64,000 bases of DNA from positions 124,001-188,000 of the forward strand of contig VYBN01000034.1 of NCBI GenBank assembly GCA_009844425.1, read 5' to 3'. The DNA comes from Gammaproteobacteria bacterium. GTDB lineage: Bacteria > Pseudomonadota > Gammaproteobacteria > Steroidobacterales > Foliamicaceae. The position numbers and the translations under genes are program-made. The notes under the pieces were generated by a model. It did not search any database. It was not told where the DNA came from and saw only the letters and a list, made by a program, of their open reading frames with translations. The stretch's first letter is position 1; each line of letters begins with the position of its first letter. Positions 1-64,000 of the stretch are shown piece after piece.

Positions 1-24
1 CGCGCACTGAAATTTCCTGCATTG

Positions 25-630
25 TTATCCTCCCCGGAACAGCCGGCCCTTCAGGGGCGACCACCAAAAGCGCAAGCCCAGCAAGAGGGCGAGAATGGCG
101 CAATATACCAGCGGCTCGGCCGTGTCGGCCTTGACCTGCCAGTAGAAATGCCAGGAAGCCAGGATCGCGGCCGGGTAAATCAGACGGTGCAGCCGGTTCC
201 AGCGCCGGCCCAGGCGCCGCTGCCAGCCCCGGGTGGACGTGATCGCCAGAGGAATCAGCAACAGCACCGCGCCCATGCCCACGGTGATGAAGGTTCGCTT
301 GAGCAGGTCCTCGCCCAGGTGTGCGAAATCGAGCTGCAGATCCAGAAGAAAATAGGCCAGCGGGTGCAGCGTGCAGTAGAAGAAGGCAAACAGGCCCAGC
401 GTCCGGCGGAAGCGGTACAGCCGCGGCTTCTTCAGCAAACGCGCCGCGGGAGTGACGCACAGCGTTACCAGCAACAGCCGCAGCGCCCAGAGGCCGAGTT
501 CGTCCTGGATTTCCTCGGCGGGATTCGCGCCCAGCCCGGGCTCGACCACTCCGGCTATGCGCAGCACAAGCCAGGTCACGGGCAACAGGCAGGCGGCGAA
601 CAGCAGCGGCTTGTACACCCGCACGTTCAT
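25..630 (-). CDS. msrQ: MsrQ, heme-binding membrane subunit of the MsrPQ methionine sulfoxide reductase
   Basis: This 201-residue protein is the expected length for MsrQ (YedZ) and has about six hydrophobic helices. MsrQ is an inner-membrane b-type heme protein that passes quinol electrons to periplasmic MsrP, which repairs oxidised methionine in envelope proteins. The family features FRRTLGLFAFFY, a following TLHPLAYF and RWNRLHRLIYPAAI supply the likely heme-ligating histidines. The gene lies downstream of msrP on the same strand, but two long palindromes separate the two genes, so the amount of read-through is uncertain. The assignment is firm from sequence and neighbour. Confidence 0.93.
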   Translation of the reverse strand: MNVRVYKPLLFAACLLPVTWLVLRIAGVVEPGLGANPAEEIQDELGLWALRLLLVTLCVTPAARLLKKPRLYRFRRTLGLFAFFYCTLHPLAYFLLDLQLDFAHLGEDLLKRTFITVGMGAVLLLIPLAITSTRGWQRRLGRRWNRLHRLIYPAAILASWHFYWQVKADTAEPLVYCAILALLLGLRFWWSPLKGRLFRGG

Positions 631-641
631 CGATCAATCAC

Positions 642-902
642 CGCTTCGATCCCGCCCTTTGTCATTTCCCTGCTTCCGGGATACGCCTGCAAGCACATCC
701 CTGTGGGCTCGGCGGCGGCTCCTGCCGCCGACGCTCCCGGAAGCAGGGAAATGACAAAGGGCTCACGTTTGCAGGTCTGGTGCAGCCCTTAATTGCCCCC
801 TTCCTCTGGGGGCATGTGAGCCAGGGATGGCGGAACCGAGCCCCATGGACGGGTTCATGCGTCCCCCGGAGGAAGGGGGCATTGAAGGGCGGGATCGAAG
901 CG
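642..902. repeat. Two variable-stem palindromes (E1 forward, E2 reverse) as an inverted pair
   Basis: E1 has perfect 28-base arms at 654-681 and 735-762. Its loop contains a nested GGCGGC/GCCGCC hairpin. E2 has arms at 785-813 and 861-890 with about three mismatches, and its loop matches the E1 family in reverse complement. The outer ends of the pair are perfect 16-base inverted repeats, CGCTTCGATCCCGCCC at 642-657 and its complement at 887-902. The arms of E1 and E2 are unrelated beyond the terminal GCCCTT. The pair fills the msrP-msrQ gap, where no gene is seen. It may attenuate or end transcription from msrP. Confidence 0.85.
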
Positions 903-940
903 CCGAGGGCGAACCGCGCAGCTCCCGGAAAGTTGCCGGG

Positions 941-1909
941 TCAGTAATTGCGGCGCAGGTCGAGGCCGGAATACAGGTGGGCCACCTGCTCGCCGTATCC
1001 ATTGAACATCTGCGTCGGGATGCGGCGCGCGAACAGCCCGGAAAAACCGGAGCCGATCTGCCGCTCGGTAGCCTGACTCCAGCGGGGATGGTCCACTTCC
1101 GGATTGACGTTGGCGTAGAAGCCGTATTCCTGCGGGGCGGCGATGTTCCAACTGGTCGGCGGCCGCCGTTCCTGCAGGCGGATGCTCACGATCGACTTGA
1201 TGCCCTTGAAACCGTACTTCCACGGTGCGATCAGCCGCAGCGGGGCGCCGTTCTGGTTGGGCAGCGTGACCCCGTACACGCCCACCGTCAGCAAAGTCAG
1301 CGGATTGGTCGCCTCTTCGATGGTCAGGCCCTCGACGTAGGGCCAGCGGAGAACGCGCCGCCGCTGTCCCGGCATTTCGTCGGGACGATAAACCGTCTGG
1401 AACGCGACATATTTCGCGCGGGACGTCGGGCGGAAGCGCTTGAGCACTTCGCCCAGCGGCACGCCCACCCAGGGAATGATCATCGACCAGGCTTCGACGC
1501 AACGCATGCGGTAGACCCGCTCTTCAAGTCCGACGCCGGACAGCAGACCCTCGACGTCGAATTCTCCGGTCACTTCCGCTTCGCCTTCCACCCGAACGGT
1601 CCACGGCTCGGGCCGGAAATCCCCCGAGTTGCGGTGCGGATCGTCCTTGCCGGTCCCGAACTCGTAGTAATTGTTGTAGGTGGTGATGTCCTCGTAGCTG
1701 TTGGGCGGCTCGTCGGTGCTGAAAGGGCCGGGCGTTACGTTCGGCAATTCCTTCTGGCCGGTGCCGTCGGCGAGATTGGCGGGCGCCGCGCGGGCCGTGC
1801 CCACCAAGCCTGCCGCGGCGAGGCCGGCGATGACGGAACGGCGATTGAACCAAGTGCTTTCGGACGCTATTTCCGAGGATCGAATATCGGTCTTGTTGCG
1901 AATCAACAT
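941..1909 (-). CDS. msrP: MsrP, periplasmic molybdopterin methionine sulfoxide reductase
   Basis: This 322-residue protein is the catalytic subunit of MsrPQ and carries an oxidoreductase molybdopterin-binding (sulfite-oxidase-like) fold. A twin-arginine signal is visible near residues 20-45 ([17 protein letters not shown], then TARA). The molybdenum-ligating cysteine is expected in [24 protein letters not shown] is also typical of YedY/MsrP proteins. It acts in the periplasm after Tat export and receives electrons from MsrQ, which is encoded downstream. The chosen start gives a complete Tat leader. Confidence 0.93.
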
Positions 1910-1942
1910 TCCGCAATACTAACCCGGATATCTCGCCAGCTT

Positions 1943-2208
1943 GAGCCGTGTATGCCGCCCCCTCCTCGCGGCGGACGCATCAAGTCGTCCTGACGCTCGG
2001 CGAAGGCATCCTGCCTTCGACGCCTCCGCGAGGAGGGGGCGGCATACACGGCTCAGTAAGCGCAGGGCCCCGTACCGCGCCAGCTAAAGCCCTTCCTCCG
2101 CCCCCCTTCTCGCCGGAGCATAAAAGCAGGATAGCGATTCTGAGCCAGCGAGCGTCGATGACCCGGCGCGAGCAGCGCCTCCGCCGAGAAGGGGGGCGGA
2201 GGAAGGGC
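1943..2208. repeat. Two variable-stem palindromes (E3 forward, E4 reverse)
   Basis: E3 has perfect 29-base arms at 1943-1971 and 2026-2054. Its loop begins ACGCAT and follows the E1/E6 loop pattern. E4 has perfect 24-base arms at 2089-2112 and 2185-2208, and its loop matches the E9 loop in reverse complement. The left flank GCGCCAGCTAAAGCCC resembles the outer ends of other copies. The pair fills the gap between the stop of amtB and the start of msrP, both transcribed leftward, so it lies where an amtB terminator and the msrP promoter would be. No other feature was found between 1910 and 2254. Confidence 0.85.
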
Positions 2209-2254
2209 GAGGAAGCACGAGCAGGGACAGCGAGAATCAAGCCAGGAACGGGGA

Positions 2255-3538
2255 TTAGCGGCTGTAGCCGCGCTCCTCGTGTTGGGTGAGATCCAGACCC
2301 TCGATTTCGTCCTCTTCGCTCACGCGCAGCGGCGTGATGAGTCCGACGACCTTGAGGATGACCCAGGTGGCCACTGCTGTCCAGGCGAATGTCGCCAACA
2401 GGCCTATCGCCTGGACGCCCAGTTGCGAACCCAGATTCATGCCCTCCGCATAGCCGGCGCCGCCCAGGTTGGCATTGACGAACACGGCGCAGAGCAGCAG
2501 TCCCAGGGACCCGCCCACGCCGTGGACCGGGAACACGTCCAGCGAATCGTCGATCACCAGCACCCGCTTGATGATGCGCGTCGCATAGAAGCACACCACG
2601 CCCGCGGCCAGGCCGATGATCATTGCGCCGATCGGGCCGACGAAGCCGGAGGCCGGCGTGATCGTGCCCAGCCCTGCGACCATGCCGGTCACGACGCCCA
2701 GCACGCTGGGCTTGCCGAACTTGATCCACTCCATCGCCATCCAGCCCATGGCGCCGGCCGATGCGCCGATATGGGTAACCAGCAGGGCCATCGCCGCGGC
2801 GCCGTCCGCCGCCAGCGCGCTGCCCCCGTTGAATCCGAACCAGCCTACCCAGAGCATGCCGGCGCCGGCCACCGTGAGCGGCAGACTATGCGGCGGCATG
2901 GGCTTTTGCGGAAAGCCCGTACGCGAACCCAGCACCATGGCGGCAACCAGCGCTCCGACGCCCGCGGTCAGATGCACGACCGCGCCGCCGGCGAAGTCCA
3001 GGAATCCCATGTCGGCCAGCCAGCCGCCACCCCAGACCCAGTGACAGATCGGGGCATAGACGAGCAGCGACCAGAGTATCGAGAACAGCACCATCGCGGA
3101 AAACTGCATGCGCTCGGCGAATCCGCCCACTATCAGGGCGCAGGTGATGATCGCAAAGGTGAGCTGGAAAGCGATGAAGATCGTTTCCGGCGCGGTGCCG
3201 CTGAGCGAATCGATGGTCACTCCGGCCAGAAACGCGCTGCCGAATCCGCCCACCCACTGATTCATGGCGCCGCCGTCGCTGAACGCCAGGCTGTATTGCA
3301 CGATGACCCACAGGAACGTGACGATCCCGGCGATCGTGAAGCATTGCATCAGCACCGACAACACGTTGCGGCGGCCCACCAGACCGCCGTAGAACAACGC
3401 CAGCCCCGGCAGCGTCATGAACAGGACCAGGGCCGTGGAAGTCAGCAGCCATGCGGTGTCGGCCTTGTCCAGCGTGTCGGCGCTCGCCACGCCCGACACC
3501 AGCAACCCGGCCACAGCGAACAATATCGCTCTCTTCAT
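2255..3538 (-). CDS. amtB: AmtB ammonium transporter
   Basis: The 427-residue product is an Amt/Rh channel that brings ammonium across the inner membrane. A signal peptide (residues 1-20, ending VASA) is followed by about eleven membrane helices. Visible family elements are PGLALFYGGLVGRRNVLS near the N-terminus and the two pore histidines in HLTAGVGALVAAM and HGVGGSLGLLL. The cytosolic tail ends in a charged segment that would meet the PII T-loop. The gene is directly downstream of a PII gene in the usual glnK-amtB order, so nitrogen-controlled expression is likely, although I did not identify an NtrC or sigma-54 site. Confidence 0.96.
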   Translation of the reverse strand: MKRAILFAVAGLLVSGVASADTLDKADTAWLLTSTALVLFMTLPGLALFYGGLVGRRNVLSVLMQCFTIAGIVTFLWVIVQYSLAFSDGGAMNQWVGGFGSAFLAGVTIDSLSGTAPETIFIAFQLTFAIITCALIVGGFAERMQFSAMVLFSILWSLLVYAPICHWVWGGGWLADMGFLDFAGGAVVHLTAGVGALVAAMVLGSRTGFPQKPMPPHSLPLTVAGAGMLWVGWFGFNGGSALAADGAAAMALLVTHIGASAGAMGWMAMEWIKFGKPSVLGVVTGMVAGLGTITPASGFVGPIGAMIIGLAAGVVCFYATRIIKRVLVIDDSLDVFPVHGVGGSLGLLLCAVFVNANLGGAGYAEGMNLGSQLGVQAIGLLATFAWTAVATWVILKVVGLITPLRVSEEDEIEGLDLTQHEERGYSR

Positions 3539-3598
3539 AGAACTACCTCTTTTGAAGGGACGCCGGCTACCCGCCGGGGCCCCGATAAGCTACGCCCG

Positions 3599-3937
3599 CT
3601 ACAGCGCCGAGTCACCGCTCTCCCCGGTGCGGACCCGGAAGGCCTCCTCAAGATCCATCACGAAGACCTTGCCGTCTCCGACCTTGCCGGTCTTTCCGGA
3701 GTCGATGATGGCCTCCACCACCCGCTCGGCCAATTCGTCGGTACACGCAACCTCGATCTTGGTCTTGGGGATGAAATCCACCATGTATTCGGCGCCCCGA
3801 TACAGCTCCGTATGGCCACGTTGTCGCCCAAAACCCTGCACCTCGGAGACGGTCATGCCGTTGATCCCAAGGTCGGACAAGGTGTTGCGTACATGATCCA
3901 GCCTGAACGGCTTGATGATGGCCATTACTAGTTTCAT
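3599..3937 (-). CDS. glnK: PII nitrogen regulatory protein (GlnK type)
   Basis: The 112-residue product matches PII signal transducers over the full length. It begins MKLVMAIIKPFRLDHVR. The T-loop is intact (GHTELYRGAEYMVDF), with the uridylylation tyrosine in YRGAEY, and the B-loop TGKVGDGK is present. The ATG at 3937 was chosen because it gives the canonical PII N-terminus, while upstream in-frame sequence is antisense to dacB. PII senses 2-oxoglutarate and ATP/ADP and blocks AmtB when nitrogen is plentiful. GlnK is preferred over GlnB because amtB lies 60 bases downstream. Confidence 0.95.
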   Translation of the reverse strand: MKLVMAIIKPFRLDHVRNTLSDLGINGMTVSEVQGFGRQRGHTELYRGAEYMVDFIPKTKIEVACTDELAERVVEAIIDSGKTGKVGDGKVFVMDLEEAFRVRTGESGDSAL

Positions 3938-3990
3938 TGAAGCCTTCCTTGCGGCTTGGCGCGGCAGTGAATTGCCGGGCGCGGATTCTA

Positions 3991-5424
3991 TCAATGCCGA
4001 CTGAGCGATGTCAAAAGCTGGCCGTGCGCTTCCTCGCCCGGACCCTTGGCCGCCAGGGGGTGCTCGAGCAGCGCCACTACGGCGAGCCGGCGGCCGCTGT
4101 GGGCCAGGATATAGCCGGCGATTGCCGACACTCCATTGAGGCTGCCGGTCTTGATGTGCGCTCGCCCGCCGAACGGAGTGTCGCTGTAGGTTTTCGTAAG
4201 AGTACCGTCCCGCCCGGCGATCGGGAGGGAGGCGGCGAGTTCGGGGAACCGGGGTCCCTGGCCCGCATGCACCAGCAGTCGTCCCAGGTCGGCGGCGGAT
4301 ATCCGGGAAACGCGCGACAGGCCCGACCCGTTGTCCAGAATCAGGCTTGGAAGTTCCAGTCCTTCGCGTTTCAGGACCTCGCCGGCGGCCTTCCGCGCCT
4401 TGTCCAGCGTTGCAGGCGGCCCGAACATCTCCGCGCCCAGCGTCAGCAGCAACTGGCGCGCCATCACGTTGTTGCTGTGCTTGTTCATGAATCGCACCGC
4501 CTGGAACGCGAACTCCGAGTTGAACTCCAGCCAGGGCTCGGCGTCCTGCGGCGCGCTGCCCAGGCGATATCCGCCCGAAATTTCGCCGCCCCCTTCCCGC
4601 CACAAGGCCTCGAACAGCCTGTAGGCGTAGGCCGGACCGGAAAGTGCCCGGCGCGAAATCGAGTAGCCGTTGCAGCGGCGGCTGTAGTTCCCGTCCAATT
4701 CGACGCGGCTGTCGCCTTGGCCGGCGATGCGTACCACCACTCCGCGCTGAAATCCGCCGCATCGGCCGCTGCTCAGCCGTAGCCGGTTGACCAGTTCCAG
4801 CCCGGACAGCGGCGGCTCCACCCGGGCATGAACGCGGCCCCGTGCATGGTCCGGTTCAACGATTACCCGGATCGCCTGAAAGTTCATCAGCAGCGCGTAT
4901 GGCGATGCGCTGAACGAGCGGTGCCGGTCGGCTTCGAAGCCGGCAACCGGCGAATCGTCGGCCGGCAGCCACCGATCGTCGAGCACCAGCGGTCCGTCGA
5001 TCCGGCGCAGGCCCTTTTGCCTGATCTGTTGCTGCAGCAGCCAGACGCGCTCCATGACCAGGCGCGGATCCCCACGCCCTTCCAGTATCAATGGGCCGTC
5101 AAGCACGCCGTCGCGCAGTTCGCCGCCCAGATGGACGCGCGTGATCCAGCGGTATTCCGGCCCGAGCCCCTCCAGGGCCAGCCAGCCGGTCAGCACCTTG
5201 ATTACCGAAGCCGGCTTTCTCGGAACGTCCGCATGGTGACTCAGCAAAGGCTGGTCCTCGCCCATGTCCCGGACCCACACGGAGTAGTTTTCGCGCGGGA
5301 TGCCGTAGTGCGCGAGGACGCGATCGACCGCGGCCGGGAGGGCGTCCTGGGCAACCCCTGCCGGCGGCCAGAACAGCAGCGCGCTCAGCGTCAGAGCGCG
5401 GGCTGACTTGCTAGGCAGAAGCAC
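3991..5424 (-). CDS. dacB: D-alanyl-D-alanine carboxypeptidase/endopeptidase (PBP4 family)
   Basis: This 477-residue periplasmic serine peptidase trims or cleaves peptidoglycan cross-links. An N-terminal signal segment ends near GVAQ. The three penicillin-binding motifs are present: SVIK (SxxK nucleophile) after RKPA, the SNN motif in NKHSNNVMARQLL, and HIKTGSLNGV (KTG). Length and motif spacing fit class C PBP4/DacB with its inserted domains. The start overlaps the end of the upstream HAD phosphatase gene by 14 bases, suggesting co-transcription with the phospholipid genes. Confidence 0.93.
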   Translation of the reverse strand: MLLPSKSARALTLSALLFWPPAGVAQDALPAAVDRVLAHYGIPRENYSVWVRDMGEDQPLLSHHADVPRKPASVIKVLTGWLALEGLGPEYRWITRVHLGGELRDGVLDGPLILEGRGDPRLVMERVWLLQQQIRQKGLRRIDGPLVLDDRWLPADDSPVAGFEADRHRSFSASPYALLMNFQAIRVIVEPDHARGRVHARVEPPLSGLELVNRLRLSSGRCGGFQRGVVVRIAGQGDSRVELDGNYSRRCNGYSISRRALSGPAYAYRLFEALWREGGGEISGGYRLGSAPQDAEPWLEFNSEFAFQAVRFMNKHSNNVMARQLLLTLGAEMFGPPATLDKARKAAGEVLKREGLELPSLILDNGSGLSRVSRISAADLGRLLVHAGQGPRFPELAASLPIAGRDGTLTKTYSDTPFGGRAHIKTGSLNGVSAIAGYILAHSGRRLAVVALLEHPLAAKGPGEEAHGQLLTSLSRH

Positions 5425-6106
5425 GAATGCGCCCGCGAGCCGGTGATCCGATGACTTCCCAGCCCTTTTCGCAGGCGATCGCCGCCAGCGCCCGCTCCGG
5501 ATTGACCGCGACCGGAAGGCCGCAGGCGCCCAGCAGCGGCAGGTCGCTCAGCGAGTCTCCGTAAGCCACGGCATCCGCAAGGCTGGTTTCGAACCGCGCA
5601 CAGAGGTCGCGCGCCGAGGCCAACTTGGCTTCGCCCACGCGATGCACGATCGGCGGCGCGAAGCCGTAGCGTCCGGCGCGCAGCGCGCATTCGGTGGCGA
5701 CGACGTTGCCGACGCCCAGTCTTCCGGCGATCGCGTCGGCGAGGACGCTCGGCGTTCCCGATAGCAGCACGACGATATCGCCTCCTTGCTGATGCGCCCG
5801 CAGGCGTTCAAGGCAGGGTTCATAGAGCGCCCTGTCCAGCCTGTCGGCGGCCCACTCGCGCGCCAGCGTTTCCGCGCTGCCCACTGTGCGCCGCCAGAGC
5901 AGCGACTTGTTCTTGGCGAACACTCCCGTTCCGTACCGGGGAAAGTGGCGCAGGGCGAACAGGGCGTAGGCCAACAGCCTGATCGGGCCGATCCGCCCCT
6001 TGAGGAAGAGCCATAGCATGAAGCGCTTTTCGCTGCTGGGCTCGTTCAGCAGCGTGCCGTCGATATCGAACAGCGCGAGGCGCGGCACGGACTTCGGGCC
6101 ATTCAT
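5411..6106 (-). CDS. HAD-IB family phosphatase, possibly phosphatidylglycerophosphatase C-like
   Basis: The 231-residue protein carries HAD motifs in order: LFDIDGTLL (catalytic DxD), LLSGTPSVLADAI, and AYGDSLSDLPLL (magnesium site). A hydrophobic stretch near residues 28-48 (FMLWLFLKGR and following) resembles the membrane-associated segment of PgpC-type HAD-IB enzymes. The ATG at 6106 overlaps the stop of the upstream CDP-alcohol phosphatidyltransferase by four bases (ATGA). This coupling suggests the phosphatase acts on that enzyme's product, for example phosphatidylglycerol phosphate. That substrate is inference; the HAD assignment is firm. Confidence 0.82.
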   Translation of the reverse strand: MNGPKSVPRLALFDIDGTLLNEPSSEKRFMLWLFLKGRIGPIRLLAYALFALRHFPRYGTGVFAKNKSLLWRRTVGSAETLAREWAADRLDRALYEPCLERLRAHQQGGDIVVLLSGTPSVLADAIAGRLGVGNVVATECALRAGRYGFAPPIVHRVGEAKLASARDLCARFETSLADAVAYGDSLSDLPLLGACGLPVAVNPERALAAIACEKGWEVIGSPARGRIRASA

Positions 6107-6756
6107 GGAGTTCCGCGATTGCGTGGGAACAGCGACCGCCGCTCTTCGGCCAGAAATTCCATGATCACCGGCATTCCCCGCAACAGGCACAGCGCCACGG
6201 CAAGGTAAGTGAACGCCATGGCCAGCCACTCCCATATCGGCTGGAGCAGCGCCCAGACTTCCGTCAGCGAAGGCAGCAGTGTTTCCACTCCAACGGGCAG
6301 CGGCTTGATCATAAACAGGCCGACAAACGCGCAGGCCTTGATCGTGGCGTAAAACCCGCGCATGAAGCGGCCGGCGACCAGCCATAGGGCCGCGGGCGAG
6401 TTCAGCAGCGCGAGAGGGCTGCGCCGGTCGGCCTGGACCTGGCTGGCCCGGATGGCGTCCACCAGCACGCCGCGCACCACGAACACGATCGGAATCCAGA
6501 TCGGAATGAGATTCAGGTCCGCCAGCACGATCCACAGCGTGAGTTCCACGATGCGGTCGACGGCGATATCGAAAAGCGCTCCAAACAGGCTCTCCTCGCC
6601 CCTGCGCCGCGCAACCCAGCCGTCCAGGCCGTCCGATATGAATACCACGGCGAGAATGGGCCACAGCCACAATTGCAACGGTGAAACCGGCCGGTAGGCG
6701 ATGACCACCACGACGAGCAACAGGACAAGGCGGCTCAGCGTTATCAGGTTCGCCAT
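6103..6756 (-). CDS. CDP-alcohol phosphatidyltransferase
   Basis: The 217-residue membrane enzyme condenses a CDP-activated lipid with an alcohol acceptor. The family signature D-x2-DG-x2-AR-x8-G-x3-D-x3-D is complete, beginning SDGLDGWVARRRGEES. About six membrane helices surround it. The ATG at 6756 starts directly before the first helix (MANLITLSRLVLLL), and upstream in-frame sequence is antisense to yggT. It may be PgsA-like, given the coupled HAD phosphatase, but alcohol specificity cannot be read from the sequence. Confidence 0.87.
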   Translation of the reverse strand: MANLITLSRLVLLLVVVVIAYRPVSPLQLWLWPILAVVFISDGLDGWVARRRGEESLFGALFDIAVDRIVELTLWIVLADLNLIPIWIPIVFVVRGVLVDAIRASQVQADRRSPLALLNSPAALWLVAGRFMRGFYATIKACAFVGLFMIKPLPVGVETLLPSLTEVWALLQPIWEWLAMAFTYLAVALCLLRGMPVIMEFLAEERRSLFPRNRGTP

Positions 6757-6820
6757 GGCCGAATTATAGACAGCGGAAGCCGATCTTATAATTGCCACCT
6801 TCGTCGCGGGCTTCGGGTAA

Positions 6821-7399
6821 ATGGGCGCAATTTCTTTTCTGCTTGGCACGGTAGCGGACCTGTACATGTTGTGCTTCGTGATTCGTCTGGCGCTGTACTG
6901 GCACGGCTCCGATCCGCGTAATCCCGTGGCCGCCGTGGTGCTGCGCCTGACCAATCCGGTGGTTCTGCCATTCAGATTGCTCGTAAAGCCGTCGCAACGC
7001 CTGGAGACACATGTACTGCTGACGTTTCTGACGCTGCAATGCCTGCTGGTGTGGCTTACGGTCAACGCGGGGTGCCTGGTCGAGCCCTCGCTGTTCCAGC
7101 TCGTGGGCTTCGGCCTGATCCGCGCCATGCGCCTGGTCCTGTGGTTCTATCTGCTGGCGGTGGTCGCCTGGGCCCTGCTGAGCTGGTTCTCGCCGAGCGG
7201 ATACAACCCGGTCGTGGGCGTGCTGCATCGCATCTGCACGCCCGCGCTGGCGCCGATCCGGCGAATTCTGCCCGGGATGGGCGGCATCGACTTCAGCCCG
7301 CTGGTGTTCATCCTGGGCGTGCAGTTCGTGCTGGCCTTTCTGCCGGGCGCGGAAGTGGCGCGGGCCCTGAGTTGCGGCCCGGGCTTCTCGCCGATCTAG
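6821..7399 (+). CDS. YggT family integral membrane protein
   Basis: The 192-residue protein has two YggT modules, each a pair of membrane helices around a short loop: LRLTNPVVLPFRLL near residues 45-60, and PVVGVLHRICTPALAPIRRILP in the second half. The family is common beside proC or pilT and has been linked to osmotic tolerance, but its molecular role is unsettled. The gene is divergent from the CDP-alcohol transferase gene, with a 64-base gap holding both promoters. It ends 12 bases before a convergent gene. Confidence 0.88.
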   Translation: MGAISFLLGTVADLYMLCFVIRLALYWHGSDPRNPVAAVVLRLTNPVVLPFRLLVKPSQRLETHVLLTFLTLQCLLVWLTVNAGCLVEPSLFQLVGFGLIRAMRLVLWFYLLAVVAWALLSWFSPSGYNPVVGVLHRICTPALAPIRRILPGMGGIDFSPLVFILGVQFVLAFLPGAEVARALSCGPGFSPI

Positions 7400-7411
7400 C
7401 CGGAAGTCTTC

Positions 7412-7870
7412 TTACTCGGTTTCCGCGGTTTCTTCTTCGTTTTCGGGGTTGTCCGGCGCAAGCAGTTCCAGCCCCTCGATCGTCTCCACCACGACGTCGT
7501 CCAGCGGAATCAGCGCTTCCGGCGCAGGCAGCAAAATCTGGCCTTGCGGCGCATCGCCGATGGGAACGAGGGGGTCGGTGCTGACCACGATGGGAGTGTC
7601 CGGACGGATCGAAGGGAACGGATCCGGAATGGGCCCCTGGGCTTCGGCCTGGGCCACTTCCTCGGGCGTGGCGAGACGCACGGCAAAGGTCACGATGCGC
7701 ACGAAGCCCTCTTCGTATTCCTCCTGGAACATTGCGCCGAGGATCAGCATGGCCAGGACGACGAAGCTGGCGATGACGGCCGAGAAGCCGAATCGGATCG
7801 CGGTGCGCCGCTTGCGCATGGCCTCGCGTACGCGGCCATCGTCCGGTTGGGGGGGCTTGAGGTGCTTCAC
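7412..7870 (-). CDS. Conserved membrane protein of unknown function, coupled to msrB
   Basis: I do not recognise this 152-residue protein. It has a basic N-terminus ([10 protein letters not shown]), one membrane helix near residues 25-45, and a proline- and acid-rich tail ending EEETAETE. The GTG at 7870 overlaps the stop of msrB (GTGA), which favours translational coupling. An internal ATG 17 codons later is an alternative start. The layout suggests a bitopic protein with most of its mass outside the cytoplasm. No catalytic motif is visible. Confidence 0.6.
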
Positions 7871-8256
7871 GTCTTGTTGAACCGCAGCGATGCGGAGTTG
7901 ATGCAATAGCGCATTCCGGTTGGCCGGGGCCCGTCCGGGAAGACGTGGCCCAGGTGGGCGCCGCAATTCGAGCAGACGACTTCGACCCGCTGCATGCCGT
8001 GGCTGCTGTCGACGTGCTCGGCCACCGAGCCGTCGGAGGCGGGCTGGAAGAAGCTTGGCCAGCCCGTCCCGGAGTCGAACTTGGAGTCGGAACGAAACAA
8101 TTCGTGTCCGCAGCAAACGCACTCGTAGGCGCCGGTTTCCTTGTTGTACAGCAACTCCCCCGTAAACGGGCGCTCGGTGCCCTTCTCCTGCGTGACGTGG
8201 TACTGGTCCGGCGTCAGCCGCGTCTTGAGTTCATTGTTCTTCGGGGCTTTGTGCAT
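7867..8256 (-). CDS. msrB: Peptide methionine (R)-S-oxide reductase
   Basis: The 129-residue cytosolic enzyme reduces the R-epimer of methionine sulfoxide in proteins. Two zinc CxxC pairs are visible (CVCCGHEL and CSNCGAHLG). The substrate pocket segment TGWPSFFQP is present, and the catalytic cysteine lies in RYCINSASL. Length is typical for a stand-alone MsrB. Together with msrPQ upstream in the window, the region covers cytosolic and periplasmic methionine repair. The next gene starts inside its stop codon. Confidence 0.96.
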
Positions 8257-8290
8257 GGGGTGATTGTAGACCCAATAGCCCCGCAGCCGG

Positions 8291-10213
8291 TCAGGATTCG
8301 AGGAGGCGGTTTACGCGGCGGACGAACTCGCCCGGGTTGTCGAGTTCCCTCCCCTGGGTCAGCACCGCCTGCTCCTGCAGCAGGCGGGTGAGGTCCTCGA
8401 ACAGTTCGGCGTCGCCTTCGCGCAGGGCCAGGCGCTTGAACAGGCCGTGGCCGGTATTGATCTCCAGGATGGGTTTGGTTTCCGGAAGTTCCTGGCCGGT
8501 GGCGCGCAATATGCGCTGCATCTGTACGCCCATTTCATGCTCACCCAGCGCCAGGCAGGACGGCGAGTCGGTAAGCCGGGACGTGGAACGCACGTCGGAG
8601 ACTTCGTCGCCCAGCACGCTCTTCATCCGCTTGAGCAAGGCATCGGCATCCTCGCTCTCGATGCTGTCCGCCGTCTCCACGGGGGCCGTGCCCGGCAACT
8701 CGTCCGCGGCCAGTGCGCCGCGGGTGATGTCGCGGAATCGCAGTCCTTCGTGTTCGCCCAGGTGCCCCACCACCCATTCGTCGATCGGGTCCGACAGCAG
8801 AAGCACTTCCAGGCCACGCTGGGTGAAGACCTCGAGCTGCGGGCTGGACCGGGCCGCCGCGGGACCAGCTGCGGCAATGTAGTAGATCTCCTTCTGATCG
8901 TCCGGCTTGCGCCCGGCGTAGTCCTCCAGGGTTTCGGTCTGCCGGTCGTCGTCCGATGACGTGGAGGCAAAGCGCAGCAGGGTCAGGATCCTGTCCCGGT
9001 TGACAGGGTCCTCGACCACGCCCTCCTTGAACACGCGGCCGAATTCGTCCCAGAACACCTGGTAGTTGTCGGCGTCGTCCCCGGCAAGCCGGTCCAGCAT
9101 GTCCAGCACCCGGCGAGCAAGCGCCTGGCGCATTGCGCGCACGTCGTCATTCTGCTGGAGGAGTTCGCGCGAAACGTTCAGCGGCAGGTCCCTGCTGTCG
9201 ACTACACCTCGGATAAACCTCAAGTACAAAGGCAGGAACTGCTCGGCGTCGTCCATGATGAAGACCCGCTGGACGTACAGTTTCACTCCCCGCGGCGACT
9301 CGCGGTTGAACAGGTCGAACGGCGCCCGCCGCGGCACGAACAGCAGGCTGGCGTATTCCCGCCGTCCCTCCACCTGGTTGTGCGCGTGACAGAGAGCATC
9401 CTCGCTGTCGCGGGCGATGTGCCGGTAGAACTCCTGGTACTCCTCGGGCTTGATGTCGCGCTTCGGGCGTGTCCAGAGCGCCTGGGCCGTATTGACGACT
9501 TCCCGGGACGGCTCCGGGGCCGCCTTGTCCTCATCCCCGTCCGCCGCCGTGCCGGGCATGGTCACGGGGAAGGCGATGTGGTCGGAGTAGCGCTGAATCA
9601 GGGAACGCAGATGGTAGGGCTCCGCGAATCCCTTCTCTTCCTCCTTGAGATAAAGTCGCACCGACGTGCCGCGCCGCTCGCGCGGGACGGCCCGCACCGT
9701 GAACTTGCCCTGGCCCTCGGACGACCAGCTCACGCCCTCCCCGGCATCCAGGCCCGCGCGCCGCGTTCGCACCTCCACGCGCGAGGCCACGATGAATGAC
9801 GAGTAAAACCCCACTCCGAACTGGCCGATGAGCCGGGCGTCCTCCTGCTCGTCCCCGGACAGCCCGGCCAGGAAGTCGCTGGTGCCGGACTTGGCGATGG
9901 TTCCCAGTTGCTGGATCACCTCGTCCTCGGACATGCCGATGCCGTTGTCGCTGACTTCGACCCAGCCCTCCTCAGCATCGAAGTCCACCGCGATCGCGAG
10001 GTCGGTATCGTCGGCCAGGAGTTCCGGGTGGGAGATGGCCTCGAAGCGCAAGCGGTCGCAGGCGTCGGAGGCGTTCGAGATCAGTTCGCGCAGGAATATC
10101 TCCTTGTGGCTGTACAAGGAGTGGATCATCAGCTTCAGGAGCTGGCGGACCTCGGCCTGAAAGCTGCGGGTGCGCGCCCTGCCGGTCTTCCTTGCAGAAG
10201 TGTCTTGCGCCAT
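8291..10213 (-). CDS. htpG: HtpG, Hsp90-family chaperone
   Basis: The 640-residue product is a full-length bacterial Hsp90. The GHKL ATPase site is intact: [25 protein letters not shown] and [11 protein letters not shown]. The middle domain contains [12 protein letters not shown], and the C-terminal dimerisation domain is present. The ATG at 10213 follows a good length fit ([11 protein letters not shown]); the in-frame extension upstream has no support. It is a cytosolic ATP-driven dimeric chaperone for client folding under stress. An L,D-transpeptidase gene lies 11 bases upstream on the same strand. Confidence 0.97.
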
Positions 10214-10224
10214 CTTCGGCTGCC

Positions 10225-10728
10225 CTAGGGCTTGATCGTGATCGGTGTGCCGATGCGGGTCATCATCCATATCTCCAGCATTGCGGCGTTGCTGACGGCG
10301 ATGCAGCCGTCGGTCCAGTCACGCGTCGAGTAATAGTTGCGGTCCCGCCCGTTGGTGGGCCTGATCGGACGGCCGTGCACCATGATGAGTCCGCCGGCAG
10401 GCACCTCGGCCTGTTCGGCGCGGGTTCGGTCCGATTCGTTGGGATAGGAGATCTGCAGAGCCAGCATGTAGCTGGAATCCGGCTTGCGGGCCGAAATGTG
10501 GTAATCGCCCTCGGGGGTGCGGTAATCGCCCTCGCGCATCTTGTGGCCCCTGGGCGCCAGGCCGAGGGTAATCGGAAATGTGCGCACCGCTTCTCCATCC
10601 TTGATGAGATATAGCCGGCGCAGCGATTTATCAACCGTGATCGAATCGATCACCGGCAGCACGGCCGTCTCCGCCGCCGGCGCCGATGCGACGCCGAGGC
10701 AGATCCCCAGCACCAGACAGAACGCCAT
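10225..10728 (-). CDS. L,D-transpeptidase (YkuD domain) with signal peptide
   Basis: The 167-residue exported protein has an N-terminal signal segment (MAFCLVLGICLGVASAPA) and one YkuD domain. The catalytic region shows the histidine in IMVHGRPIRP and the cysteine in DWTDGCIAVSN. Such enzymes form 3-3 peptidoglycan cross-links or attach proteins to the wall; this short single-domain form resembles ErfK/YafK-type members. The ATG at 10728 was chosen; a GTG two codons upstream is possible. The palindrome E5 begins 13 bases upstream of the start and probably overlaps the promoter region. Confidence 0.88.
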   Translation of the reverse strand: MAFCLVLGICLGVASAPAAETAVLPVIDSITVDKSLRRLYLIKDGEAVRTFPITLGLAPRGHKMREGDYRTPEGDYHISARKPDSSYMLALQISYPNESDRTRAEQAEVPAGGLIMVHGRPIRPTNGRDRNYYSTRDWTDGCIAVSNAAMLEIWMMTRIGTPITIKP

Positions 10729-10741
10729 CCGCACCGCCGTA

Positions 10742-10847
10742 GCCCTTTCATGCCCCCTTCCTCCGGGGGCTTGTGAGCCAGGGATGGCGGAACAGAGCTC
10801 CATGGATGGATTCATGCGTCCCCCGGAGGAAGGGGGCATGAAAGGGC
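10742..10847. repeat. Variable-stem palindrome E5 (reverse orientation)
   Basis: Perfect 28-base arms at 10742-10769 and 10820-10847 enclose a 50-base loop. The loop is nearly the reverse complement of the E6 loop family (GAGCCAGGGATGGCGGAAC...TTCATGCGT) and is very close to E2. The right flank GGGCGGAATCAAAGC is shared with E8. It lies between the MltD-like gene and the L,D-transpeptidase gene, both leftward. Confidence 0.85.
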
Positions 10848-10874
10848 GGAATCAAAGCCCAATGCGTCCATGGA

Positions 10875-12944
10875 TCAGGAGGGAGTGCGGCCGTTCTTCG
10901 CCTGCAGCCTGGGGAACATCAGTTCGGCGCCGACCTCCAGGGTGTCGGGATCCAGGCCCGGGTTGTACTGGCGCAGCAGCCACATCGGTACGTCGTTGCG
11001 GCGCATGAGTTGCCAGACCGAATCCCCCCTTCGCACCCTGTACTCGCTGACCCCCACGACGTGGTAATCGGAGAAGAACGCTTGCTGCAGTTCGTGGTGG
11101 AAAGCCACGCGGCGCTGAATGAACGTATCCCGGCTGACCCTGCTGAAGTCCAGGCGCAGGCGCTTGCCGATACTCACCGGCCTGCCGAAACTCAGACCGT
11201 TCAGGTCCCGCAGGCGCTGCGTCCGTACTTCCAGCCAGTCGGCGTAGTGGCCGAGCGTTTCCGCGGCCTCCACCTGCACCCGATCGCCGTCCAGCACCGT
11301 ATAGTCGTTGGGGTCGGCCAAGCTGACCACGCCGAAGGACGGGCCCGTGGGGGCGGGCTCCACCGCCGGCGCCGAAGCCACGATACCGTTGTCGTCGTCG
11401 GCTGCCGGTTCCGGCGCCTCCGCGGCCACCGGCGGCTGAGGAATCGGAAGATGTGCCGATGTCAGGCGAAGTTCCTGGCCCACGTATATCCGGTTCCTGT
11501 TTCCTATGTCGTTCAACGCGAGCAGCTCGTCCTCGGACAGGCCGGCGCGGCGGGCGATCCTGCCGACCGTGTCGCCGCGGCGCACGCGGTAGGTTTCGGC
11601 GCCGTCGGGTATCGGTTCGCGCGCGGCCAGCCCGGGGATCTCCAGCGTCTGGCCGGCGCGGATACGGTGCATGTTTCGCAGGTTGTTGGCTTGCATGAGC
11701 CTGGTCACGCTGGTGCCGTAGCGTTGCGCGATCAGCGACAGCGTGTCGCCGGGTTGAATGACGTAGTTGCGATCGCGGATCTGGCTGGCGAAGCGCTGAT
11801 CGCTCGAGATCGCCGCGACGCGGTCCCGGGCGTCCGCCATCGGGGGCACCCGCAGCGCGTAGTTCCTGGGAACGTACTTGGAATCGCTCAGGATCGGCTG
11901 GCGCATGCCTGGGTTCAGGCTCGCCAGCATGGAGGAATCCACGGACAGGGCGCCGGCCAGCGTACTCAGGCGCATGTAGTCCGGCACCTGCACCATCACG
12001 TAGTCGATCGGCGGATCCAGGGGTACCGGTCCGAACAGGCGTTCTGCTTCCTCCTCCACCTCGATCGCGGCAATGAGTTCGACGTAGAAGTTGCGTCCGG
12101 CGAATTTGAACGTCCGCCCCTTGTAGCGGCGGACCACGGTCTCGATGTCTTTGGTCCCCAGTTGCCTGGCGGCCCGCAGCATCGCGCCCACTCCCTGGTT
12201 GTAGGCGGTGATCGCCAGCGGCCAACTGTCGAGCAGGCTGTGGTTGTAGGTCAGCAGTTGCGCGGCGGCGACGGTCGCCCGCCAGGGATCCAGCCTTTCG
12301 TCCATGACGTTGTCGATGCGCATGAAGCGCCGACCGGTGGAGCGGGTGAATTGCCACATGCCCAGGGCGGCCGCCGACGAGCGCGCGTGCGGCTGAAACG
12401 AGGACTCCACGTGCGGCAGCGCGGCCACCCCCGCGGGCACGCCGTGGTCCTCGAGCGTCCTGAGAATGTGGTCGCGCCACCGTCCCGATCGCACCAGGCC
12501 GTCCCGGAACTTCTCGGCCACTCCCTGCTGCACGCGCAGGCGTCCAGCCGCGGCCCTGAGTGTTTCGCGCGACGGGTCGGCCCCCCAGGCGTCAAGAACC
12601 CGCTGTTCCTTTTCGCTGAGTTTTCCGGGCCGCCGGTCCGCCAGTCGCAAAAGCACGTTGCGGTAGTCGCGCACGGCCGCCCGTATCGCGCTGCGCCGCG
12701 CGCGCGGCGAAAGGTCCTTTAGGGATACTTCGCCGTAAACAACGCCTACGTACAGGCTGTCGTGCACCAGGCCCGTATCGCGGCCCGTGGCCCCGAACAC
12801 CCGCTTCCAGAAGTCGATTTCGGTTCGCAGCCCCTCGGGGGCCGGCAGGTCCCCGGCGGCGAATGCGGCTGCGGGGTTCAGCGCGAGAGCCAGCATCAAG
12901 GCAAGCGCCGGCAGCACGGCGGGTGTTCTCGCGGGCGCCCTCAT
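10875..12944 (-). CDS. mltD: MltD-like membrane-bound lytic transglycosylase with three LysM domains
   Basis: The 689-residue exported enzyme cleaves glycan strands of peptidoglycan. After a signal segment (ending AAAFAAG) comes a goose-type SLT domain with the catalytic glutamate in PHVESSFQP. GMWQFTRSTGRRF and ITAYNQGVG follow. Three LysM modules are visible: YVIQPGDTLSLIAQRYG, YRVRRGDTVGRIARRAG and, near the C-terminus, YRVRRGDSVWQLMRRND. A linker of about 120 residues separates the second and third modules. No lipobox cysteine is evident, so the anchor differs from E. coli MltD. The symbol is by family resemblance. Confidence 0.87.
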   Translation of the reverse strand: MRAPARTPAVLPALALMLALALNPAAAFAAGDLPAPEGLRTEIDFWKRVFGATGRDTGLVHDSLYVGVVYGEVSLKDLSPRARRSAIRAAVRDYRNVLLRLADRRPGKLSEKEQRVLDAWGADPSRETLRAAAGRLRVQQGVAEKFRDGLVRSGRWRDHILRTLEDHGVPAGVAALPHVESSFQPHARSSAAALGMWQFTRSTGRRFMRIDNVMDERLDPWRATVAAAQLLTYNHSLLDSWPLAITAYNQGVGAMLRAARQLGTKDIETVVRRYKGRTFKFAGRNFYVELIAAIEVEEEAERLFGPVPLDPPIDYVMVQVPDYMRLSTLAGALSVDSSMLASLNPGMRQPILSDSKYVPRNYALRVPPMADARDRVAAISSDQRFASQIRDRNYVIQPGDTLSLIAQRYGTSVTRLMQANNLRNMHRIRAGQTLEIPGLAAREPIPDGAETYRVRRGDTVGRIARRAGLSEDELLALNDIGNRNRIYVGQELRLTSAHLPIPQPPVAAEAPEPAADDDNGIVASAPAVEPAPTGPSFGVVSLADPNDYTVLDGDRVQVEAAETLGHYADWLEVRTQRLRDLNGLSFGRPVSIGKRLRLDFSRVSRDTFIQRRVAFHHELQQAFFSDYHVVGVSEYRVRRGDSVWQLMRRNDVPMWLLRQYNPGLDPDTLEVGAELMFPRLQAKNGRTPS

Positions 12945-13083
12945 ATTCGGGCAGACTTTCTACACTAAAGCCGCGTATTTCGCAATCCGCCGGCCCGGTT
13001 TCTGTCGGGCGCCGTAGTCGATTGGTCCCTGCAACACCTATACTTCACGCACTGAACAACAGGCCGTATCGGGAAGCCTTCCG

Positions 13084-15129
13084 GTGAACGAAGAATATCT
13101 TCCGCACGATGCGTTTTTCGGCCTTGTCGAAGGCGCCGTCGAGAGAATCATAAAGACGGACGATCTTGAGGATTTTCTCGGTTGGTTCAGCAGCTGGGTG
13201 TATCAACAATTTTTGCTGGCGGGCGCACCGCTGGCTGATGGCGAGGGGAAGGTTTTCGCGGCGCAACTCGGTCGTGCTATCTGGGGAGCGACACCCGCGC
13301 CGCATAACGGCTTCAAACCAAAACCGCTGCCGAAGCCGGGCCGCAACGAACCGTGCTTCTGCGGTTCGGGAGCGAAGTACAAACGCTGCTGCGGCCGCTT
13401 GCCCAAGCTGCCCGTCCTGCATCCGGTCGAACTTTGGCCCACCGTGCTCGATTTGCTCCCGGTGCGGAGCTGCAGGCAAGTCGTCGCTTCCGGACGCGTG
13501 CCCATAGAGAGTCTGATCGCCGCAGCCGAGGAATCCCGGGCCACGGGCCAGTCCTCAAAGGGTATTGGTCTGCTCGAGCCGCTGTTTGCCGCGAAGATCG
13601 CCGGCACGGAGCAAAGTCATGAGCAGGCTCTGTCGCTGCTTTGTGATCTGTACGACGATGCGGGCTGGACGCGCAAAAAGAGCAGGCTGCTCAAGCGGAT
13701 TGCCGCGGAAGCGCCCCGCTCCCCTTTGCGCTCGGGAGCCTTTCAACGCATGGCTGTGATCCGGTTGGACCGCGGTGACGGTCCGGGCGCCTGGGACAAC
13801 TTCCGCCGGGCGCAGCGTGACGCGCCCGGCGATCCGGCGGTTGGTTTTCTCGAAGTACACCTCCTGCTTGGCGAAAACCGACCGGAGGAGGCGCGCGAAC
13901 GGGCGCGTTTCTGGCGTAGGCGAATGATTAAGCGGAGCGCTGCGGAATTTGAAGGCGCGATCGGCTTCCTGACAGCTGTTGGCGAGGACCCCTACGGAGC
14001 CATGGCGGAGACGCTCATTGATGCAGCCGACGGTGCGGGCCGGCGGTTGCTCGAAGCGTTGCGCGGACTCGACGGACGCCCGCTTCCGCGCTACCAGGTC
14101 GTCGACGCGTCAGACCTTGATCCGGGCGCCGACGCCGAAGCAGAACTTGTAAGGCAATTGCGCGGTATGGGGATTTCGAGGAAGGATATCGGCGCGATGG
14201 CGCCCGAACTAATGGAGCAGGCGCAGGATCTCGAACCGGCTGGAGCTCTGGACGACGAGATGCCGGGCCCTCACTACAGGCTCACTCGGCCGGAGCCTTT
14301 GCGGGCTCTGGAGTCGGACTGGCATGCCATCTATCCGCCGGGCAAGCCATTCTCCATAAACGATGTGCCGCGCGAGGCTGCGTATCCGTGGGATACCGAT
14401 CTTGAGGATGTTTGGACGGGCTTCCTGGATCGTCATCCGGAAGCGTTCGACAGCGTCGATGTGCTCGACGATCTGGCCACGGCTGTGGAGCTTCATCCAA
14501 TGAGCGATTCAAGGTTCTTGCGCGAAACGTTGCAGGCCCCTTTGCTCGATCGCGGCGTGAGAATACTGCGGCAGGCGATCGCCGAAACAGAACCCGGGGA
14601 CGGCCTTAGCTTGCCGTGGATGGATGCCCGGAACCGGCCCGGACTGCGATGCGTCGCCCGCGCCCATCACCTGGCGATTGCGCGAGACGACTTCGAATGG
14701 GCGCGGTCATGCGGAGAGCTGCTGCTGGCGCTCAATCCCAACGACAACCACGGCGTGCGAACCTCGCTGATGAACCTCTACCTGAGAGCGGGCAAAGACG
14801 ATGCGGCCATCGCGCTGGCCTCCCGATACGAGGACGACATGTTCGCCGAGGTCCGCTACGGTCTGGTCCTCGTGCTTGTTCGATCGGGCCAAATAAGCGC
14901 GGCGTCCGCAGCCGCCCGGCAAGCGGTGGAAGATTTGCCGGAAGTGCGCCGCTACCTGATGCGCGAGCGGGCGCGGCAGCCTCGCATCGACCCGCACGGC
15001 TTTGCGCTGGGAAGCAAGCAGCAGGCATGGCTCTATCGGGATGAAATGCGCGACGTCTGGCTGAAAGAACCCGAAGCGATGGCGCTGATAAGGCGAACCC
15101 TACCTTCGAGCGCCGCTCGCAGCCGCTGA
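13084..15129 (+). CDS. Large SEC-C motif protein with repeat-rich C-terminal region
   Basis: The 681-residue protein starts at GTG. A zinc-binding SEC-C motif (PCFCGSGAKYKRCCG) sits near residues 92-107 rather than at the C-terminus as in SecA. The rest is alpha-helical and repeat-like (for example RAQRDAPGDPAVGFLEVHLL and NLYLRAGKDDAAIALASRYE), resembling TPR-type solenoids. Function is unknown. SEC-C proteins are often adaptors for ribosomes or SecB-like clients. It marks the left edge of the accessory region. Its start codon is uncertain; no ATG lies nearby. Confidence 0.72.
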   Translation: MNEEYLPHDAFFGLVEGAVERIIKTDDLEDFLGWFSSWVYQQFLLAGAPLADGEGKVFAAQLGRAIWGATPAPHNGFKPKPLPKPGRNEPCFCGSGAKYKRCCGRLPKLPVLHPVELWPTVLDLLPVRSCRQVVASGRVPIESLIAAAEESRATGQSSKGIGLLEPLFAAKIAGTEQSHEQALSLLCDLYDDAGWTRKKSRLLKRIAAEAPRSPLRSGAFQRMAVIRLDRGDGPGAWDNFRRAQRDAPGDPAVGFLEVHLLLGENRPEEARERARFWRRRMIKRSAAEFEGAIGFLTAVGEDPYGAMAETLIDAADGAGRRLLEALRGLDGRPLPRYQVVDASDLDPGADAEAELVRQLRGMGISRKDIGAMAPELMEQAQDLEPAGALDDEMPGPHYRLTRPEPLRALESDWHAIYPPGKPFSINDVPREAAYPWDTDLEDVWTGFLDRHPEAFDSVDVLDDLATAVELHPMSDSRFLRETLQAPLLDRGVRILRQAIAETEPGDGLSLPWMDARNRPGLRCVARAHHLAIARDDFEWARSCGELLLALNPNDNHGVRTSLMNLYLRAGKDDAAIALASRYEDDMFAEVRYGLVLVLVRSGQISAASAAARQAVEDLPEVRRYLMRERARQPRIDPHGFALGSKQQAWLYRDEMRDVWLKEPEAMALIRRTLPSSAARSR

Positions 15130-15347
15130 ACGCACCCAACGCCGGGGGCAGGAGCGAGACTTCGGCTGGCGCAAACTCGCCGTGCTGACCCGCCCCGCCC
15201 TCAGCGCAATGAACCAGCACCGCGATTTCTTTGTCGCCGCGGAAGGCACCTTCCGCATGCTCATGTTAGCGAGCAACCTGACGCAACCCTCCCTACAATT
15301 CAATCACGCCGACACCACCTTAAACCCAACCGTCCCCGGCCGGGGCC

Positions 15348-15773
15348 TCAGGATTCTCCCGGTGCCAGCATCCGGTAGCCGATGCCCCAAACGCGAAGGA
15401 GATTGCGGCAACCCTCATCAAAGTCGTTCTCGAAATCGATCATTTGCATCTGTGACAATGTCCAAGAAAGCTCATCGTGGTCACAGGCGCGGTGGATTAT
15501 GGGTGCGATTCTTTCGTTGAAGCGGTCTTGGCCAAGAGAAAACAGGAGTTCCCGCTTCACCCACTTAGATGCCACGGCATCGGGAGAGAGGACCAGTACA
15601 AGCCAATCACAGCGCCGGAGCGCGGCGCCGATCTCGTCGTGCCACTGCTGAGCGCCCCGAATGTCGGTTTCGCTGTACCAGACAGGAATCCCATGGATAC
15701 GGAGTGCGTCAGCGAGCTTGATTACGAACGCGCGGTCAACACTGGAGTGAGAGAGGAAGACCTCGTTCGGCAC
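15348..15773 (-). CDS. TIR-domain protein (second of a tandem pair)
   Basis: The 141-residue protein is essentially one TIR domain. It begins EVFLSHSSVDRAFVIKLADAL, with strand A and the BB-loop region following (IPVWYSETDI). The glutamate expected to be catalytic in NAD-cleaving TIRs lies in QQWHDEIGAAL. WLVLVLSPDAVASKWVKREL matches the next conserved block. No sensor or membrane domain is attached. The gene follows another TIR gene by 24 bases on the same strand, so they are probably one operon. NAD depletion in anti-phage defence is plausible but inferred. Confidence 0.82.
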   Translation of the reverse strand: MPNEVFLSHSSVDRAFVIKLADALRIHGIPVWYSETDIRGAQQWHDEIGAALRRCDWLVLVLSPDAVASKWVKRELLFSLGQDRFNERIAPIIHRACDHDELSWTLSQMQMIDFENDFDEGCRNLLRVWGIGYRMLAPGES

Positions 15774-15797
15774 GGGCAGGGGGCAGAGCTGCTTGGC

Positions 15798-16208
15798 TCA
15801 GGCAGCAGCAAGGATCGCGTCCGCGATCGGTTTTACTCTTGGAACCTCGGTTTCTGAGTATTCCAGGCCCACCCAGTTCATACGCTGGAGAATCCATGGA
15901 ATTTTGTTCGCAGGGAAGGAATCAGGGTTGCCTACCACGACGGGAATGAGGCGGTTACTGTAATTCTTGGAGCCAAGCGCGTACTCGATTTCGCGCTTCA
16001 CGTAGGGGGAGCTTACGGCAGCTGGAGTAAGGAGCACGACCATGGCATCGGATTCTTCCAGGGCACGCGCCGTTTCGCCTGCCCAATTGTCACCAGGCAG
16101 CAGGTTGCGGTCGGAATCCCAAACCTGCAGCCCGCTCTCTTCAAGCGCCTCGGAAATCCGAGCCGCAAGTGGAGCGTCCGTGTGAGAGTGGCTTAGGAAG
16201 ACCTTCAT
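15798..16208 (-). CDS. TIR-domain protein (first of a tandem pair)
   Basis: The 136-residue protein starts MKVFLSHSHTDAPLAARISEA and is a single TIR domain. The putative catalytic glutamate is in DNWAGETARALEES, and VVLLTPAAVSSPYVKREIEY is the following conserved block. The ATG at 16208 gives the canonical TIR start; longer upstream reading is unlikely. Stand-alone TIR proteins can be NADases, signal-molecule producers or effectors. Two adjacent divergent copies suggest a producer/effector or heteromeric arrangement, which is inference. Confidence 0.82.
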   Translation of the reverse strand: MKVFLSHSHTDAPLAARISEALEESGLQVWDSDRNLLPGDNWAGETARALEESDAMVVLLTPAAVSSPYVKREIEYALGSKNYSNRLIPVVVGNPDSFPANKIPWILQRMNWVGLEYSETEVPRVKPIADAILAAA

Positions 16209-16307
16209 CGGATTCTGTCGCGTCACGACTCCAAACTGCCAAGAACCGCTTTGAGTATAGCAGCGGTCCCTGCCCAGAGTTCCGCGCCTATTCATCGGCG
16301 TCAGCGA

Positions 16308-16727
16308 TCATTGCTGATTCGATTCCGAAGCGTTTTCCAATAGTTCTTCGGCGCTGCCGCGGAAGTCGAAGTCGGGGATAATCGCCTGGGGCTTGAATAC
16401 GATCCGATGGTGATACGCGCTAACGTCCGCAGTTTCCAGTTGCTCCGCGAAATACGTCACGTTATCGGACAGCCCCAGAAAATGCTTGTTGTAGGCATCC
16501 TCGCCTGTCTTGCAGGTAACTTCGAGTTGCTTCTGCTGATCCTCTATGGCGCATCGGCCTTCGATCGTCAGCATATACGTATCGGTAATGCCGTTGTAGA
16601 ACACGATGCGTCGATCGATTTCGAAATTCTCTGCCGCTCGCGACAAATTGCGGGAAGCCACCCGTGCATCGTCGCAACCGGCAAGAATCAATGGAAGCAG
16701 CGCAATGGCGATCATTGAAGATTTCAT
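16308..16727 (-). CDS. Small predicted lipoprotein
   Basis: The 139-residue product has a signal peptide with a clear lipobox (LILAGC, cysteine near residue 18), so it is likely lipidated. The mature part contains two further cysteines (GRCAIED and VTCKTG) that could form a disulfide within a beta-rich fold. I do not recognise a family with certainty; small beta-sandwich lipoproteins with this layout occur on phage-derived DNA. It is divergent from the toxin-antitoxin remnant, with which it shares the upstream space. Confidence 0.66.
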   Translation of the reverse strand: MKSSMIAIALLPLILAGCDDARVASRNLSRAAENFEIDRRIVFYNGITDTYMLTIEGRCAIEDQQKQLEVTCKTGEDAYNKHFLGLSDNVTYFAEQLETADVSAYHHRIVFKPQAIIPDFDFRGSAEELLENASESNQQ

Positions 16728-16785
16728 GTGGGGAAACTCCTTGTAAGAGAGAGGTCAATGCAGGCAGCGGGGCGGGCGATGTGCC

Positions 16786-16995
16786 GTGATCCCAAGGACG
16801 CGCACATGGTTGCAAGACTGCACCGTGTGTTCTCTCCCCCGGCGAAAGGCAAGATTATCATGCCACGCCAGGTTATCTTTTATGATAACTTTAAGCTGTC
16901 TTTCGAAATCCTGTTGCCGGAAGACCAACAAGCTCCCGAGGCGACTGCTCGCGATGGCTCAAAAGCGCATGAAAAAGGTTCGAACTTATGAATAG
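16786..16995 (+). pseudogene. Remnant of a HigB/RelE-like toxin
   Basis: Only the last part of this frame looks like a Gp49/HigB-type toxin: KTNKLPRRLLAMAQKRMKKV matches the usual C-terminal pattern KTqKTPrrEielAxrRmkev. The N-terminal body of the toxin (normally about 100 residues) is missing; the preceding codons show no family resemblance, and the neighbouring frame carries the more plausible-looking sequence just before it. Its stop lies inside the first codons of the antitoxin gene (overlap 16988-16995), which is the usual toxin-antitoxin coupling. This supports a decayed toxin gene. Confidence 0.5.
16872..16889. promoter_or_regulatory. Inverted repeat, possible operator of the HigA-like antitoxin
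   Basis: GTTATC, a six-base spacer, then GATAAC form a perfect inverted repeat about 100 bases upstream of the XRE antitoxin start, inside the toxin remnant. XRE antitoxins autoregulate by binding such sites. Evidence is limited to symmetry and position. Confidence 0.35.
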
Positions 16996-17317
16996 ACGAC
17001 CGACGATGGAGAGATTCCGAGAGAAAACGCTGGAAAACCCCGAAGTTCAAGCCGCTTATGACGCCATGGCGCCTACTTTTGAGGTGAAGCGCCGGATGAT
17101 AGCGTTGCGAAAGAAGGCGGGACTCACCCAGGAACAGATGGCGGACAAGCTTGGCACAAAAAAAAGCAACATCTCGCGCCTGGAAAGCTTGGGCCACTCC
17201 GGGTCTCCGCGGCTTTCCACTATCGAGGAATACGCTAGAGTTCTTGGCTACACCACAAGAATTGCATTCGAGCCCAACACGATTGCGGGTGTACCCGACG
17301 CACGCAGGACCGGGTAG
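16988..17317 (+). CDS. XRE-family antitoxin, HigA-like
   Basis: The 109-residue DNA-binding protein has an N-terminal stretch typical of the HigA-type antitoxins paired with Gp49-like toxins (MERFREKTLENPEVQAAYDA). It continues with a Cro/CI helix-turn-helix (KKAGLTQEQMADKLGTKKSN, then ISRLES) and a short tail (YARVLGYTTRIAFEP). The gene looks intact although the upstream toxin is not, making it an orphan antitoxin. It may still repress its own promoter or neutralise related toxins. Confidence 0.82.
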   Translation: MNRRPTMERFREKTLENPEVQAAYDAMAPTFEVKRRMIALRKKAGLTQEQMADKLGTKKSNISRLESLGHSGSPRLSTIEEYARVLGYTTRIAFEPNTIAGVPDARRTG

Positions 17318-17365
17318 CTGAACCGAGAGCTTGCACCTCCTCCGATTCCCTTATCATCGCCTGCT

Positions 17366-18871
17366 GTGAATGAGATGCAGGCGGAACGAGTGTCCATAAC
17401 GGGGTCCATGTTGTACGACCTGGTGGCGTGCCCGCACCGCCTGCACATGGACAAGTTCGCCGATCCGGCCGAGCGCGATCCAGTCAGCCCGTTTGTCCAA
17501 TTACTCTGGAAGAAGGGCGTGCTGTGGGAAAACGAAGTCATGGCGGGGCTTGACGCCCCGTTCACTGACCTTTCCGGCTATCGCGGGGAGGAGCAGGAAT
17601 GCAAGACGCGCGAGGCGATGCGCCGGGGCGATGCATTGATCTACGCCGGGCGTATCCGGTCAGGCGACCTGCTGGGCATTCCGGATCTGCTGCGCCGGGA
17701 AGGCACCGGCTATCTTGCCGGCGACATCAAATCCGGGGCCGGCGTCGAGGAATCGGAGAACCTCGCAAAACTCAAGAAGCACTACGCCGTTCAACTTGCG
17801 CTATACACCGACATCCTTGAACGGACCGGATTTTCCGCCGGAAGAAGAGGGTTTATCTGGGATATACATGGGTACGAGGTCGATTACGACTTCACCCGCC
17901 CCCAGACCGAGCGTAATCCCCGCACGCTGTGGCAGGAGTACGAGGCCGTCCTTTCCCATGCCAAGGCCATTCTCTCGGAGCGGCGGGCAACGCGCGCGGC
18001 CTACGCCAGCATTTGCAAGCTTTGCCATTGGCATTCTGCGTGTATGAAACAAATCAAAGAGGCGGACGATTTGACGCTGATTCCCGAGCTGGGTCGCTCC
18101 AGGCGCGATGCCATGGTGGAGAGCGTGCCCACGGTGGGTGCGCTCGTGACAGCCGACACCTCTGAATTCCGGGAGGACGAGAAAACAATCTTCCGCGGAA
18201 TCGGCCCGGCCACGCTCGACAAGTTCTCCGAGCGCGCCAGACTGTTGGCTGCGGGCCCGGATGCGAAGCCGTATCTGAAGCAACCCCTGGAGCTGCCCGC
18301 CGCGCCCGTCGAGTTGTTCTTCGATATCGAAGTGGATCCGATGCGCGACCACTGTTATCTGCACGGATTCGTGGAGCGCCGCAACGGCGAAAGCAACAGC
18401 GAGCGCTTCGTTTACTTCTTCGCCGAGGAAGCGACGGAGGAGGCCGAAAAACAGGCGTTCGCGCAGGCCTGGAATTTCATGCGGGCCAGCCGTCCGTGCG
18501 CGATCTACTACTACGCCCCGTACGAAAAAATCATCTACCGAAAACTCCGCGACAAGTATCCCAACGTTTGCTCGATGGACGCGCTGGAAGCGCTGTTCGA
18601 CGCGCCCGAAACTGTGGATCTATACACGGACATCGTTCGCAAACACACCGAATGGCCGACGCACGACTACAGCCTGAAAACGCTGGCCCGCTACCTGGGC
18701 TTCGACTGGCAGGACACCGACCCCTCCGGCGCCTCGTCCATCGAGTGGTTCCACCAGTGGACGGACACGGGCGACGAAGCAATCAGGCAACGCATCCTCG
18801 CCTACAACGAGGACGACTGCCGGGCCACCCGAGTCCTGCGCGACGCTCTACAAAGCATGGCTATGGCTTGA
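17366..18871 (+). CDS. TM0106-family RecB-like nuclease with RNase H-like exonuclease domain
   Basis: This 501-residue protein combines two nuclease modules. The N-terminal half has a RecB/Cas4-type PD-(D/E)xK core (GIPDLLRR near residue 102, GDIKSG near 117). Its cysteines could hold an Fe-S cluster (VACPHR near the start, then CKLCHWHSAC). A helix-hairpin-helix-like stretch follows (FRGIGPATLDKFSERA). The C-terminal half begins ELFFDIEVDP and has YNEDDCRATRVLRD, typical of the predicted DnaQ/RNase H-like exonuclease of this family. Start is GTG at 17366 or ATG at 17375. A partial second copy lies at 19782-19986. The biological role is unknown; DNA repair or mobile-DNA processing is likely. 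Confidence 0.84.
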   Translation: MNEMQAERVSITGSMLYDLVACPHRLHMDKFADPAERDPVSPFVQLLWKKGVLWENEVMAGLDAPFTDLSGYRGEEQECKTREAMRRGDALIYAGRIRSGDLLGIPDLLRREGTGYLAGDIKSGAGVEESENLAKLKKHYAVQLALYTDILERTGFSAGRRGFIWDIHGYEVDYDFTRPQTERNPRTLWQEYEAVLSHAKAILSERRATRAAYASICKLCHWHSACMKQIKEADDLTLIPELGRSRRDAMVESVPTVGALVTADTSEFREDEKTIFRGIGPATLDKFSERARLLAAGPDAKPYLKQPLELPAAPVELFFDIEVDPMRDHCYLHGFVERRNGESNSERFVYFFAEEATEEAEKQAFAQAWNFMRASRPCAIYYYAPYEKIIYRKLRDKYPNVCSMDALEALFDAPETVDLYTDIVRKHTEWPTHDYSLKTLARYLGFDWQDTDPSGASSIEWFHQWTDTGDEAIRQRILAYNEDDCRATRVLRDALQSMAMA

Positions 18872-18947
18872 GCCCGCGCCGTGGCAGCGGTTTGCCCCGC
18901 TGCGAGTTGGCCTATATAACCAGCGGCATGGATGAGGCGCATGCAGC

Positions 18948-19355
18948 TCAGGGTCTCAGGAGCGTTGCGTTCGGCATTTGGGCTGCTTTTCGGTCGAACG
19001 TGTAGAGTGCTCGCGCGCCTGCTCGTTGTGCAGCTGCCGCAATCATCAGATCCGAAAAGCCCGCGCCGCCGCGGCCGTACTGAAATGCTGCGCGCGCAAC
19101 ATCATCGGAAGATTCGATCTGCAGCTCCCCGGTTGCGATCAGGGCGTCCAGAACTTCCGCGATGCGTTGCCGGGAAAAACCGTAGGTGCGTTCAAGAACC
19201 CACACCAGTTCCACGATGACTTCCCGGCAAACGAAACCGGGCTGCTCTCCCGTGAGCCGCTCCAGAAACTCGCGGGCCGTCCTGGACTGCCGGGGTTCAT
19301 CGTCCACCAGAAAGCGGACCAGTACATTCGTGTCGAGCGCAATCATTCCTCGCAC
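18948..19355 (-). CDS. PIN-domain toxin (VapC type), partner of an AbrB-like antitoxin
   Basis: The 135-residue protein is a complete PIN ribonuclease. Acidic metal-binding residues are visible in ALDTNVLVR, EVIVELVW, GFSDLMIA and YTFDRKA. It begins at MRG or at the second methionine. The gene overlaps the upstream AbrB/MazE-type antitoxin gene by 13 bases, forming a type II toxin-antitoxin operon. The pair lies between the RecB-like nuclease gene and that gene's partial duplicate. Confidence 0.85.
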   Translation of the reverse strand: MRGMIALDTNVLVRFLVDDEPRQSRTAREFLERLTGEQPGFVCREVIVELVWVLERTYGFSRQRIAEVLDALIATGELQIESSDDVARAAFQYGRGGAGFSDLMIAAAAQRAGARALYTFDRKAAQMPNATLLRP

Positions 19356-19585
19356 GCGCCTTCGGCAATGGCACTCTCCATGTCCTTCAGCGTTGCGGCG
19401 GGCGTGCCATTGGGGCGCCGCAAAAAGCCGTACAGACGGCTGATCGGACGCACGGGCCGAATACGGACTTCGTTGTCGAGGATCACGTAGCGGACTCGAT
19501 CGCCTTCTCCCACGCCAAGCGCCGTTCGTACGGGCTTCGGCAATGTCGTCTGTCCTTTTGAAGTAATCGCGGATTCAACCATCAT
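19343..19585 (-). CDS. AbrB/SpoVT-family antitoxin
   Basis: This 80-residue protein has the swapped-hairpin DNA-binding fold shown by ITSKGQTTLPKPVRTALGVG, followed by EGDRVRYVI. The C-terminal half (GFLRRPNGTP and following) would wrap the toxin. It precedes and overlaps the PIN toxin gene. A perfect inverted repeat 27 bases upstream of the ATG is the likely autoregulatory site. Confidence 0.83.
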   Translation of the reverse strand: MMVESAITSKGQTTLPKPVRTALGVGEGDRVRYVILDNEVRIRPVRPISRLYGFLRRPNGTPAATLKDMESAIAEGACEE

Positions 19586-19611
19586 GCATGTCCCCTTACT
19601 TCTGTGAATAA

Positions 19612-19635
19612 TACCTTACAAAAGAATATAAGGTA
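19612..19635. promoter_or_regulatory. Palindromic operator upstream of the AbrB/PIN toxin-antitoxin operon
   Basis: TACCTTA at 19612-19618 and TAAGGTA at 19629-19635 form a perfect seven-base inverted repeat with a ten-base spacer, in an A/T-rich stretch just upstream of the antitoxin ATG. Position and symmetry fit autorepression by the AbrB-like dimer, alone or with its toxin. It probably overlaps the promoter. Confidence 0.5.
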
Positions 19636-19781
19636 AGGGCAAAGTCAATTAACATTTCCCATGTAAAAAACGATGTCAATGATCATGTCGTTGACCATCG
19701 GCGCCCGGCTGTCGCTTTTCGCAATGGCGCATTGGTGGGTGGGGAAACGCCGTGGAGCCGAGTCACACAGTGCCAAGCCTC

Positions 19782-19986
19782 CGCGATCTACTACTACGCC
19801 CTGTAGGACACCGACCCCTCCGGCGCCTCGTCCATCGAGTGGTTCCACCAGTGGACGGACCCAGGCGACGAAACAATCAGGCAACGCATCCTCGCCTACA
19901 ACGAAGACGACTGCCGAGCCACCCGAGTCCTGCGCGACGCTTTGGAAAGCATGGCCGAGTCTTTCGCCCAAACCGCGCCAGACTAG
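19782..19986 (+). pseudogene. Internally deleted partial copy of the RecB-like nuclease gene
   Basis: The sequence from GCGATCTACTACTACGCCC onward repeats the 3' part of the nuclease gene at 18499-18871. About 193 bases (18518-18710) are missing, so the reading YYYA is joined, through an in-frame TAG, to DTDPSGASSIEWFHQWTD. The remainder (GDETIRQRILAYNEDDCRAT and on) is nearly identical to the full gene with a few substitutions, then ends with a different tail (FAQTAPD). It cannot encode a working enzyme. It marks a duplication around the AbrB/PIN operon. Confidence 0.82.
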
Positions 19987-20369
19987 AAAAAGTCCGGCAT
20001 TGGATCGCTCGTTTTTCGTCTCTCTGCCGCCCGCACCGTCACGAGAGTTTTTCCGGGGTTGCTTCTGAGCGCGGAAACGACGTTTGGAATCAGCGGCTGC
20101 AAATCTTCAAGCAAATTATTGGGCGGAGCCTCCAGCAAAACAATCGTGACAGGAAGCCTATCTAAATTCTGTTGGTTTTGGATATTGCGATCAATCGTGA
20201 TGAACGCGGTAAATCCCGCGTCCGCAGCACACTGAAGCAATTCTCCGTTCTCCAACCCGCCCCATCCCATTTCAGGTGCCGTTGCGACTTCAAGAGCTTC
20301 TGGAAAACTGGCAGCCAGTTTCCTTGGAACGCACTCGTCAAGTAGCGATTTCGGAGGCAACGGGTTCAA
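19983..20369 (-). CDS. DUF5615 PIN-like putative toxin
   Basis: This 128-residue protein matches DUF5615 PIN-like proteins: SLLDECVPRKLAASFP at the start, EMGWGGLENGELLQCAADAG, then AFITIDRNIQNQQNLDRLP. The acidic residues of LLDE and TIDRN would bind metal. The partner DUF433 gene overlaps its start by 32 bases. Such pairs are regarded as type II toxin-antitoxin modules related to VapBC. Its stop touches the end of the nuclease pseudogene on the other strand. Confidence 0.78.
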   Translation of the reverse strand: MNPLPPKSLLDECVPRKLAASFPEALEVATAPEMGWGGLENGELLQCAADAGFTAFITIDRNIQNQQNLDRLPVTIVLLEAPPNNLLEDLQPLIPNVVSALRSNPGKTLVTVRAAERRKTSDPMPDFF

Positions 20370-20592
20370 TGGTTGGCTCCGACAATCGCTTGTTAGCCTG
20401 CTTGATCAGCCACATCGCGTGCTCCCGCCTGACCGTCGGAAATTGGTCCAGGTACTCATCCAGACTATATCCCGCTTCTAAATAATCCCATAGGCTCCGA
20501 GCCGGGACCCGTGTGCCGATAAACACCGCAGTACCGTGCATTACGTTGGGGTTCGAGTGTACAACCCTGTTGTCCATGGTTATTTCGATCAT
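20338..20592 (-). CDS. DUF433 putative antitoxin
   Basis: This 84-residue protein has the DUF433 layout: HSNPNVMHGTAVFIGTRVPA, then LWDYLEAGYSLDEYLDQFPT and an alpha-helical end. DUF433 proteins contain a winged-helix-like domain and are commonly encoded just upstream of DUF5615 or VapC-like toxins, as here. Overlap with the toxin gene supports coupled translation. Confidence 0.78.
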   Translation of the reverse strand: MIEITMDNRVVHSNPNVMHGTAVFIGTRVPARSLWDYLEAGYSLDEYLDQFPTVRREHAMWLIKQANKRLSEPTIEPVASEIAT

Positions 20593-20939
20593 AGCATTTT
20601 CATTCGTTCGCCTACATTTTGCTCGACGAAATCAAGATATGGTGCCGGGCAGGCGAGTGGGCGCGTCGTATTGTCTCCTGATCCAATCGATCAGTGGTGA
20701 CCTTCGCCGGGAATGCACAAGCTATTGACTAATGAAATAGACCGTAGAGCTTCTTGACTGGACTTCTGCGGGGGTTGTGGTGGTCATCGAACCCTTCAAA
20801 AACGAGCTCCGCTGCATTCTTGGTCCCTTGCTTATTTCGAATAGCGTTGTTTTTCTGGTATCCCATTGTTATGAAGTGGCGACAGTGAATAGATGAGGGG
20901 GGTCAATTGGTTCAACTGACTTGAGAGGCTTGACCTTGC
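20593..20939. other. Gap without a recognisable gene
   Basis: About 350 bases between two leftward toxin-antitoxin operons. Base composition is lower in GC than the neighbours. No open frame with family resemblance, no palindrome of the E family and no transposase fragment was seen. It should hold the promoter of the DUF433/DUF5615 operon and the end of the Phd/PIN transcript. Confidence 0.4.
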
Positions 20940-21326
20940 TCAGGCCGCCAGCGTGCGGACGCCGTAGATGGGAATGCGGGCGTCCCGGGTGACGATCACC
21001 AGCCCCTCGGCCTGCGCCTGGGCGATCAGGAACCGGTCGAATGGGTCACGGTGATGCATCGGAAGATCTCCCGCCTGCTCCGCGTGATGGAAGGTCAGCG
21101 GCAGATGGATAAATCCCCTTTCCTCAACCAGAGCCGCCAGGTTGCGCGGGGCGGTGATTTTTCCCTTCGCGCGCTTGACGGCAATCTCCCATCCGGTAAT
21201 GGCGCTGACAAAGATTTCGTTGCGCGGGTCGGCGATGCGGGCGCGGGCGCCATCAGCCAGTTCCGCAACGTCGGACAGCCACCATATCAGCGCATGGGTG
21301 TCCAGCAAGAGACGCTGCATCATCAA
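20940..21326 (-). CDS. PIN-domain toxin (VapC type), partner of a Phd-like antitoxin
   Basis: This 128-residue PIN ribonuclease begins LLLDTHALIWWLSD, with further acidic residues in TGWEIAVKRAKGK and RDPFDRFLIAQAQ and the segment IVTRDARIPIYGV. It is of the COG3744 type usually coupled to Phd/YefM antitoxins. The antitoxin gene upstream overlaps it by four bases. Confidence 0.86.
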   Translation of the reverse strand: MMMQRLLLDTHALIWWLSDVAELADGARARIADPRNEIFVSAITGWEIAVKRAKGKITAPRNLAALVEERGFIHLPLTFHHAEQAGDLPMHHRDPFDRFLIAQAQAEGLVIVTRDARIPIYGVRTLAA

Positions 21327-21574
21327 TCCTCATCGGGAAAAATCTTCGACTTCTCGATCGCATCAATGAGTTCCTCATCATCGTCGTCAAAGTCGGGAGA
21401 CATGCGAATCCGGCCTTCAAACCCACCAGGATTTCGTTCTTCCAGGCGCTCGCGATAGGGTGTGAGGTACAGCCAAGGCTCGCCGGCCCTGGCGATAACG
21501 ATTTCCTCCCCCTCCCAGGCCAGCTTACCCAGCCTGGAGAGTTGCGATTTCGCTTCGTGCATGTTCACTTTCAT
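21323..21574 (-). CDS. Phd/YefM-family antitoxin
   Basis: This 83-residue protein starts MKVNMHEAKSQLSRL, the standard Phd/YefM N-terminus. It continues with the beta-strand block GEEIVIARAGEPWLYLTPY and an acidic C-terminal region (DFDDDDEELIDAIE) that would bind the PIN toxin encoded immediately downstream. It is likely the autorepressor of this operon. Confidence 0.85.
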   Translation of the reverse strand: MKVNMHEAKSQLSRLGKLAWEGEEIVIARAGEPWLYLTPYRERLEERNPGGFEGRIRMSPDFDDDDEELIDAIEKSKIFPDED

Positions 21575-21748
21575 AATGACGCGCCCGGATAGCTAAGTCG
21601 GGCTAAGTCTTGCAGTCAATCGATCCTCTGTCAAGACGCTGACCTTGTCGTGACGGGGCGGTGGGCGTGTTGCGAACAATCGTGATGAACGCCTCACAAT
21701 AGCCCAACCCCCAATCTCAACACGCTGGGTGAAATATGCGGGTTAGGC

Positions 21749-21850
21749 GAAGTCGGCGTCATCCCTTCGGCAGGCCGCATCGGCAACTCCTACGACAATG
21801 CGCTGGCCGAGACCGTCATTGGGTTGTTCAAAACCTTCACTAACCACCTT
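21749..21850 (+). mobile_element. Remnant of an IS3-family transposase (OrfB)
   Basis: The frame reads EVGVIPSAGRIGNSYDNALA followed by ETVIGLFKT, which is the strongly conserved DDE-region signature of IS3-family OrfB transposases (SxxGDSYDNALAE). A stop precedes it and the sequence loses resemblance after it, so only about 34 codons remain. No terminal inverted repeats were seen. The spacer 21575-21876 contains nothing else recognisable. Confidence 0.75.
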
Positions 21851-21876
21851 GTTTCCCGTTTCAAGCTCTTGCAGCT

Positions 21877-22471
21877 TCATTTTTTCGTTGGGCTTACTAC
21901 TTCCTTGATCTCCTTGAGCATTTTTTCCATTCTTTCTTCCATATTCTTCAATTTGTCAGCAATGCCACCGTCTGCGTCAGGGTGGGGAACTTGAAATACC
22001 TGACGGGCATTGGCAAATGTGCCGGATTGCTTGTTGAAACGGGGGTTAGTGATCGAAATCAGGATTGCTTCTAGCTGAGCGAGCGCATCCAAGTGAGAAA
22101 TTTCTCGTTCTTCTAGTCCTTGTTTCGCAACCAAACCACGAAAATTTGTCCCACCGACCCGACATGGGACCTTTCCGATGTTGCATGAGACGCTTGAACA
22201 ACGTCGATTTAGTTCCCAGCCCAGCCTCTCCGACATAGAGAAGCTGACTCTCTCCATAGAGACAGTAGATTCCAACGTAGTCTCTAAAATCCATTTCATG
22301 TTCTTTACGCTCTTCTTTTGTGGATGCTCCCCGCCGACCGGTTGTCGGACTGACGCGGCCTTTGAGCTCGCCGCTTTTCTTCTGACGCCCCCAGAATACG
22401 GACTCTTCCGACCAGAAAAGACCGTAGTGGGTGATCATGTTCTTGTTCTGCGAGTCTGTTGTAATAGGCAC
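21877..22471 (-). pseudogene. Frameshifted GIY-YIG nuclease-like gene
   Basis: Two frames make one protein. The first (from MITHYGLFWSEESVFWG) carries a GIY-YIG-like core: VGIYCLYGESQLLYVGEAGL followed by RLMQHRKGPMSGRWDKFSWF. Near 22135 the frame changes, and the continuation DALAQLEAILISITNPRFNK and FANARQVFQVPH lies in the other frame, ending in a coiled-coil-like tail. A single-base indel explains the break. A sequencing error or genuine decay are both possible. The intact family is of unknown role. Confidence 0.72.
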
Positions 22472-22732
22472 ATCCTTTCCTTAATCAAGTCGATGCGGCG
22501 TATGTTATCGAAGAGTTGCGCGCGTGGCAAGAGGTCATCGGGGGGGCATCGGGAGGGGCGAAACGGTGCCCGCCAACCTGCCTCTGACCGAGAACCTCCG
22601 GATGGTGCAGGCGCAGGTCGCCGAGGGCTCGCCCCTTATCCAGAGCCCCGTAAACCGGCAGGACCTGCAACTGAAGCGGCATTTTATGGTTGATTTGTCG
22701 CAGGCTTTTGGGAGAGGCGGGGCTCCTAAGAT

Positions 22733-23611
22733 TCAGCTTTTGCGGGAGCGGGGGAGGTATTGGAGCCAGTTGTGTTCTGGGTCGCCGCAGGCGATGAATG
22801 GGGAGTTCAGGATGGATGGCTTGCGGTAGCGAAGAGACTGGCCCTGGAGATCAATGACTGCGCCGCCGGCGCATTCCAGCACCACCTGGCCGGCGGCGGT
22901 GTCCCATTCGGAGGTGGGGCGCATGCGCGGATAGACATCCGCCTCGCCGCGCGCGATCAGGCAGAATTTCAACGAACTGGAAACTGCGCGCTGCTGCGTC
23001 TCGCCCATGGCGCCAACGTAGCGATCGTAGCTCTCGACTGCGGAGGCGGCATGCGAACGGCTGCACAGCACCCGCAGCGGGCTTGCGGGCGGCTGGCGAA
23101 CGCGGATTCTTTCCGCCGCCGCTGATCCGGTACGGCTGAAAAAGGCCCCGCCGCCTTCGCAGGCAGAGTACATCTCGCCCTTGGCCGTCGCGTAAACCAC
23201 GCCGAGCACGGGCCGGTCGGCGTGGATCAGCGCAATGTTCACGGTGAACTCCCGGTTTCCCTGGATGAATCCCCGGGTTCCGTCCAGCGGGTCCACCAGC
23301 CAGTGCCATGGCCAGCCCAGGCGCCGCCCGCCGCTCAGGTCATCTCCCGATTCTTCCGACAACACCGGAATGGCTTGCGTCAGCCGCTCAAGCCCGGCCA
23401 CGATGTGCTCGTGAGCGGCCCGGTCCGCAGCGGTGACGGGGCTGCTGTCGGACTTGTAATCGACCATGACGCGCCCTTCCCGAAAAAAGCGCAGCGCCAA
23501 TTGGCCCGCTCCATGCGCCAACTCGCGCACCGGGCCGATCAGCGCGGCAAAATCGGGAGTCTCACCGTCTTGCATGGGTGCGCACGCCGCTTCCGTTTCG
23601 TGAACGCTCAT
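22733..23611 (-). CDS. cysQ: CysQ-type 3'(2'),5'-bisphosphate nucleotidase, inositol monophosphatase family
   Basis: This 292-residue enzyme has the lithium-sensitive phosphatase motifs: PVLSEESGDD, WLVDPLDGTRGFI (metal site) and SEWDTAAGQVVLECAGG. CysQ removes the phosphate from PAP formed in sulfate assimilation and sulfotransfer. The ATG at 23611 is separated by one base from the stop of the upstream AAA gene, so the two are co-transcribed and possibly coupled. That is an unusual partner for a sulfur gene. A role in nucleotide signalling is conceivable but unsupported by sequence. Confidence 0.9.
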   Translation of the reverse strand: MSVHETEAACAPMQDGETPDFAALIGPVRELAHGAGQLALRFFREGRVMVDYKSDSSPVTAADRAAHEHIVAGLERLTQAIPVLSEESGDDLSGGRRLGWPWHWLVDPLDGTRGFIQGNREFTVNIALIHADRPVLGVVYATAKGEMYSACEGGGAFFSRTGSAAAERIRVRQPPASPLRVLCSRSHAASAVESYDRYVGAMGETQQRAVSSSLKFCLIARGEADVYPRMRPTSEWDTAAGQVVLECAGGAVIDLQGQSLRYRKPSILNSPFIACGDPEHNWLQYLPRSRKS

Positions 23612-23612
23612 G

Positions 23613-25775
23613 TCAATGCACGAAGCCCACGGGGCGGGATGGGTTGGGCTTGGCTTCGCACTCGGCTTTCAACAGGGCGTAGAGGGCGGACGGGTCTTCG
23701 AGCTGGCCCAGGATTTCGGCTTTGTGGCGGGCTGTCGCGAAATCGCCGGGCGTCAGCACTTGCAGGGAGCCCAGGCCTCCGGGCGGCGGCAGGCTGAACC
23801 AGTCGCGGAACATGGCGTTGGCGCGGCTCGCATCCATATAGCCCACGCTGATCTTGAAGACGAAGCGGCGCAGCGTGGCCGGGTCGAGCTTCTCGATCAG
23901 GTTGGTGGTGCAGGCGAACGGCAGCGGATGACGCTCCATCCAGGTGAGCATTTCGTTGACCTGGCTGATTTCCCAGTTGCGCTCCGCGCCGCGGCGGTCG
24001 GCCAGCAGCGAGTCGGCTTCGTCGAACACCAAAAAGGAGCCGTCGTCGGCTGCTTCGCGGAATGCCTGGGCAATGTTCTTTTCGGTCTGCCCCACCCACA
24101 TGCTCATCAGGTCCGAGGCGCGTTTCTGGGTGACTTCCAGGCCCAGCCGGTCGGCCAGGTAGCGCGTCCAGGCGCTCTTTCCGGTGCCGGGCGGACCCTG
24201 CAGGCACAGCGAGAAACGCTGCTTGCCGGTCGCGCATAGCCGGCCGGCCAGCGCTTCCAGGTCTTCATCCGACTGCATGAACGCGGGATTGAAGCCGCGC
24301 GGGACGCCCTGATCGGGTTTTTCGCAGTCCAGCAGCCGGGACAGGCTTTGCACGCCGCGGCGAACGGCGCCCAGGTCGCCATCGCGCAGCAGGGCCGCGG
24401 CGGCTACGGCGCCTGCAGCCACGCCCGGAGTGGCGTCGAACTCGTAGGCCAGATCCCGAGCGTCCTGCGCGCTCGCCTCAATGCCGCTGCGTTCCAGTTG
24501 GCGCGCCCAGATGCGCTGGCGAACCGGGGGCGGCGGCTGGCGCAATTCGATGGCGAACATCATGCGCCGAAGGAGTGCGCGGTCGATGTCGCTTGCATTG
24601 TTGACGGTCCACAGCGTGGGCGCGGGATTTTCTTCCAGCAGGCGATTCATGAACAGCCGTGACGGCGCTTGGCTGCGCTTGCGCGGTTGGAGTAAGCCGA
24701 AAAGGCCGAGCAGCGAGGATGATCCCTGGCCCAGCAGGTCATCCATTTCGTCGAACAGGAGCATGGCATCAGTTTCCCGCCGCAGCAGGCTCTGACCCAG
24801 CTTGAGGTCCGCCAGACGCTCGCTGCGCGACGGCTCGTTGCCGGTCTCGTCCGTTTCGCCCACGCTGAACAGCGCAACGCCCAGTCGAGCCGCCAGGGTG
24901 CGGGCGAATTCCGTCTTGCCGGTGCCGGGCGGTCCGTAGAGCAGCACGTTGACGCCTTTGGCGCGCTTGTTCAGGGCGCCGCGCACGATGCCCTCCACAT
25001 CGGCGCGCTGCTGTCCCAGATGGTCGAAGTCCTGCCACTCCAGCTCGGCTTGCGCTGGGGCGCCCAGCAGCAGGGGGATCGGATCGGATTCTTCGTCGGG
25101 CGCCGAGTCCAGGCGGCGCAGGCGCGACGCCACGGACATATTGCCATCGTCGTCCACCGCGAGCAGGCCGGAGCGGGCCAGCGGCACGTCGGGAGCGCAA
25201 CATGACAACAGGGTATTTGGGGAAACGCCGAGCAACTCCGCGATAGCGGGGTTCTTCAGGTTTGTGATGCCGATCTGGCTGAACCTTGCGGGGCCCGCGC
25301 CGTACACGGTGTCCAGCAGCGATTCCAGCGCCGGCCGGGTCTGGTAGCGCAGCAGCAACTCCACAACCTGCAGGTCAGCGTCGTCAAGGCGCGTAATCCG
25401 CGCCAATCGTTGCAGCCGCAGCGCCGTGGCGTCGGGTTTGATAGCTTGCGTTGCGTTACTGGCCCGGCGCAATGCAGCGCGCAGGCGCCGCCAAGCCTGT
25501 GCGCTGGTTTCGCAGCCATCCTTTGCCGTGCGCTGTGTGCCTGGCGAGCGCCTGAGGGCGCGGGGCAGCGAACCGCTCCCGCATTGCGAGGCGGCTTCAG
25601 CGAGTCCAGCAGCGTCTATTTCGCAGCCGTGATCGGCGAGGACGGCCGCCAGCGCTTCCACATTTTCGGATACCCATTCAACCAACTCCGCGGCCTCCGG
25701 CCGGCGGTGATGGATGCGCTCGGCGGCGGTGGCGAGCCAGGTCAGGCCCAGGCGGCTTTCGTAGGGCGTAAGCAT
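23613..25775 (-). CDS. Double AAA ATPase of a WYL-controlled locus
   Basis: This 720-residue protein has two AAA modules. The first Walker A (GPPGTGKTEFARTLAARLG) is near residue 279 with Walker B AMLLFDEMDDLLG. The second (GPPGTGKSAWTRYLADRLG) is near 527 with SFLVFDEADSLLADRRGAE. An N-terminal region of about 250 residues is helical and unassigned. Start 25775 is preferred because GGAG lies seven bases upstream of it; MCM at 25781 is too close. The gene is divergent from a WYL regulator with a palindromic operator between. The layout suggests a stress- or phage-inducible remodelling ATPase; the substrate is unknown. Confidence 0.82.
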   Translation of the reverse strand: MLTPYESRLGLTWLATAAERIHHRRPEAAELVEWVSENVEALAAVLADHGCEIDAAGLAEAASQCGSGSLPRALRRSPGTQRTAKDGCETSAQAWRRLRAALRRASNATQAIKPDATALRLQRLARITRLDDADLQVVELLLRYQTRPALESLLDTVYGAGPARFSQIGITNLKNPAIAELLGVSPNTLLSCCAPDVPLARSGLLAVDDDGNMSVASRLRRLDSAPDEESDPIPLLLGAPAQAELEWQDFDHLGQQRADVEGIVRGALNKRAKGVNVLLYGPPGTGKTEFARTLAARLGVALFSVGETDETGNEPSRSERLADLKLGQSLLRRETDAMLLFDEMDDLLGQGSSSLLGLFGLLQPRKRSQAPSRLFMNRLLEENPAPTLWTVNNASDIDRALLRRMMFAIELRQPPPPVRQRIWARQLERSGIEASAQDARDLAYEFDATPGVAAGAVAAAALLRDGDLGAVRRGVQSLSRLLDCEKPDQGVPRGFNPAFMQSDEDLEALAGRLCATGKQRFSLCLQGPPGTGKSAWTRYLADRLGLEVTQKRASDLMSMWVGQTEKNIAQAFREAADDGSFLVFDEADSLLADRRGAERNWEISQVNEMLTWMERHPLPFACTTNLIEKLDPATLRRFVFKISVGYMDASRANAMFRDWFSLPPPGGLGSLQVLTPGDFATARHKAEILGQLEDPSALYALLKAECEAKPNPSRPVGFVH

Positions 25776-25820
25776 GCACATTCTCCGTGTCTTGAATTCC
25801 CTTTGCATGGTATGAAACGA

Positions 25821-25841
25821 ATGCGACATATTGCGTCGCAT
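25821..25841. promoter_or_regulatory. Palindromic operator between the AAA gene and the WYL regulator
   Basis: ATGCGAC, a seven-base spacer (ATATTGC), then GTCGCAT form a perfect inverted repeat centred between the two divergent genes. Size and position suit binding of a dimeric winged-helix/WYL repressor controlling both directions. Confidence 0.65.
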
Positions 25842-25866
25842 AAGGACTGCCGGATAGAATGGCGCC

Positions 25867-26886
25867 ATGCGAAGAGCCGTCGACACCGTGTTCCGCTACC
25901 TGGCGATACTGCAATGCATTCCGGCCGATCCGGGCCGCAAGAGCACCGCGCGGATACTCGCCGAGCTGCGCGAAAGAGATCCCGAATTCAACGTGAGCGC
26001 CCGCTCAATTCAGCGCAGCCTGGAACACCTCTCCGCCCGCTTCCCCATCACGTGCGACACCGTGGGCAGAACCAATCACTGGTACTGGATCGACAGCCAC
26101 GCCATGACGCAATTGCCGGCCATGACCGAGCACACGGCCTTTGCGCTGCGCCTGGCCAACGAATACTTGAGACCGCTCATGCCGCCCGCCACGCTGCGAT
26201 TGCTGGACGGCTACTTCAAACACGCCAATCGGCTCCTGAAAGGCTCCGCCCTGGGCAGCTGGGCCAACCGCGCACGGATCATCTCGCGCGGCCCTGCGCT
26301 CGCGCCGCCGCCGGTCAGGAAGGACGTTCAGCGCGCCGCTTACGATGCCCTGCTCAACAAACGCCTGCTGGAAATCAACTACCGGAGCCGCTCGCAAGGA
26401 CGCTCGCAAAAGGTCACGCTCAACCCGCTAGGCCTGGTTTTTCGGGATACCGTGGCCTACCTGGTCGCCACCGCCTGGGACTATCCGGACGTTCGCCACT
26501 ATGCGCTCCACCGCATGAGCAAGGCGCGGCTGTTGAATCAACCTTCCAGAACGCCGCCGGGGTTCCGGCTGGCCAGCCACATCGGCGACGAGTTGCGGTT
26601 CTCTTATCCGCTCGCCAGCGAGAAAATCCCGTTGCGTGCCGCCGTGTCGCCGGAAGTGGCGGAGCACCTCGCCGAAAGGCGGCTATCGAGCGATCAGCGC
26701 ATTACGCGCCAGACCGGAAATCGCATTCTGGTCGAGGCAAGCGTCGCCGACACGCAAGAACTTCGCTGGTGGCTGCTGGGGTTCGGCAGCGCGGTGGAAG
26801 TTCTCTCGCCCGCCCCGCTCCGCAAGGAATTCGCCAGCCAGGCCCGCGCAATGCGGACGATGTACGAGGCCGAGGCGCCATCATAA
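25867..26886 (+). CDS. WYL-domain transcriptional regulator
   Basis: This 339-residue protein has an N-terminal helix-turn-helix region (ILAELRERDPEFNVSARSIQ, then RSLEHLSARFP). The central WYL domain contains LLEINYRSRSQGRSQKVTLN, then PLGLVFRDTVAYLVATAWDY and RHYALHRMSKARLL. The C-terminal part (LRWWLLGFGSAVEVLSP) is the WCX extension. Proteins of this layout bind nucleic-acid ligands and often repress defence loci (BrxR/CapW type). Its own promoter shares the 25821-25841 operator with the AAA gene, so autoregulation is likely. Confidence 0.88.
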   Translation: MRRAVDTVFRYLAILQCIPADPGRKSTARILAELRERDPEFNVSARSIQRSLEHLSARFPITCDTVGRTNHWYWIDSHAMTQLPAMTEHTAFALRLANEYLRPLMPPATLRLLDGYFKHANRLLKGSALGSWANRARIISRGPALAPPPVRKDVQRAAYDALLNKRLLEINYRSRSQGRSQKVTLNPLGLVFRDTVAYLVATAWDYPDVRHYALHRMSKARLLNQPSRTPPGFRLASHIGDELRFSYPLASEKIPLRAAVSPEVAEHLAERRLSSDQRITRQTGNRILVEASVADTQELRWWLLGFGSAVEVLSPAPLRKEFASQARAMRTMYEAEAPS

Positions 26887-26936
26887 CTTCAGCGGCCGGT
26901 CCGACGCGGACGATCGTAGATCACATCGCGTTGGGC

Positions 26937-28091
26937 CTATATCACCGAAGCCGCCGCGTCAAAAGGCAGGGCCTTGATCCCGCTCGAGAAATCAAGACGT
27001 TCGCCCCGATAGATCAGATACCGGGAAGCGACTTCTGGCGTGAGCGATTCGATCCGATTCAGGCTTTTCAGCAGGCTCTGGCGGTACGTCGTGGCCGACT
27101 TGATTTCTACCGCATCAAAGCCACTCCCCCTAGGAATCAGCAAATCGACCTCGGCGCCATTGCTGTCGCGGAAGAAATAGATTTCGGGACGGATCCCCTT
27201 GTTCGCCTGGGCCTTGATGATTTCTCCAACCACAAGGTTTTCGAATATGGCCCCCACAAGGGGGTCCCGAGCCGCCTGCTGAGGCGAGCGGATTCCCAGC
27301 AGATAGCAGAGCAGGCCCGTATCGATGAAGTAGTACTTCGGCGACTTGATCACGCGTTTGCCGAAATTCCTGAAGTAGGGCGGCAGGCGATACACCAGAA
27401 ACGAGGCTTCAAGAATTGACAGCCAGTTTGCGATCGTTCTTGGGCTTGTGCCCACATCTCCGGCGAGCGAGCTCTTGTCCAGGCACTGCCCGACCCTGCC
27501 GGCCAGAAGTCGGATGAAACGCTCAAAAAGGCTCATATCTCTGATATTGACCAATTGCCGAACGTCTCTTTCCACGTAAGTCTGATAATAATTGGCGTAG
27601 GCTGTCGAGGGCCGCTGCTTCTGAGCGTGGACACGAGGAAGAAAGCCCATGTATGCATGCTCCCACGCCGAGGATTCTTGCCCATGGTGATTGAGTTCCT
27701 CAATGGAGAGGGGAAAAAGCGTGAGAATAGCGGTGCGGCCCGCGAGAGACTGGGTAATGGCCTGATGGATTTCGAATTGGCTTGAGCCCGTGAGTACATA
27801 GCGCCCATTGTGTTGTTCCTCGTCCACCAGCACCTGGATGTAGCTCAGAAGTTCAGGCGCGCGCTGGATTTCGTCAAGGATTGTCGGCTGCGAATACGTC
27901 GCGAGAAGCGCCTTCGGGTCCTCCCTGGCCAGGTTGCGCGTTTCCGGATGTTCCAGGTTGCAATAGTCGTATTCGGGCAACTCCGCGCGCACCAGAGTAG
28001 TTTTGCCCGCCTGACGCGGACCAAGCACCGTCACCACCGGATACTCGGACAACAGAGTATGCAATTCGGGTGAAATGGCTCTCGGAATCAT
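26937..28091 (-). CDS. AAA ATPase with DUF4143 C-terminal domain
   Basis: This 384-residue protein contains an AAA_14 P-loop domain (VTVLGPRQAGKTTLV near residue 22, Walker B PTILDEIQRAPEL, sensor VLTGSSQF). A DUF4143 domain follows, with the PD-(D/E)xK-like stretch NGAEVDLLIPRGSGFDAVEI near the C-terminus. The family is widespread, mobile and functionally unassigned; proposed roles include toxin-like or nucleic-acid transactions. It is convergent with the WYL gene. Upstream sequence 28092-28140 is A/T-rich and probably holds its promoter. Confidence 0.86.
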   Translation of the reverse strand: MIPRAISPELHTLLSEYPVVTVLGPRQAGKTTLVRAELPEYDYCNLEHPETRNLAREDPKALLATYSQPTILDEIQRAPELLSYIQVLVDEEQHNGRYVLTGSSQFEIHQAITQSLAGRTAILTLFPLSIEELNHHGQESSAWEHAYMGFLPRVHAQKQRPSTAYANYYQTYVERDVRQLVNIRDMSLFERFIRLLAGRVGQCLDKSSLAGDVGTSPRTIANWLSILEASFLVYRLPPYFRNFGKRVIKSPKYYFIDTGLLCYLLGIRSPQQAARDPLVGAIFENLVVGEIIKAQANKGIRPEIYFFRDSNGAEVDLLIPRGSGFDAVEIKSATTYRQSLLKSLNRIESLTPEVASRYLIYRGERLDFSSGIKALPFDAAASVI

Positions 28092-28374
28092 TGGAGGAGC
28101 CTATCATATGTGATATGCGACTGTAAGTCCTATATTACATAAAATTGCCTGTTCAATTTGCCACATCGGGACGCCACTGTGGATTAAAGAGCCATCTGAT
28201 CCGAAACAGTAGAGACGCCCCCCACCGCAACTCTGCACATGGTGCTTTGTGGTAGAATGATCAATTCTATGAATATGCAGGGTACCAAGCGCCCCGGCAT
28301 AATTGCCAAATCATGCGTTCGAGGCAGCGAAGGCGGCGAGCACTTACCCGACCACCAAAATGGAGATAGCTAGC

Positions 28375-29307
28375 ATGAACGATAGCCCGCAAGGAATAAA
28401 GCTCGATATTCATTTCTTGGACGGTAGTCCAACCGGGATGTTAACGGCTGAAGTGCCCCATTGGATTGGCCATGCGCTATTTGCCCCCAGTCTAAAGATT
28501 GACAAAGCTCTTGAACGACGTGAAGCGAAATATGCGGGCATCTATATCTTGCTCGGATCCCAGCCCAAAGAAGACAGGCGGGTTGCCTATATTGGCCAGG
28601 CCGAGAACCTAAGCGACCGCATACCCAAGAGCGCAAAGGAGCAGGAAAAGAAGGAATTTGAGTGGGAATCAGCTGTGTTGGTAACCGCCATAGGCAATCG
28701 GCTTAATACAGCTCATATCGAGTATCTGGAGGCGCGCCTAATCGAGCGTGCGAAAAGAATCAACTCTGTTTCCTTGACAAACGTCAAGGATGAGAGCGTG
28801 CCCGAGCTGTCGGAGGGGGATCAATGCTCGATGGATTGGTTCCTTCATTATCTCTTCTTGGTCTTGCCTGCCATCAGGGTTGACATGTTCAACGATGACA
28901 CGCGTAAGACTATAAGGAAACCCGATTCTGTTGCGGAGGCAGATGACCTTGCGTTTGAAATCAAGGAAGCAGGAAGCGACAAGGCCGCAACGCTGGATAC
29001 TAGTGGGGGGGAAATTGTGGTGCTGTCTGGCTCCTGGGCTAAACGGTGGAACGAAGACAAATTTCCAATCCACAGCTACCGCACCCGGCAAGCCTGCTTG
29101 GTTGATCAAAGCGTACTCATGCCTGTTGAACAGGGCGGCTGGTACAAATTCAAGGAGAATTACGCTTTCAGTTCAATAAGCGCTGCTGCATCGGTCGTGT
29201 TGGGCAGGCCCGCCAGTGGTCCACAAGAGTGGAAAAAAAAGGGAACCAATGAGCGCTACAGGGATTGGAAAAACGAGCGAGATGAGCAATCGTCTTCTGA
29301 GGATTGA
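28375..29307 (+). CDS. GIY-YIG nuclease family protein
   Basis: The start ATG at 28375 is chosen because GGAG lies nine bases upstream; this yields 310 residues. The N-terminal half holds a GIY-YIG domain (KYAGIYILLGS, then RVAYIGQAENLSDRI, and YLEARLIERAKRI with the likely metal-binding glutamate). The C-terminal region resembles DUF4357-containing proteins (VVLSGSWAKRWNEDKFPIHS). These are stand-alone nucleases found on accessory DNA, possibly in restriction or mobile elements. Codon use is less GC-biased than in neighbours, suggesting transfer. Confidence 0.72.
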   Translation: MNDSPQGIKLDIHFLDGSPTGMLTAEVPHWIGHALFAPSLKIDKALERREAKYAGIYILLGSQPKEDRRVAYIGQAENLSDRIPKSAKEQEKKEFEWESAVLVTAIGNRLNTAHIEYLEARLIERAKRINSVSLTNVKDESVPELSEGDQCSMDWFLHYLFLVLPAIRVDMFNDDTRKTIRKPDSVAEADDLAFEIKEAGSDKAATLDTSGGEIVVLSGSWAKRWNEDKFPIHSYRTRQACLVDQSVLMPVEQGGWYKFKENYAFSSISAAASVVLGRPASGPQEWKKKGTNERYRDWKNERDEQSSSED

Positions 29308-29403
29308 AACAGATACCGTTCTCTTGTCGAACGTAGTGCAAAGCTTGGTGGGATTGTGAACTGAACGTTAGGCCGGTGCCAACGCGCCGGCCGCAGCGCG
29401 GTT

Positions 29404-29685
29404 TCAATCGGCGTCGGGAATCGCGTTCGCGCTTGTTCCTGCGTCCGCAGGCAGCGAAAGGTGTCCTTCCATTCTTGCGACTCTTACGCGCAGGTTTGCA
29501 AGGTCCCGACTCATTGTGTCGAGCCGCCCATTAACCTGCGCAAATCCACCGTGAAGCTCTGCTCTTACGTCAGCCATGTCGCTGCGCTGCTGGGCCTGTC
29601 CCTGGAATATCGCTCCCAGCATCAGGGCGACTGCGGCAATCGCCGCGGATACCTTTCCGGCGCTTATCCATGCATGCTTGCTCAT
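29404..29685 (-). CDS. Small membrane-anchored coiled-coil protein
   Basis: This 93-residue protein has one membrane helix (AAIAAVALMLGAIFQ near residues 13-28) followed by a heptad-like region (DVRAELHGGFAQVNGRLDTM and on). No family is recognised. Proteins of this form are frequent near integrated elements and phage genes. It is convergent with the GIY-YIG gene; a weak GGCCGG/CCGGCC hairpin lies between them. Confidence 0.5.
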   Translation of the reverse strand: MSKHAWISAGKVSAAIAAVALMLGAIFQGQAQQRSDMADVRAELHGGFAQVNGRLDTMSRDLANLRVRVARMEGHLSLPADAGTSANAIPDAD

Positions 29686-29828
29686 TGAATCCGCTCCTTC
29701 GTCAACAATCAGGCTGACAATACCACAGGCGAACCAGCAGGCCGCATCGAAATGCTCGGCAAATCATGATCATTTTTCTGCTTCGCTGCGCTCCCATGTG
29801 AAAGAGATGCGCCTCGCCAGCGGCCCGG

Positions 29829-31103
29829 TCAGGCGCCCAGGCCCTGGGACATCTGCGCGAAGCTGGTCAGGGGGAATCCGCACCTCCGCTCCCATTCCGA
29901 CTGATCGATGACCGGAGCATTGATCAGGCCGATCATTTCGTCGAATTTGCTTAATGCGGCACAGCCCACAGCCGCCGGATCCGTAGCGCTTCGGTAGCTT
30001 GGCCAGGCGCGGTCCCGGGCATGGCGCCAGAACGGGCTGTCGTAGCGCGAACCGCAGCTGTAGTGCCAGCCCACGAACAGGCCGCAGGTGAGCGTGTCGT
30101 TGATCAGGAAGCGGTTGACGACGGGCACGTCGTTTTCCTGGTATTCGGCCGGCCGGTTGAAACGCATCTGCAGGATCATCCCGACCTGCATCTCGGCCAG
30201 CCGGATCGCGGTGGCTTCCAGCGGCTCCATGAAACCGCCCGCATTGCCGATGCGGGCCACCGCGCCGTCGTAGATTCGTCGGTGGACAAAGTTCGGAAAA
30301 CGCAGCACGGCGCGTTTTTCGAATTCCGGCACGCCGTCCTGCGCCAGCAGCTCGTCGAAGTCCTTTTCGACTTCCTCCAGGCCGGATATGTCGCGGTTGA
30401 AGATATAACCGTACGACGTGTGCGCGGTCAGCGGGATGACGAACACCCATCCGTGCGGGCGCGCGATCGCGCGGGTGTAGGTGTGTTTGAGGACCGGCCC
30501 GTCGGGCGGTTCCTCGATGATCGCCGGACAGCGGCGGATCACCGCGGTATTCGTCGGGATGAAGGAGATTTCGATGTGTTCTTCGGGGTCCAGTTGCCTG
30601 GGAAATCCGCGCGCGTCAAAGACCAGGTCGTAGCGCTCGGGCGGCAGGTCCTCGAACTCCACCTGCGCTCCGCCGTCCACCCTCTTGATGTCCAGCACCC
30701 TGGCGTCGATGTGGCGGGCGCGCGTGCCTTCGCTCAGCAAATCGCCCATCACGTCGGCCGAGAGGTGGTAGGCGTAGGACACTTCCTGCGGCGTGAAATA
30801 GTGAATGAACTCGCTCTTCCGCCGGCCCCATCCCTCGAACTGCACGCCGTACTTGCGGGTGGCGTTCAGTCGCTGCTGGACCTTCTCGTGCGGCAGCCCC
30901 GACAGTCGATGCAATTGCTGGACCAGGCTGGGCCAGCTTCCCTCGCCTACGCCGATGACCGGAATGCGCGAGTCGTAAATGTGGTGCAGTTCATGGTCCT
31001 TGTCCGGGTGCAGCCTTGACACGCTGGCGGCGGCCAGGGCGCCCGCGGTCCCGCGTCCGACCACGGCGATCTTCCTGCACGAGTTGCTGCCCGGCATCGT
31101 CAC
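29829..31103 (-). CDS. Flavin-dependent tryptophan halogenase-like enzyme
   Basis: This 424-residue enzyme resembles PrnA/RebH halogenases. The FAD site GRGTAGALAAASV and the signature GNAGGFMEPLEATAI are present, as is the lysine-containing stretch NATRKYGVQFEGW where the catalytic lysine is expected. The WxWxIP motif reads GWVFVIP, with phenylalanine in place of the second tryptophan. It is shorter than PrnA (about 540 residues), mostly in the C-terminal lid. Start is GTG 31103 or ATG 31097. It is divergent from the RND gene that opens the peptide cluster. One precursor core ends in tryptophan, a candidate substrate. Confidence 0.75.
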   Translation of the reverse strand: MTMPGSNSCRKIAVVGRGTAGALAAASVSRLHPDKDHELHHIYDSRIPVIGVGEGSWPSLVQQLHRLSGLPHEKVQQRLNATRKYGVQFEGWGRRKSEFIHYFTPQEVSYAYHLSADVMGDLLSEGTRARHIDARVLDIKRVDGGAQVEFEDLPPERYDLVFDARGFPRQLDPEEHIEISFIPTNTAVIRRCPAIIEEPPDGPVLKHTYTRAIARPHGWVFVIPLTAHTSYGYIFNRDISGLEEVEKDFDELLAQDGVPEFEKRAVLRFPNFVHRRIYDGAVARIGNAGGFMEPLEATAIRLAEMQVGMILQMRFNRPAEYQENDVPVVNRFLINDTLTCGLFVGWHYSCGSRYDSPFWRHARDRAWPSYRSATDPAAVGCAALSKFDEMIGLINAPVIDQSEWERRCGFPLTSFAQMSQGLGA

Positions 31104-31417
31104 GGCTGCGGTTCCCCCGAAACCACCTGTCTCAACAGGCCTGATGCCTGATTCTACTTGAGCGCCTGGAATCGGCCGGTCGATGGATCATGCCAGCTGG
31201 CCGACCTTATACTCGGCTGCATTAACATGGGGCTGGAATGAGCGGTTTTCGTCGCCAATCAATGTCTGGCAGCCCGTGGCAGAAATCCCGCTGCGCGCGG
31301 CCGGCGATCCATCCCGCCTGGACTGCGTTGCCCAGCGCTCAAATATGTTCAATACTCTCACTCCCCGCGCCTTGCCGACCACGCGCTGCGTAAGGCGGCG
31401 CTAGTGACTCAGGTTCC
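31104..31417. other. Divergent promoter region of the peptide cluster
   Basis: This gene-free space separates the leftward halogenase gene from the rightward RND exporter gene. No E-family palindrome was found. A TATACT element near 31209 and the TTGCCC/AATACT pair near 31330 are only weak promoter candidates. Both transcripts must start here. Confidence 0.35.
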
Positions 31418-33769
31418 GTGAGCGGGCAGGACACAAGCAAGGGGCAATTCGAGACCCGATTTGCCGAATGGGTGGTCGCATTTCGCTGGCGGGTCATCCT
31501 GGCTGCCCTGTTCCTGGTGGCGGCCGCGTCCAGCGGCATTCTGCGCCTGAATTTCTCGGGCGACTACCGCATATTCTTCGACGAGGATAATCCGCAGCTT
31601 CTGGCGCTGGAAGCGCTGGAGGACACCTACGGCAAGAACGAAAACGTCGTGTTCCTGATCGTCCCGGACGACGGAAACGCGACCTCGGAAGCCGCGCTCT
31701 CGGCGGCAGCCTGGCTGACGGAAGCCGCCTGGCAGACACCGTATTCCCGGCGGGTCGATTCGCTCACGAACTTCCAGTACACGACGGCCGACGGCGACGA
31801 CCTGTATGTGCGGGACCTCGTTGACCCAGAGCAACTGGGCGATTCCGAAGCGCGGTCCCGCATACGCGCGCTTGCACTGGCCGACCCCCGTGTCGAGGGC
31901 AGCATCCTGGCGGCTGGCGGCGACGTGAGCGTGGTGAACGTAACGGTGGAACTGCCCTACGGGGACCAGTTGGAGGCGGTCGCCGAAGTCGCGGGCTTCG
32001 CTCGCGAGATCGCTGCGCAGGCGGAAGAACAGTTTGCCGGCGTGGACCTTCGCGTGGTCGGCACGGTCATGATCAACCAGACCTTCCTGGAAGCATCGAT
32101 CGAAAGTCAGATGATCTTCCTGCCCGCCAGTCTTGCGCTCATGGCCCTGATCCTGGGGGTCCTGATCCGAGGGATAGCGGGGGTGGCGGCTACCGGGACG
32201 GTGATCGTTTTTTCCATTCTTGCGTCGATCGGCCTGGGCGGCTGGGCCGGCCTGCCTTTTTCCCCGCCCATCTCGCCGGCGCCGACCATCGTGCTGATGA
32301 TTGTCGTGGCCAACTGCGTTCACCTGCTGGTGACATTGCAGCAGCGCATGCGCGCCGGGCACTCGAAGCGCGATGCCATCGTCCATTCCGTCAGTTTCAA
32401 CCTGCATCCGGTTTTCCTGGCCAGCCTCACGACGGCGCTCGGATTCCTGAGCATGAACTTTTCCGAGGTGCCTCCCTACCGCCACCTCGGCAACTTCGTC
32501 GCTTTCGGAATCGGCATGTCCTTTCTTCTTTCCGTCACCTTTCTGCCGGCCATGCTTTCGCTGCTCCCGGTGCGGCCCGGGTCGGCCCGTCGCCTGGTCG
32601 GCCCGTTGCTCGGCGCCATGGCGGACTTTGCGCTGCGGCGCAGAAAGGCGCTGCTATGGGGATGGGTGGTGGTGGTGATCGCGATGATCGTGGCCATTCC
32701 GCGCAACGAACTCAACGACGTGCTGGTCCATTTCTTCGACGAAAGCGTCGAGTTCAGGCGCGACACCGATTTCATGGACGAGCGCCTGAGCGGTAACACC
32801 GTGCTCGACTACTCGCTGGCAGCGGCCGACGCGGGCGGCGTAACCGATCCCGAATTCCTCGCCGAGGTATCGGCCTTTGCCGAGTGGTTCCGCGAGCAGC
32901 CTTCCGTGCGCCATGTCTCGGTCATCACCGACACCTTTCGGCAACTCAACCAGAGCATGCACGGCGACGATCCCGCGTATTACCGGATCCCCGAGAGCCG
33001 GGAACTGGCGGCGCAGTACCTGTTGCTTTACGAACTTTCGCTTCCCCAGGGCCTGGATCTCAACAACCAGATTGACACGCTTCGATCGGCCACGAGAATG
33101 ACGGTATCGTCCACGACGCTGTATTCGCAGGACCTGCTGGACCTGAACGCGCGCGCCGACGCCTGGCTCAAGGAAAATGCGCCTCGGATCGTCGGCGTCA
33201 ACAGCTCCGGTCCCTCGGCGTTGTTCGCCTACATCGGCCAGCGCAACATCCGCGCCATGCTGTTGGGCACCATCGTCGTGCTTGTCGCGATTTCCGCCAT
33301 TCTCCTCGCCGCTCTGCGATCCCTGCGGCTCGGCCTGGTGAGCATTGTGCCCAATCTGCTTCCCGCCGTGATGGGATTCGGTGTCTGGGGACTGATGGTC
33401 GGGCAGGTCGGGCTTTCGCTGTCCGTGGTGGTGGCCATGACGATCGGCATAGTCGTGGACGACACGGTGCATTTTCTTGCCAAGTACCGCCGTGCGCGGC
33501 GCGATTACGGCCGCGATCCCGAGCAGGCCGTGCATTACGCGTTCGAGACCGCCGGCCGGGCCCTGTTTACGACCACGGTCGTGCTGGTGGCCGGTTTCCT
33601 TATTTTCGCGTTTTCTCCGTTCCTTCCCACGGCCCAGGTGGGGATACTCACCGCGATGGTTATCGGCTTCGCACTCATCGCGGACCTGTCCCTGCTGCCC
33701 GCGCTGTTATTGGCGATCGACAAGCCTTCCGGCGGACAAATCGCGCACAAAAGCGCCCTCGTGCCATAA
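31418..33769 (+). CDS. RND/MMPL-family exporter (copy 1)
   Basis: This 783-residue inner-membrane protein has about twelve helices in two repeats, each opened by a periplasmic loop. The first begins after helix 1 with RLNFSGDYRIFFDEDNPQLL; the second repeat starts near FALRRRKALLWGWV. The helix-4 and helix-10 blocks (MNFSEVPPYRHLGNFVAFGI; VDDTVHFLAKYRRAR) are typical of the hydrophobic-cargo RND superfamily. It starts at GTG. It is clearly paralogous to the exporter at 51708. Proton-driven export of a lipid-like or peptide product from the cluster is inferred. Confidence 0.84.
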   Translation: MSGQDTSKGQFETRFAEWVVAFRWRVILAALFLVAAASSGILRLNFSGDYRIFFDEDNPQLLALEALEDTYGKNENVVFLIVPDDGNATSEAALSAAAWLTEAAWQTPYSRRVDSLTNFQYTTADGDDLYVRDLVDPEQLGDSEARSRIRALALADPRVEGSILAAGGDVSVVNVTVELPYGDQLEAVAEVAGFAREIAAQAEEQFAGVDLRVVGTVMINQTFLEASIESQMIFLPASLALMALILGVLIRGIAGVAATGTVIVFSILASIGLGGWAGLPFSPPISPAPTIVLMIVVANCVHLLVTLQQRMRAGHSKRDAIVHSVSFNLHPVFLASLTTALGFLSMNFSEVPPYRHLGNFVAFGIGMSFLLSVTFLPAMLSLLPVRPGSARRLVGPLLGAMADFALRRRKALLWGWVVVVIAMIVAIPRNELNDVLVHFFDESVEFRRDTDFMDERLSGNTVLDYSLAAADAGGVTDPEFLAEVSAFAEWFREQPSVRHVSVITDTFRQLNQSMHGDDPAYYRIPESRELAAQYLLLYELSLPQGLDLNNQIDTLRSATRMTVSSTTLYSQDLLDLNARADAWLKENAPRIVGVNSSGPSALFAYIGQRNIRAMLLGTIVVLVAISAILLAALRSLRLGLVSIVPNLLPAVMGFGVWGLMVGQVGLSLSVVVAMTIGIVVDDTVHFLAKYRRARRDYGRDPEQAVHYAFETAGRALFTTTVVLVAGFLIFAFSPFLPTAQVGILTAMVIGFALIADLSLLPALLLAIDKPSGGQIAHKSALVP

Positions 33770-33796
33770 TTTCGCCGGGTCACACCGGGCGCCGCC

Positions 33797-34348
33797 GTGT
33801 TCAACAATCCATTCGACTCATTTCACAAGACCGTTGGCAAGGCCAAGAAAGAGCGCGAACGACTCGACCGGCTGCTGACCATTTCCACGCCGGGAGAACT
33901 TGCGCTGGTGGGGGTCACGGCCGTGGTGTTGCTCCTGTTCGCTGCGTGGCTGTTGTTCGGCAATGTGGCCCGCAGCGTTACGGTTGAAGGAGTGCTTGTA
34001 GAGTCCGGCGAGCAATATCCGGGGGAAAGTCCGTCTCTGCACGCAGTGGTGTGGCTCGAAAGAGGCCTGGGGCGCCAGATCGAGCCGGGCATGCCGGTTT
34101 CTCTGGAAGCCGGGGTCGCCGATGGGCAGGCACGCAGTCATGAGGGCCTGGTATCGGGTCTCTCTGCCGTGGGGCCGGGCGGCGTGGCGGTGCTATTTGA
34201 GTCGGTGGCGCCGGTCACCATGCATCGCCTGGATGTCGCCCTCGGCCGGGGCCAGGAATTCCCTGCCAATGATGGGTCGGCATGCCGGATCGTGATTGAA
34301 CTCGGCAGTCAATCGCCGCTCGCATTTTTCCTGCGGAGGCAATCCTGA
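33797..34348 (+). CDS. Short HlyD-like adaptor of the NHLM secretion system
   Basis: This 183-residue protein resembles the ends of NHLM-type membrane-fusion proteins: a cytosolic start (ERLDRLLTISTPGELALVGV), one membrane helix, then barrel-sandwich strands (GVLVESGEQ) and a C-terminal CRIVIELGSQSPLAFF. The usual central coiled-coil hairpin of about 200 residues is absent. It is placed directly before the two NHLM ABC transporter genes, where the full-length adaptor normally stands. GTG start. It may only gate the ABC pump and not reach an outer-membrane channel. Confidence 0.7.
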   Translation: MFNNPFDSFHKTVGKAKKERERLDRLLTISTPGELALVGVTAVVLLLFAAWLLFGNVARSVTVEGVLVESGEQYPGESPSLHAVVWLERGLGRQIEPGMPVSLEAGVADGQARSHEGLVSGLSAVGPGGVAVLFESVAPVTMHRLDVALGRGQEFPANDGSACRIVIELGSQSPLAFFLRRQS

Positions 34349-34405
34349 AATGCGGACGGCGCCTTGCATTGACGGCTCAGGCCCGCTCTGAAAGGCAAGG
34401 AACTC

Positions 34406-36613
34406 ATGGGACAGCCCACTAAAGGGGCGAAAGCGAAGGCCGCATCGGCACCCCTAAAACGCAGGGTCACCACGCCGCTTCTGCTGCAGATGCACGCAAC
34501 CGAGTGCGGCGCTGCCTGCCTGGGCAGCATCCTGGCCTATTACGGGCGCTGGGCGCCGCTTACCGAACTGCGCGAAAAATGCGAGGTGAGCCGTGACGGC
34601 TCCAGCGCCGCAAGCATCCTGCGCGCCGCCCGGCACTATGGTCTCAAGTGCAGCGGACTGAGCCTGACCAGCGAGGCGCTCAAGAAGGTGGAATTGCCCC
34701 TGATCCTGTTCTGGCAGTTTCACCATTTCCTGATTCTCGAAGGATTCGACAGAGACAATTTCTACCTCAACGACCCTGCCACCGGGCGCCGCACGGTTTC
34801 GGTCGAAGAGTTCGACAAGGGCTACAGCAACGTTGCCCTGAGATTCGAGCGTACGGCGGATTTCCGTCCGGGCGGCGAAAGACCGGGCCTGTTGAGGCAA
34901 TTGACGGCCTGGCGCGCGGACTCCTGGGGCGTGGTTGCCGGGACGGTCGCCTGCGGACTGATGCTGGCGCTGCTGGCTCTCGTTATTCCCGCAAGCGTCA
35001 GTGTTTTCGTGGACCATGTTCTGGCAAACAACCGGCCCTGGGGGGGATTGGTGACGGCTTTTCTGGGCGCCGGCATCCTGGTTTACGTACTGTCCCTGCT
35101 CAAGCACCGTTTCCTGAACCGTCTGGCGATCCGCATCTCGGTGGTCGGCTTCAACAGCGGCTTGACGCGGCTGCTTCGCCTGCCGGTCGAGTTCTTCCAG
35201 CACAGGCTGGTGGGCGACCTGACCGACCGGGTCACCTCCATCGACCGGATCGCAAAGAACCTGACCGGCCAGCTTCTGGTGCTCATTATCGACATGGCGA
35301 TGAGCGCGGTATTTCTGGTGGCGATGCTGGCCTACGATGTCTGGCTGGCGCTGACCGTGCTGGCTCTGGCGATCGTGAACGGAGTGCTGGCTTACTTCGT
35401 CAAGTCGTTGCGCGCCGATCGCAGCCATGCGATGAGGCGTGAGCAGGGAATGCTGATCGGCGTTGGCATGCAGATGCTGAGTCATGTGGACAACCTGCGC
35501 ATGACGGCCACGGACGATCGGTTCTTTTCACGCTGGAGCGGCCAGCAGGCGCGCGAACTCGGTGCGCGCCGGCGCTATTCCGAACTGGGCTATCTCGACG
35601 CCGCGCTTCCGGGCCTCATCGCTGCGCTGCGTGCCGCGGCGATCCTCGGCATCGGAGCCACCCGGGTGATGGCGGGAGACATCACGCTGGGCACGCTCGT
35701 CGGACTCTACATTCTGGCGGAGATGTTTCTGGCGCCTATCGGGCGCTTCCTGGAACTCGCGGACAAGCGCCAGGCGCTCGAGACGGACATGCAAAGGCTG
35801 GAAGACATCTCCAAGGCGGAGGAAGATCCCGTTTTCGCCCGCCGCAGTCCCGAGTCCGAGTCGATCCCGACGTTCAATGGCCGACTGCAGCTTGCAGGCC
35901 GCGTCGAATTGCGGGAGGTCACCTTCGGCTACAACAAGGCCAGGCCGCCGTTGATCAAGGACTTCAACCTGGTAATCAGGCCGGGGCGCCGGGTTGCCGT
36001 GGTCGGCCCCAGCGGTTCCGGCAAGTCCACCCTGTCGCGCCTGGTTGCGGGGATCTATCAGCCCTGGTCCGGCGAAATCCTGTTCGATGGCCATCCGCGG
36101 CATGAGATTCCCGAGGAAGTACTGCGGCGATCCGTTTCCATGGTGGATCAGGACGTGGTGCTTTTCTCCGCTTCCCTGCGCGACAACATCACCTTGTGGA
36201 ACCCGGCCGTACCGGACGAAGCCGTCATCGCCGCGGCGCGGGATGCCTGCATCCACGACGAAATTCTTCGCCGGCCGCAGGGCTATGCCACCCGGGTCGA
36301 GGAAGCCGGCGTGAATTTCAGCGGCGGCCAGCGTCAGCGGCTGGAAATCGCCCGCGCGCTGGTGGGCAATCCGACCGTGCTCATTCTGGACGAGGCCACC
36401 AGCGCGCTGGATGCAGCGACGGAAGAATACGTAGATGATGCCTTGCGGCGCAGGGGCGTGAGCTGCCTGATTGTGGCGCACCGGCTGAGCACCGTCAGGG
36501 ACTGCGACGAAATCATCGTGCTCGACAAGGGCGTCGAAGTGCAGCGCGGCAACCACGACGAGTTGATCGCCGATCGGGAAGGCACCTACTACAAGCTCGT
36601 CAAGGCCGGTTGA
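34406..36613 (+). CDS. NHLM-type peptidase-containing ABC transporter (C39 domain)
   Basis: This 735-residue transporter both cuts and exports precursor peptides. The N-terminal C39 peptidase has its cysteine in ATECGAACLGSIL, histidine in QFHHFLILEGF and aspartate in LNDPATGRR. A six-helix membrane domain follows, then the ABC domain with Walker A VGPSGSGKSTLSRL, signature NFSGGQRQRLEIARAL and Walker B VLILDEATSALD. It belongs to the NHLM bacteriocin-family exporters that recognise nitrile-hydratase-like leaders. Likely cleavage in the two precursors is after SAG. Confidence 0.93.
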   Translation: MGQPTKGAKAKAASAPLKRRVTTPLLLQMHATECGAACLGSILAYYGRWAPLTELREKCEVSRDGSSAASILRAARHYGLKCSGLSLTSEALKKVELPLILFWQFHHFLILEGFDRDNFYLNDPATGRRTVSVEEFDKGYSNVALRFERTADFRPGGERPGLLRQLTAWRADSWGVVAGTVACGLMLALLALVIPASVSVFVDHVLANNRPWGGLVTAFLGAGILVYVLSLLKHRFLNRLAIRISVVGFNSGLTRLLRLPVEFFQHRLVGDLTDRVTSIDRIAKNLTGQLLVLIIDMAMSAVFLVAMLAYDVWLALTVLALAIVNGVLAYFVKSLRADRSHAMRREQGMLIGVGMQMLSHVDNLRMTATDDRFFSRWSGQQARELGARRRYSELGYLDAALPGLIAALRAAAILGIGATRVMAGDITLGTLVGLYILAEMFLAPIGRFLELADKRQALETDMQRLEDISKAEEDPVFARRSPESESIPTFNGRLQLAGRVELREVTFGYNKARPPLIKDFNLVIRPGRRVAVVGPSGSGKSTLSRLVAGIYQPWSGEILFDGHPRHEIPEEVLRRSVSMVDQDVVLFSASLRDNITLWNPAVPDEAVIAAARDACIHDEILRRPQGYATRVEEAGVNFSGGQRQRLEIARALVGNPTVLILDEATSALDAATEEYVDDALRRRGVSCLIVAHRLSTVRDCDEIIVLDKGVEVQRGNHDELIADREGTYYKLVKAG

Positions 36614-36617
36614 AGCG

Positions 36618-39542
36618 ATGCCCCGCACGCAATACACATCCATCGCGGAACTCGCCGCCCGGTCCGGCCAATCCGTGCCCTGCGCCGGCAACATGCCGGT
36701 GAAGCTTGACGACCCGGACAGCGTCTGGTTCATCGATCAGGGCGCCGTCGATCTGTTCCTGATTGAATTCAAGGACGGTGTGGAGCAGACGGCGCCGCAG
36801 CATCTTTTGCGCGCGGAGGCCGGCGGCTTTCTGCCGGGCGTCGCGCCGGATGAGGACGACACGACATTCAGCCTGATCGCGAAGGGATTGCCCGGTACGT
36901 TCCTGAAGCGGCTGCCGGCGAGCATGCTCTCCAGGTTGGACCCGGCCGAACTGGCCGAACAGACCGATGCCTGGCTGAGCGGCGTTACCGACACGCTGTT
37001 CCGTTATGCAACCCACAGTCCGCGCCCCGATGCGCTGGTCGAACCGGATCAGACACGAACCCTGGGCCCGGGGACGGTGTCCGTCAGGCGTGGAGTCGTA
37101 TGGGTATCCCGGCCGCCCGCAGGCGCCAGCCTTTTCATGGACCTGATCGACTGTTCCGAACTCAGCGGGGCAGGCAGTCCGCAGGAAGCCGTGATTCCTC
37201 TGACTCAAACCGGCTGGCTCACCCTGTCCGACGCCGCGGCGCTTTCCGCCAGGTCGTCCGAGACGCTTGCGGCGGAAGGCGCGCTGCTTCCGGCGCTGGC
37301 TTCCTTTCACGTCGTTGCCTTTGCCCTCGAGCGGCTCAACCGCCGGCTCGCGGTAGTCGACAGCGCGAATCTGGAACGCGCGCGGACAAGCAGCCGCCGC
37401 GTGGCCGAGGAAGTCGCCCGGCGCCGGCTGTTCAATATCTATGACCTGCCGGACGATCGGGGCGCGGTCGCGGACGATACGGCTCTTGCGGATGCCGTGA
37501 AGATCGTCGGCCGCCGCGAGGGCATCGAATTCAGGATTCCGGCGCGCTCCGGACCCTTCGATTCACCGGTCGGACTGGCCGATATCCTGGATGCCTCCGG
37601 CGTGCGTGCCCGGCGGGTGCGATTGAGCGCAGAGGACAAATGGTGGCGGGGCGACAGCAATGCGATGCTGGCCTTCCGGGCCGAGGACGGCCGTCCCGTC
37701 GCGCTGCTGCCGGGAGCGTTCGGGCGCTACCGGGAAATCGACCCGATCAGCAAGCGCAGCAGCAGGGTAACGGCGGAGCGCGCGGGCGCACTGCGGGACG
37801 ACGCGTGGATGTTCTATCCGCCCTTGCCCCCGGGCAGCGCGGAACCGGCCGATCTTTTCCGCATCGGTGTGCGAGGATCGGGCGCCGATCTGGTGCGGCT
37901 GGTTTTGGCGGGGCTGCCGGGCGGTCTGATCAAGCTGGCGCCGGCGTTGGCTCTCGGCTTCGTCGCGAACCATATCGTCCGGGGCGGAAGTCCCGGCGCG
38001 CTCTACGCGGTGGCCCTGGCGCTGGCGGGTCTGGGCCTGCTCGGCGCACTGCTGCACCTGCTTCAGGGTACGGCGATGATGCGGCTGGAGAATCGCTCGT
38101 CGTCGCGGATCGAGGCCGCCTTCTGGGACCGCCTTCTGCGGCTGCCCCGAAGCGTTTTGCGCCGCTACCCGGCCGGCGATCTGGCCATGTCGGGGATGAC
38201 CTTCCAGAATCTGCGCGACGGATTGCAGGGAGCGCTCGCGGACAGCGTGCTGTCGCTCATTTTCCTGCTCCCCGTTTTTGGCGTGATTTTCTTTTACGAC
38301 GCAACGCTCGGAATCATCGCCCTGGCCTTCAGCCTGACGTCGCTGCTGGTAACGGTAGCGCTCGGATCGGGCCAGGTTTCATCCCACGGCCGCATGGCCG
38401 GCGCAGTACGCCGCGCAACCGGGAACCTTTTCCAGATCATCAAGGGGATCGCCAAGCTGCGTGTCGAGAACGCGGAAGGGTCGGCTTTCGCCATGTCCGC
38501 CAGGGATTATCGCGAGCAAAAGCGCGCGGAGTACGATTTGGGCACGATGCAGGGGCATTTGCAGGCCTTCGGCGCCGCGCTCCCCTTCCTTGCGGGCGCG
38601 GCACTGATTATTGCGGTGGCGACGACCGGCGACCGGACTGTCCCAGTCAGCGATTTTCTCGTCGTTTACACAGTGTTCATTGCCTATCAGGCCGCCGTTG
38701 CCCGGCTCGGCGAGTCATTCGGCGTGATTGCCGGCATGCGGCCGGCGTTCGACCACATGCGCCCCCTGCTCGCCGCGGCTCCCGAGACCGCGGTCGAGGG
38801 CGAGCCGGTCGAATACCTGGCCGGGGAGGTTCTGTTCGACCATATCTCCTTCCGCTACGATCCCGACGGCCCGCTGATTCTCGACGATGTCACGATACGC
38901 GCCCGTCCCGGAGAGTTCGTCGCCATTGCCGGCGAATCCGGGGCCGGCAAGAGCACGCTGTTCCGGCTTGCGCTGGGCGTGGACCAGCCATCCTCCGGAT
39001 CGGTCTATTACGACGGACGCGACCTGCGGCGCCTGAACCTGAAACAGCTGCGCCGGAAAATAGGCGTGGTCCCCCAGTCGGTGCAACTTCATCCCCAGGA
39101 CCTCTGGGACAATATCGTCGCCCACCACGACGAAGCGTCCACCGAGGAAGCCTGGCAGGCGGCCCAGACCGCCGAAATCGAGCGCGAGATCAAGTCAATG
39201 CCCATGGGCATGATGACGCTGGTCGGCACCAGCGGCGCAGTCCTTTCAGGCGGGGAGAGTCAGCGCATCACGATCGCGCGCGCGCTGATGCGCGGACCCC
39301 GGATTCTGCTGCTGGACGAAGCGACCAACTGGCTCGACAACGAGAGTCAGGCCCAGGTCATGCAGAACCTGGCCGTGCTGACCTCGACTCGGATTGTCAT
39401 CGCCCACCGCCTCTCGACGCTGGAACATGCCGACCGCATCTACGTGCTGCAGGCCGGCAAGGTCGTGCAAAGCGGCGCCTTCGGGGAACTCATGGAGGTG
39501 GAAGGCGTATTCCGGGACCTGGTCAAGAGGCAGATCGCTTAA
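36618..39542 (+). CDS. NHLM-type ABC transporter, second subunit with large N-terminal domain
   Basis: This 974-residue protein has a long N-terminal region without catalytic motifs (about 420 residues; the NHLM permease/ATPase family has this region) and a membrane domain. Its ABC domain is complete: Walker A AGESGAGKSTLFRL, signature LSGGESQRITIARAL and Walker B ILLLDEATNWLD. It lacks a C39 peptidase and should pair with the preceding transporter as a heterodimer. The gene begins five bases after the preceding stop. Confidence 0.9.
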   Translation: MPRTQYTSIAELAARSGQSVPCAGNMPVKLDDPDSVWFIDQGAVDLFLIEFKDGVEQTAPQHLLRAEAGGFLPGVAPDEDDTTFSLIAKGLPGTFLKRLPASMLSRLDPAELAEQTDAWLSGVTDTLFRYATHSPRPDALVEPDQTRTLGPGTVSVRRGVVWVSRPPAGASLFMDLIDCSELSGAGSPQEAVIPLTQTGWLTLSDAAALSARSSETLAAEGALLPALASFHVVAFALERLNRRLAVVDSANLERARTSSRRVAEEVARRRLFNIYDLPDDRGAVADDTALADAVKIVGRREGIEFRIPARSGPFDSPVGLADILDASGVRARRVRLSAEDKWWRGDSNAMLAFRAEDGRPVALLPGAFGRYREIDPISKRSSRVTAERAGALRDDAWMFYPPLPPGSAEPADLFRIGVRGSGADLVRLVLAGLPGGLIKLAPALALGFVANHIVRGGSPGALYAVALALAGLGLLGALLHLLQGTAMMRLENRSSSRIEAAFWDRLLRLPRSVLRRYPAGDLAMSGMTFQNLRDGLQGALADSVLSLIFLLPVFGVIFFYDATLGIIALAFSLTSLLVTVALGSGQVSSHGRMAGAVRRATGNLFQIIKGIAKLRVENAEGSAFAMSARDYREQKRAEYDLGTMQGHLQAFGAALPFLAGAALIIAVATTGDRTVPVSDFLVVYTVFIAYQAAVARLGESFGVIAGMRPAFDHMRPLLAAAPETAVEGEPVEYLAGEVLFDHISFRYDPDGPLILDDVTIRARPGEFVAIAGESGAGKSTLFRLALGVDQPSSGSVYYDGRDLRRLNLKQLRRKIGVVPQSVQLHPQDLWDNIVAHHDEASTEEAWQAAQTAEIEREIKSMPMGMMTLVGTSGAVLSGGESQRITIARALMRGPRILLLDEATNWLDNESQAQVMQNLAVLTSTRIVIAHRLSTLEHADRIYVLQAGKVVQSGAFGELMEVEGVFRDLVKRQIA

Positions 39543-39552
39543 GCCGAATCCG

Positions 39553-40854
39553 TTGAAGAAACCCCTCAACGCAGCGAAATATCTCGTCGCAAAGGCCGGT
39601 TCCGACGGCCCGTTTCGCCAACGCCTGCTGGCGGCGCCGAAAGAAACGATCGAAACGGAGCTGGGCGTGACGATGGCCGACGGCCATGAGATACATGTTC
39701 ACGAAAATTCGGACACCGTCACGCATCTCGTCCTTCCGCCGCCGAGCAGGCTCAGCGAGGAAGAGCGCGAAGCGGCTAGGACCGGCGTGGCGTCGCTCGA
39801 GTATCTCCGGCAGACCATGTACGACCCGGCACCCGACATTCGTCCGCCGGCCGGACAGCCGGCAACGGCCCCGCGCGGCTCCCTTGCGCCCGGGGCGCTT
39901 GCGACGGCGGGCAGGGAGAGCATTCGCCGCGGCCTTGCGTTCCTGGATTCCGCAGTGGACGCAAATGGCGCCTGGCACTGCATCCGGTTCAGCACGGCAG
40001 ATCCGGACATTCCGCGGCATTTCGAAAGGCCGGCTTTCGTTTCCGCCTTCTGTGCACTGGCCCTCGAAAGTTGCGGGGAGGCGGTGGCCCGGGCCATCCG
40101 CAGCCGCACGAGGCAGTATCTGGTCGACACCATTGAATACCCGGGATTGTGGCGCTATTACCGTCATCTGCCCCGGGACCTTGACAGCTCCGCACTCTGT
40201 TCGCTGGTAATCGCGGAGCACCCTTGGATTGTTCTGGGAAGGAACGTTTCCCGAATGCTGGCCAACCGCGACGAACAGGGACGTTTCCTGACCTGGTTGC
40301 TGGAGGAAGGAGAACCTGATGTCGTTTCGCGCTTTCGCATCGAAGCCGACCCCGTAGTCAATGCGAATGTCATCGCCTGCCTGGGCGACCATCCCGAAAC
40401 CAGGGACGCTCAAGCCTGGCTGACAGACCTGATCGCCGAGGGCCGCGTCGAAGGTTCGTCCAAGTGGTACCCCGACGCGGTCGCGACCTACTATGCAACC
40501 ACCCGGGCCATGATTCGCGCGCGGCCTGCTTTCGAGGGCCTGCGTCCGGTACTGGCTGACGCCATCCTGGGCTTGCGCGACGGCGCCGACGGGTTCGGCA
40601 ACGTCCTGCAGACCGCTCAGGCGGTGTCGGCGCTCCACAACATCGGATGCCTTGAAGAAGCGAATGTGAGACGCCTGGCGGAAAGGTTGATCGGATCGCA
40701 GCACGAGGACGGCAGCTGGCCGGAACTGCTGGCGTTTGGCGACCAGACGTTGAGGTGGGGCACGGTAGGGCAGATAGGACATGGCTCCGAGGCCATGACC
40801 ACCGCGTTTTGCATCGAAGCATTGGAGCGCCTGATCGAAATCCTGGCCGGATGA
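39553..40854 (+). CDS. NHLP leader fused to a terpene-cyclase-like alpha/alpha toroid
   Basis: This 433-residue protein is a fusion. Residues about 8-75 match the nitrile-hydratase-like leader seen in the two precursors (FRQRLLAAPKETIETELGV, then EIHVHENSDTVTHLVLPPP). After a proline-rich linker, residues about 110-433 resemble prenyltransferase/squalene-hopene cyclase repeats, with DLDSSALCSLVIAE in the place of the class II cyclase DxDD motif and QHEDGSWPELLAFGD as a QW-like repeat. Start must be TTG 39553; there is no nearby ATG. It could be an enzyme tethered by a leader, or a protein routed to the exporter. The function is unknown. Confidence 0.72.
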   Translation: MKKPLNAAKYLVAKAGSDGPFRQRLLAAPKETIETELGVTMADGHEIHVHENSDTVTHLVLPPPSRLSEEEREAARTGVASLEYLRQTMYDPAPDIRPPAGQPATAPRGSLAPGALATAGRESIRRGLAFLDSAVDANGAWHCIRFSTADPDIPRHFERPAFVSAFCALALESCGEAVARAIRSRTRQYLVDTIEYPGLWRYYRHLPRDLDSSALCSLVIAEHPWIVLGRNVSRMLANRDEQGRFLTWLLEEGEPDVVSRFRIEADPVVNANVIACLGDHPETRDAQAWLTDLIAEGRVEGSSKWYPDAVATYYATTRAMIRARPAFEGLRPVLADAILGLRDGADGFGNVLQTAQAVSALHNIGCLEEANVRRLAERLIGSQHEDGSWPELLAFGDQTLRWGTVGQIGHGSEAMTTAFCIEALERLIEILAG

Positions 40855-40933
40855 AGGATTTGCGACGATGTCATGCGGTGCTAACATGAACCCCGATGTA
40901 AAGCGGGGGTGAACATCCCGTAGAGACGCTGTC

Positions 40934-42976
40934 ATGCCGCAGGAAACAGCCGCAAGCGGGGGCTTTGGGCCACACAATGCCGATGTCTCAAGGCTGATCG
41001 AGCCTTCGATCCGAACGGCCCTGCCGCACTATCTGCCGCTGGGCGTATTTCCCCTGATTCTCGCCGCGGCGGCCTATGGAGGCTGGTGGTTGTTGCCGCC
41101 GTTTCTGTTCTTTGCCGCCGCCACGCCGCTCGATCGGGCGTTGGGTCTCGACGGACGCAACATGGATCCGGCCAAAGCGCCGGGTCGCCGCCTGATCTGG
41201 CACAACCTGCCGGTCTGGTGCTGGGCGTTTCTTTGGCCTGTCACTCTGGTTTTCGGCCTGTGGCAGATTCTGGTTGCGAATCCGTTTGCAATCTGGGAGA
41301 ACGTGATACTGGCGATCATCCTGACGATGGAGGCGCAGGCGGTCTTCATTGTCGGTCACGAACTGGTTCACAGGCGCACTCCCTGGGAAAGACGGTGGGG
41401 CGAATTCCTGCTTGCCTCGGCTTCCTATCCGCAATACGCCACGGAACACGTCTACATCCACCATGCGCAGGTGGGCACGCCGCACGACATGGGATCCGCG
41501 CCTAAGGGCGAGAGTTTCTGGAGTTATTTTCCGAAGGAAATCGTAAGCAACCTCACCAATTCGTGGAAAATGGCAAGCCAGCTCCTGGCGCGCCGCCGAC
41601 TGCCCGTCTGGCACTACAGCAATCCGTTCTGGCGCTACGGCATCTATGTCGCATTCTGGTACGGACTTGTGTTCTGGATGGGCGGAATCTGGGCGGTCCT
41701 GGTCTTCCTCTTCCTCGGTTTCTGCTGCGTGTTCTCGATGAAGATCAGCAATTACCTGCAACACTACGGTCTTCGCCGGGTCCTTCTTCCGAACGGCCGC
41801 TGGGAAAAGGTGGCGCCGCGCCATTCGTGGAGCGCCGACTGGAAGTTCAGCAACTGGATGTTCTTCAACATGCAGCGCCACGCGGACCATCATGCGCTGG
41901 CCAGCCGCCCCTATCCGCTGCTGCAGATCACCGGGGCGGACGAATCGCCGTTCCTGCCGGGCACCTACAGCGACCTGATGAACATCGTGCTGCGGCCGAA
42001 GCGCTGGTTCGAGAAGATGGATCCGCTGGTGGATCAATGGCGCAAGCACTTCTACCCCGAAATTGACGACTGGAGCGCGTACGACAGCCCCGTTGCCGCG
42101 GCACGGCCCGAGCATCTGAGCGCAATCATTGAAATCTTCGGGTCCGCCCCGCGGCTGGCGCGATGGATCGAACGCAACCCCGAACTGCTGGACAATCTCA
42201 AGGATCCGGAATTCACCGATCTCGACCTGCCCAGGGGGTTCATGTCGGATCCGGATGTCGAATCGATCGCGCGGCGCGGGCTGGCGCGAGTGTATTGGAC
42301 TTTCGAGATGAGCGTCGAGGAAATGAAGGGCCTGATGGCCGAGATTCCGGCGACCGATGCGAAAGACACCGCGGAAGTGGTGCGTAACTGGTCGAACGAC
42401 AAGGCATTTCAGATCGGAATGCACGTGGTGCGCGGAAACCTGTCTGCGGACGAGGCCAGGACCGCCTTGTCCAATCTGGCCGAAGCCTCGATCGCCACCG
42501 TGCTGGCCTCGGTGGTCGCGGATTTTGTGGACCGGCGCGGGCCCGTGAGTGAAGGTGGGGCCGCCGCGATACTACTGGGCGATCTCGCCGGCCGGGAGGC
42601 TCATCCGGGCGTAGCGGCCGATTTCCTGTTTGTGCATGACGGCCCCGGCGACGGCGGGCGGCTATGCGCGCTGTTTCTCGACAAGCTGACCGGTCTGTCG
42701 CAGAACAGCCTGTTGTTCTCCCCGGTCCCGCACGGAACGGAGCGCTGTGTCGTGTTGCCGTCAAGTGAGCTGGCCGAGCATTGCAGGAATGTCGGCCCGG
42801 CCGGGAGTGCCGACCTCGCCACGGCGCGCTGCGTGTTCGAGACCGGCGATTCCAGGATAGGGGCCCGCTTCGACGAAGTGCGGCGCGCCGTCCTGTCCGA
42901 ATGGGGCGCGCCGCCGGCAGCGGAGAACGCACCCGACGCCGAAGCGGAACTCAATGCCTTTCTCACGCGCGCCTGA
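40934..42976 (+). CDS. AlkB-type di-iron monooxygenase fused to a degenerate GlnE-like domain
   Basis: This 680-residue protein has two parts. Residues 1 to about 380 form an alkane-monooxygenase-type membrane domain with the histidine boxes GHELVHRR (about 142), HVYIHHAQVG (about 172), NYLQHYGLRR (about 272) and QRHADHHA (about 313). Residues about 395-660 resemble the adenylyltransferase domain of GlnE (RNPELLDNL, then LSNLAEASIATVLASVVADF and GDLAGREAHPGVAADFLFVH). The GlnE active-site pattern GSDIDL is replaced by GVAADF, so the metal-binding acids are largely lost. It may bind nucleotide or partner rather than catalyse. It probably hydroxylates or desaturates the cluster product. Confidence 0.8.
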   Translation: MPQETAASGGFGPHNADVSRLIEPSIRTALPHYLPLGVFPLILAAAAYGGWWLLPPFLFFAAATPLDRALGLDGRNMDPAKAPGRRLIWHNLPVWCWAFLWPVTLVFGLWQILVANPFAIWENVILAIILTMEAQAVFIVGHELVHRRTPWERRWGEFLLASASYPQYATEHVYIHHAQVGTPHDMGSAPKGESFWSYFPKEIVSNLTNSWKMASQLLARRRLPVWHYSNPFWRYGIYVAFWYGLVFWMGGIWAVLVFLFLGFCCVFSMKISNYLQHYGLRRVLLPNGRWEKVAPRHSWSADWKFSNWMFFNMQRHADHHALASRPYPLLQITGADESPFLPGTYSDLMNIVLRPKRWFEKMDPLVDQWRKHFYPEIDDWSAYDSPVAAARPEHLSAIIEIFGSAPRLARWIERNPELLDNLKDPEFTDLDLPRGFMSDPDVESIARRGLARVYWTFEMSVEEMKGLMAEIPATDAKDTAEVVRNWSNDKAFQIGMHVVRGNLSADEARTALSNLAEASIATVLASVVADFVDRRGPVSEGGAAAILLGDLAGREAHPGVAADFLFVHDGPGDGGRLCALFLDKLTGLSQNSLLFSPVPHGTERCVVLPSSELAEHCRNVGPAGSADLATARCVFETGDSRIGARFDEVRRAVLSEWGAPPAAENAPDAEAELNAFLTRA

Positions 42977-43030
42977 GGGCGTCCGTTGGTCCGGGCCCGA
43001 ACGGTAACGAATCCTCAGCGCGGAACACGG

Positions 43031-45307
43031 ATGAAGACGACGGCTGCCGACCGGGGCATCGTCAAGCTGCCCGCGCTTGCGCCGCACCTGGAATTTCACG
43101 TCATCGGCGAACAGCAGACCCTGCTGGTATCGGAGTCGTTCAATACGCTACTGCACGGTGAAATCTATTGCAAGTTGCTGCCCGTGCTAGATGGCCGGCG
43201 CGAGCAGGAAGAGATTGCCGCCGTCCTCGAGGCCGGACACACTGCCTCCGAAGTTCGCGCGGCCATTGCTTCACTTGCCGCCAGGGGCTACGTAGTCTCC
43301 GGCGGGCATGGAATGGACAGGAGCCGGGCGGCCTACTGGTCGTCCCTCGGCGCCTCGCCGTGCCGGGCGGAGCAAAGCCTGACGGAATCGGGAATCGAAA
43401 TTGTGGGTGACGAGGGCCGTCTGGCACGGCATATGGAAGAACTCGGCGTCACCGCAGGGACCGCCGCGCCGAAGCTTACCGTGATTGTTTGCGACGAATA
43501 TCTGCAGGAGCGCCTTGCGGAGGTGAATCGACACCGGCTTGAAACAGGTGCGCCGTGGATGCTGATGCGCCCCCGGGGCATACAGCCGCTGTTCGGTCCC
43601 GTCTTTCGGGCGGATGGAGAAGGACCCTGCTGGGCCTGCCTGGCCTACCGGCTTGGCGGTCACCAGGAAGTGCATCAGTTTCTCAGGAATGTCGTGGGCG
43701 AGAAGGCCGCCTTCAAACCGTTTGCCGCCGACCCCGTGCTGCTGGATTCGCTGTACGGGCTGATTGCGGCCGAGATCGTCAAATGGCTGGTGCTCGGCGA
43801 GGCGGCGCCGTTGCACGAACAGGCGATGACGATGGACATCGGAACGTTCACGAGCTCGCGGCACCGCGTCATGCGCCGGCCGCAGTGCCCGGCCTGCGGC
43901 GACGAAGACCTTTTCCGTGCGGACCGCCCGCCCGTGGCCTTGCGTCTGAAGTCCAGCCCCAGGGCCGTCAGCAACAGCGGTGGCGCGCGCACCGTGGCCC
44001 CGGAAGTCACGCTGGCGAAATACCGCCACCTGGTGAGCCCGATCAGTGGCGTCGTGACCTGGCTGAAGCGCACTACCGACGAGTCCGATTCCTGGCTGCA
44101 TGTCTATTGGGCGGGAAGCAATCTCGGCATGAGGAGCCGGACCTTGAGTTCGCTCCGGCGCAGCCTGCGCAGCAAGAGCGCCGGCAAGGGCAGCACGCGC
44201 GAGCAGTCGGAGGTCAGCGCGCTGTGCGAAGCCCTCGAGCGATATTCGGGCTGCTTACATGGAGACGAGATCCGCGCCCGCAGGCGCTTCACCGATTTCG
44301 CCGCCGATGGAGAGGCCATCCACCCCAACGATGCGCAGCTCTTCAGCGACACTCAGCTTGACAACGCCGAGAGCATCAACGCGAAGGGGCACCCGTACAA
44401 CATCGTGCCTCCGCGTATGGATCCCGACGCCGAACTTGACTGGACGCCCGTATGGTCGTTCACGCAGCAGCGCCATCGCTATCTGCCGACCTCCATGCTC
44501 TACAGCATGGCGCCCGAGCAGCGCGCCACCGGCGACCTGATTGCCGATTCCAACGGCTGCGCCGCCGGCAACACGCTGGAGGAGGCCATACTGCAGGGCT
44601 TCTACGAACTGGCCGAGCGCGACGCTTTCGCCATCTGGTGGTACAACAGGCTCAAGGCGCCGGCGGTGGATCTGACCAGTTTCGACGACGAGTATCTCGC
44701 GACGGCCGCGGGCTACTACGCGCGGTTCGAGCGGGACCTGTGGATGCTCGACGTGACCTCCGATATCGGAATTCCCGCATTCGTCGCACTGTCGCGACGG
44801 CCGGACGCGGAAACCGAGGACATCATCTACGGGGCCGGCGCCCATGCCGACCCGCGTATTGCGGCCCTGCGCGCGGTTTGCGAATTGAACCAGTGCCTTA
44901 CCTGGCTGCCGCGCCCCGGAAGCCGCGACGGCCGGCCCATGATCGACGATCCGCTGGCGCTCTGGTGGTGGAAGACCGCCCGGCTGGCCGATTGTTCCTG
45001 GCTGGCGCCGGCGGAAGACGCGCCGCTGCGCAAGGCTTCGCATTACAAGGTGATCGAGACGGCCGACATGCGCGAGGATGTGGAATACTGCCGGACGCGA
45101 GTCGAGGCCGGAGGCATGGAGTTCCTGGTCCTGGACCAGACGCGGCCCGACATCGGCATGCCCGTGGTGCGCGTCGTCGTGCCGGGCCTGCGCCATTTCT
45201 GGGAACGACTCGCTCCGGGGCGCTTGTATGACGTGCCGGTCAGCATGGGCCGCCGCAGCCGCCCGCTGGCCGAAGCCGACATCAATCCCGTACCGGTGAT
45301 CGCCTGA
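43031..45307 (+). CDS. Fused cyclodehydratase: E1-like partner plus YcaO domain
   Basis: This 758-residue protein joins the C and D components of azoline-forming RiPP synthases. Residues 1-90 form a winged-helix-like recognition element (LLPVLDGRREQEEIAAVLEA). Residues 90-300 are a ThiF/E1-like region with two zinc-binding CxxC pairs (CWACLAY near 200, CPACGDED near 285). Residues about 370-758 are YcaO, with ATP-site motifs SALCEALERYSG (near 395), SNGCAAGNT and ELAERDAFAIWW. The C-terminus ends NPVPVIA rather than a full PxPxP. The ATG at 43031 is preferred over an upstream TTG. It should cyclise core cysteines to thiazolines. Confidence 0.92.
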   Translation: MKTTAADRGIVKLPALAPHLEFHVIGEQQTLLVSESFNTLLHGEIYCKLLPVLDGRREQEEIAAVLEAGHTASEVRAAIASLAARGYVVSGGHGMDRSRAAYWSSLGASPCRAEQSLTESGIEIVGDEGRLARHMEELGVTAGTAAPKLTVIVCDEYLQERLAEVNRHRLETGAPWMLMRPRGIQPLFGPVFRADGEGPCWACLAYRLGGHQEVHQFLRNVVGEKAAFKPFAADPVLLDSLYGLIAAEIVKWLVLGEAAPLHEQAMTMDIGTFTSSRHRVMRRPQCPACGDEDLFRADRPPVALRLKSSPRAVSNSGGARTVAPEVTLAKYRHLVSPISGVVTWLKRTTDESDSWLHVYWAGSNLGMRSRTLSSLRRSLRSKSAGKGSTREQSEVSALCEALERYSGCLHGDEIRARRRFTDFAADGEAIHPNDAQLFSDTQLDNAESINAKGHPYNIVPPRMDPDAELDWTPVWSFTQQRHRYLPTSMLYSMAPEQRATGDLIADSNGCAAGNTLEEAILQGFYELAERDAFAIWWYNRLKAPAVDLTSFDDEYLATAAGYYARFERDLWMLDVTSDIGIPAFVALSRRPDAETEDIIYGAGAHADPRIAALRAVCELNQCLTWLPRPGSRDGRPMIDDPLALWWWKTARLADCSWLAPAEDAPLRKASHYKVIETADMREDVEYCRTRVEAGGMEFLVLDQTRPDIGMPVVRVVVPGLRHFWERLAPGRLYDVPVSMGRRSRPLAEADINPVPVIA

Positions 45308-45316
45308 GGAGACAGC

Positions 45317-46432
45317 GTGGACATTGACGAAGCAATAACGCGGACCCAGGACCGGCTTGCGGAAGAGGGCGGCACCATGGCCGATTTGCTCGGGCACCTG
45401 AGAAACAGGATTTCGAACGTCCTTATCGGGGACCGGGAATGGCAGCGGGTGCTGGAATGCGCCGGGAGACTTCCGATAACGATGGCCGCCCTGCCGTTCG
45501 GCTTCGAACTGCCGCTGCACGAGCGCAGGCCGGAAGCGGATTTCGGCGCCTCGCTCGCAAGCGGAACCCGGGCGGGGTCCTGGTTCGAAGAACTTGCGCG
45601 GGGCGAAGAAACGGATGAAACGGCGAGAGCGGTCGTGCGCCTGTTCAGGGAAATGGAATCCGAAGGCTCGCCGCTGCGTGAAATCGTCGGGCGCAAGCTG
45701 ATGCTGGAATACGACATAGGCTCGGCGCGCGGTAACGAGCATGCGCAACCCGGCATCTTCCTGCGTCCCGGCGAGCGTCCGATCGTGGGCGGGGACCAGT
45801 TGCGCGATGTGGCCACGGTTGTTGACGCGCTCGTTTCCTGCGTGGGCTGGGAGATGAACGAGGCTCAGCGGAAGAGCCTCGAACGGGTTTACCGGGCGCA
45901 GCCCGAAGACACGCGAATGGATTCCTTCGGGGTGTTTCCCTCCCGCTCACGCGCGGTCCGCCTGGCGATCATGGGCTTCAAGTCGCAGCGGGAAATATGT
46001 TCCTTTCTTCAGGACTCGGGCTGGCCGGGCCGGATTTCGGCCGTGGAGTCCGTGATTGCACGCTTCAGGGAACGTGCGAACATCGTCCGGTCGGGAGCGA
46101 ATATCGACGTTGAGGAAGATGGCGTGGGCCCTGCGCTCGGTCTAACGCTCATCGTCAAGCAGAGATATACGAAAGATGCGCGCTACTGGCTCGACGGGCT
46201 TACGGATTGGGACCCGTTTCTGGAAGCCCTCGGCCATGAGGATCTGGTAGTCGCGGAAAAGCTCGGTGCGCTTGCCGGCTGGGTGTCCAAACCCTCCATG
46301 CTGTTCGGAAAGACCGGGCGTTACGTACTGTTACGGGGCATTCACCACATCAAGCTGGTCATTTCCGGGAACCAGCTTCGCAAGGCCAAGGCTTACGTGT
46401 TCATGGTGCTGTCCGCAGAGGTATCGAAATAA
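45317..46432 (+). CDS. Unassigned protein of the peptide cluster
   Basis: This 371-residue protein starts at GTG with a good GAGGAG site eight bases upstream, ten bases after the YcaO stop, so it is part of the operon. I do not recognise a domain. It has no signal peptide and looks soluble and mostly helical, with a conserved-looking central block (ERPIVGGDQLRDVATVVDAL) and a beta-rich end (GRYVLLRGIHHIKLVISG). A SagB-type dehydrogenase would show FMN-binding motifs, and none are visible. It may be a scaffold, a tailoring enzyme or an immunity protein. Confidence 0.6.
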   Translation: MDIDEAITRTQDRLAEEGGTMADLLGHLRNRISNVLIGDREWQRVLECAGRLPITMAALPFGFELPLHERRPEADFGASLASGTRAGSWFEELARGEETDETARAVVRLFREMESEGSPLREIVGRKLMLEYDIGSARGNEHAQPGIFLRPGERPIVGGDQLRDVATVVDALVSCVGWEMNEAQRKSLERVYRAQPEDTRMDSFGVFPSRSRAVRLAIMGFKSQREICSFLQDSGWPGRISAVESVIARFRERANIVRSGANIDVEEDGVGPALGLTLIVKQRYTKDARYWLDGLTDWDPFLEALGHEDLVVAEKLGALAGWVSKPSMLFGKTGRYVLLRGIHHIKLVISGNQLRKAKAYVFMVLSAEVSK

Positions 46433-46499
46433 GCCGGACATTGCATCAGTTTGCGGTCTCCGTGCGGGTCTGCCGCGATCCGACTGTGCGTTGCCCCCC

Positions 46500-46606
46500 G
46501 CCCTTCGCTTGCCCGCGCCTCGCGGGAGACGCATGAACCCCTCCATGGGGCTCGGCGGCGGCTCCATGCCGCCGACGCTCCCACGAGGCGCGGGCAAGCG
46601 AAGGGC
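46500..46606. repeat. Variable-stem palindrome E6 (forward orientation)
   Basis: Arms at 46500-46528 and 46578-46606 are complementary apart from one C/A mismatch (23 perfect, then GGGAG/CTCCC). The loop begins GACGCATGAACCCCTCCATG and contains GGCGGC/GCCGCC, a nested hairpin shared with E1. The right flank GGGCTTCAGTTGGCGCGG is nearly the same as that of E7. It lies between the convergent YcaO operon and the leftward precursor gene. Confidence 0.85.
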
Positions 46607-46682
46607 TTCAGTTGGCGCGGACTGACGCAATATTTGGGTCCGGGGCCTCTGGATCCAATGCGAGGGGGGGAAACACGTACGC

Positions 46683-46719
46683 AAAAAACCCCCGTTCGTC
46701 TTGAACGGGGGTTTGTTTT
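46683..46719. terminator. Bidirectional intrinsic terminator
   Basis: Twelve-base perfect arms AAACCCCCGTTC (46686-46697) and GAACGGGGGTTT (46703-46714) flank a five-base loop, with an A-run on the left and T-run on the right. It stands between the end of the long rightward operon and the end of the leftward precursor gene and can stop both transcripts. Confidence 0.88.
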
Positions 46720-46753
46720 CAGTTCTGGCCGGCGCCTGGCCGGCCTGTTCGGT

Positions 46754-47005
46754 TTACCAGCAGCAGCAGAGGCCGGCTGAGATGGCCTCGAGTTGCTCTT
46801 CGGTAATGTTTGGATCAGGAGGCAATGCGAGATGCACGGTCTGCATGTCGCTCTCATGAACCTGGATTGTCATCGAATCAGGAATCGAGATATCCAATTC
46901 CTTGCTGATGGTGCTTTTGGGATCTGCCAACAACTGTTGCCGGAATTCCGCGTCCAGAGCGGATTTCTCGACGATCTGCTGCAGCATCTGTTCTCCACTT
47001 CTCAT
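46754..47005 (-). CDS. NHLP-leader precursor peptide 1, core LCCCW
   Basis: This 83-residue peptide starts with a nitrile-hydratase-alpha-like leader (FRQQLLADPKSTISKELDI, then IQVHESDMQTVHLALPPDPN). It ends EEQLEAISAG followed by LCCCW. The Ala-Gly before the last five residues is the expected C39 cleavage point, giving an exceptionally short core with three consecutive cysteines and a terminal tryptophan. The leader is strongly similar to precursor 2 at 49416, and EEQLEAISAG is identical. A G-rich site (ACGGGGG) about eight bases upstream of the ATG may serve as ribosome binding site. It is a substrate candidate for YcaO and the halogenase. Confidence 0.9.
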   Translation of the reverse strand: MRSGEQMLQQIVEKSALDAEFRQQLLADPKSTISKELDISIPDSMTIQVHESDMQTVHLALPPDPNITEEQLEAISAGLCCCW

Positions 47006-47190
47006 AGTAAACCCCCGTCTTATTGAGTTGCTTCAGAGGCCTTCGCCGCGTTTCCCGTTAAAGAATCGCAGCGTTGGTGAAGTTCATTGTAACAGACCAT
47101 GCCGTACAATATTCGCTGCGCGTTTTGCAGTCGGGGCGATGCCGTGGATCACAGCAAATTCAGCCGGACCGCACTTTGACGCGTGCGCTG

Positions 47191-48420
47191 ATGCGATTCC
47201 GCGGCGTCTGTGCGGCTCTCGCGCTCATGGTTCCATGGGGCGCCGCTGCGCAGACTCTTGATTTTTCCGGCGACCTGAGCCTGCAGACCCGCTGGTTTCC
47301 CGAAACGCCGGCCTTCGCGGGCCAGCGTGCGGGAAGCGGCGGCGTGGTCGTCGAGCCCACGCTTTACTGGGACATCACGGAAACCGCCAGCTTTACCTTT
47401 ACCCCGCTTTACCGCTACGACAGCGCCGATTCGCGACGCACTCATGCGGACCTGCGCGAGGCCTACCTGCTGATGTACGGGGACTGGGGCGACACCGCCT
47501 GGGAGCTTCGCCTGGGAGTTGACCGCGTGTTCTGGGGCGTGGTCGAGCTGCACAACCTCGTGGACGTCGTCAATCAGTTCGACCTGATCGAGCACCCGCG
47601 CGAAGAAGCCAAACTGGGTCAGCCCATGGCGTACCTGACGCTCTCCGGCGGCTGGGGCATGGCGGAGTGGCTGGTGCTGCCCTATCACCGCAAGCGCACG
47701 TTTCCGGGGTCTCACGGACGCTTCCGGGGCCCTGTGCCGCTTGTTGACGACGCCTTGTACGAAAGTGGCGGCGAAGAGCGCCACATCGATCTGGCCGCCC
47801 GTTACAGCAACACTGTCGGGCTGCTGGACTTTGGCCTGAGCGCCTTCGTAGGAACCAATCGTGAGCCCTTTTTCGTTCCGGCCCTCCCGCCCGGCCTGAT
47901 TCCCGGCCCGGACACACCCTTTATTCCCTACTACGAACAGATCCGGCAATTCGGCCTGGACGCGCAACTCACGACCGGGGACTGGATCTACAAGCTGGAA
48001 GCGATTCGCCGCAGCGGCGCCCGCAACCTCGCAGGCCTGGAGGAGAACTACCGCGCCTTCATTCTCGGCCTGGAGCGCAATTTCTACGGAGTCTTCGGCT
48101 CCGCGGCGGACGTCATCGCGTTTGCGGAATGGCACGATGACAGTCGCGGTTCGCTGGCAACGACCGCGTGGGCCAATGACCTGTTTGTCGGGGCCTCGGT
48201 CGCTTTGAACGACGTGCAGAGTACCGAATTCATTGTCGGCGTCCTGAGTGATTTGAGCCGCGATTACCGCGCATTGAACGTGGGAATGAATCGCCGCCTG
48301 ACGGACAACTGGTCGATGCGCCTGGAAGTGATCGCGCAATTGCGGGTGGATCCGCTGGATATGACTTACGCGGGACGGCGAGACAGTTTCGTGGGGCTGG
48401 ATATCACCTACAGCTACTGA
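47191..48420 (+). CDS. Outer-membrane beta-barrel protein
   Basis: This 409-residue protein has a signal peptide (MRFRGVCAALALMVPWGAAA) and then alternating strands typical of barrels (FTFTPLYRYDSADS; MRLEVIAQLRVDPLD). It ends in an aromatic residue (DITYSY), as barrel proteins recognised by BAM do. ATG 47191 or an in-frame TTG five codons upstream could start it. The family is not one I can name; comparable barrels accompany RND exporters and LolA-like proteins, both present downstream. It may form an outer-membrane exit or act in lipid transport. Confidence 0.68.
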   Translation: MRFRGVCAALALMVPWGAAAQTLDFSGDLSLQTRWFPETPAFAGQRAGSGGVVVEPTLYWDITETASFTFTPLYRYDSADSRRTHADLREAYLLMYGDWGDTAWELRLGVDRVFWGVVELHNLVDVVNQFDLIEHPREEAKLGQPMAYLTLSGGWGMAEWLVLPYHRKRTFPGSHGRFRGPVPLVDDALYESGGEERHIDLAARYSNTVGLLDFGLSAFVGTNREPFFVPALPPGLIPGPDTPFIPYYEQIRQFGLDAQLTTGDWIYKLEAIRRSGARNLAGLEENYRAFILGLERNFYGVFGSAADVIAFAEWHDDSRGSLATTAWANDLFVGASVALNDVQSTEFIVGVLSDLSRDYRALNVGMNRRLTDNWSMRLEVIAQLRVDPLDMTYAGRRDSFVGLDITYSY

Positions 48421-49298
48421 TGGTTTCGGGGATGCTGATCGAGCGCCTCAAGGCGTACGGCGGGCTGATCCGCCTGGATCGTCCGGCAGGCACCCTGCTC
48501 TTGCTGTGGCCCACGCTGTTCGCCCTGTGGCTGGCTTCCGGCGGCGATCCGCCGGCCCGCATCCTGCTTGTATTTGTTGCGGGCACTTTCCTGATGCGCT
48601 CGGCCGGCTGCGCGGTGAACGACTACGCCGACCGCCGCGTGGACCGCCTGGTAAAGCGCACCCGCTCGCGGCCGCTGGCGACAGGAGCGATCAGGCCCGC
48701 GGAGGCCCTTGCAGTGGCCGGCCTGCTGACTGCCGGCGCAGCCTGGCTGGTTTTCAGCCTGCCGCCGCTGGTGATCGGGCTGGCGGTGATCGGCGCGGCT
48801 GTCGCCGGTTTCTATCCCTTCGCGAAGCGGATCATGCCGGCCCCCCAACTGGTATTGGGCGTGGCGTTTTCGTGGGGCGTTCCGATGGCGTACGCCGCCG
48901 TTTCGGATCTCGGCCATCCCTCCCTGTGGATGCTGTGGCCGCTGACTTTCCTGTGGGTGGTGATTTACGACACCATTTACGCCATGGTGGATCGGGATGA
49001 CGATGAGCGGATCGGAGTGCCGTCAACGGCGATCCTCCTGGGCCGGCACGATGTGCTGTTCATCGTCGTGGCGCATGCGGCGTACCTGGTCGGCATGTTC
49101 GGACTGGGATCGGCGGCCGGCCTTGGGCCGGCTTACTTCGCGGGCGTAGCCGGGGCGGCGCTGTGCGCAGGCCGGCAGATCGCGCTGGTTCGAGGCAGGG
49201 ACCGCAAGCAGTGCTTTCGCGCCTTCAACAACAATTCGCTGCTCGGCTTCCTTCTCTTTGCCGGACTGGCGCTGGACATGCTCTTCGCCGCAGGTTGA
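48420..49298 (+). CDS. ubiA: UbiA-family 4-hydroxybenzoate polyprenyltransferase
   Basis: This 292-residue membrane enzyme attaches a polyprenyl chain to an aromatic acceptor. The two aspartate-rich motifs are intact: NDYADRRVDRLVKRT and DTIYAMVDRDDDE. Length, about nine helices and the motif RLDRPAGTLLLLWPT fit the ubiquinone enzyme UbiA. The ATG at 48420 overlaps the preceding stop (TGATG); ATG 48432 is also possible. It sits inside the peptide region but most likely serves ubiquinone synthesis. Confidence 0.88.
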   Translation: MVSGMLIERLKAYGGLIRLDRPAGTLLLLWPTLFALWLASGGDPPARILLVFVAGTFLMRSAGCAVNDYADRRVDRLVKRTRSRPLATGAIRPAEALAVAGLLTAGAAWLVFSLPPLVIGLAVIGAAVAGFYPFAKRIMPAPQLVLGVAFSWGVPMAYAAVSDLGHPSLWMLWPLTFLWVVIYDTIYAMVDRDDDERIGVPSTAILLGRHDVLFIVVAHAAYLVGMFGLGSAAGLGPAYFAGVAGAALCAGRQIALVRGRDRKQCFRAFNNNSLLGFLLFAGLALDMLFAAG

Positions 49299-49331
49299 CG
49301 AGGTGTTCCCCGGGATGCGATACGGGGCATT

Positions 49332-49405
49332 CTTTGTGATACGATCAGAACGTCTGGTTGGACTTGCGGTAAATACAAGCGGGGCGTGGAGCCGTGATCA
49401 CAAAG
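49332..49405. promoter_or_regulatory. Long-range inverted repeat upstream of precursor 2
   Basis: CTTTGTGAT at 49332-49340 and ATCACAAAG at 49397-49405 are perfect nine-base inverted repeats separated by 56 bases. The right arm ends ten bases before the start ATG and touches the ribosome binding region. It could be a regulator site or an RNA hairpin controlling precursor synthesis. Chance is not excluded. Confidence 0.35.
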
Positions 49406-49415
49406 GCAGACAGGC

Positions 49416-49670
49416 ATGTTGTCCGCTGAGGACATGCAGCGCCATCTTATTCAGAGGGCGGCTGACGATAGCGATTTCCGCAGGGGACTCATAGCGGACC
49501 CCAAGGGCACGCTGTACCAGGAATTCGGCATCGAGATTCCGGACCATATTGAGTTTCACGTGCACCAAAGCGACATGCGCACCGTGCATGTCGTTCTGCC
49601 GCCCGACCCGGTGCTGGACGAGGAGCAACTCGAGGCGATTTCGGCCGGCATGTGCTGCTGCGGAATCTGA
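49416..49670 (+). CDS. NHLP-leader precursor peptide 2, core MCCCGI
   Basis: This 84-residue peptide has the same leader type as precursor 1 (FRRGLIADPKGTLYQEFGI, then FHVHQSDMRTVHVVLPPDPV), ending EEQLEAISAG and then MCCCGI. It shares the three-cysteine block but replaces tryptophan with Gly-Ile. The start ATG is followed immediately by an acidic helix (LSAEDMQRHL). The last 19 bases overlap the GTG start of a TPR protein gene. It is the second likely substrate of the YcaO enzyme and C39 exporter. Confidence 0.9.
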   Translation: MLSAEDMQRHLIQRAADDSDFRRGLIADPKGTLYQEFGIEIPDHIEFHVHQSDMRTVHVVLPPDPVLDEEQLEAISAGMCCCGI

Positions 49671-50416
49671 CCGGGTCCCGTATTGTCAGGTGGCTGGCCT
49701 GCCTGCCGGTCGGTATTGGCCTGATCGCCGCAGCGGCCGCGAGCGGCCAGTCCATTGAAGCGGCGCGCGCCGCGCTGAACGAGGGCCGGTTCCTCGAGGC
49801 CGCGGAAGTCGCCGAAGTCCTGGACACTTCCGACGGATACGCGCTGGCGGCCGAAGCGCTGGCGATACACGGGCATTATCTGGCGCCGGAAGAAACAAAA
49901 GCCGAGCTGCTCGGCCGCGCAATGCAACTTGGACAGGAGGCCATTCGTAAGAATTCGGAGAATCCCGTGGCGCACCTTCAGCACGCCCATGCCATGGGGC
50001 GCTATACGCAGGCGGTGGGCACGCTGAGGGTCAAGCGCGAATACGCCGGACGGGTGCGGGCGGCGCTGGAGCGAGCGCTGTTCCTGAAACCGGGACTGGC
50101 CGAGGCGCATCTGAGCCTGGGAGCCTGGCATGCGGAGGCCATCCGGGGCGGAGGATTCATGGCCAGGGTGCTGTTCGGGGCCAGCGGCAATGAGGCTCGA
50201 GCGCACTACGACGCCGCGCTTGAGCTTGCGCCGAATGCGAAGATCGTTCACGCGGAATACGCCCTGGGCCTGTTGCTTCTCGACAGGCGCAAACACCGTG
50301 ATGAAGCCCGCAGCCTTCTGGAGCGCGCCAGGGACCTGCCGTCCCGGAACGCCCACGATCGCATCGTTCATGATCGGGTGATTGCGAAACTGGTGGAGCT
50401 TGACGTTCGAACATAA
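49652..50416 (+). CDS. Exported or membrane-anchored TPR protein
   Basis: This 254-residue protein begins at GTG inside the end of precursor 2 and has a hydrophobic N-terminus (WLACLPVGIGLIAAAAASG) followed by TPR-like helices (AARAALNEGRFLEAAEVAEV; ALERALFLKPGLAEAHLSLG; AHYDAALELAPNAKIVHAEY). A second hydrophobic patch is not evident. The overlap couples its translation to the precursor, so it may chaperone or scaffold precursor maturation or export, although the cellular side is probably periplasmic. Confidence 0.7.
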   Translation: MLLRNLTGSRIVRWLACLPVGIGLIAAAAASGQSIEAARAALNEGRFLEAAEVAEVLDTSDGYALAAEALAIHGHYLAPEETKAELLGRAMQLGQEAIRKNSENPVAHLQHAHAMGRYTQAVGTLRVKREYAGRVRAALERALFLKPGLAEAHLSLGAWHAEAIRGGGFMARVLFGASGNEARAHYDAALELAPNAKIVHAEYALGLLLLDRRKHRDEARSLLERARDLPSRNAHDRIVHDRVIAKLVELDVRT

Positions 50417-50440
50417 CGGTAGAATCTATCGACCGGACAC

Positions 50441-51640
50441 TTGCAGGGCGGCGCCAGGGTTTTGACGAAGAAGCCGATACTTGAGATTCCATCCGCCTAC
50501 AGGGCCGGATACGAAAAAGCCCGTCTCGAGGATCAGGCAGCGGCCGACAACTACGTCCTGCACACGACCATTGGCGATTCACAGTTGGACCCGGTGATGG
50601 AGGAAGTATCCGATTTACCGCCTCCCGCACTGCATCGGTTCATCCACGCAGGGATAGAGCAGCAGCAGGACCAACTCAAGCAGGCGCCGAAGGTCATGCG
50701 CGATTTCTTCGAGGAAATCGAGCACCCTCCGGAGTGGTTCGACTACAAGGCGTGCAACGCGGGGATCCGCGCCTTTTATGCAAACGCGAATTTCGTTCTG
50801 GTCGCATTCGTCGCGGGCGTACTGATCGAAGGCTTTTCCTCGCTGATCGCCACTTCCTTCAATATCACCTCGCGCACCGTGACCGGGCCCGGAGACCGAC
50901 GGCTGAGACAAAACAACCGGCAATTGATGGAGATCTTCGTGCCGGGGGGTTTGCACCGTTTCGGCGACGGGTGGAAGCTCTCCGTGCGGGTCAGATTCGT
51001 TCACGCCCGCATTCGCAGCCTGCTGGCGAAAGCGGAGCCCTGGGATGCCCAGGCATGGGGCACCCCGCTGAGTGCGGCCCACCTCGGCTACGCAATCTGC
51101 GTATTCTCGATTCGCCTCGTGGAACAGGCAATATCGGTGGGCGCAAGGTTCGCCAAAGACGAGATCGCCAGTTTCCTCGCCTTGTGGCGGTTTGTCGGCC
51201 ATCTCATGGGCATACCCGATTCCATTCTGTACGCCAATGAAGCCCAGGCGCGGCATCTCATCAGGATCACCCTGATGTGCGAGCCCCCGCCCGGGCGACA
51301 TTCCATCGAAATGGCCCAGGCGTTTGTGCACAACGTGCCCACGGTCGCGGGAATCGAGGATCCCAGGGAAGCCGATTCCGTGCGCGGCCTGGTCTTTCGG
51401 CTTTCCCGCGCGCTGATCGGCAACGAACTGGCCGACGCCTTGCAGTTTCCGAGAAGCAACCGACTGGGCACGCTCTATTTCTTCCGCATGAAGCAGATCG
51501 TTACGCGCATGCTCAAGGGCACCCGGTCGGCCCACCTGGCGGATTTCCTGCAGCTGCTGGACGTTTCGCAATATGATGAGGAAGGAATGAGCTACGCGAT
51601 GCCGGACCACTGGCACACATCGAAGCAGAGCCCCTGGTAA
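50441..51640 (+). CDS. MpaB/latex-clearing-type oxygenase (DUF2236 family)
   Basis: This protein of about 399 residues matches the MpaB/rubber-oxygenase-like family: RLRQNNRQLMEIFVPGGLHR, then WKLSVRVRFVHARIRSLL (with the conserved arginine-histidine block), PWDAQAWGTPLSAAHLGY and FLALWRFVGHLMGIPDS. Members are heme enzymes or related oxygenases acting on isoprenoid or other hydrophobic chains. Start is uncertain: TTG 50441 or TTG 50462. Together with the AlkB-type oxygenase and the halogenase it gives the cluster three candidate oxidative tailoring enzymes. Confidence 0.82.
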   Translation: MQGGARVLTKKPILEIPSAYRAGYEKARLEDQAAADNYVLHTTIGDSQLDPVMEEVSDLPPPALHRFIHAGIEQQQDQLKQAPKVMRDFFEEIEHPPEWFDYKACNAGIRAFYANANFVLVAFVAGVLIEGFSSLIATSFNITSRTVTGPGDRRLRQNNRQLMEIFVPGGLHRFGDGWKLSVRVRFVHARIRSLLAKAEPWDAQAWGTPLSAAHLGYAICVFSIRLVEQAISVGARFAKDEIASFLALWRFVGHLMGIPDSILYANEAQARHLIRITLMCEPPPGRHSIEMAQAFVHNVPTVAGIEDPREADSVRGLVFRLSRALIGNELADALQFPRSNRLGTLYFFRMKQIVTRMLKGTRSAHLADFLQLLDVSQYDEEGMSYAMPDHWHTSKQSPW

Positions 51641-51707
51641 GCATGACCGTGATTTTCGTCGAAGCCCGCGGACCGGCCTGTCTCCGGAGCAACTACGGGC
51701 CGGCGCG

Positions 51708-54002
51708 ATGAATCCGGCGCTCCTCGACCGGTACATCGCCGCGGTCCTGCGCTACCGCTGGCTGGTTGTTGCCGCCGCCACCCTGGTCATGCTGGCGATG
51801 GCGGCCGGCGGGCGGTTCATTACGGTTTCCAACGACCATCGGATCCTGTTCGGCGAGGACAACCCGCAACTCGCCGCCTACGACGCCCTCGAGGACACCT
51901 ACACGTCGTCGAATACGGCGCTTATCGCCGTGTCGCCCAGGCAGGGCAACGTATTCACCCGCGAGACGCTCGGCGTTATCGAGAGGATGACGGAAGAGGC
52001 CTGGCAGGCGCCCTATTCGAGCCGCGTTGACTCGCTGACCAACTACAGCCACAGCGAGGCGCTGGGCGATGACCTGATCGTCGGCCCATTGGTGGAGGAC
52101 GCCGCTTCGCTGAGCGACGCCGACCTGGACCGGATCGAGGAAATCGCGAACGATTCCATTGAGCTCGTCGGCCGCATGCTGGCCGAGGACGGCAGAGTGG
52201 CCGGCCTGGCCATCAATTTCATACCGCCCAGGGAGACCCATGACGCTTCGGTCGTGGAACTCAACGCTTACCTCGACGAAATGATGGCCCGGGCGCGCGC
52301 CGAGAGCCCGGAGATCGACTTCCATATCACCGGCGACATCGTGATGCAGCGCGCGTTTGCGCAGGCCACCCAGGACGACCTGGAGAGACTGACTCCGATC
52401 GTGTTCTTCCTGATCGTCGCCGTGGCCTACCTGATCCTGCGTTCGATATCGGGCGCCCTGAGCATGGTCGTGATGATCCTGTTCTCGGTGGGCACGGCGA
52501 TGGGTCTGGCGGGGTGGAATCAGACGGTCTTCAGCCCCGTGAACGCCGGAGTGCCGATCATCGTCATGGCGATAACGGTTGCCCAGTCGGTGCATATCAC
52601 CACGATGACCCTGACGGCCATGCGCCGGGGACTGGACAGGATGGAGGCAGTTGCCGAATCGGTGCGCGTGAACGCCTTCCCGGTCTTTTTGGCTTCGCTC
52701 ACGACCGTGATCGGGTTCCTGAGCCTGAATGCCTCCGACTCCCCGCCGTTTCACACGCTCGGAAACTACGTCGCCTTCGGCGTGGCCTGCACCTTCGTCT
52801 ATTCCATGTCGCTGCTGCCGGCCCTGCTTTCCATCCTGCCCCTGCGCGTGAAACCGTCGTATGCCGGAGAAGTGACTTTCTTCGACCGCTTCGGAGAGTT
52901 CGTGGTCGCGCGGCGGAAACCGCTGCTGTGGCTGACCACGATTCCGACGCTGTTGCTGCTGGCCGGCATTTTTCGCATCGAGCTCAACGACAGCCTGCCC
53001 AACTACTTCGACGAGCGCTATGAATTCCGGCGGGATTCGGACTACATCATCGAAAACCTGACCGGGCTTGAGTCGCAGGAGTATTCGCTGGCCTCCCCGG
53101 GCGAGGGCGGAATTACCAACCCCGAATACCTTCGCCAGATCGACGCCTTCGCCGAGTGGTGCCGCAGCCAGCCGGAAGTGACCTATGTGCGCGTTTTTTC
53201 GGACACGATGAAGCGCCTGAACAAGAACATGCACGAGGACGATCCGGCCTACTACCGGTTGCCGGAGGATCAGGCGCTGGCCACGCAGTACCTCCTGCTG
53301 TACGAGCTTTCCCTGCCGTTCGGAATGGACCTGAACGACCGCATTGACATCAGCAAGTCGTCCACCCGCATGTCGGTGGTCATGCGGGACATCACCAGCA
53401 ACGAGCAGCAACTACTCGCGGAGCGGGCCCGCGGCTGGCTTGCCGAGAATGCCCCCGGCCTTACCACGGAAGCGACCGGCCTCAGCGTCATCGTCTCGCA
53501 CATCACGGAGCGAAACATCAAGTCCATGCTGCGCGGCACCGTAATCGCGATGGCGCTGATTTCGCTGGTCCTGGTCGTGGTTTTCAAGAGCCTGAGGTTC
53601 GGACTGCTGAGCCTGATCCCCAACTTCATCCCCGCCGGCATGAGCTTCGGCCTGTGGGGGTACCTGGTCGGCAGAGTGGGGATCGCGGCTTCGGTGGTGA
53701 CGGTCGTGGCCTTCGGCATCATCGTGGACGACACGATTCACTTTCTGACGAAATACCTGAAGATTCGCCGCGAGGGCCGTTCCGCCGCCGACGCGGTCCG
53801 TTATGCGTTCAGCACCGTGGGCAAGGCCCTGGGAACGACGACCGCGGTATTGTCGGCCGGGTTCCTGGTGTTCGCCGCATCCGGATTCGAAGTCAGTTGG
53901 GCGCTCGGAATACTGGTGGCCATGACGATCATGTTCGCATTCCTCGCCGACTTCCTGCTTCTGCCACCCCTGCTGATGGCATTTGATCGGAGAAAACTAT
54001 GA
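51708..54002 (+). CDS. RND/MMPL-family exporter (copy 2)
   Basis: This 764-residue inner-membrane protein of about twelve helices is similar throughout to the exporter at 31418: the periplasmic opening reads VSNDHRILFGEDNPQLAAYD, and YVAFGVACTFVYSMSLLPAL and VDDTIHFLTKYLKIR match the other copy's blocks. It is followed by a LolA-like gene overlapping by four bases (ATGA), a layout common for RND exporters handling lipids. The duplication suggests two related cargoes or two steps of one route. Confidence 0.86.
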   Translation: MNPALLDRYIAAVLRYRWLVVAAATLVMLAMAAGGRFITVSNDHRILFGEDNPQLAAYDALEDTYTSSNTALIAVSPRQGNVFTRETLGVIERMTEEAWQAPYSSRVDSLTNYSHSEALGDDLIVGPLVEDAASLSDADLDRIEEIANDSIELVGRMLAEDGRVAGLAINFIPPRETHDASVVELNAYLDEMMARARAESPEIDFHITGDIVMQRAFAQATQDDLERLTPIVFFLIVAVAYLILRSISGALSMVVMILFSVGTAMGLAGWNQTVFSPVNAGVPIIVMAITVAQSVHITTMTLTAMRRGLDRMEAVAESVRVNAFPVFLASLTTVIGFLSLNASDSPPFHTLGNYVAFGVACTFVYSMSLLPALLSILPLRVKPSYAGEVTFFDRFGEFVVARRKPLLWLTTIPTLLLLAGIFRIELNDSLPNYFDERYEFRRDSDYIIENLTGLESQEYSLASPGEGGITNPEYLRQIDAFAEWCRSQPEVTYVRVFSDTMKRLNKNMHEDDPAYYRLPEDQALATQYLLLYELSLPFGMDLNDRIDISKSSTRMSVVMRDITSNEQQLLAERARGWLAENAPGLTTEATGLSVIVSHITERNIKSMLRGTVIAMALISLVLVVVFKSLRFGLLSLIPNFIPAGMSFGLWGYLVGRVGIAASVVTVVAFGIIVDDTIHFLTKYLKIRREGRSAADAVRYAFSTVGKALGTTTAVLSAGFLVFAASGFEVSWALGILVAMTIMFAFLADFLLLPPLLMAFDRRKL

Positions 54003-54826
54003 ATCGTGAGCCAAGCCGGGCACGCACCTTCCATGCTTCGGCCCGTATCAATCTCATGCTGGCGCTGGCGGGCCTGGTGTCGTCGCCCGCCCTCGCGCAG
54101 GATCCCTCGCCGGAGGAAATCGGTCTTGCGATCGCGTACGAGGCGGCGGCCCGTAACGACGGTTTCGGTAATTTCACTGCCAACCTGACCATGGTTCTGC
54201 GCAACCGGCAGGGTCAGGAGAGCCGCCGCCAGATCCGCTTCAAGGTGCTGGAAGTCGAGGACGACGGCGACAAAAGCCTGTTCGTTTTCGATCAGCCGCG
54301 CGACGTTCAGGGAACGGCCCTGCTGACCCACGGTCACCTCACGGCCCAGGACGACCAGTGGCTCTATCTGCCGGCGTTGAAGCGGGTCAAACGCATCAGT
54401 TCCTCGACCCGCACCGGGTCCTTCATGGGAAGCGAGTTCTCCTACGAGGACATGAGCAACCCGGAAGTCGAAAAATACACTTACCGTTACCTGCGCGAGG
54501 AGCCCTGCGGCGATTTGATCTGCACGGTCAACGAACAGGTGCCGGTGGACACGAAATCGAGCTACAGCCGCCAACTGGTGTGGCAGGACAAGGAGCACCT
54601 GCGCACCTGGCTGGTCCACTACTACGACCGCAAGAACTCACATCTGAAGACGCTGGTTTTCGCGGGATACCGGCAGTACCTGGATCGATACTGGCGGGCC
54701 GGCGAAATGACGATGGAGAATCATCTGACCGGCAAGAGCACGGTGCTCAACTGGACGGACCTGGAGTTCGGCACGGATCTGGGCGACGGCGATTTCTCCC
54801 AGGCGGCGTTGCGGCGCGTGCGCTGA
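53999..54826 (+). CDS. LolA-superfamily outer-membrane lipoprotein-sorting-like protein
   Basis: This 275-residue protein has a signal peptide ending near PALAQ and a LolA/LppX-like beta-barrel half (NLTMVLRNRQGQESRRQIRF; GTALLTHGHLTAQDDQWLYL; LKTLVFAGYRQYLDRYWRAG). It belongs to the COG2834-type family encoded beside RND/MMPL exporters. It likely carries a hydrophobic molecule through the periplasm from the exporter. The overlap with the RND stop indicates co-translation. Confidence 0.82.
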   Translation: MNREPSRARTFHASARINLMLALAGLVSSPALAQDPSPEEIGLAIAYEAAARNDGFGNFTANLTMVLRNRQGQESRRQIRFKVLEVEDDGDKSLFVFDQPRDVQGTALLTHGHLTAQDDQWLYLPALKRVKRISSSTRTGSFMGSEFSYEDMSNPEVEKYTYRYLREEPCGDLICTVNEQVPVDTKSSYSRQLVWQDKEHLRTWLVHYYDRKNSHLKTLVFAGYRQYLDRYWRAGEMTMENHLTGKSTVLNWTDLEFGTDLGDGDFSQAALRRVR

Positions 54827-54853
54827 CACGGTTCGGTTTTCTCTGCTTCCTCG

Positions 54854-55094
54854 CCTTCGTTCGTCCCCCTCCTCGTTGGAGGCGCCATCCTGGCTCGATT
54901 CTCGCTGTCCCTGCTCCAACGCTCCCGCGAGGAGGGGGACGAACGAAGGGCTTTAGTTGGCGCGGCCCCAATCGCGCACCGGCCGTAGCCTTCTCTTTGC
55001 TCCCTTCTTCAGGGAGTATTGGAGCCAGGGATGGCGGAGCAAGCTACAGGGATGTATTCATGCGTCTCCCGGAAGAAGGGAGCAAAGAGAAGGC
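54854..55094. repeat. Two variable-stem palindromes (E7 forward, E8 reverse)
   Basis: E7 has perfect 22-base arms at 54854-54875 and 54928-54949, extended by GGAG/CTCC. Its right flank is GGGCTTTAGTTGGCGCGG. E8 has 29-base arms at 54988-55016 and 55066-55094 with one mismatch. Its loop (GAGCCAGGGATGGCGGAGC...TTCATGCGT) is that of E2/E5, and its right flank GGCGGAATCAAAGC equals that of E5. They separate the convergent LolA-like and TVP38-like genes and fill this gap, so they may end both transcripts. Confidence 0.85.
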
Positions 55095-55126
55095 GGAATC
55101 AAAGCGCCGCAAAAGGTGCAAAGCCC

Positions 55127-55813
55127 TTAGTCGCCGGGCCTGTCGAGTTCGCTACGTAGGGCGCGGGCGGTCAGGCGGGCTATCAGGAAAATCAGCAATG
55201 CCGTGACGATCAGTCCTGCGATAAACAGTGATTGGGGAATCATCGGAGCGCCGGTCTGCTCCAGGGATGTCAGGCTGCCCGCTACGGAGCCCAGGTAGAC
55301 ATAGAGAAAAATGGCCGGCAGCATGCCGACCAGCGTGCCGAACAGGTACGCACTGAAGCGCACGTTCGTGAGACCCAGGGCGTAGTTGAGCAGGTTGTAG
55401 GGGATCACTACGGAAAGGCGCGCGAGCAGCACGATCAGCCAGCCCTTGCGGGTCACCGCGCGGTCCAGGGCGCGGAAGCGCGGCATGGCCTCGAGCCGGG
55501 ATTCGACCCAGTCCCTCGCCAGGAACCTGCCCACGAGAAACGCGCAGCACGCGCCCAGAGTGGCCGCCAGGGACACGAGGGCCACTCCCAGGGCAACACC
55601 GAAGAGCACGCCCGCCGCAAGGGTCAGAATGGAACCCGGAACCATGAACAAGGCGGCCAGGACGTAGGCGAGAATGAAGCCGGCCCAGGCGATGCGCGGA
55701 TGCGCCTGCGCCCAGTCGGTGGACTGGATCAGCCACTCGCGCGCCGGCAGCATCCAGACGGCGACGAGCAGCGCGGTCAGCGAAAGCAGCAGTATCAGCG
55801 CCCGCCGCTTCAT
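55127..55813 (-). CDS. TVP38/TMEM64 family membrane protein
   Basis: This 228-residue protein has about six helices and the VTT/SNARE-associated domain: FMVPGSILTLAAGVLFG, then LGACCAFLVGRFLARDWV and RLSVVIPYNLLNYALGLTNV. The DedA-related superfamily includes lipid scramblases and flippases; which lipid is moved cannot be inferred. It is in the same direction as, and 23 bases after, the MFS gene. Confidence 0.86.
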   Translation of the reverse strand: MKRRALILLLSLTALLVAVWMLPAREWLIQSTDWAQAHPRIAWAGFILAYVLAALFMVPGSILTLAAGVLFGVALGVALVSLAATLGACCAFLVGRFLARDWVESRLEAMPRFRALDRAVTRKGWLIVLLARLSVVIPYNLLNYALGLTNVRFSAYLFGTLVGMLPAIFLYVYLGSVAGSLTSLEQTGAPMIPQSLFIAGLIVTALLIFLIARLTARALRSELDRPGD

Positions 55814-55836
55814 GCTATGCGTTGTGTCTCACGACA

Positions 55837-57159
55837 CTAGGCACGGTTCCGCGCGACCCGTCGGTAGGCGGGCGCGCAAACCCGGAATATGGCCGCCGCC
55901 AGAGGCATGGTGCAGACAGCCATGGTCGCCAGCGCCAGGGGCAGGCGGTCCGGCGAACCGAAAACCCGCTCGGTGAGCAGCGCCACGCCCACCGGACCCA
56001 GCGACAGGCCGAGCAGGTTTACGCAGAACAGATACACGGCGATGATTCGGGCCCGGAACCGATTCGGAGTCACCTCGTTAAGCGCTACCGGCGAGATGCC
56101 GAAGGGCATGCTGATCAGGCACTGCGTTACGCCGATCAGCGCCAGCGCCAGCGTTGCGGTGGACGCGAACGGAAAGGCCACGGCGAAGGGAAGGGCGATC
56201 AGGGCGACCGCGAACGCAACCCGGATTTCGGCGTCCCGCGGCCGGCGCCGGCGCAGCCGCTGCGCCGCCACACTGCCCAGGTACACGCCGAGCGGCGCCG
56301 TCACCAGCGTGACCGCGCCCAGGCCCAGGCCCGTCTGGGCCTGGGTCCAGCCGAATTCGCGGATCAGGAAAGACGGCGTCCAGGCCCCGAAGCTGTACGA
56401 ATAGGTGACCTGGCAGGTAAAGCCCAGAAAATGGGTCAGGTACAAGGTCCGTTGCGGCCCGCGCAGGAATCGGATGAAGGCCCGTGCGCTGACGCCGGTT
56501 TCGGGCGCCTCCCCGAAACGGGCCGTTTCGCGCACCGAGGCCAGCGTGAGCACGCCGAGAAGAACGCCCGGCAGGCCCACGATGATGAAAACGGCCTGCC
56601 AGCCCCTGAGCGCGCCAAGCAAGGGCAGGTCGGCGCTTCCTCCGCCCGCCACCCAGTTGATGACCAGTCCCCCGGTGAGGCTGGCCAGCCCGATTCCGAG
56701 GTACAGCCCCGTCGCATACGTGGCGGTGGCCCGCAAACGGGTTTTCGGCGGAAAGTAATCGGCGATCAGCGAGTAGGCGGCGGGCGAGAGGGCCGCCTGG
56801 CCCACGCCGACCAGCATGCGTGCGGCGAACAGTTGCGCGTAGTTGCTTGCGAGTCCGCAGGCCGCGGTGGCCACGCTCCACAGTACGACTCCGGCGGCAA
56901 TGACGGCGGGGCGGTTCCACAAGTCCGCCATCCCGGCGGCGAACAGGCCCAGCGTGGTGTAGAAGGCTGCGAAGGCCAGGCCGTACAACATGCCGATCTC
57001 GACATCGTTCAGGTCGAGGTCGCGCTTCAGGGGTTCGACCAGCAGGGTGATGATGTTGCGGTCGAGGAACGAGCAAAGGTACAGGACCGCCAGCAGGATC
57101 ACGACGTACCATGCGTAGCCGCGCCGGGGCCATCGGGGCGTATCGGTCAGTCCGGCCAA
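55837..57159 (-). CDS. MFS transporter
   Basis: This 440-residue protein has twelve predicted helices. The loop 2-3 motif GMADLWNRPAVIAAG is a divergent form of the MFS GxLaDrxGrr motif. FLDRNIITLLVEPLKRDLDL and RMLVGVGQAALSPAAYSLIA match the spinster-like/sugar-phosphate-type branch. Substrate is unknown. It probably forms an operon with the downstream TVP38 gene. Confidence 0.84.
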   Translation of the reverse strand: MAGLTDTPRWPRRGYAWYVVILLAVLYLCSFLDRNIITLLVEPLKRDLDLNDVEIGMLYGLAFAAFYTTLGLFAAGMADLWNRPAVIAAGVVLWSVATAACGLASNYAQLFAARMLVGVGQAALSPAAYSLIADYFPPKTRLRATATYATGLYLGIGLASLTGGLVINWVAGGGSADLPLLGALRGWQAVFIIVGLPGVLLGVLTLASVRETARFGEAPETGVSARAFIRFLRGPQRTLYLTHFLGFTCQVTYSYSFGAWTPSFLIREFGWTQAQTGLGLGAVTLVTAPLGVYLGSVAAQRLRRRRPRDAEIRVAFAVALIALPFAVAFPFASTATLALALIGVTQCLISMPFGISPVALNEVTPNRFRARIIAVYLFCVNLLGLSLGPVGVALLTERVFGSPDRLPLALATMAVCTMPLAAAIFRVCAPAYRRVARNRA

Positions 57160-57177
57160 GCTACCGTTTCCCGGTCA

Positions 57178-57375
57178 TGTGGATAACTTTGTGGACAACA
57201 TCGCCCGTAGCCCTTGGCTCTATTGGCTCTTGCAGTTTTCCACAGCGGGGGAAGATTTCAGCAGATTAAGGAAATACATGTAATATCAATAACTTGGTAG
57301 AGGTTCGCAAATGTGTTGTGCGAAAGTAGCCGCAATTTGAACTGCCTAATACGATTTTCCGCCGGGTGTGAATAA
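57178..57375. promoter_or_regulatory. Cluster of DnaA-box-like 9-mers
   Basis: TGTGGATAA (57178-57186) is a perfect DnaA box in reverse. TGTGGACAA (57190-57198) and TTTTCCACA (57236-57244) each differ at one base from the strict consensus, and TGTGAATAA (57367-57375) fits the relaxed consensus TTATNCACA. They lie in a 235-base gene-free gap between the MFS and rdgB genes whose middle is A/T-rich. It could be a DnaA-titrating or regulatory site, or part of an origin. No dnaA, parAB or mnmG gene is nearby in the window. Confidence 0.45.
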
Positions 57376-57394
57376 CTGCCTTGCGGCGGGCATA

Positions 57395-58009
57395 TTATCC
57401 CGCCGCTGCGCCCTGTAGTCCCAGCAGCCTCGTCAGCTTGCGGGCCGCCCGCCCGCGATGGCTTCTACGTCCCTTTTCCCCGGCGCTCATCAGCGCCGCG
57501 CACTGGCCCGTTCGCCCGTCCAGGAACACCGGATCGTAACCAAATCCCCCGCGTCCTTCCTCCCTTTCGGCAATGCGCCCTTCCCAGACGCCCTCGGCAA
57601 TCAGGGGAGCGTGTTCGTTATCGGGCGCGGCCAGGACCAGCACGCAGCGGAAGCGGGCGGTGCGGTTCCCGGCCGGCACGCCCTCAAGATCCTCAAGCAG
57701 TTTCCGAATGTTGGCGCGGGCGTTTCCTTCGTCTCCGGCGTAGCGGGAGGAGTAGATTCCCGGCGCCCCGGCCAGCGCGTCCACTTCCAGGCCGGAGTCG
57801 TCGCTGAGCGCCGGCAGGCCGGATTGCCGGGCCGCGGCGAAGGCCTTCAGCCGGGCGTTTTCCTCAAAGCTTGACCCGGTTTCTTCCGCAGCCACAAGAG
57901 CGAGTTCCCGCATGTCAATCAGGCGGAGTTGCCCCTTGAGCAATTCGCGCAGCTCACGCAGCTTGCCGACGTTGCCCGAGGCCAGTACGGCGCTTCGGAT
58001 ATTGGACAT
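57395..58009 (-). CDS. rdgB: RdgB/HAM1 XTP/dITP pyrophosphatase
   Basis: This 204-residue enzyme removes non-canonical purine nucleoside triphosphates. Signature segments are ASGNVGKLRELRELL, SFEENARLKA, ALSDDSGLEVDALAGAPGIY and GFGYDPVF. Start ATG 58009 gives the canonical N-terminus; the longer upstream frame is not supported. It is divergent from the flavin reductase gene. Confidence 0.93.
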   Translation of the reverse strand: MSNIRSAVLASGNVGKLRELRELLKGQLRLIDMRELALVAAEETGSSFEENARLKAFAAARQSGLPALSDDSGLEVDALAGAPGIYSSRYAGDEGNARANIRKLLEDLEGVPAGNRTARFRCVLVLAAPDNEHAPLIAEGVWEGRIAEREEGRGGFGYDPVFLDGRTGQCAALMSAGEKGRRSHRGRAARKLTRLLGLQGAAAG

Positions 58010-58088
58010 ATCAGTGCGAGCAAGTTTAACGGCGGCAGGGTGCGATATTCTTTGCGCCCGACCGCCAATTCCTGCAGGAAACGAACGC

Positions 58089-60059
58089 ATGCCGGACCCC
58101 GCGACGCCTCCCGAGCATCGCTACCCCCACCTTTTCACTCCCATCTCGCTGGGGCCCGTGCGACTGGATCACCGCGTGATCATTCCCGGGCACTCGATGG
58201 TGCACGGGGATTCATCCGGCCTGATTACCGAGCGCTATCACGCCTACCTGGTGCGGCGGGCCCTGGGAGGGGCCGCTCTGGTGGGTATCGAATCCGCCCC
58301 GGTGCATCCCGACAGCCTGACCTGGACCGGCCAACTGGAGTTGTGGCGGGACGAGATCATCGACCCCTTGGCCCGCACCGCCGAGGCGGTCCATGAAGCC
58401 GGATCCAGGCTGTCCATCATCCTCTGGCACGGCGGCCACAACGTGCCTTTCGGGCGCGGCGCGGTCGCGCTGGCTCCGTCAGCGATTCCTTCCGTGCAGA
58501 TCGGCCAGGTGCCCAAGGCCATTTCCGTTGCCGAGATCAGGGACATGGTGGGCTATTACGCCGACGCCGCCGAGCGTTGCGCCAGGGCCGGGATCGACGT
58601 TATCGAGGTCCAGACCGCGTCCGATTACCTGCTCGGTTCGTTTCTCAGTCCGCAGCTCAACCACAGGTCAGACGGCTACGGCGGGTCGGTGCCGAACCGC
58701 TGCCGTTTCGTCATCGAGGTTCTTGAAGCCATACGGGAACGGGTAACCGGAAAGGTAGCCGTGGGTTTGCGCACCTCGGTATTCCACGCCATTCCGGGGG
58801 ACCCGGACGGCTACGGCATCGAAGAATCCCTGGCCGCCATGGTGACGATTGCGGAGACGGGCGTTACCGATTACGTAAGCGTCATGAGCGGTTCGAACGC
58901 CAATTTTGCGGAGACCATTTCACCCATGGGTTATCCGCGGGCCCAACTGGCGGAGCAGTCGGCGCGCTTCACGGAAGCTCTGTCGGTGCCGGTCACCGTG
59001 GCCGGACGCATCCGCAGCCCCGATGAAGCCGAGGCCGTCGTTGCCAATGGCCAGGCGGACATCGTGGCCATGGCCCGCGCCTTCATCGCCGATCCCGACT
59101 GGGTCTTGAAGGTGCGCCGGGGCGAGGAGGAGCGCATCCGTCCCTGCATGTCCTGCAACCAGGTTTGTCTGGGATTCGCGACGCTGGCCCTGCCGGCCGG
59201 GTGCAACATCAACGCGGCGGCGGGACGGGAGTTCGAACTGCCCCGCAGTGCGCCTGCACCGATCCGCAAGCGCATCGCCATAGTGGGAGGCGGACCGGCC
59301 GGACTTGAATGCGCCCGCGTTGCGGCGCGGCGCGGCCACGCCGTTACCTTGTATGAAGCCACCCCGGAACTCGGCGGCGCCCTGCGCCTCGCTGCGATGT
59401 GCCCGCACCGCGAGGAGATGCTGCCGGCGCTTCAATGGTGGGAGAGGGAACTTGCCCGGTTGGGCGTTGCGGTTCGGTTGAACACCGCGATCCATGATCC
59501 GGGGGAACTGGATGCGGACGAGATCGTCTGGGCCACCGGCGGCTCGCCCGGTTGGACCTGGCTATGGCGCAATCGGCCCCGCATGACCGACGGCATTCCG
59601 GGCGCAGAGCGGCTGCCTCACGGTCGGGACATCCTGGCCGGCAAGGAGTCGGTATCGGGAAGTGTCCTGGTGATCGATGAGGAAGGGAATTGGCCGGCGG
59701 TCAACCTGGTGGAATACCTGGCCGCGATGGATGGCGTTTCCGGCGTGACCGTCGTCACGGCCAGCGCCCTGTTCGGCGACCCGGAGCTGTCCCTTACCGG
59801 AGAACTGCCCCTGGTTGCGCGCCGCCTCGACTCCGCGGGCATCAAGATAAGCGGCGGTACCTACGTGAAAGAGGTGAGAGGCGACACCGTCATAACGACG
59901 GCCGACGAAGCGTTGGGGCCCTTCGATGCCCTGGTGCTGTCGATGGGCACGGTCGCCAACCCATCGCCGGACGGCGTGAGCGCAATCGGAGACTGCGTCG
60001 CTCCCCGGTCCATCTGGGCCGCGGTTCAGGACGGCGCCCGCCTGGCCCTCGAACTGTAG
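58089..60059 (+). CDS. NADH:flavin oxidoreductase of the 2,4-dienoyl-CoA reductase type
   Basis: This 656-residue protein has an N-terminal old-yellow-enzyme TIM barrel (FTPISLGPVRLDHRVIIPG; QTASDYLLGSFLSPQLNHR with following SDGYGG). A 4Fe-4S cysteine cluster follows (CMSCNQVC, then a further cysteine in GCNIN), and then FAD/NAD(P)-binding domains (AIVGGGPAGLECARVAARRG). Such enzymes reduce dienoyl-CoAs, demethylate amines or reduce steroids; substrate is unknown. ATG 58089 follows the rdgB divergent promoter region. Confidence 0.88.
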   Translation: MPDPATPPEHRYPHLFTPISLGPVRLDHRVIIPGHSMVHGDSSGLITERYHAYLVRRALGGAALVGIESAPVHPDSLTWTGQLELWRDEIIDPLARTAEAVHEAGSRLSIILWHGGHNVPFGRGAVALAPSAIPSVQIGQVPKAISVAEIRDMVGYYADAAERCARAGIDVIEVQTASDYLLGSFLSPQLNHRSDGYGGSVPNRCRFVIEVLEAIRERVTGKVAVGLRTSVFHAIPGDPDGYGIEESLAAMVTIAETGVTDYVSVMSGSNANFAETISPMGYPRAQLAEQSARFTEALSVPVTVAGRIRSPDEAEAVVANGQADIVAMARAFIADPDWVLKVRRGEEERIRPCMSCNQVCLGFATLALPAGCNINAAAGREFELPRSAPAPIRKRIAIVGGGPAGLECARVAARRGHAVTLYEATPELGGALRLAAMCPHREEMLPALQWWERELARLGVAVRLNTAIHDPGELDADEIVWATGGSPGWTWLWRNRPRMTDGIPGAERLPHGRDILAGKESVSGSVLVIDEEGNWPAVNLVEYLAAMDGVSGVTVVTASALFGDPELSLTGELPLVARRLDSAGIKISGGTYVKEVRGDTVITTADEALGPFDALVLSMGTVANPSPDGVSAIGDCVAPRSIWAAVQDGARLALEL

Positions 60060-60061
60060 CC

Positions 60062-60172
60062 CGCTTCGATCCCGCCCATTTGTGTGCCTTTCTCTCGTTG
60101 GAGTCGCCATCCATGGCTCGGAATCGCTATCCTGCTTTTACGCTCCCACGAGAGAAAGGCACACAAACGGGC
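60062..60172. repeat. Variable-stem palindrome E9 (forward orientation)
   Basis: Arms at 60079-60103 and 60143-60167 pair over 25 bases with one mismatch, with outer GCCC/GGGC at 60074 and 60169. The left flank CGCTTCGATCCCGCCC (60062-60077) is identical to the outer repeat of E1. The loop (GGCTCGGAATCGCTATCCTG and CTTTTA) matches E4 in reverse complement. It lies between convergent genes and leaves room for no gene. Confidence 0.85.
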
Positions 60173-60199
60173 TACCGGCGGCGCATTCCTAAAATGAGA

Positions 60200-60937
60200 T
60201 CAGCGCGCCTTATCTTGTGCGGTCAGGACTTGCTTGATGCCATCGGTCGCCAGGTCGAGCATGCGGTCCAGTTCCTCGCGCAGGAATGCGTGCGCCTCGG
60301 CCGTGCCCTGCACCTCGATGATGCCCCCGGCCTCGTTCATCACCACGTTGACGTCGGCCTCGGCCTCCGAGTCTTCGGCGTAGTCCAGGTCCAGCACTTC
60401 CAGCCCGCGATACAGTCCGACGGAGACCGCCGCCACCTGCCCGTGCAGCGGGTAACGGGCGAACCTGCGGCGCCATGAGCGCCGGCTGCAGGCAAGGCTC
60501 AGCGCCAGCCAGCCCCCCGATATTGCGGCCGTACGCGTCCCGCCGTCGGCCTGTATGACGTCGCAATCGACGACGATCGTATGTTCGCCGAGAGCTTCGA
60601 AATCCACGCAGGCGCGCAGCGAGCGTCCGATCAGGCGCTGGATTTCCATCGTGCGTCCCGATTGACGGCCACTGCTCGCCTCCCGGCGGCTCCGGGTGTG
60701 CGTGGCCCCTGGCAGCATGCCGTATTCCGCGGTTACCCAGCCACGGCCGCTGCCGCGAAGGAAATGCGGGACCGTGGCATCCACGCTTGCCGTGCAAAGC
60801 ACGCGCGTTTCGCCGAAACGGGCGAGAACCGAGCCGCCGGGATGGGTCGTGTAGCCGGTCTCGAACGCGACAGTGCGCATCCGGTCCGGTTTCCGGCCAC
60901 TGGGACGGCGCACGGTTGAAGAAGGTTTTGTGCGCAT
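60200..60937 (-). CDS. rph: RNase PH
   Basis: This 245-residue phosphorolytic exoribonuclease trims tRNA 3' ends. The start [20 protein letters not shown] is canonical and the conserved blocks [34 protein letters not shown], and [20 protein letters not shown] with [19 protein letters not shown] are all present. It is divergent from yicC, the normal gammaproteobacterial arrangement. Confidence 0.96.
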
Positions 60938-61063
60938 CTGTCCAAATATGTTAGCGCCCACCGGGACTTTTTGCATTTGGGCCTCGTTTCCGGTACCCAT
61001 ACCTCGGAGCGACGCTAAAATTAGCCGGCATTGATTGGGCGGGGGCAGAAAAAGGCCGTTTCA

Positions 61064-61930
61064 ATGATTCGCAGCATGACTGGCTATGCCAAAGAGGAGT
61101 ACCGCAGCGAGAGTGGCTGGCTGCAGTGGGAATTGAAGTCGGTCAACCATCGCCATCTGGATGTCGAAGTTCGCATGCCCAGCGCGTTTCGCGAGATGGA
61201 GCCCGAGATACGCAATCTGTTGGCGACCCATGTCGGGCGCGGACACGTTGACGCCCGCCTGAGCTGGCGCCCGGCGGAAAAATTCGCCGATCGGATCAAG
61301 GTCAATACGGGCCTGGCGGTGCGGGTCATCGGATACGCGCGGGTCCTGGCGGAGCAGATGCGCCGTCCCGCGGCGGTCAGCCCGCTTGACGTCATGCGTT
61401 GGCCCGGCGTGATCGAAGAGCACTCCGCCGACCAGAGTCACATGTCCGGAGAGGTCCGCAAGTTGCTGCACAAGGCAGTCGAGACCCTGCGCGCGACGCA
61501 GGCCAGCGAGGGCAGGAAACTGAGGAAATCCATCGAGAGCCGCTGCTCCAAGATGGACAAGATTCTCAAGAAGTTCCGTTCCCGCACGCCCGAACTGAGA
61601 GAACGGGCCATGGCGCGCATGACGGAACGCCTTGACGCGATCAAGGTGCGTGTCGATGCCGAGCGCCTGGAGAAGGAAGTGGCGCTGCTGCTGATGCGCT
61701 ACGACATCAGCGAGGAGCTTGATCGGCTGGAAGCCCACCTGGTGGCGCTGCGATCCGCGCTGAAGGTCAGCGAGCCGGCCGGAAAGCGGGTGAATTTCCT
61801 TCTCCAGGAAATCGGCCGTGAGACCAACACGCTGGCCGCCAAGTCCGGAGACGCGCGCGGAACGCACGAAGCCGTGGATATGCGGGTTCTCGTCGAGCAG
61901 ATGCGCGAACAGGCCCAGAATATCCTGTGA
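61064..61930 (+). CDS. yicC: YicC-family endoribonuclease
   Basis: This 288-residue protein starts MIRSMTGYAKEEY and has the family C-terminus FLLQEIGRETNTLAAKSGDA with a following MRVLVEQMREQAQNI. ATG 61064 was chosen over an upstream GTG because it gives the invariant SMTGYA start. YicC proteins are RNases linked to sRNA turnover. Its stop overlaps the GTG of gmk. Confidence 0.93.
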   Translation: MIRSMTGYAKEEYRSESGWLQWELKSVNHRHLDVEVRMPSAFREMEPEIRNLLATHVGRGHVDARLSWRPAEKFADRIKVNTGLAVRVIGYARVLAEQMRRPAAVSPLDVMRWPGVIEEHSADQSHMSGEVRKLLHKAVETLRATQASEGRKLRKSIESRCSKMDKILKKFRSRTPELRERAMARMTERLDAIKVRVDAERLEKEVALLLMRYDISEELDRLEAHLVALRSALKVSEPAGKRVNFLLQEIGRETNTLAAKSGDARGTHEAVDMRVLVEQMREQAQNIL

Positions 61931-62550
61931 CGCCCCGCCTGTTTGTCGTTTCCGCCCCCTCGGGCACCGGCAAGACCACGATCGTCAAGCGTTTGGTCGA
62001 GGAGAATACGGGCGTCAGCCTGGCGGTTTCCCACACCACGCGCCCGCCCCGCGAACAGGAACGGGACAAGCGGGACTATTACTTTGTCAGCGATACCGCC
62101 TTCGATGAAATCCGGGGCGATGACGGGTTTCTGGAGCACGCAGACGTATTCGGCAACCGCTATGGCACCAGCCGGCGGGAGGTAAACGAGAAACTTGCAA
62201 GCGGCCGCCAGGTAATTCTCGAAATCGACTGGCAGGGCGCCGAGCAGGTGCGCCGCGCCAGGCCCGACGCGCAGGGCATTTTCCTTCTGCCGCCTTCCCG
62301 CGACGAACTGAAGAAGCGCCTCAGGGGCCGCAACACCGACAAGCCGGAGGTGGTGAAGCGGAGGTTTTCCGAAGCGCGCCTCGACGTACGGAAATGGACC
62401 GACTTTCACTACGTGCTCGTTAATGACGACATCGATGAGACCTGCCGCAGGATGTCGAAGATCCTCAAGGGCGACGGGGCGCAGTACGCCGTGTCCGACG
62501 AAAGGCACCGGGCCTGCGTCGAAGAACTTATCGGGGCGGGCGACTGGTAG
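61927..62550 (+). CDS. gmk: Guanylate kinase
   Basis: This 207-residue enzyme phosphorylates GMP. The P-loop SAPSGTGKTTIVKRLV, the GMP-binding stretch SHTTRPPREQERDKRDYYFV and EVNEKLASGRQVILEIDWQG are present. It starts at GTG overlapping the yicC stop (GTGA), so translation is coupled. Confidence 0.96.
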   Translation: MTPRLFVVSAPSGTGKTTIVKRLVEENTGVSLAVSHTTRPPREQERDKRDYYFVSDTAFDEIRGDDGFLEHADVFGNRYGTSRREVNEKLASGRQVILEIDWQGAEQVRRARPDAQGIFLLPPSRDELKKRLRGRNTDKPEVVKRRFSEARLDVRKWTDFHYVLVNDDIDETCRRMSKILKGDGAQYAVSDERHRACVEELIGAGDW

Positions 62551-62616
62551 GACCTTGCGGCGGCAGGCATAGTGATGCAGAATTCCGGGTAAGGACTTCT
62601 CCACACAGCAAAGGCA

Positions 62617-62868
62617 ATGGCGCGAATTACCGTAGAAGACTGCCAGCAGCGGATCGAGAATATTTTCGACCTCGTCCGCGTGGCCGCTACGCGCGCGCGC
62701 AGGCTTGCCAACGGCGCCGAGCCCCTGGTTCCGCGTGAGAACGAAAAGCCCTCGGTGGTCGCGCTGCGCGAGATCGCGGCCGGGCTGGTTACGGAAGAGA
62801 GCCTCAACGAGCAGGAACGATCCGTCGAGGAAGCATTCGCGACACCGGGAGAAGTTCGCGAGTATTAG
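62617..62868 (+). CDS. rpoZ: RNA polymerase omega subunit
   Basis: This 83-residue protein opens [20 protein letters not shown] and continues RRLANG...[10 protein letters not shown]-like (here [20 protein letters not shown]), standard omega. It stabilises the beta' subunit and helps bind ppGpp. It lies in the usual gmk-rpoZ-spoT order. Confidence 0.96.
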
Positions 62869-62903
62869 GTCGGACGGCCGGCGCTAGGAACACGGCAAGA
62901 ACC

Positions 62904-64000
62904 ATGCAGCAGGCGGTTGTTCTGCCCGGCACACAAAAAATCCGGGTATCCGGCGGCGGCATCCGCAGGCTGCTTGCCGACCTGGATTATCTGTCCGAGG
63001 ACGAGCGCGATCAGGTCCGGCAGGCCTACGAATACGGCGCGCGCGCCCACCACGATCAGCGGCGGCGTTCCGGCGAGCCGTACATTTCCCATCCGGTCGC
63101 CGTGGCTACCATCCTCGCCCAGCTGCGTCTGGACTCGGAAACCATAATCGCCGCGCTGTTGCATGACGTAATCGAAGACACGCCCACGCTGCGGGTCAAC
63201 CTGGAAGACCATTTCGGGCAGCAGGTCGCCGCAATCGTTGACGGCGTAACGAAGCTGACCCGCCTGAGGAAAGCCGGTCATTCGGAAACCCAGGCGGCCA
63301 GTTTCCGCAAGATGATGCTGGCCATGGTCGACGATATCCGCGTCATCCTGGTCAAGCTGGCCGACCGCCTGCACAACATGCGCACACTGGACGCGCTGGA
63401 CCGGGACCGACAGCAGCGCATCGCCCGAGAGACGCTGGAGATCTACGCGCCCATCGCCAACCGCCTGGGCATTCGCACGATTCGCCGGGAAATGGAGGAC
63501 CTGGGTTTTCGCTACGCCTGGCCGCAACGTTACCGGGTGATCAACCGGCACCTGAACCAGCGGCCCAGGCACCCGCGCGCGGTGCTCAGGCGCGTTTCGG
63601 ACCGCCTGCGGCGTGCGCTCAAATCGGCCAACCTGGAAGGCAGCATTTCCGCCCGGGCCAAGTCCGCCTACAGCATCTACAACAAGATGCGCGAGAAGCG
63701 GCTGACATTCAAGGAAATCGCGGATGTCTTCGGTTTGCGCGTCATCGTTCCGGACATCGACGCCTGCTATCGGTGCCTGGGCATCGCGCACCAGTTGTTC
63801 CGCCCGATGCCGGGCAGGTTCAAGGACTACATCGCGATCCCGCGCGTGAACGGCTACCAGTCGCTGCACACGGTGCTGCTGGGCCCGGAAGGCATGCCGC
63901 TGGAATTCCAGATCCGCACGCCCGAGATGCATCGCGTGGCGGAAGGCGGCATCGCGGCCCACTGGCAGTACAAGGCCGAGGACAAGAGCGTGCTCCCTGG
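62904..64000 (+). CDS. spoT: SpoT/RelA bifunctional (p)ppGpp synthetase-hydrolase, 3' end beyond the window
   Basis: This partial gene encodes 365 residues up to the window edge with no stop. The HD hydrolase site is present (YISHPVAVATILAQL, LLHDVIEDTPTL) and so is the synthetase core (FGLRVIVPDIDACYRCLGIA, RFKDYIAIPRVNGYQSLHT). An intact HD motif identifies it as SpoT-type rather than RelA. ATG 62904 is the start. Gene order supports the call. Confidence 0.95.
   Translation, partial: MQQAVVLPGTQKIRVSGGGIRRLLADLDYLSEDERDQVRQAYEYGARAHHDQRRRSGEPYISHPVAVATILAQLRLDSETIIAALLHDVIEDTPTLRVNLEDHFGQQVAAIVDGVTKLTRLRKAGHSETQAASFRKMMLAMVDDIRVILVKLADRLHNMRTLDALDRDRQQRIARETLEIYAPIANRLGIRTIRREMEDLGFRYAWPQRYRVINRHLNQRPRHPRAVLRRVSDRLRRALKSANLEGSISARAKSAYSIYNKMREKRLTFKEIADVFGLRVIVPDIDACYRCLGIAHQLFRPMPGRFKDYIAIPRVNGYQSLHTVLLGPEGMPLEFQIRTPEMHRVAEGGIAAHWQYKAEDKSVLP

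Follow-up and report, generated by a model that had tools for sequence, protein, structure and literature searches.

Closest described systems

The closest described relatives of the locus considered here are srp proteusin clusters known from sponge microbiomes (SrpE/SrpC/SrpI, Nguyen et al. 2021, via PMC10858898, PMC10286304). According to these two papers, the SrpE core LCCCW receives three thiazolines from SrpC, and its terminal Trp is brominated by SrpI. The SrpE leader contains NLTEEQL at residues 66-72 (PMC10858898), and co-expression of srpC and srpE in E. coli yielded only partial modification (PMC10286304). The MprE/MprC azoline system of a methanotroph likewise combines a YcaO with NHLP leaders that contain L(X)4L. 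Terpenoid chemistry on a peptide is described in PMC13290415 for the NctPC-type maturase (Hubrich et al. 2024), in which an ABBA prenyltransferase and an MstE-like terpene cyclase form one chain; NctPC geranylgeranylates Trp and then cyclises the chain.

A probable srp-type cluster with two precursors

The window, that is, the whole stretch of 64,000 nucleotides that was analysed, contains the following features.

29829..31103 (-), SrpI-type tryptophan halogenase (brominase); PF04820, 1.5e-47
31418..33769 (+), MMPL/RND transporter; PF03176
33797..34348 (+), short HlyD-like NHLM secretion protein, 183 aa; TIGR03794, E 3.2e-5, below cut-off
34406..36613 (+), NHLM ABC1 (C39 peptidase, permease, ATPase); TIGR03796, 857.7 bits, cut-off 853.3
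36618..39542 (+), NHLM ABC2 permease/ATPase; TIGR03797, 677 bits, under the cut-off of 709.4
39553..40854 (+), NHLP leader fused to a class II terpene cyclase; TTG at 39553 is the probable start
40934..42976 (+), AlkB-type membrane hydroxylase with a long C-terminal extension; PF00487, 1.1e-26
43031..45307 (+), fused YcaO cyclodehydratase, SrpC-like; open frame from 42986, start codon uncertain
45317..46432 (+), p371, predicted ABBA-fold prenyltransferase; no Pfam match, structure model
46686..46714 (.), terminator-like hairpin (13-pair stem) with a T tail, where the convergent genes p371 and srpE meet
46754..47005 (-), NHLP precursor, SrpE orthologue, core LCCCW, 83 aa; TIGR03793, 66 bits
49416..49670 (+), second NHLP precursor, core MCCCGI, lacking Trp, 84 aa; TIGR03793, 66 bits

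This is very probably an srp-type proteusin cluster with thiazolines and bromination. The core LCCCW is identical to that of SrpE and a YcaO is present in both systems; the leader has NITEEQL where SrpE has NLTEEQL, both at residues 66-72, the two precursors being compared by core and motif rather than over the full sequence. The SrpE-like leader followed by LCCCW was observed in the 46754-47005 precursor and not in the MCCCGI precursor, which is an addition relative to the srp cluster. The halogenase is of the flavin-dependent tryptophan type: counted from the GTG at 31103 and compared with the published SrpI residues, not the full sequence, its K84, Y102, P105, Q106, V108, S109 and Y110 coincide with the SrpI numbers, and position 107 is E versus Q. 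By orthology with the published srp homologues, we infer both thiazoline formation and bromination in the window. The LCCCW precursor, its thiazolines and its bromination are thus already published for srp; the main point of the first-pass annotation is not new and adds a member rather than a kind.

The C-termini of the two precursors are EEQLEAISAGLCCCW (83 aa) and EEQLEAISAGMCCCGI (84 aa). Both exceed the curated TIGR03793 (leader_NHLP) threshold (E 2e-18 each, cut-off 50.9 bits), and both have the AG doublet followed directly by the core, so the earlier description of two NHLP precursors with short CCC cores (SAG-LCCCW, SAG-MCCCGI) stands. They are paralogues, since 45 residues are identical between them. 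The proposal that such short cores carry azolines agrees with the three thiazolines known for the same core in SrpE. The computed masses are 626.20 for LCCCW and 572.17 after the loss of three H2O, reproducing the values 626.2 and 572.2 given before; for MCCCGI they are 628.18 and 574.15. A search of the whole genome produced three further matches to the NHLP leader model; they lie in a second cluster, on a different contig, and one scores under the cut-off.

The fused YcaO (frame 42986-45307) scores above the cut-offs of both TIGR03882 (139.9 bits) and TIGR03604 (275.4 bits), that is, the leader-binding and YcaO domains lie within one chain, as in fused TOMM cyclodehydratases. The neighbouring NHLM exporter pair had also been correctly recognised, with only ABC2 scoring under its model cut-off. 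The C39 peptidase domain of ABC1 makes cleavage after AG, as suggested earlier, a likely step. In the HlyD-like protein the TIGR03794 match covers model positions 6-82 of 421. The 94% complete genome gave no match to the SagB-type dehydrogenase model (TIGR03605) at E <= 0.001; as a control, the same search had matches in 8 of 14 genomes. The absence of SagB supports thiazolines rather than thiazoles from this cluster, in line with the initial suggestion. This differs from the Mpr system, where an azoline oxidase, MprD, is present.

Cores in related loci

Using the fused YcaO of the window as the query, we selected 80 related loci, in 72 of which the core could be read. The record titles span seven phyla. 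The core LCCCW occurs in 64 of these 72 loci in six codon versions, and given this recurrence it is not a chance sequence. The eight loci lacking a precursor in the examined stretch all have LCCCW elsewhere in the genome (8/8). Related clusters without CCC had been named as evidence against the short-core proposal, and the outcome is mixed: CCC is kept in 70 of the 75 listed cores, whereas five are LSCC[LMV], which indicates that Ser is tolerated at one ring position.

MCCCGI is a member of a second, Trp-less core class. It is also present in L008, L059 and six genomes of the genus (G001, G002, G003, G005, G006 and G007); L059 and G005, whose contigs are equally long, are probably one genome. 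Among the genomes with LCCCW, G050 has the cyclase and no halogenase match, and G040 has no match to p371, the cyclase or the halogenase.

Other neighbours are less uniform. AlkB-type hydroxylases are characterised by the His boxes HE..H, H...HH and H..HH and by an HYG motif; all four are present in the window protein (HELVHRR, HVYIHH, HADHH and NYLQHYG). A match to it was found in 64/80 loci, although ten of these, at 52-55% identity, are located elsewhere and perhaps represent another paralogue. The MMPL/RND transporter is a neighbour in 17/80 loci, with 72-89% identity except in L008 (42%). Hairpins followed by T tails are no more frequent in the region than by chance (5 found, 3.6 expected, sd 1.9).

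A leader-fused terpene cyclase and a candidate prenyltransferase

For the cyclase, both the predicted fold and the motif speak for class II. It carries DLDS, a DxDD/DxDT-type motif with the catalytic middle Asp, in 65/65 rows. This motif aligns to DLDTT of the bacterial class II drimenol synthases (AsDMS 9m7f; 9mhs), with Ser replacing the first Thr, and the NHLP leader stands where the latter have a region named in the PDB as haloacid-dehalogenase-type. The leader-fused cyclase was found in 64/80 locus stretches, partial flanks included; in L011 there is none within 10 kb upstream. Its distribution follows the last residue of the core. The cyclase profile was matched in 17/18 genomes with a Trp-ending xCCC core versus 0/8 with only Trp-less related cores, counts that ignore kinship: some genomes are near relatives, and the Trp-less lineages may represent no more than two or three events. 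In addition, G060, which was placed in the Trp-less group, carries another NHLP precursor that ends in Trp and has no CCC. In the loci for which both 10 kb flanks and a read core were available, the cyclase is present in 39/39 Trp-ending versus 0/3 Trp-less cases.

The leader half of the cyclase has R or K at the position of the second docking Leu in 65/65 rows, versus L or M in 75/75 precursors. An AG/GG doublet is possible at the usual place in at most 13/65 rows (11 among the letters listed). The loss of Leu fits a docking domain that must escape cutting or modification.

The gene p371 is located immediately downstream of the YcaO gene in 71/80 loci and is absent from the examined stretch in four of the 80. 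In its structure model the order of strands and helices fits a ten-strand barrel of repeated beta-beta-alpha-alpha units. The fold matches (Foldseek, VIA) span most of the chain with moderate TM-scores of 0.40-0.55, and those listed are mostly aromatic, often indole, prenyltransferases. R210, R215, K315, K346 and Y360, candidates for the diphosphate-binding Lys/Arg/Tyr set of ABBA prenyltransferases, are invariant in 14 aligned rows, distant paralogues included.

Possible end product

We tentatively read the srp product as a peptide-terpenoid hybrid with three thiazolines, 6-bromotryptophan and ABBA-type prenylation, the chain being cyclised by the leader-docked class II cyclase. The NHLP leader of SrpE would deliver the core to the fused YcaO, and the three Cys of LCCCW would become thiazolines. 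The SrpI-type enzyme would brominate the C-terminal Trp. Judging from structure prediction and co-occurrence, p371 may equip the core with a polyprenyl chain, and the cyclase with its own NHLP domain may cyclise this chain on Trp-ending cores; the AlkB-type enzyme may oxidise it. Cleavage after AG would fall to the C39 domain of the exporter, which would also release the product from the cell. The MCCCGI precursor probably uses the same YcaO and, having no Trp, should undergo neither bromination nor the Trp-linked step. In contrast to NctPC, the candidate prenyltransferase and the cyclase are separate proteins, so this is not an NctPC-type fusion; the cyclase is instead joined to an NHLP leader, and azolines and bromination come in addition.

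One alternative is that the bare tri-thiazolines of LCCCW and MCCCGI are exported, the remaining enzymes serving pathways that have nothing to do with the peptide. The YcaO, the precursors and the exporter do form an obvious core set, but this explanation is very unlikely, considering that SrpI brominates this very core (PMC10858898, PMC10286304), that p371 and the leader-fused cyclase accompany the YcaO in most loci, and that the cyclase both carries the leader domain of the precursor and tracks Trp-ending cores. A metal-binding thiol peptide whose Cys stay unmodified is hardly credible. Three adjacent Cys could bind soft metals on general chemical grounds; however, a conserved TOMM-type YcaO adjoins the precursor, the Cys of SrpE are cyclodehydrated according to the same papers, and Ser in place of one Cys in the five LSCC cores suits cyclodehydration better.

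The remaining alternatives concern the terpenoid part of the hybrid. The prenyl group could be placed on a Cys thiol or another non-Trp position of the core, with the Trp-linked cyclase acting on the chain there. Indeed, p371 is retained with Trp-less cores (G001, with MCCCGI/LCCCGI; G004, with LCCCGV/RCCC and two tandem copies of p371; and L052, L058, L064, L072, L073, L085 and L086; cores LSCC[LMV] and LCCCG[FI] are among those concerned), and therefore its acceptor may not be Trp; the partial modification of SrpE by SrpC in E. coli also leaves room for this. On the other hand, the p371 proteins of Trp-less clusters are divergent (47% identity in L153 of G001; 40% and 36% in L155 of G004), and the listed fold matches favour aromatic acceptors, although a fold does not fix the acceptor. 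On balance we regard this placement as somewhat unlikely. It is less probable still that the cyclase makes a free terpenoid unrelated to the peptide, its NHLP domain being no more than a tag for stability or targeting. The loss of the docking Leu and the rarity of the AG/GG doublet would suit a tag, but the former also fits a docking domain not to be cut or modified; the association with Trp-ending cores and the precedent of NctPC, whose prenyltransferase and cyclase work on a peptide Trp (PMC13290415), point to the peptide.

Thus, given the ABBA-fold gene and the leader-fused cyclase tracking Trp-ending cores, a terpenoid-bearing bromo-thiazoline peptide is plausible but unproven. The first-pass annotation took LCCCW and MCCCGI minus three H2O as the end products. 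This is doubtful: the SrpI-type brominase, the ABBA-fold gene, the fused cyclase and the AlkB-type hydroxylase had been overlooked, and with them the mature LCCCW product probably has a higher mass. The value 572.17 is therefore probably a wrong mass target. If p371 and the cyclase act on the core, a brominated terpenoid-bearing peptide should be sought in sponge extracts, with example neutral masses (79Br, before oxidation) of 854.27 with C15 and 922.33 with C20. The Trp-less core class provides a natural comparison for the LCCCW products.

We found no description of an NHLP-terpene cyclase fusion in a limited literature search. Within the literature searched, a leader domain turned from a substrate tag into an enzyme docking module would be a new RiPP arrangement. 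If the hybrid reading is true, the srp end product becomes searchable in existing data, and the terpenoid-peptide pathway would be widely shared across sponge microbiomes.

Precursors, enzymes and exporter of the cluster

The window contains two NHLP precursor ORFs, as the first-pass annotation had claimed, each scoring 66 bits with TIGR03793 (cut-off 50.9); the two share 45 identical residues. The fused YcaO cyclodehydratase claimed with them passes both TOMM models. Of the claimed NHLM exporter pair, ABC1 is above its model cut-off, and ABC2 is below it (677 vs 709.4). The peptide masses calculated in that annotation are correct. A profile search found no SagB enzyme in the genome of the window, which is 94% complete, and thus thiazolines are favoured over thiazoles, in agreement with the earlier suggestion.

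29829-31103: halogenase (GTG start) with K84, Y102, P105, Q106, E107, V108, S109, Y110
31418-33769, 47197-48420, 51708-54826: MMPL/RND transporters, DUF1302 protein and LolA-like protein flanking the cluster
46754-47005, minus strand: LCCCW precursor ORF, C-terminal end EEQLEAISAGLCCCW
49416-49670, plus strand: MCCCGI precursor ORF, C-terminal end EEQLEAISAGMCCCGI
50441-51640: PF09995 protein resembling MPAB/latex-clearing oxygenases, downstream of the second precursor

Identity with the srp system

According to PMC10858898, the proteusin precursor SrpE has the core LCCCW; SrpC converts its three cysteines into thiazolines by cyclodehydration, and the C-terminal Trp is brominated by SrpI. The paper also gives NLTEEQL as SrpE residues 66-72, where the window leader has NITEEQL, and names Lys84 of SrpI together with P105, Q106, Q107, V108 and S109 of its loop; Tyr102 and Tyr110 are named, and the LCCCW core given again, in PMC10286304. 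Among these residues the window halogenase differs at 107 only. The window cluster, as compared at the published core, leader motif and halogenase residues, is therefore an srp cluster.

Distribution and core classes

A scan of genome contigs with the YcaO protein yielded 186 relatives, and the best 80 were taken as loci. By submitter labels these belong to Pseudomonadota, Acidobacteriota, Gemmatimonadota, Nitrospirota, Nitrospinota, Latescibacterota and Binatota. In a tree of YcaO built from the window and 78 of these 80 loci, the phyla interleave (12 label changes, the minimum possible being 6). Since the bins may contain foreign contigs, this is not proof of transfer. The 2021 srp paper reportedly describes srp clusters across many taxa of sponge microbiomes.

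The cores form two classes, Trp-ending and Trp-less (xCCCG[IVF], LSCC, RCCC). The 75 precursors listed, from 72 of the 80 loci, have the cores LCCCW (64, in six codon versions), LSCC[LMV] (5), MCCCGI (2) and, once each, WCCCGN (L010, with Trp at the front), LCCCGW, LCCCGI and LCCCGF. The other eight loci lack a precursor in the stretch read, and LCCCW occurs elsewhere in all eight genomes. Within the genus of the window, MCCCGI is found in G001, G002, G003, G005, G006 and G007, besides the window's own genome (G000); LCCCGI occurs in G001, and LCCCGV and RCCC in G004. G008 has no NHLP match at E <= 1e-6. The locus and genus sets overlap: L059 and G005 have contigs of equal length and are probably one genome.

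Leader-fused cyclase, halogenase and predicted prenyltransferase

The presence of the class II terpene cyclase fused to an NHLP leader tracks Trp-ending cores. Where both 10 kb flanks are complete, it occurs in 39/39 Trp-core loci vs 0/3 Trp-less loci; L029, also with complete flanks, has the cyclase, its precursor lying just beyond the stretch. Seven Trp-core loci with incomplete flanks have no cyclase in the stretch read, including L011, where 10 kb upstream are covered. Of the 18 genomes in which a CCC core ends in Trp, 17 match the cyclase profile (the exception is G040), against 0/8 genomes whose CCC/SCC cores are all Trp-less (G001, G004, G058-G063); one of these eight, G060, carries in addition a Trp-terminated precursor without CCC. 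Fisher's exact p by genome is 5.8e-6, uncorrected for kinship, with 15 of the genomes picked for a precursor-less locus or an unusual core and some being near relatives.

The halogenase follows the Trp core less strictly than the cyclase. It is matched in 7/9 Trp-core genomes of the relatives set, partially in G005, with no match in Trp-core G040 and G050 or in Trp-less G001 and G004. The G005 match (G005:C1:1077842-1078219) is a 126-residue piece only, in a genome with an LCCCW core and the cyclase.

The gene p371, a predicted ABBA-fold prenyltransferase just downstream of YcaO, is retained in Trp-less clusters; its acceptor may therefore not be Trp, which speaks against a simple story. The Trp-less cluster L155 (G004:C37; cores LCCCGV and RCCC) has two tandem p371 paralogues at 11594-13917, with 40% and 36% identity to that of the window. 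In L156 (G040:C5) a lone LCCCW precursor (9921-10169) lies close to the contig end, and the other cluster genes are absent from the 15.8 kb read; the G040 genome has no match for p371, cyclase or halogenase.

A second NHLM cluster in the window's own genome (L007, G000:C14:112000-131000, 3000-13500) contains three NHLP precursors ending in GGFAPTNDSY, GGGCVN and GGIGDIDTW, along with two p371 paralogues, both distant, and a gene resembling tryptophan halogenases with 24% identity to that of the window; the window's YcaO has no match in the stretch read. The related cluster L158 (G071:C140, 3298-11231) has a GGIAPTDDSY-type precursor, an ABC pair and a leader-less terpene cyclase adjoining a p371 paralogue.

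At the second Leu position of the L(X)4L docking motif, L or M is found in 75/75 precursors and R or K in 65/65 fused proteins. An AG or GG doublet stands at the usual cleavage place in 11/65 fused proteins (two rows lie beyond the letters listed). In published work the motif is required for SrpI (PMC10858898) and for MprC. The leader of the fused cyclase has retained its folded part and lost L(X)4L, and may have a docking or scaffolding role.

Among the best 80 of 186 loci, MMPL proteins recur in 17, LolA-like proteins in 17, DUF1302 proteins in 11 and the PF09995 protein in one of the stretches read. For the flanking MMPL/RND, DUF1302 and LolA-like proteins, export or handling of a lipid-like product is a possible role.

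Proposed pathway

By orthology with published homologues, the core would acquire three thiazolines and be brominated. Fold and co-occurrence suggest prenylation followed by cyclisation, for which NctPC, a maturase with an ABBA prenyltransferase fused to a terpene cyclase, is a precedent (PMC13290415). Judging by their families, an AlkB enzyme may oxidise the polyprenyl chain, and C39 cleavage after AG would precede export.

The finding is real and its main point already known. What it adds is the second core class and the terpenoid machinery, whose putative link to the peptide is plausible.
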